Shown piece by piece: positions 1 to 14,474 of a DNA stretch of 14,474 nt. This stretch comes from Aquificota bacterium (GTDB taxonomy: Bacteria; Thermosulfidibacterota; Thermosulfidibacteria; Thermosulfidibacterales; B14-G1). The stretch covers positions 1 to 14,474 of the forward strand of contig WFSL01000012.1 in the NCBI GenBank assembly GCA_015486015.1, given 5' to 3'. The translations under genes were made by a program, and so were the position numbers. Under the pieces are notes generated by a model. That model was not told the DNA's origin. It did not search any database and worked only from the letters and a program-made list of their open reading frames with translations. Within the stretch, counting starts at the first letter, position 1. Each line of letters opens with the position of its first letter.

Positions 1-611
1 CTATAGAGGATGTCCTCAAGGCCCCTATAGTGGCTTGGCCTCTGGGCTTATACGATTGCTGTGGTGTAAGCGACGGTGCAGCGGCCGCCATCATCACCAC
101 ACCGGAGATCGCCAAGGGTCTGCGCCAGGATTTCGTGAGGGTGAAGGCCCTTCAGGTGGCAGTCACATCGGGGGAGGAGCTCATGTATCAGGCTTGGGAC
201 GGCACCCACGTGGAGTCCACGGTGAGGGCAGCGACTAAGGCCTATGAGGAGGCGGGGATAAAGAACCCTCGGGAGGAGATTGGGGTGATGGAAATCCACG
301 ACTGCTTCTCCATCACCGAATTGGTCACCTACGAGGATCTGGGGATTTCTCCCAGGGGAAAGGCGAGCGACGATGTAAACAACGGTTTCTTTGATCTGGA
401 TGGTAAGATTCCCTGCCAGCCTGATGGTGGCCTGAAGTGTTTTGGCCATCCCATAGGTGCCTCGGGTCTGCGCATGATGTACGAGGTGTACAAACAGATC
501 CAGGGCAAGGCAGGTGAGAGGCAGGTGAAGGACCCCAAGCTGGGGCTCACCCACAATCTGGGGGGTTATCCCATCAGCAGTGTGGTGAGTGTGGCCATAG
601 TGGGTTTGTGA
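1..611 (+). CDS. Thiolase, SCP2-like acetyl-CoA acetyltransferase family (C-terminal part, 5' truncated)
   Basis: The frame is open from base 3, so the gene begins before the window; about 202 C-terminal residues are visible. The product would cleave a 3-ketoacyl-CoA with CoA, or do the reverse condensation. The sequence has the thiolase-2 hallmarks: AWPLGLYDCCGVSDGAAAA near the visible start, HDCFS (the usual active-site His region) around base 297, and GGLKCFGHPIGASG around base 430, carrying the Cys and GHP of the second catalytic loop. The wording resembles the SCP2/thiolase-like subgroup more than classical FadA/AtoB. The nucleophilic Cys of the N-terminal half is outside the window and cannot be checked. 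The stop TGA overlaps a spurious GTG of the next frame, and the following dehydrogenase starts 11 bases later, so the two are probably co-transcribed. Family assignment is firm; substrate is unknown. Confidence 0.88.
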   Translation, partial: IEDVLKAPIVAWPLGLYDCCGVSDGAAAAIITTPEIAKGLRQDFVRVKALQVAVTSGEELMYQAWDGTHVESTVRAATKAYEEAGIKNPREEIGVMEIHDCFSITELVTYEDLGISPRGKASDDVNNGFFDLDGKIPCQPDGGLKCFGHPIGASGLRMMYEVYKQIQGKAGERQVKDPKLGLTHNLGGYPISSVVSVAIVGL

Positions 612-616
612 GGAGG
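611..616 (+). promoter_or_regulatory. Shine-Dalgarno deciding the acyl-CoA dehydrogenase start
   Basis: AGGAGG lies six bases before ATG 623. This favours ATG 623 over the in-frame GTG at 608, which would sit inside the thiolase stop region and lacks a comparable site. Confidence 0.75.
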
Positions 617-622
617 TGGGAA

Positions 623-1789
623 ATGATCAGGAACGTGGATTTTTACTTGATGGAGGAGCTTTTGGAGGAAGAGGAAAAGATCATCCGTGATACCACCAGA
701 AGGTTTGTAGAGGAGAAGGTATTGCCCCTAATTCCTGAGCACTACGATAAGGGCACCTTTCCCACGGAGCTTATACCGGAGATAGGTAAGCTGGGCCTCT
801 TTGGCATTACCATCCCCCAGGAGTATGGGGGGGCAGGGGCCAGCTATTTTTCCTATGGGCTTGCCTGCCAGGAGCTGGAATGGTGCGACAGCGGGCTGAG
901 GAGTCTGGTCTCTGTGCAGAATTCCCTTTGCATGTATCCCATTTATGCTTACGGTTCTGAGGAACAGAAAAGAAAGTACCTCCCCAGGATGGCTACAGGG
1001 GAGATCATCGGTTGTTATGGGCTTACAGAGCCCGATGCAGGCTCAGACCCCGCCAGCATGAGGACCGTGGCCAAAAAGGTAGAGGGAGGATGGGTCCTTA
1101 ACGGCAACAAGATCTGGATCACCAATGCCCCCATAGCTGGTCTGGCCGTGGTATGGGCCAAGACCCAGGAAGGGGTGAGGGGGTTCATCGTGGAGAGGGG
1201 TACTCCGGGCTTTGAGACACCGGAGATCAAACAGAAGATGTCCCTTAGGTTTTCCCCCACGGGAGAGATTGTTCTGGAGGACTGTTTTGTGCCAGAGGAA
1301 AACATGCTTCCTGGGAGCGAGATGGGCATGAAGGCGCCATTTTCCTGCCTCACCCGGGCGAGGTACGGCATAGCTTGGGGAGGGGTGGGTATGGCGGCCT
1401 TCTGCTATGAGAGGGCATTGGAATATGCCAAGGAGCGCATACAATTTGGGAGGCCCCTGGCCTCATTCCAGCTCATCCAGCAGGACCTGGCGGATATGCT
1501 CACGGAGATTACGAAGTGCCAGCTATTGGTCTATCGGTTGGGCAGGCTCTTTGATGAAGGAAGGGCATCCCATGTGATGGTCTCCATGGCCAAGAGGGCA
1601 TGCACCATGATGGCCCACCAGGTAACAAGAAAGGCCAGAGAGATCCTGGGAGGAAATGGGATCAGCCTGGAATATCACATAATAAGGCATCTGTGTAACA
1701 CAGAGACCACCACCACTTATGAAGGTACGAGTAAGATCCATGCCCTTATTCTGGGAAGACACATCACAGGAATCAGCGCCTTTAGATAA
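623..1789 (+). CDS. gcdH: Glutaryl-CoA dehydrogenase-like acyl-CoA dehydrogenase
   Basis: This FAD enzyme of 388 residues would oxidise glutaryl-CoA (or a close dicarboxylyl-CoA) and pass electrons to electron-transfer flavoprotein. It matches the GcdH family along its whole length: CYGLTEPDAGSDP (FAD/substrate loop), LNGNKIWITNAP, ARYGIAWGG, GGNGISLEYHIIRH and the end YEGTSKIHALILGRHITG. The catalytic base is Glu367 in YEGT. Glu86, Arg93 and Ser94 (ELEWCDSGLRS) align with the human residues recalled as Glu87, Arg94 and Ser95, which contact the substrate carboxylate, so a dicarboxylyl-CoA substrate is likely. Whether it also decarboxylates to crotonyl-CoA or stops at glutaconyl-CoA, as some anaerobes do, cannot be told here. 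Start chosen from the AGGAGG. Upstream neighbour is a thiolase; downstream is a CoA-transferase pair. Confidence 0.87.
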   Translation: MIRNVDFYLMEELLEEEEKIIRDTTRRFVEEKVLPLIPEHYDKGTFPTELIPEIGKLGLFGITIPQEYGGAGASYFSYGLACQELEWCDSGLRSLVSVQNSLCMYPIYAYGSEEQKRKYLPRMATGEIIGCYGLTEPDAGSDPASMRTVAKKVEGGWVLNGNKIWITNAPIAGLAVVWAKTQEGVRGFIVERGTPGFETPEIKQKMSLRFSPTGEIVLEDCFVPEENMLPGSEMGMKAPFSCLTRARYGIAWGGVGMAAFCYERALEYAKERIQFGRPLASFQLIQQDLADMLTEITKCQLLVYRLGRLFDEGRASHVMVSMAKRACTMMAHQVTRKAREILGGNGISLEYHIIRHLCNTETTTTYEGTSKIHALILGRHITGISAFR

Positions 1790-1994
1790 GGTGGGCGTAG
1801 AATCTTGGTGGAAAGGCTTCATTCATTATCAGATTGACTAAGCCATGTTAATTTGTTAAGTGGAAATAACGTCCGGTAGGTAGGCACTGGAGAACTTTGG
1901 CCCAAGAGACTCAGAGTTCAGTTGTACTTTTCAGAGGGGGAGTTGGGGGCAGTCAAAAAGGGATAGTTTCCACAGTTTTGATGGGAGGAGTGGG
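1790..1994. other. Intergenic gap inside the acyl-CoA cluster
   Basis: This 205-base stretch is the only sizeable gap in the plus-strand block. It holds no credible gene, no strong terminator hairpin and no B12-box-like sequence. A TTGACT at 1834-1839 could be a -35 element, but the hexamer about 17 bases later (TAAGTG) is a poor -10, so a promoter for the CoA-transferase genes is possible but not shown. GGAGGAG ending four bases before ATG 1995 is the ribosome binding site of the next gene. Confidence 0.5.
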
Positions 1995-2846
1995 ATGAGA
2001 GAGAAACTGATGGATGCAAGAGAGGCCATCGCCAGATTTGTAAGGGATGGTTGCTCTATTGCCATTAGCGGGGTGGGTAGAAATGCCTCTCCCATGGCCC
2101 TGGTGAGGGAGATTATCAGGCAAAGGAGGAAGGATCTCACCATAATAGGACCTGAAAAGGGGATGGACTTCGATATCCTCATAGGTGCTGGGTGTGTGAA
2201 AGAGGTGGTCTTTGCCTTTGTGACCTTAGAGGAGTTCGGTTTTGCCAGAAGTTTTAGGAGGGCTGTGGAGTCTGGCACCATTAGGGTTACAGAACATACG
2301 TGAGCTACCATTCTCACAGGGCTGCGGGCTGCAGCCTCAGGGGTGAGTTTCCTCCCCATAAAGGGGTTGGAAGGCTCAGATCTGCTGAAGATAAGGGGTT
2401 TTGAGACTGTCACATGCCCTTATACAGGGGAGAGATATATAGCCTGTCCAAAGATTGAACCCGATGTGGCGATAATGCATGGGCAGAGGGCAGATAAGTA
2501 TGGGAATGTTCAACTGGAGGGCCCTCCCCTGGATCATGTGATCATGGTAAAGGCGGCCAAAAGAGCGATCATCTCCGTGGAGGAGATAGTGCCTACAGAT
2601 AAAATCAGGGAGAATCCCATAGCCACGGTTATACCCCATTATATGGTGGATGCCATCGTGGAATTACCTTATGGGGCCCATCCCGCCTCATGCCATGGAT
2701 ACTACGAGAGCGATAGAGAGCATGTGAGGGAATATGCAAAGGCTTCCGATACCCCCGAAGGCCTTCAGGACTATCTGGCCCGGTATGTGTATGGGGTGAA
2801 GGACCATGAGGAGTACATGGATATGGTGAAGGGGGTAAGGTTATGA
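1995..2846 (+). CDS. CoA-transferase subunit A, glutaconate/3-oxoacid type, interrupted by an in-frame TGA
   Basis: Alpha subunit of a class I CoA-transferase moving CoA between acyl-CoA and a free acid. The 283-codon frame resembles glutaconate CoA-transferase A: DGCSIAISGVG near the N-terminus, MDFDILIGAGCVKEV, then RAAASGVSFLP, EPDVAIMHGQRADKYGNVQ, EEIVPTDKIRENP, DAIVELPYGAHPASCHGYYESD and the C-terminal KDHEEYM. Codon 103 (2301-2303) is TGA, between ...VTEHT and ATILTGLRAAA. The frame is the same before and after and both halves align with the family, so this is a single-codon event, not a frameshift. Options: selenocysteine insertion (a SECIS-like hairpin follows), a recent nonsense mutation, restart at GTG 2343 (no good ribosome site), or a sequence error. 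In relatives I recall, this position is polar and not Cys, which weakens the selenocysteine reading. The gene overlaps subunit B by ATGA. Confidence 0.8.
2313..2347 (+). promoter_or_regulatory. Hairpin downstream of the in-frame TGA, SECIS-like
   Basis: A perfect 6-bp stem GGCTGC (2320-2325) / GCAGCC (2331-2336) has the loop GGGCT. Below it CTCAC (2313-2317) pairs with GTGAG (2343-2347) across an asymmetric internal loop. The apical loop begins 23 bases after the TGA and starts with GG, which fits the published bacterial SECIS pattern as I know it (loop roughly 16-37 bases downstream, G among the first two loop bases). It also recalls the E. coli fdhF hairpin with loop GGUCU. It lies in coding sequence rich in Ala and Gly codons, so a chance GC stem is quite possible. 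Confidence 0.3.
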
Positions 2847-3628
2847 GTGACTACACTATTGCAGAGCTCATGTCCGTTTGTATGGCTAAGGAGGTGAGGG
2901 ACGGAGACCTTTTGGTGCAAGGTCTCTACTCTCCCATGGTGATGGTGGGGTGCTGGCTTGCCAAGCGGACCCACGCTCCCCATGCGGTGATCTTCAACGT
3001 CTCCGAGGGGATAGAGGGCAGGCCCAGATATCTTCCATATTCCACGGCGGAGCCTGAGCTGGCCAGGGATTGCGTGGCGTTCCCAGACTTCCTCCACGTT
3101 GGAGAGCTGGCAGCCAGGGGAAGACTGGATCTGGTTTTTTTGAGTGCAGCCCAGGTGGACATGTACGGCAACACAAACCTCTCTGTGATAGGGGATTACT
3201 GCCATCCTAAGGTGAGACTCCCCGGCGGGGCGGCCACCACTTACTTTTTCGGTATGGCTAAGCGTTCTGTTATTTGGATTGTGAGGCAGAGCAGAAAGAG
3301 TTTCGTTGAAAAGGTGGACTTCATCACGGGTGTGGGCTACCTGGATGGCCCCGGAGCCAGGGAGAAGGCTGGGCTTAGGTGGGGAGGTCCCGTAAGGGTA
3401 ATCACCAATCTGGGGGTCTATTCTTTTGACGAGGAGAGCAAAAGGATGAAGTTGGATTCGAGGCACCCTGGCGTATCCGTGGAAGAGATACTCGAAAACA
3501 CAGGCTTCGAGTTGATTCTCCCTCCAGAGGTACCAGAGACCCCTCCTCCTACCCAAGAGCAGCTCAGGCTTATCAGGGAGATGGATCCTAATGGAGTAAG
3601 GGAGCTGGAGTTTAAGAAGGAGGTGTGA
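2843..3628 (+). CDS. CoA-transferase subunit B, glutaconate/3-oxoacid type
   Basis: Beta subunit (261 residues) of the class I CoA-transferase, made from an ATGA overlap with subunit A, so the two are probably translationally coupled and assemble together. It aligns with glutaconate CoA-transferase B over its length: ELMSVCMAKEVRDGD at the N-terminus, FLSAAQVDMYGNTNLSVIGDY, RLPGGAATTYF, DFITGVGYLDGPGAREKAGL, VITNLGVYSFDEESKRM and VSVEEILENTGFEL. The catalytic Glu of this class lies in a segment that here reads NVSEGIEGR (residues 52-60). Glu55 is the best candidate, but spacing differs by about one residue from Acidaminococcus GctB as I recall it, so catalytic competence is not certain. A hydrolase of the IpdAB type, which shares this fold, is an alternative. 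The operon suggests a dicarboxylyl or ring-derived acyl-CoA. Confidence 0.82.
   Translation: MSDYTIAELMSVCMAKEVRDGDLLVQGLYSPMVMVGCWLAKRTHAPHAVIFNVSEGIEGRPRYLPYSTAEPELARDCVAFPDFLHVGELAARGRLDLVFLSAAQVDMYGNTNLSVIGDYCHPKVRLPGGAATTYFFGMAKRSVIWIVRQSRKSFVEKVDFITGVGYLDGPGAREKAGLRWGGPVRVITNLGVYSFDEESKRMKLDSRHPGVSVEEILENTGFELILPPEVPETPPPTQEQLRLIREMDPNGVRELEFKKEV
3617..3623 (+). promoter_or_regulatory. Shine-Dalgarno deciding the start of the second acyl-CoA dehydrogenase
   Basis: AAGGAGG ends seven bases before ATG 3631, inside the end of the subunit B gene. It favours ATG 3631 over the in-frame GTG at 3625, which is only one base from the motif. Confidence 0.75.
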
Positions 3629-3630
3629 AG

Positions 3631-4833
3631 ATGTTAGATTTTTCCCTTTCTTTTGAGCAAAAAACGCTTCGCCAGACTGTCAAGAGGTTTGTAGAGAAAG
3701 AGATCGTCCCAATCGCCCTGGAATTTGAGAAGGATGAAATGGAAGGTAAGCTGGCCCATGAGGTGATCCAGAAGGCTGCCCAGGCAGGGATACTGGGTCT
3801 TCCGGTGCCTGAGGAGTATGGTGGGGGAGGGGCGTCGGGTATCGAGTGTAACATTGCCTTGGAGGAGCTGGCAGTGGGATGTGGTGGCATTGCCACTGCC
3901 ATTGGGGCCAGTTGGTTTGGCCAGACGCCCATTCTTATGGCAGCCACGAAGGAGCAGCGGGAGAGATGGTTTCCCATCCTGGCCTCCAAGGAAGAGGGGC
4001 ACCTGGTCTGCATGGCCATGACCGAGCCCCAGGGGGGATCCGATATAGAGAATGCCCAGATGGGCCTGAGGACTGTGAGAACACGGGTGAGGTTTGAGGG
4101 TGACGAGATTGTTGTAACCGGTACTAAACTCTGGCCCAGCAATTTTGACGTCTCCACTCTGTATACGGTGGTGGCCACAACAGATCCCCAGAAGGGACCT
4201 GAGGGTTCGTGCCTGGTGGTAGTTGAAAGGGGTGCCAAAGGTCTCTCCTTTAGCAAACCCGTACCCAAGATGGGCATGCATGCCGATAGAAACGGTGAGA
4301 TTATCTTTGAAGATGTGAGGATCCCAAAAGAAAACATGTTGGGCAAGGTGGGAGACGGTTTCAAGCTTTTGCAAAGGACCTTGGTTTACAATAGGGTGGG
4401 GGCTGGGGCCATATCCGTGGGTATGGCCAGAGGGGCCTTTGAAAGGGCGTTGAAGTGGGCAAAGGAGAGGACAGTGATGGGGAAACCCCTGGCGGAGCAC
4501 CCTGTGGTTTCCTCTAAGCTGGCGGAGATGGCTGCCAAGATAGAGATGTCCAGGTTACTGGTGTGGAGGGCAGCCTGGTACAACGCCCAGCCCAAAAAGA
4601 GGAGCATGAAGTGGGCCAGTATGGCCAAGGTCTACGCCAGCGATCTGGCCATGGAGGTGACCACGGATGCGGTACAGGTAATGGGGTCCTATGGGTATGC
4701 CAGGGAATATGGGGTGGAGAAGTACATGAGGGATAACAAGATCATCCAGATATACATTGGGGCCAACGAACTCACCAAACAGGTGATAGGTGAAGAACTG
4801 CTCACCGCTCCTGAGGACATGTTCGAGGTGTAG
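3631..4833 (+). CDS. Acyl-CoA dehydrogenase family protein lacking the canonical catalytic Glu
   Basis: A 400-residue FAD-dependent acyl-CoA dehydrogenase fold. Seen: LDFSLSFEQKTLRQTVKRFV at the start, LPVPEEYGGGGASGIE, CMAMTEPQGGSD (FAD loop), GTKLWPSN, EDVRIPKENMLGKVGDGFKLL, ERTVMGKPLAEHPVV and VQVMGSYGYAREYGVEKYMRDNKIIQIYIGANELTKQVIGEE. At the usual catalytic base (YEGT in short- and medium-chain enzymes) this protein has Ile376 (YIGANEL). The alternative Glu of isovaleryl-CoA and long-chain dehydrogenases, on the helix read here as LLQRTLVYNRVGAG, also appears absent. Related enzymes with a moved base exist, for example the cyclohex-1-ene-carboxyl-CoA dehydrogenases of benzoate and cyclohexane-carboxylate metabolism, so it may act on a ring, perform a 1,4-dehydrogenation, or run as a reductase. 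It lies three bases after the transferase B gene. Family firm, reaction unknown. Confidence 0.85.
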   Translation: MLDFSLSFEQKTLRQTVKRFVEKEIVPIALEFEKDEMEGKLAHEVIQKAAQAGILGLPVPEEYGGGGASGIECNIALEELAVGCGGIATAIGASWFGQTPILMAATKEQRERWFPILASKEEGHLVCMAMTEPQGGSDIENAQMGLRTVRTRVRFEGDEIVVTGTKLWPSNFDVSTLYTVVATTDPQKGPEGSCLVVVERGAKGLSFSKPVPKMGMHADRNGEIIFEDVRIPKENMLGKVGDGFKLLQRTLVYNRVGAGAISVGMARGAFERALKWAKERTVMGKPLAEHPVVSSKLAEMAAKIEMSRLLVWRAAWYNAQPKKRSMKWASMAKVYASDLAMEVTTDAVQVMGSYGYAREYGVEKYMRDNKIIQIYIGANELTKQVIGEELLTAPEDMFEV

Positions 4834-4842
4834 GAGGTAACC

Positions 4843-6321
4843 ATGGAGAAGAGAAAGTATGGGCTCTTCATAGGTGGAGATTGGGTAGAGGCGGAAAGTG
4901 GAGAGACCTTTTTCTCTGCCTTTCCTGCCACGGGTGAAGTGGTAGCGGAGCTGGCCAAGGCGGGCAAAGCAGACGTGGACAAAGCAGTGAAAGCGGCCAG
5001 GGCCGCTTTTGAGGAGGGAAAGTGGCCTAAGCTCTCGGCAACGGAGAGGGGGAGGCTTCTAAGAAAGGTCGCCCAGGGGATCCAGGACAGGTTAGAAGAG
5101 TTTGCGAGGCTGGAAACCTTGGACACAGGGAAGCCTATCAGGGACTCCCTTAGGATTGATATCCCCATGGTGGTGGATGTCTTTGACTACTATGGAGGAC
5201 TGGCAGACAAGATTATGGGAGAGACCATTCCTGTGCCTGGGAACTTCTTGGACTTTACTTTGAGGGAACCCGTGGGTGTAGCCGGGCTCATTGTGCCCTG
5301 GAACTACCCATTATTCCTTGCCTCCTGGAAGATTGCACCTGCACTGGCTGCAGGATGTACGGTGGTGGTGAAGCCTGCATCTCTAACCCCCCAAACTGTC
5401 CTTGAACTGGCCAACGTGATGAACGAGGTGGGGGTGCCGCCGGGCGTGTACAATGTGATCACTGGTCCAGGTAGCGAGGTGGGGGCTGCCCTTGTGGAGC
5501 ATCCAGGTGTTGACAAGGTAGCTTTGACTGGTGAGACCCAGACAGGGAAGTTGGTGATGGAGATGGCGTCCAAAGGGGTGAAGAATATCTCCTTGGAGCT
5601 GGGTGGGAAGTCCCCCAACATCGTCTTCGAAGATGCCAGCATGGATGAGGCTGTGAGGGGTGCCCTTTTTGGTATCTTCATGAACCAGGGGGAGGTTTGC
5701 TGTGCAGGGAGCAGACTCCTTCTCCAGGAAAGCATCAAGGAGGAGTTTTTGGGGAAGCTGGTAGAGATGGCCAGGGGCATAAGGCTTGGTCATCCCTTAG
5801 AGAGGGAGACCCAGTTTGGTCCCTTAGTCTCACAGGAGCAGTTGGAGAAAGTGGAAGGCTATGTGGAAAGCGGCTTGGAAGAGGGGGCCCAGCTCTTGAC
5901 GGGTGGGAAGAGGCCACAGGGTGAGGCCTTTAGCAAGGGCTTCTATTATGAACCTACTGTGTTCTCCGAGGTTAAGCCCCACATGAAGATTGCCCAGGAG
6001 GAGATCTTTGGTCCTGTCCTCTCTGTGATCACCTTCAAGGACGAGAAGGAGGCGATCTCCATAGCCAATGATACCATATATGGTCTTGCAGCGGGTATCT
6101 GGACTAGGGATGTGAAGAGGGCCTTCAGGGTGGCCAAGGCCATCAAGGCAGGGAATATCTGGATTAATACTTATAACATGCTGCCTCCTCAGGCCCCCTT
6201 TGGTGGCTATAAGATGAGTGGCATTGGCAGGGAGCTGGGTATCCATGTGATCTCCCTCTACACAGAGGTTAAAAACATCATGGTCTATCTTGGGAAGGGG
6301 GGAGTGAAGTGGTTTGGTTAG
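4843..6321 (+). CDS. NAD(P)-dependent aldehyde dehydrogenase (betaine-aldehyde/ALDH superfamily)
   Basis: A 492-residue aldehyde dehydrogenase oxidising an aldehyde to the free acid with NAD(P)+. Catalytic and cofactor residues are all present: Asn154 in VPWNYPL, Lys177 in VVKPAS, the GETQTGK turn (230-236), general base Glu252 in LELGGKSPN and nucleophile Cys286 in NQGEVCCAGSR. EIFGPVLSV near residue 390 and the PFGGYKMSG end are typical. It is preceded by GGAGG with six bases to ATG 4843 and lies nine bases after the dehydrogenase stop, so it is the last gene of the plus-strand operon. A free-acid product could be the substrate for the nearby CoA-transferase, giving a path aldehyde to acid to acyl-CoA to beta-oxidation; that link is inference. 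The exact aldehyde is not predictable. Confidence 0.9.
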   Translation: MEKRKYGLFIGGDWVEAESGETFFSAFPATGEVVAELAKAGKADVDKAVKAARAAFEEGKWPKLSATERGRLLRKVAQGIQDRLEEFARLETLDTGKPIRDSLRIDIPMVVDVFDYYGGLADKIMGETIPVPGNFLDFTLREPVGVAGLIVPWNYPLFLASWKIAPALAAGCTVVVKPASLTPQTVLELANVMNEVGVPPGVYNVITGPGSEVGAALVEHPGVDKVALTGETQTGKLVMEMASKGVKNISLELGGKSPNIVFEDASMDEAVRGALFGIFMNQGEVCCAGSRLLLQESIKEEFLGKLVEMARGIRLGHPLERETQFGPLVSQEQLEKVEGYVESGLEEGAQLLTGGKRPQGEAFSKGFYYEPTVFSEVKPHMKIAQEEIFGPVLSVITFKDEKEAISIANDTIYGLAAGIWTRDVKRAFRVAKAIKAGNIWINTYNMLPPQAPFGGYKMSGIGRELGIHVISLYTEVKNIMVYLGKGGVKWFG

Positions 6322-6335
6322 CGTCTTGTGAGCAA

Positions 6336-6358
6336 GGTGTCAGGTCTCAACATTTGAC
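6336..6358 (+). repeat. Left terminal inverted repeat of the intergenic element
   Basis: Twenty-three bases starting GGTGTCAGG and ending ATTTGAC; exact reverse complement of 6509-6531. Confidence 0.9.
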
Positions 6359-6508
6359 AAACTGCTTTGGGGGGTGGTGGGGAGGCTTATGGAGAACAAA
6401 GCAGTTCCTCTCTTATCTGGGATCAGCTTTCGAGCGGTATGGGGCTGTCATTCATACTTCTACCCCCTTGCTCGAATTTGTTACAAATTATGCATCACAT
6501 CAAGGAAT

Positions 6509-6531
6509 GTCAAATGTTGAGACCTGACACC
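6509..6531 (-). repeat. Right terminal inverted repeat of the intergenic element
   Basis: Twenty-three bases starting GTCAAATG and ending CCTGACACC; exact reverse complement of 6336-6358. Confidence 0.9.
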
Positions 6532-6546
6532 TAAGTATACCGTTCT

Positions 6547-7062
6547 CTACTTGACTATTACCGGCATCCCACAGACGGTGAGGATTACCCTATGGGCCAG
6601 GCGGGCTACCTCCTGGTTCAATAGTCCGGCTATATCCCTAAATTCCCTACTCCCTGGATCGCAGGGTACAATGCCGGAGCCTACCTCGTTGGTCACAATA
6701 ATTAGATCACAGGGTGGGTGTTTGAGTGCCCTCAGAAATCTCTGAACCATAGGGTCATCCATAGATACTTTTCCTGCCCTATGCTGGAGATTCCCCAGCC
6801 ACACGGTAAGACAGTCTACGATGGCTACCTCAATCTCAGGGGGCAGGTTGTCGAGGGCATGTGCCAAATCCATAGGCTCTTCTATAGTGATAAAGTTGGG
6901 GTCCCTATCGAGTCGGTGCCTCTTAATTCTCTCTCTCATCTCTTCATCTACTGGCTCTGCCGTGGCAATGAACGCCTTCTTAGCGCAGGTAGAAGCCAGC
7001 TCAAGGGCATAACGGCTCTTGCCGCTCCTTGCCCCTCCTGTGATAAGTGTAATGTGTCCCAT
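6547..7062 (-). CDS. cobU: Adenosylcobinamide kinase / adenosylcobinamide-phosphate guanylyltransferase
   Basis: CobU (171 residues) phosphorylates adenosylcobinamide and then activates it with GTP to AdoCbi-GDP, the first steps of nucleotide-loop assembly in the cytoplasm. Nearly every family signature is seen: P-loop GGARSGKS (9-16), ATAEPVDEEMRERIKRH with His49 matching the GMP-accepting His of the Salmonella enzyme, TIEEP (59-63), VDCLTVWLGNL (82-92), VTNEVGSGIVP (123-133), FRDIAGLLNQEVA and the C-terminal V.GMPVIVK. The ATG follows directly on the TGA of the ABC ATPase gene (TGAATG), with GGAGA about seven bases upstream. It is the last gene of the minus-strand operon and fixes the operon's role in corrinoid salvage. 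CobS, CobT and CbiB are not in the window. Confidence 0.95.
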   Translation of the reverse strand: MGHITLITGGARSGKSRYALELASTCAKKAFIATAEPVDEEMRERIKRHRLDRDPNFITIEEPMDLAHALDNLPPEIEVAIVDCLTVWLGNLQHRAGKVSMDDPMVQRFLRALKHPPCDLIIVTNEVGSGIVPCDPGSREFRDIAGLLNQEVARLAHRVILTVCGMPVIVK

Positions 7063-7860
7063 TCAGGTTCTCCCTTTTCCATGCCCCTTAGAGACCGGAA
7101 TTATATAAGGCCTGGAGGAGATGGGATGCCTCCTTACCAATACTTCTGTTTTGTATACCTCTCTCAGGATTTTGCAGGTCAAGACCTCTTGCGGAGCCCC
7201 CGTACTGTGTACCCTGCCCTCGTCTAAAAGGAGTAGCCTATCACAAAATTCACTGGCCAAATTCAGCTCGTGGAGCACTATCACCACTGTTAGCCCCAGC
7301 TCCGCGTTGAGCCTCTTCACCAAATCGAGGACCGCTATCTGATGGGCGATGTCAAGATGCGCTACAGGTTCATCGAGGAGCAAAAGTTCTGGCTCCTGGG
7401 CTAAAGCCCTTGCCATAAAGGTGAGCTGCCTTTCTCCACCGCTCATGTCCCTGAGGGGCCGATCTTTGAGGTGCAAAATCCCAGTCATGGACATGGCCTT
7501 TTCTGCAACTTCGAGGTCTCTCTTTGTTTCGAGGAACTGGAGCCCTCGGTAGTGGGGCATCCTACCCAAAAGCACGTACTCCTGAACCCTCATGAGGCCT
7601 GTTCGGGTCTCCTGAGAAACCACAGCCACCCTCTTTGCAAATGCCTTCAGGTCCATTTTCCAGATATCCCTTCCATCCAGCAGGACGTTTCCTTTTAAGG
7701 GTTTAAGCACCCTGGATATCGCCCTAATAAGTGTGGTCTTGCCAGAACCATTGGGCCCGATGATCCCCAGGAACTCCCCCTGTGCCACGGATAGGTTCAC
7801 CTCTTGTAAGAGGAATCCATCTTCATAGCCACAGGTAAGCTGTCGGGCCTCCAACATCAT
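7063..7860 (-). CDS. btuD: ABC transporter ATP-binding protein, cobalamin/Fe-siderophore type
   Basis: Cytoplasmic ATPase (265 residues) that would power corrinoid import through the adjacent permease. Motifs: Walker A GPNGSGKT (35-42), Q-loop VVSQET (80-85), signature MSGGERQ (139-145), Walker B LLLLDEP with Glu164, D-loop AHLD and switch His197 in IVLHELN. The family (FecE/FhuC/BtuD) carries iron-siderophores, haem or cobalamin; the corrinoid assignment comes from cobU and cbiZ in the same operon. The gene begins with ATGATG overlapping the permease TGA (ATGA overlap), showing tight coupling. The extra C-terminal region after residue 220 is normal for the family. The family is certain and the substrate is likely. 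Confidence 0.9.
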   Translation of the reverse strand: MMLEARQLTCGYEDGFLLQEVNLSVAQGEFLGIIGPNGSGKTTLIRAISRVLKPLKGNVLLDGRDIWKMDLKAFAKRVAVVSQETRTGLMRVQEYVLLGRMPHYRGLQFLETKRDLEVAEKAMSMTGILHLKDRPLRDMSGGERQLTFMARALAQEPELLLLDEPVAHLDIAHQIAVLDLVKRLNAELGLTVVIVLHELNLASEFCDRLLLLDEGRVHSTGAPQEVLTCKILREVYKTEVLVRRHPISSRPYIIPVSKGHGKGRT

Positions 7861-8864
7861 TCCAGGGTCACCTGTTTCTTGGTAAGGGCATAAATGAAGA
7901 GAACGCCTCCCACTATCCCCGTAATGACCCCCACAGGTAACTCCATGGGGGCTATCACTGTCCTGGCCAGGGTGTCACATAAGACCAGAAAAGCTGCCCC
8001 ACCCAAGAAAGAGGAGGCCAATAGGATCCTATGGTCCTGCCCCACCAGCATGCGAAGAAAGTGGGGTACCACCAATCCCACGAAACCGATAACCCCTGCA
8101 GAAGAGACACACAACCCTGTTATCACAGAAGCTAAGAGAAAGAGGAGCTTCTTGCTCCTCTCCACATTGACCCCCAGGTGCAGGGCTTCTTCTTCTCCCA
8201 GGGCCAAGGCATTGAGGTCCAAGGCAAAGAAATACGAGATCCCCAGGCCCATTAGGGCCACACACACCATGAGAGCCACCATCCACCAGTTCGTCCCGCC
8301 CAAGAATCCCATGATCCAAAAGACAATGCCGTGAAGATCCTCCAAACGGGAAACAGCCATGATTAGCATAATGAGAGATGAGGAGATGAAACTCACCATC
8401 ACCCCTGTGAGCAGCAATCCCTGGATTCTCAAAATCCCCCGCCGGGTGCTCAACAGGTAGACCAGCGCTATTACCAGCACCGCTCCTCCGAAGCCCGTGA
8501 GGGGCAAGGCTATCATGCCCAGGACCTTGGGCAGGTGCGAGAGCATCCCCAGAGAGACCCCAAGGGCAGCCCCTCCCGAGATCCCTAAGGTGTAGGGTTC
8601 CACCAATGGATTACGGAAAAGCCCCTGAAGGATAACCCCAGCAAGGCTGAGGCCTCCCCCTACAGCAAAGCCGAGGAGAATCCTGGGCAAACGCAACTGG
8701 AAGACAATGGAATGGGCCACACTCTCTTTTCGTGAGAATGAAGCGAAGACCTCTTTCAAAGAAAAGCCTGTGGAGCCCAAGGAGAGAGAAAAAAGACCCA
8801 CAATCACTACAAAGAGCAATAAGAAAAGGATCCATAATCCCCATTTAGATAGCCTGCCTTCCAA
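7857..8864 (-). CDS. btuC: ABC transporter permease, BtuC/FecCD family
   Basis: Inner-membrane permease (335 residues) with the long hydrophobic profile of the ten-helix BtuC/FecCD fold. Seen: an N-terminal segment IVGLFSLSLG, FQLRLPRILLGFAVGGGLSLAG (the family's R-LPR motif), LVEPYTLGISGGAALG, SSAGVIGFVGLVVPHFLRMLVGQDHR (typical cytoplasmic coupling region) and ELPVGVITGIVGGVLFIYAL near the end. The start is a TTG that follows the btuF1 stop directly (TAATTG), chosen because GGGGGAG lies six bases upstream and the next in-frame ATG would remove the first membrane segment. It lies between the binding-protein and ATPase genes, so the three form one importer. A siderophore role is possible in principle, but the corrinoid genes around it argue for corrinoid. 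Confidence 0.9.
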   Translation of the reverse strand: MEGRLSKWGLWILFLLLFVVIVGLFSLSLGSTGFSLKEVFASFSRKESVAHSIVFQLRLPRILLGFAVGGGLSLAGVILQGLFRNPLVEPYTLGISGGAALGVSLGMLSHLPKVLGMIALPLTGFGGAVLVIALVYLLSTRRGILRIQGLLLTGVMVSFISSSLIMLIMAVSRLEDLHGIVFWIMGFLGGTNWWMVALMVCVALMGLGISYFFALDLNALALGEEEALHLGVNVERSKKLLFLLASVITGLCVSSAGVIGFVGLVVPHFLRMLVGQDHRILLASSFLGGAAFLVLCDTLARTVIAPMELPVGVITGIVGGVLFIYALTKKQVTLE

Positions 8865-9716
8865 TTACCGCTCCCCCAGTTTCATCTCGGGGTGAAGTAG
8901 TCTAACCAGTTCCTTCAAAGTCTTAACAAAAGTGACAGGGGTAGGACTGCAGAGTTTGTAGGAGTCCACCACGTACACCTGACCTTTCCTCACCGCCTTG
9001 ATAGTCTTGAACCTCTCCCAGGTTTTTTTCTCTTTTTCTCCTATCACTCCCATGGTGACTATCAAGATGACATCAGGATCTCCCTTTAAGACCTCCTCCT
9101 TGCTGTAAAGGCCGCTCCCGGCATTAGCGGCGATATTTATTCCCCCAGCCATCTCTATGTAATCGTTGACAAAGGAACCTTTGGTAGCGGTAAATAGGGG
9201 CCTGGCCCCAATTTCCACAAATACTTTAGGTTTCTTTAATCCCTTTGTTCCTTTCTTGATACGTGCCACCTGGGCCTTCACTCTCCGAATGATCTCCCTC
9301 GCCCTATTTTGCCTTCCAATAAGCCTGGCGAGTTCCATAAATTGCTCACATATCTCCTCAAAGTTTTTTGGCTCGGGGAAGACTGTTACCTTAATCCCCA
9401 GATCCTTCATCTTTTTAATGGCCTTGGGATCTGTAAGGGAGGTGGCAAAAACGATATCGGGCTTAAGGGCGATGACCTTCTCCAGATTCACCTCTATGGC
9501 CCTGCCCACCTTCTCCTTGAGTTTAGCCTCTGGCCTTTTACAGTATGTGGTGCAGCCCACGAGGTGATCCCCAGCACCTAACAGGTAGAGCTCTTCTGTA
9601 ATGGAGGGCCCTAAGGAGATGATGCGTCGAGGATAGCTTTGGGCGCACAAAGAACCTGCACAAATTAAAAATAATATCACACAAAAGGCAAAATAAACAG
9701 TCGCTCTTTTTATCAA
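8865..9716 (-). CDS. btuF: Exported corrinoid-binding protein, BtuF-like (periplasmic)
   Basis: Solute-binding protein (283 residues from TTG 9716) that would deliver corrinoid to the adjacent BtuC-type permease. The start begins MIKRATVYFAFCVILFLICAG, a clear signal peptide with cleavage near residues 22-26 (CAGSLCAQ); there is no good lipobox, so it is probably soluble in the periplasm. The BtuF/TroA fold is seen in PRRIISLGPSITEELYLLGAGD, VGCTTYC, VGRAIEVNLEKVIALKPDIVFA, VFPEPKNFEEI and VNDYIEMAGGINIA. The TTG overlaps the radical SAM stop in a TTGA junction with GAGAGG five bases upstream. The alternative ATG at 9749 would bury the signal peptide behind about ten extra residues. Haem or siderophore binding is the alternative; operon context favours corrinoid. 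Confidence 0.87.
   Translation of the reverse strand: MIKRATVYFAFCVILFLICAGSLCAQSYPRRIISLGPSITEELYLLGAGDHLVGCTTYCKRPEAKLKEKVGRAIEVNLEKVIALKPDIVFATSLTDPKAIKKMKDLGIKVTVFPEPKNFEEICEQFMELARLIGRQNRAREIIRRVKAQVARIKKGTKGLKKPKVFVEIGARPLFTATKGSFVNDYIEMAGGINIAANAGSGLYSKEEVLKGDPDVILIVTMGVIGEKEKKTWERFKTIKAVRKGQVYVVDSYKLCSPTPVTFVKTLKELVRLLHPEMKLGER
8871..8877 (-). promoter_or_regulatory. Shine-Dalgarno for the TTG start of btuC
   Basis: On the minus strand GGGGGAG ends six bases before TTG 8864, which directly follows the TAA of the binding-protein gene. It decides an otherwise unusual start codon. Confidence 0.65.
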
Positions 9717-10432
9717 TACACCCTCTCTACCCCATATTTGATTTTGCATCCGTAATGCAAGATAGAAACATTCTTCAGATACTTTTCGGCAACTCTCTTT
9801 GCCTCTTGCATCTCTTCTATACTTGGCCTTCTGAACTTATCTTTCTCCCCAAAAGGCATATATGCATCGATGCGATATGGGATTTTACTGTCTATACTGC
9901 TGATAAATTTGGCTATCTTTGCTATCTCTTTCTGATCAATATATCCAGGAATAAGGACACTTTCTGCCCTTAACTTTAAGTGGGAAGTGGAGTAATATTT
10001 TGCAAAATTGCTTAATACACGCTCAGGATACTCCCTTCCTGTAAAATCTTTAAATATGACTTTTGTTATAGCCTTTATGCTCACACAAACCTCATCTATT
10101 ATCCCTGTCTCCACAAATTCATATCCATTTGTCAAAAGGATATTGTATGAAAGAAACTCCTTCTTCAGCCTAAGTGCCAATGGAACGAATGAAGTGTCCA
10201 CAGTAGGCTCGCTTCCCATAAAGAATACCCTCTTGAAGGGATATAGCTTTAACAGGGGCAAGACATCTTCAGGCGACAGTGAGCCACGGACTGGTAGCTG
10301 TTTTCCCATCAGATGGCAATCAATAGGATGAAACCTCGCTATGCAGCCCCAGCAGGAAAAGTTGCATTCTGCATCAAAGTAGAGATATATCTCACCCCGC
10401 TCTGGTGCATAGGTGATGTGATAAACCCCCAT
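9713..10432 (-). CDS. Radical SAM protein, short, PflA-like (copy 1)
   Basis: A 239-residue radical SAM protein. The 4Fe-4S ligands are Cys23, Cys27 and Cys30 in AECNFSCWGC (CxxxCxxC); the GGEP motif that binds the SAM amino group reads GSEP (73-76). It is compact, like pyruvate formate-lyase activating enzymes, with no SPASM or B12-binding domain visible. Its second half (for example IAKFISSIDSKIPYRID and RRPSIEEMQEAKRVAEKYLKNV) matches the other radical SAM protein of this operon, so the two are paralogues. The start ATG has AAGGAGAG upstream and lies 17 bases after the dehydrogenase stop; its stop overlaps btuF1. No glycyl radical enzyme is present here, so an activase role is not supported. 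A function in corrinoid remodelling or ligand synthesis is only inferred from location. Confidence 0.85.
   Translation of the reverse strand: MGVYHITYAPERGEIYLYFDAECNFSCWGCIARFHPIDCHLMGKQLPVRGSLSPEDVLPLLKLYPFKRVFFMGSEPTVDTSFVPLALRLKKEFLSYNILLTNGYEFVETGIIDEVCVSIKAITKVIFKDFTGREYPERVLSNFAKYYSTSHLKLRAESVLIPGYIDQKEIAKIAKFISSIDSKIPYRIDAYMPFGEKDKFRRPSIEEMQEAKRVAEKYLKNVSILHYGCKIKYGVERVY
9722..9727 (-). promoter_or_regulatory. Shine-Dalgarno for the TTG start of btuF1
   Basis: On the minus strand GAGAGG ends five bases before TTG 9716, within the last codons of the radical SAM gene. This explains why the start lies at a TTGA stop-start overlap. Confidence 0.6.
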
Positions 10433-10449
10433 GGGCTCTCTCCTTCATG

Positions 10450-11487
10450 TTATATGGAAGGTTTTACCACTACCTTCATGGCTTTGTGAGTATCAACTAA
10501 TCTTAAACCTCTAATCAATTCTTTCAGTGAAATTTGGTGTGTGATCAAATAGTCCACTTTTACTTGTCCTGTAGATAAGATTGTCAATGCTTCCCTGTTC
10601 TGCTCAGAAGTGCAACCATAAGCTCCCGATATTTGTAGTTCTTTGTAGTGGATCAAATTGTGATCAATAAGAACATCTTTGTGCATGCGCAAAAGACCTG
10701 AGAAGAAGGCAATTCTTCCTCGCTTTCTTAGGATGTTGATGCCCAAGGCCAGAACCTCAGGTGCTGAGCACGCTGGAATCACCACATCTATCTCATTTTT
10801 CATTATATTTATAATTGAAGACTCACTATCTAAGTTTATGATGGCATCCACTTGTAGGTGCTGCTCGGCGAATTTAAGCCTTTCTCTTTCCCTCTCAACG
10901 ACAATAACTTTAGATGCTCCGAAGAGTCTGGAGAGTTGTGCAAAAAGGTGTCCTATTGGACCAGCACCAAAAACGGCAACCACATCACCCTGTTCTATAC
11001 GACACCGTCTCAGCGCATTGATACAACAAGCAATGGGTTCTGCTAAAGATGCCTCCTCAAAGGATACAGATGGTGGAATTCTGTTTACAGATCCATTTTC
11101 AACGCCTTTCGCAGGAATGAACATATATTCAGCAAATCCCCCATCATAGTGAAAACCTATTATTTTTATATTGTCACACATGTTTGAAGCACCTTTCTTG
11201 CAGAAGGAACAGCTTCCACATGTTACTCCAGGTGCTACCTGAACCTTGTCGCCCACTCTGAACTTTCCTCTGATTCTGGTTCCAACCTCTGCAACCGTTC
11301 CTGCGATCTCGTGGCCAAGTATGCGTGGCAGTTCAAGATCCCGATGTCCCACATGGAACATCTTTACATCTGTCCTGCAGATAGCACATGAGTCTACCTT
11401 TATAAGTATCCCGCCATCGCCACAGACGGGGGTGCTCACATCCTCCACCTTTATATTTTCCAAGCCCCTCAGTACCGCTGCCTTCAT
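10450..11487 (-). CDS. Zn-dependent medium-chain alcohol/polyol dehydrogenase
   Basis: A 345-residue medium-chain dehydrogenase of the sorbitol/threonine dehydrogenase type that oxidises an alcohol, or reduces a carbonyl, with NAD(P). Catalytic zinc ligands are Cys37 (SCAICRTD), His59-Glu60 (GHE) and probably Glu150 (SLAEPIACC). The structural zinc site has all four Cys (90, 93, 96 and 104 in CGSCSFCKKGASNMC). The Rossmann motif is GAGPIG (174-179), followed by VIVVERERERL. It starts in an ATGA overlap with the TrpD-like gene, so the two are coupled and probably act in one pathway. Codon use is AT-rich compared with the downstream transporter genes. The substrate is unknown. Such an enzyme is not a standard cobalamin gene, though aminopropanol or a lower-ligand precursor alcohol could be considered. 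Confidence 0.87.
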   Translation of the reverse strand: MKAAVLRGLENIKVEDVSTPVCGDGGILIKVDSCAICRTDVKMFHVGHRDLELPRILGHEIAGTVAEVGTRIRGKFRVGDKVQVAPGVTCGSCSFCKKGASNMCDNIKIIGFHYDGGFAEYMFIPAKGVENGSVNRIPPSVSFEEASLAEPIACCINALRRCRIEQGDVVAVFGAGPIGHLFAQLSRLFGASKVIVVERERERLKFAEQHLQVDAIINLDSESSIINIMKNEIDVVIPACSAPEVLALGINILRKRGRIAFFSGLLRMHKDVLIDHNLIHYKELQISGAYGCTSEQNREALTILSTGQVKVDYLITHQISLKELIRGLRLVDTHKAMKVVVKPSI

Positions 11488-12578
11488 TCGATCTTTTCCA
11501 TCAAGGACTCGAGTTTTTCCAAACCCTTTTTACTGTTGGAGTTCTGCTCCTTAACCCACTCCTTTAATTTTTCTAAGGCCTTACCGGACTTGACCGTTTC
11601 CTTGGAAATCTCCAATCCCTCTCTCAGATCTCTGGCTTTGCCTGCCAGGTACAGGATTGGGGCGGCATTGATACATGCAATATTGGTCCTTGGCTCTGTC
11701 TCCATACCTCCCAGAGTCCTGAGAAAGCGCAGCGCTTCCCTGTCCCTTCCTGCCTCAGGGGAAAGTTCAGCCTCGCCGACTCGCTGGATGCCAAAATCTT
11801 CAGGGGATAGAAGGTAAGTAGAGATTTCTCCGTCCTCGTGCAGCTCTGCAACAATTGTATTTCCTACAATAGATATCTCATCCATACCTTTGGTTCCATC
11901 GCTGTTCATTCCATGAACTACAATGGCTTTCTGGTAGCCTATCTCTTTCATTACCTTGACAATAGGTTTAACTAAATCCTTGGAATAAACACCTCTAACT
12001 CCGTAGCGTGGAAGTGCAGGGTTGGCAAGGGAAGCAGCAATGTTCAGAAAGGTACCAAAGTAAATCTGCGATAAGATTCTTGCTAATTGAGGATGAATTT
12101 TAGGACTCATACCATTAAAAATTCCGATCCCTGCTTTTTCTATGCTTCTTTTTGTAATTTCTGGATCACACTCAACCTCAACGCCTACAGCCTCCAGAAT
12201 ATCAACTGCTCCGTGTTTTGAAGTAATCGCCCTTGCTCCATGTTTTGCCATGAAAACACCATTAGCTGCTGCAATTATGGAGGCAACTGTGCTTATGTTA
12301 AATGTGTCAAGTTCGTCCATACCGGTACCGCAGTTCTCTACCAGGGGCTGAGATATAGATGGCTTCACTTTCACTGTGTCGTATTTGTAGATTGCTTCCC
12401 AAACACCCGCTATTTCCTCTGGAGTTGCACCTTTAGCGGTCATTGCTGCCAGAAAGGCCCCTTGTTGCAAGGGAGGCTGATCATTCATGAGGATTTTTTT
12501 GAATGCTTCGCGTGCTTCAGCGTGTGTGAGGTCTTTTTTCTGTATAAGCTTGCTGATTATAGCACCAAACTTTCTCAT
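11484..12578 (-). CDS. TrpD-like phosphoribosyltransferase (glycosyltransferase family 3) with altered acceptor site
   Basis: A 364-residue protein with the anthranilate phosphoribosyltransferase fold: helical N-terminal domain (LTHAEAREAFKKIL), then the PRPP loop NCGTGMDELDTFNIST (82-97; GTGGD is usual), AKHGARAITSKHGAVDILEAVGV (111-133), and MDEIS with Asp233-Glu234 for Mg. PRPP- and Mg-binding residues are kept. Changes are at the acceptor site: the KHGN Asn is Ala115, and the Arg that precedes LG.RT.FN in true TrpD is missing in QLARILSQIYFGTFLNIAASLANP. The VHGxxG loop carries extra residues (VHGMNSDGTKGMDE). No trp genes are nearby. I infer transfer of phosphoribose to another aromatic or amine acceptor, perhaps linked to corrinoid metabolism. 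Start ATG 12578 is one base after the btuF2 stop with GAGG upstream; the upstream ATG at 12626 lies deep inside btuF2. Confidence 0.8.
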   Translation of the reverse strand: MRKFGAIISKLIQKKDLTHAEAREAFKKILMNDQPPLQQGAFLAAMTAKGATPEEIAGVWEAIYKYDTVKVKPSISQPLVENCGTGMDELDTFNISTVASIIAAANGVFMAKHGARAITSKHGAVDILEAVGVEVECDPEITKRSIEKAGIGIFNGMSPKIHPQLARILSQIYFGTFLNIAASLANPALPRYGVRGVYSKDLVKPIVKVMKEIGYQKAIVVHGMNSDGTKGMDEISIVGNTIVAELHEDGEISTYLLSPEDFGIQRVGEAELSPEAGRDREALRFLRTLGGMETEPRTNIACINAAPILYLAGKARDLREGLEISKETVKSGKALEKLKEWVKEQNSNSKKGLEKLESLMEKIE

Positions 12579-12579
12579 C

Positions 12580-13398
12580 TTATTTTTCCTCTTTATGTAA
12601 CGTTTGATGCGCGGGAAGCGGTTCAAAGACTTCTGGGTGAATGAGCCTTGCCAATGTCTCTAATCCTTCAGCAGCTCGAGGGCCAGGGCGACATATTAGC
12701 TCTGCCTTTAACCCATAGATATTGCCTTTTCTGCATGCGTCTGTTCTCTTAAATTCTGGCCTTTCCATTACAGCCGACAGAAGTTCCTCGCTTTTATCAT
12801 ATCCCTCTGAATAGAGAACAAGCTGGGGATTTTGGGCAATTATTTCCTTGATTATGGCATCTTCGCTTGCGCTTTCAGCTATATCTCTTGCCACGTTTAC
12901 ACCTCCAAGCATCTCCATCAGCTTGCTCATATGGCAGGATCTCCATGCAGTACAAGCAATGTCACACAAATAGCATACACGCACCTTGTTAGAAGCCAGA
13001 GCGGCTGTATTGAGGATGTTTTTCATCTTTTGCTCTATTTTTTCAGCGATATTCAGAGCTTTTTCAAGGCAGCCCAATACTTTTCCTATCTCAATGATAT
13101 TTTGGGGAGCTTTAAATATAGACTCAGAAGACAAGAGACAACAATGAATGCCTCTATCTACTAATTTTTCTGTAATCCCCATGCTTTCATGAAAGTCCAT
13201 GGCCAATACCAGGTCTGGTGAAAGGGAGAGGATCTTCCCTACTTCGGGGGTGGAAAACCCACCTACCTTCTCAATCAGCTTTGTCTCTGGGGGGTAATTG
13301 CAGTAATCCGTCACTCCAACCAGCCTATCACCCATTCCAAGGGCAAAGACGGTCTCCGTATTGGAAGGGGCCAAGGAGACAATTCTGCTGTATCGCAT
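12580..13398 (-). CDS. Cytoplasmic BtuF-like corrinoid-binding protein, Cys-rich
   Basis: A 272-residue BtuF/TroA-fold protein: RIVSLAPSNTETVFALGMGD, LVGVTDYCNYPPE, VGGFSTPEVGKILSLSPDLV, LGCLEKALNIAEKI, KLMEMLGGVNVARD, PQLVLYSEGYD and CRPGPRAAEGLETLARLIHPEVF. There is no signal peptide from MRYSRIVSL, so it should stay in the cytoplasm, unlike the second copy in this operon. It has ten Cys, including the run CYLCDIACTAWRSC (Cx2Cx3Cx5C), in the segment where relatives have the conserved LEWxDPPFxAGHW pattern. A metal or corrinoid-Co ligand role is possible. Start ATG 13398 was chosen because AGGTG lies eight bases upstream; ATG 13404 lies only two bases after that motif. It begins seven bases after the radical SAM stop. 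It may be a corrinoid chaperone or sensor; transport is less likely. Confidence 0.82.
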   Translation of the reverse strand: MRYSRIVSLAPSNTETVFALGMGDRLVGVTDYCNYPPETKLIEKVGGFSTPEVGKILSLSPDLVLAMDFHESMGITEKLVDRGIHCCLLSSESIFKAPQNIIEIGKVLGCLEKALNIAEKIEQKMKNILNTAALASNKVRVCYLCDIACTAWRSCHMSKLMEMLGGVNVARDIAESASEDAIIKEIIAQNPQLVLYSEGYDKSEELLSAVMERPEFKRTDACRKGNIYGLKAELICRPGPRAAEGLETLARLIHPEVFEPLPAHQTLHKEEK

Positions 13399-13405
13399 GG
13401 GCATT

Positions 13406-14263
13406 TCACCTATAATCCAATATCCGATCCATAGTGAGGAATTGGGTGTCCCAATCCGGAATGACAAACCTTGACACCTTGTCAATCTCTCTGAATTTCT
13501 CCATCAGCCCATCGTCTCTTATCTCTATGCACCTATATGGATCGGGTTTATAAGCCGTTTTTGTCGTGTAATACTCCACTCTTTTTAAATAGCGCCTAGC
13601 GATATAGTATGCATCTTGCATCTCACTTGCTTCGGGTTTTCTGTATCTGCAACCTGCAATCTGCTCGGGAGCAAACTGATAGATTTTATAAGGAATATCC
13701 TCGCTGATATCACTCAGAAACTTGGCGATCTTGCATATCTGATCCGTTTCGACAAGACCCGGAATATATATTGTCCTGGCATAGAAGGGCAAGTTATACT
13801 TGTGCAATAGCTCCGCAGCCCTAAGGACTGTTTCGTTACTCTTACCTGTATACCTTTTGTGGACTTCTTCATCAAATGCCTTTATGTCAAGTTTTATATA
13901 GTTTATATTCAGCGACTTTAGCTCTCTCGCAAAGTTTCCATCAAGCAAAAACCCGTTTGTCGAAATGCCTATCCTTGGAATGCTCAACGCCCTTAGACTA
14001 TATATAAGCGAAAGAAGATAGTCTCTATTTGTAGTCGGTTCTCCTCCGGTTATCTGAACATCACCAACCAAGTGACCATATATGACTGATGAAGACCTCA
14101 CAATGAGCTGAATTAGTTCATCTACTGTAAATTCTCTTCCTATTTCGTTCTTAGCCAGCGCAAAACAACCCTCGCAATCAAAATTGCACCCTGCCATGTT
14201 TACCTTTATTTTTTCATACGGGCTAACTACACAACTAAGAAAAGGGATCTTTTTTCTCTCCAT
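13406..14263 (-). CDS. Radical SAM protein, PflA-like (copy 2)
   Basis: A 285-residue radical SAM protein. Cys26, Cys30 and Cys33 in AGCNFDCEGC bind the 4Fe-4S cluster; GGEP is intact (73-76, QITGGEPTTNRD), and ISTNGFLLD and YIKLDIKAFDEEVHKRYTGK follow, as in PflA/NrdG-type activating enzymes. The region YIPGLVETDQICKIAKFLSDISEDIPYKI and the MQDAYYIARRYLKRV helix match the shorter copy. The C-terminus has an added 30-40 residues (CIEIRDDGLMEKFREI...). The ATG overlaps the end of cbiZ by 29 bases and has GAGGAG upstream, so it is coupled to corrinoid salvage. No glycyl radical enzyme gene is seen, so it may act directly on a small molecule or corrinoid. Fold is certain, substrate unknown. Confidence 0.88.
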   Translation of the reverse strand: MERKKIPFLSCVVSPYEKIKVNMAGCNFDCEGCFALAKNEIGREFTVDELIQLIVRSSSVIYGHLVGDVQITGGEPTTNRDYLLSLIYSLRALSIPRIGISTNGFLLDGNFARELKSLNINYIKLDIKAFDEEVHKRYTGKSNETVLRAAELLHKYNLPFYARTIYIPGLVETDQICKIAKFLSDISEDIPYKIYQFAPEQIAGCRYRKPEASEMQDAYYIARRYLKRVEYYTTKTAYKPDPYRCIEIRDDGLMEKFREIDKVSRFVIPDWDTQFLTMDRILDYR

Positions 14264-14474
14264 TCTCCTCGGTCCTTCTATAAATGGCCTTTTTCACAGC
14301 CTGAGTTACAGTCCTTGCCATTGTTTCCCCTGCTTTTGTGTGACCCCCAACAAAGGTGATCTTGGGTCCAAAGCCACTTACAACAATGGCACCATCTGTC
14401 CCTGTACCGGTTGCCTGAAGTCCTGGGTTGTATGAGCTCCTGATATCCAGATCCTGGAAGGCGATGGTCTTTGC
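14235..14474 (-). CDS. cbiZ: Adenosylcobinamide amidohydrolase, CbiZ (C-terminal part, 5' truncated)
   Basis: The last 79 codons of a gene running off the window edge, in the frame starting at base 14474. CbiZ hydrolyses adenosylcobinamide to adenosylcobyric acid and aminopropanol, letting cells salvage corrinoids and exchange the nucleotide loop. The visible part has the family signatures SYNPGLQATGTGTDGAIVVS and, further on, FVGGHTKAGETMARTVTQAVKKAI, which match the TGTGTD and HTKxGE motifs of CbiZ; a tail of about 15 polar residues follows. It is the most upstream gene seen in the minus-strand operon and overlaps the radical SAM gene by 29 bases. Because CobU at the other end of the operon uses the same adenosylcobinamide substrate, the operon can send it along two routes. 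Partial, but the motifs are distinctive. Confidence 0.85.
   Translation of the reverse strand, partial: AKTIAFQDLDIRSSYNPGLQATGTGTDGAIVVSGFGPKITFVGGHTKAGETMARTVTQAVKKAIYRRTEENGEKKDPFS

Follow-up and report, generated by a model that had tools for sequence, protein, structure and literature searches.

Two independently inherited enzyme sets in a corrinoid operon as probable unrecognised steps in the uptake and rebuilding of B12-type cofactors

Why would an operon for corrinoid uptake and remodelling carry two radical SAM proteins, a TrpD-fold phosphoribosyltransferase, and a Zn-dependent dehydrogenase in its middle, and do these proteins act together? The question arises from a window of 14,474 bp, comprising a whole contig of the host genome G000, that of an uncultured bacterium, in which ten minus-strand genes run from cbiZ to cobU with inter-ORF gaps of -80 to +17 nt (Table 1), all at the positions given by the initial annotation. 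Pfam matches were clear for all operon genes except the cut cbiZ, the remaining end of which is 95% identical to the C terminus of a full CbiZ-like gene in the relative G003. BtuF, BtuC, and BtuD domains are encoded together and specify a BtuFCD corrinoid importer. The TrpD-like (TrpDL) and dehydrogenase (ADH) genes overlap by 4 nt (ATGA), and the ATG start of TrpDL, with AGAGG ahead of it, lies within a TTG-started ORF extending to 12626. No riboswitch or tRNA was found within the window.

Table 1. Genes of the corrinoid operon, in order from cbiZ to cobU
Gene	Product or description	Position	Strand	Basis or remark
cbiZ	C-terminal 79 codons, adenosylcobinamide amidohydrolase	14235..14474	-	Contig end truncates gene; G003 homologue
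rSAM1	Short radical SAM protein, PFL-activase fold, Unit A	13406..14263	-	PF04055
btuFcyt	Leaderless BtuF-like protein, Cys-rich pocket loop CDIACTAWRSCH	12580..13404	-	PF01497, alignment
TrpDL	TrpD-fold phosphoribosyltransferase, separate clade, Unit B	11484..12578	-	PF00591/PF02885
ADH	Zn-dependent MDR dehydrogenase, TrpDL partner, Unit B	10450..11487	-	PF08240/PF00107
rSAM2	Short radical SAM protein, corrinoid-locus family, Unit A	9713..10432	-	PF04055
btuF	Exported corrinoid-binding protein	8865..9749	-	PF01497; N-terminal hydrophobic leader
btuC	Corrinoid permease	7857..8864	-	PF01032; NCBIfam best match BtuC, below cut-off
btuD	Transporter ATPase	7063..7860	-	PF00005
cobU	Adenosylcobinamide kinase/guanylyltransferase	6547..7062	-	NF004469 above cut-off; PF02283

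The middle genes fall into two units that are inherited independently of each other: Unit A, consisting of rSAM1 and rSAM2 with the neighbouring BtuF proteins, and Unit B, consisting of TrpDL and the Zn dehydrogenase. Every one of the five members of the cobamide-linked TrpDL subclade has the Unit B genes side by side, with their order swapped outside the genus, in agreement with the initial annotation, which had paired them. In G353 they occupy the operon nadB-GHMP kinase-cobD-cbiB-ADH-TrpDL-cobT, and in the Omnitrophota genome G937 the operon cobU-cobT-cobS-cobD-cbiP-cbiB-ADH-TrpDL-btuF-btuC-btuD (spacings -14/+15/-22); radical SAM proteins are absent from both. In G707 the pair stands alone, 63 nt downstream of a cobalamin riboswitch (RF00174, 103.3 bits). 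The dehydrogenase relatives adjoining TrpDL in these three genomes are 36-47% identical, and their GHE motif reads GEE in G353 and G707. Orthologues of Unit A, for their part, adjoin btuF/btuC/btuD, cbiZ, or DUF71-B12 genes in Elusimicrobia, Omnitrophota, Desantisbacteria, UBP18, and many archaea. Because unrelated microbes also carry each unit next to B12 genes, both enzyme sets are probably unrecognised steps in microbial uptake and rebuilding of B12-type cofactors, and the involvement of both units with cobamides is well supported. The search of gene neighbourhoods thus placed homologues of the middle genes in corrinoid loci, as had been anticipated, but as two separate units rather than one module of five genes.

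A single pathway in which rSAM1, the leaderless BtuF, TrpDL, the dehydrogenase, and rSAM2 jointly make, modify, or remove one corrinoid ligand has in its favor the tight run of all five genes in G000 and of four of the five in G001, together with the dN/dS values of 0.18-0.22 obtained for ADH and TrpDL between these two genomes (0.22 for TrpDL), which, as a measure of codon substitution, show selection on the Unit B genes. However, wherever the radical SAM proteins were examined beyond the genus, TrpDL and the dehydrogenase were missing from the locus, the G353 and G937 operons carry the converse arrangement, and in G003 the series rSAM1-btuFcyt-rSAM2-btuF is uninterrupted by other genes. These separate occurrences already largely refute a five-gene pathway, which we consider highly improbable.

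The G+C content of the middle genes (0.41-0.45), compared with 0.52-0.53 for btuC, btuD, and cobU, fits a separate origin of the former. Between G000 and G003, dS was 0.028 for rSAM1 versus 1.1 for cobT, and between G000 and G001 it was 0.14-0.16 for TrpDL and ADH versus 1.35 for cobT. Judged by synonymous divergence, horizontal transfer of both Unit A and Unit B genes is shown.

We propose a composite corrinoid uptake and remodelling operon in which two independently mobile, cobamide-linked units were combined, Unit A at import and remodelling and Unit B at the nucleotide loop, a model for which we see the chances as evenly balanced. The position of Unit B within it depends on what TrpDL does. 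TrpDL resembles TrpD, a class IV phosphoribosyltransferase (TIGR01245), in that its Glycos_transf_3N and Glycos_transf_3 domains span the full length, with full-length alignment, and in the PRPP/Mg motifs CGTGxD, NxST, and DE; the DE is kept in 8/8 TrpDL proteins (DE233-234), and GTGG reads GTGM or GTGA. It differs from TrpD in forming one clade apart from the canonical proteins (support 100/100), in a two-residue insertion ahead of the FAPxxH region, in a change of GPL to ASL or GSL within the cobamide-linked subclade, and in its cobamide gene context. Furthermore, all eight TrpDL proteins have lost the invariant Asn of KHGN (N115 to A) and both Arg of the RxELGxRT region (R169 to L and R175 to G), residues conserved in 28/28, 28/28, and 25/28 canonical TrpD reference rows, respectively, and which we take to be anthranilate-binding residues of TrpD. 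A single-sequence structure model of TrpDL reached a pLDDT of only 35 and was not used.

Could TrpDL nonetheless be an ordinary second anthranilate phosphoribosyltransferase that arrived in a corrinoid island by chance? Its score of 287 bits against the NCBIfam TrpD profile (cut-off, 199) would suggest so, as would the sister TrpDL subclade, which accompanies IGPS/PRAI paralogues and a molybdopterin oxidoreductase rather than cobamide genes, so that the TrpDL clade overall is not restricted to cobamide loci. The cobamide-linked subclade (support 100/98), found in five of the sampled genomes only, nevertheless turns up repeatedly in the cobamide operons of three groups and, together with its dehydrogenase, behind a B12 riboswitch; acceptor-site residues invariant in TrpD are replaced in every TrpDL, and G000 has a separate, ordinary trpD (C13). 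We give this explanation very little credence.

The host also encodes CobT (446 bits), CbiB, CbiP, CobS, CobD, and CobU. Because these and the ordinary trpD are present, Unit B would work alongside CobT and not as its replacement; replacement of CobT by TrpDL is rejected, as the initial annotation had warned when it cautioned against a simple substitution. Its expectation that the pair and cobT would exclude each other failed, since cobT adjoins the pair in G353 and shares its operon in G937. The genome holds a single, separate CobT and therefore no tandem ArsAB. CobT and ArsAB, which are NaMN:base phosphoribosyltransferases, share with TrpDL phosphoribosyl transfer (predicted for TrpDL) and a location in nucleotide-loop loci, but they belong to another family (PF02277), which a Pfam search did not detect in TrpDL.

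TrpD chemistry employs PRPP as the donor and proceeds with inversion to the beta configuration. Inversion of this type would yield the beta-linked donor that CobT requires, and TrpDL may accordingly be imagined to make NaMN from nicotinate or quinolinate, recycling the nicotinate released by CobT. CobT indeed uses NaMN (PMC9561151), the G353 operon starts with nadB, and cobT adjoins TrpDL there. Yet nicotinate and quinolinate carry carboxylates, whereas TrpDL has lost the acceptor-site Arg residues of TrpD, and no role would be left for the dehydrogenase, making NaMN synthesis quite improbable. The reading that we favor is that TrpDL and the dehydrogenase contribute to nucleotide-loop assembly by making or modifying the base of the lower ligand or the ribotide of that base: TrpDL would transfer the phosphoribosyl group of PRPP to an aromatic acceptor other than anthranilate, probably one free of a carboxylate, its polyol-dehydrogenase-like partner would oxidise or reduce the product, and the resulting base or ribotide would then be installed by CobT and CobS.

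Similar to the Bza pathway and BluB (PMC6461909), Unit B is a small gene set tied to cobamide synthesis, with the G707 pair behind a B12 riboswitch; it differs in pairing a phosphoribosyltransferase with a dehydrogenase, and ThiC-like, BluB, and methyltransferase proteins were not recognised beside it. Nor was bzaF or bzaAB recognised in the loci that were read. Of the cobamide producers predicted among 11,000 surveyed bacterial species, 42% were without a known gene setting the lower ligand (PMC6461909). Unit B, which would otherwise be annotated as tryptophan biosynthesis, is a concrete and assayable candidate for part of this gap.

Unit A would act in import and remodelling. Both of its radical SAM proteins have the CX3CX2C motif and PF04055 domain of that superfamily. 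Relatives of rSAM1 with at least 48% identity all lie within corrinoid loci; in ANME archaea, rSAM1-like proteins (32-40%) are for the most part not located in btu loci. For rSAM2, at least 18 matches lie close to btu or cob genes, and both archaeal and bacterial orthologues adjoin btuF/btuC; none of six low-scoring paralogues from Thermoproteota (L128, L130, and L132-L135) has btu or cob neighbours. The second BtuF of the operon begins MPMRYSRIVSLAPS and is devoid of an N-terminal export signal or hydrophobic leader, and in an alignment with 18 other BtuF proteins its pocket loop is replaced. We consider it most likely that rSAM1 and rSAM2 perform SAM radical chemistry on imported corrinoid in the cytoplasm. 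A comparable case is DUF71-B12/COG2102 (PMC3541065), a family predicted from its recurrence beside btuCDF/cbiB, which co-occurs with rSAM1 and rSAM2 in many loci; unlike them, it is a PP-loop ATPase, and the paper describing it contains no mention of radical SAM proteins.

The AlphaFold2 model of rSAM1 (pLDDT, 91.8) found its best PDB match in the pyruvate formate-lyase activase PFL-AE (TM, 0.70/0.81), with which it shares the motifs CX3CX2C, GGEP, TNG, and DxKA; rSAM1 reached no NCBIfam profile cut-off. In two related corrinoid islands, a small peptide ORF lies upstream of a gene for the radical SAM enzyme CbpB (TIGR04163). Alternatively, therefore, rSAM1 and rSAM2 may serve to activate or mature a protein or peptide of the glycyl-radical or RiPP type whose co-regulation with B12 uptake is coincidental. 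Unlike PFL activases, however, rSAM1 has a corrinoid-locus context, and no glycyl-radical enzyme was recognised among the genes of the window, nor a precursor peptide in its operon; CbpB, moreover, is absent from most rSAM1/rSAM2 genomes, being detected in G386 and G387 only, while at E ≤ 1e-40 neither G000 nor any of 25 further genomes gave a match. On this ground the Cbp peptide system is rejected as the partner of rSAM1 and rSAM2 in G000, and we regard an activase or maturase role as rather unlikely. The two families are unannotated companions that recur with corrinoid importers across archaea and in several phyla of bacteria, and they mark a second testable gap, in the cellular processing of imported B12 analogues.

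A more specific chemistry, which we judge unlikely, may also be considered. TrpDL and the dehydrogenase would form a new lower-ligand route, in which TrpDL joins PRPP to a carboxylate-free aromatic amine and the dehydrogenase either oxidises the phosphoribosyl product, with C1' turning into ring carbon C2 of a benzimidazole-type base, or epimerises a beta-ribotide to the alpha anomer; in the BluB reaction, the C2 carbon of benzimidazole likewise comes from C1', with flavin. Independently, rSAM1 and rSAM2 may be SAM-dependent corrinoid adenosyltransferases that combine a 5'-deoxyadenosyl radical with Co(II).

No NCBIfam equivalog was found for Unit A or Unit B, nor did we find these genes described in titles and abstracts concerning TrpD with cobamide or radical SAM with btuC/btuF or corrinoid, a body of literature in which subscription papers are mostly uncovered. 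A plasmid-borne origin of the island was also considered and is unsupported, rSAM1 being without a plasmid match; the plasmid matches listed for TrpDL are 34-36% identical, and those with an annotation are called trpD.

The middle genes of the corrinoid run, which the initial annotation had treated as a single five-gene module, comprise two units: Unit A, encoding the short radical SAM proteins rSAM1 and rSAM2, and Unit B, encoding a TrpD-like phosphoribosyltransferase (TrpDL) and a Zn dehydrogenase (ADH). The corresponding island in G003, a genome of the same family, contains cobA, DUF71, cbiZ, rSAM1, leaderless BtuF, rSAM2, btuF, and a btuC remnant-TonB receptor fusion, with neither the TrpD-like nor the dehydrogenase gene in the island; btuFCD-cobU-cobT occupy a separate locus there, and likewise in G002. 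In G001 (same genus), leaderless BtuF-TrpDL-ADH-rSAM2-btuF-btuC-btuD-cobU are followed by cbiP, cbiB, cobT, cobS, and cobD. The first ~30 residues of the G003 fusion are BtuC-like and continue in frame into a TonB-dependent receptor, likely a scar left when btuC and btuD were deleted from the island. A fluoride riboswitch (RF01734, 54.5 bits) lies near cbiB in G003.

All ten minus-strand genes were confirmed at their annotated positions, with inter-ORF gaps of -80 to +17 nt and an ATGA overlap between the TrpD-like and dehydrogenase genes. The window is the entire contig C12 of a 1.62-Mb genome bin (G000); the sampled genomes closest to this bin are eight from the same order. No Rfam elements or tRNAs were found in the window's 14,474 bp. 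The plus-strand genes are convergent with the ten-gene run and look unrelated to it.

Features of the window and of related loci (L numbers)
Feature	Location	Strand	Remark
Thiolase, acyl-CoA dehydrogenases, CoA-transferase, aldehyde dehydrogenase	1-6321	+	by reading
rSAM2	9713-10432	-	
ADH	10450-11487	-	
TrpDL	11484-12578	-	start likely 12578
Leaderless BtuF	12580-13404	-	start likely 13404
rSAM1	13406-14263	-	
BtuC-TonB receptor fusion	L040:9906-11843		G003
Fluoride riboswitch	L040:1384-1448		G003
TrpDL sister subclade locus	L144:6629-12596		
CbpB-type gene	L048:2975-4574		Elusimicrobia
CbpB-type gene	L049:6706-8274		Omnitrophota
Asparagine-synthase-type PP-loop protein	L041:16633-17592		
Asparagine-synthase-type PP-loop protein	L048:2055-2978		
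Asparagine-synthase-type PP-loop protein	L049:5766-6713		
Asparagine-synthase-type PP-loop protein	L117:13743-14666		

Since G000 encodes CobT (446 bits; adjoining CbiB and CbiP), CobS and CobD (on a different contig), and CobU (in the window), the TrpD-like protein is no CobT substitute, which bears out an earlier warning against simple CobT replacement; the proposed anti-occurrence with cobT fails. A second, ordinary trpD of G000, on contig C13, is 34% identical to the window's TrpDL. Among 386 genomes, TrpDL relatives scoring far above ordinary TrpD were found in G353 (62%) and G251 (47%), and follow-up searches added G707, G713, G714, G711, and G937. All TrpDL form one clade (maximum-likelihood support, 100/100), within which the cobamide-linked proteins, from five genomes only, form one subclade (100/98). 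Context was counted on retrieved contigs, of which several are short, from genomes that are mostly metagenome bins. The G353 operon reads nadB, GHMP kinase, cobD, cbiB, ADH, TrpDL, cobT, and that of G937 (phylum of Omnitrophota bin G387) cobU, cobT, cobS, cobD, cbiP, cbiB, ADH, TrpDL, btuF, btuC, btuD; a short contig of G707 carries the pair by itself, 63 nt downstream of a cobalamin riboswitch (RF00174, 103.3 bits). The window genus has TrpDL-ADH and other lineages have ADH-TrpDL, and thus the pairing survives rearrangement. No dehydrogenase gene accompanies the sister subclade (G251 phylum), whose neighbors are a molybdopterin oxidoreductase and paralogues of IGPS and PRAI; its loci L144, L153, L154, and L155 also encode an AsnC-type protein, a candidate tryptophan-like gene set.

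Compared with 28 canonical TrpD, all eight TrpDL have A for the N of KHGN and lack both an invariant R and, in the RxELGxRT region, the second R; these positions probably correspond to N109 and R164, both anthranilate-binding, and to R170 of Sulfolobus TrpD. DE and the PRPP loop are retained, except that GTGG becomes GTGM/A. Replacement of these N/R residues suggests an acceptor without anthranilate's carboxylate. Supply of NaMN by TrpDL is disfavored because acceptor-site Arg residues are lost. The best family matches of the dehydrogenase are polyol and threonine dehydrogenases, a likeness that would suit a sugar hydroxyl as substrate.

An rSAM1 alignment scanned against 84,980 genomes yielded 25 loci. 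Relatives of at least 48% identity (Elusimicrobia L048, Omnitrophota L049, Desantisbacteria, UBP18, Nitrososphaeria L051/L052, and Hecatellales L053) all occur with btuF/C/D, cbiZ, or DUF71. Archaeal rSAM2 relatives, including those in the class of Methanocellales bin L066 and in >12 genomes of the L053 phylum, adjoin btuF/btuC or stand between the two; low-scoring paralogues of that phylum (L128, L130, and L132-L135) have no corrinoid genes nearby and serve as an internal control. The predicted fold of rSAM1 is that of PFL activase (pLDDT 91.8; TM 0.70/0.81), and no NCBIfam model reached cut-off for rSAM1 or rSAM2. In ANME-1, ANME-2, and Argoarchaeum bins (L057-L064), rSAM1-like proteins (32-40%) lie mostly away from corrinoid loci.

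BtuFCD imports corrinoid, CbiZ can release cobyric acid by cleaving the nucleotide loop, and CbiB, CobD, CobU, CobT, and CobS rebuild the loop (PMC6461909, PMC3541065). Unit A may act on the corrinoid right after import, and Unit B may make or modify the lower-ligand base or its ribotide. A possible, unproven role of the radical SAM proteins is SAM-dependent corrinoid adenosylation; cobA (ATP:corrinoid adenosyltransferase) is present in four rSAM1 islands (L040, L041, L048, and L049), and none was seen near archaeal rSAM2 genes in the loci surveyed.

Between G000 and G003, dS was 0.028 for rSAM1, 0.29 for leaderless BtuF, and 1.1 for cobT; between G000 and G001, it was 0.14-0.16 for trpDL and ADH, 1.35 for cobT, and 2.3 for btuC. 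Island values far below those of cobT and btuC indicate that the island moved horizontally. No rSAM1 was found in plasmid records. The G000-G001 dN/dS ratios (ADH, 0.18; trpDL, 0.22) show constraint on both genes of the pair.

The peptide-modifying radical SAM enzyme CbpB (TIGR04163) is encoded in two related islands and absent from G000. This radical SAM/SPASM gene (702 bits in L048) follows a 38-codon ORF ending in ...YRKKCKxxGTGLSHYxLxDKK, a RiPP-like pair beside uptake genes in the Elusimicrobia and Omnitrophota corrinoid islands. DUF71-B12 is accompanied by a stand-alone asparagine-synthase-type PP-loop protein in corrinoid islands L041, L048, L049, and L117. The pocket loop of the leaderless BtuF-like protein is CDIACTAWRSCH; its Cys residues are kept in G003 (92% identical) and not in 17 other aligned BtuF.
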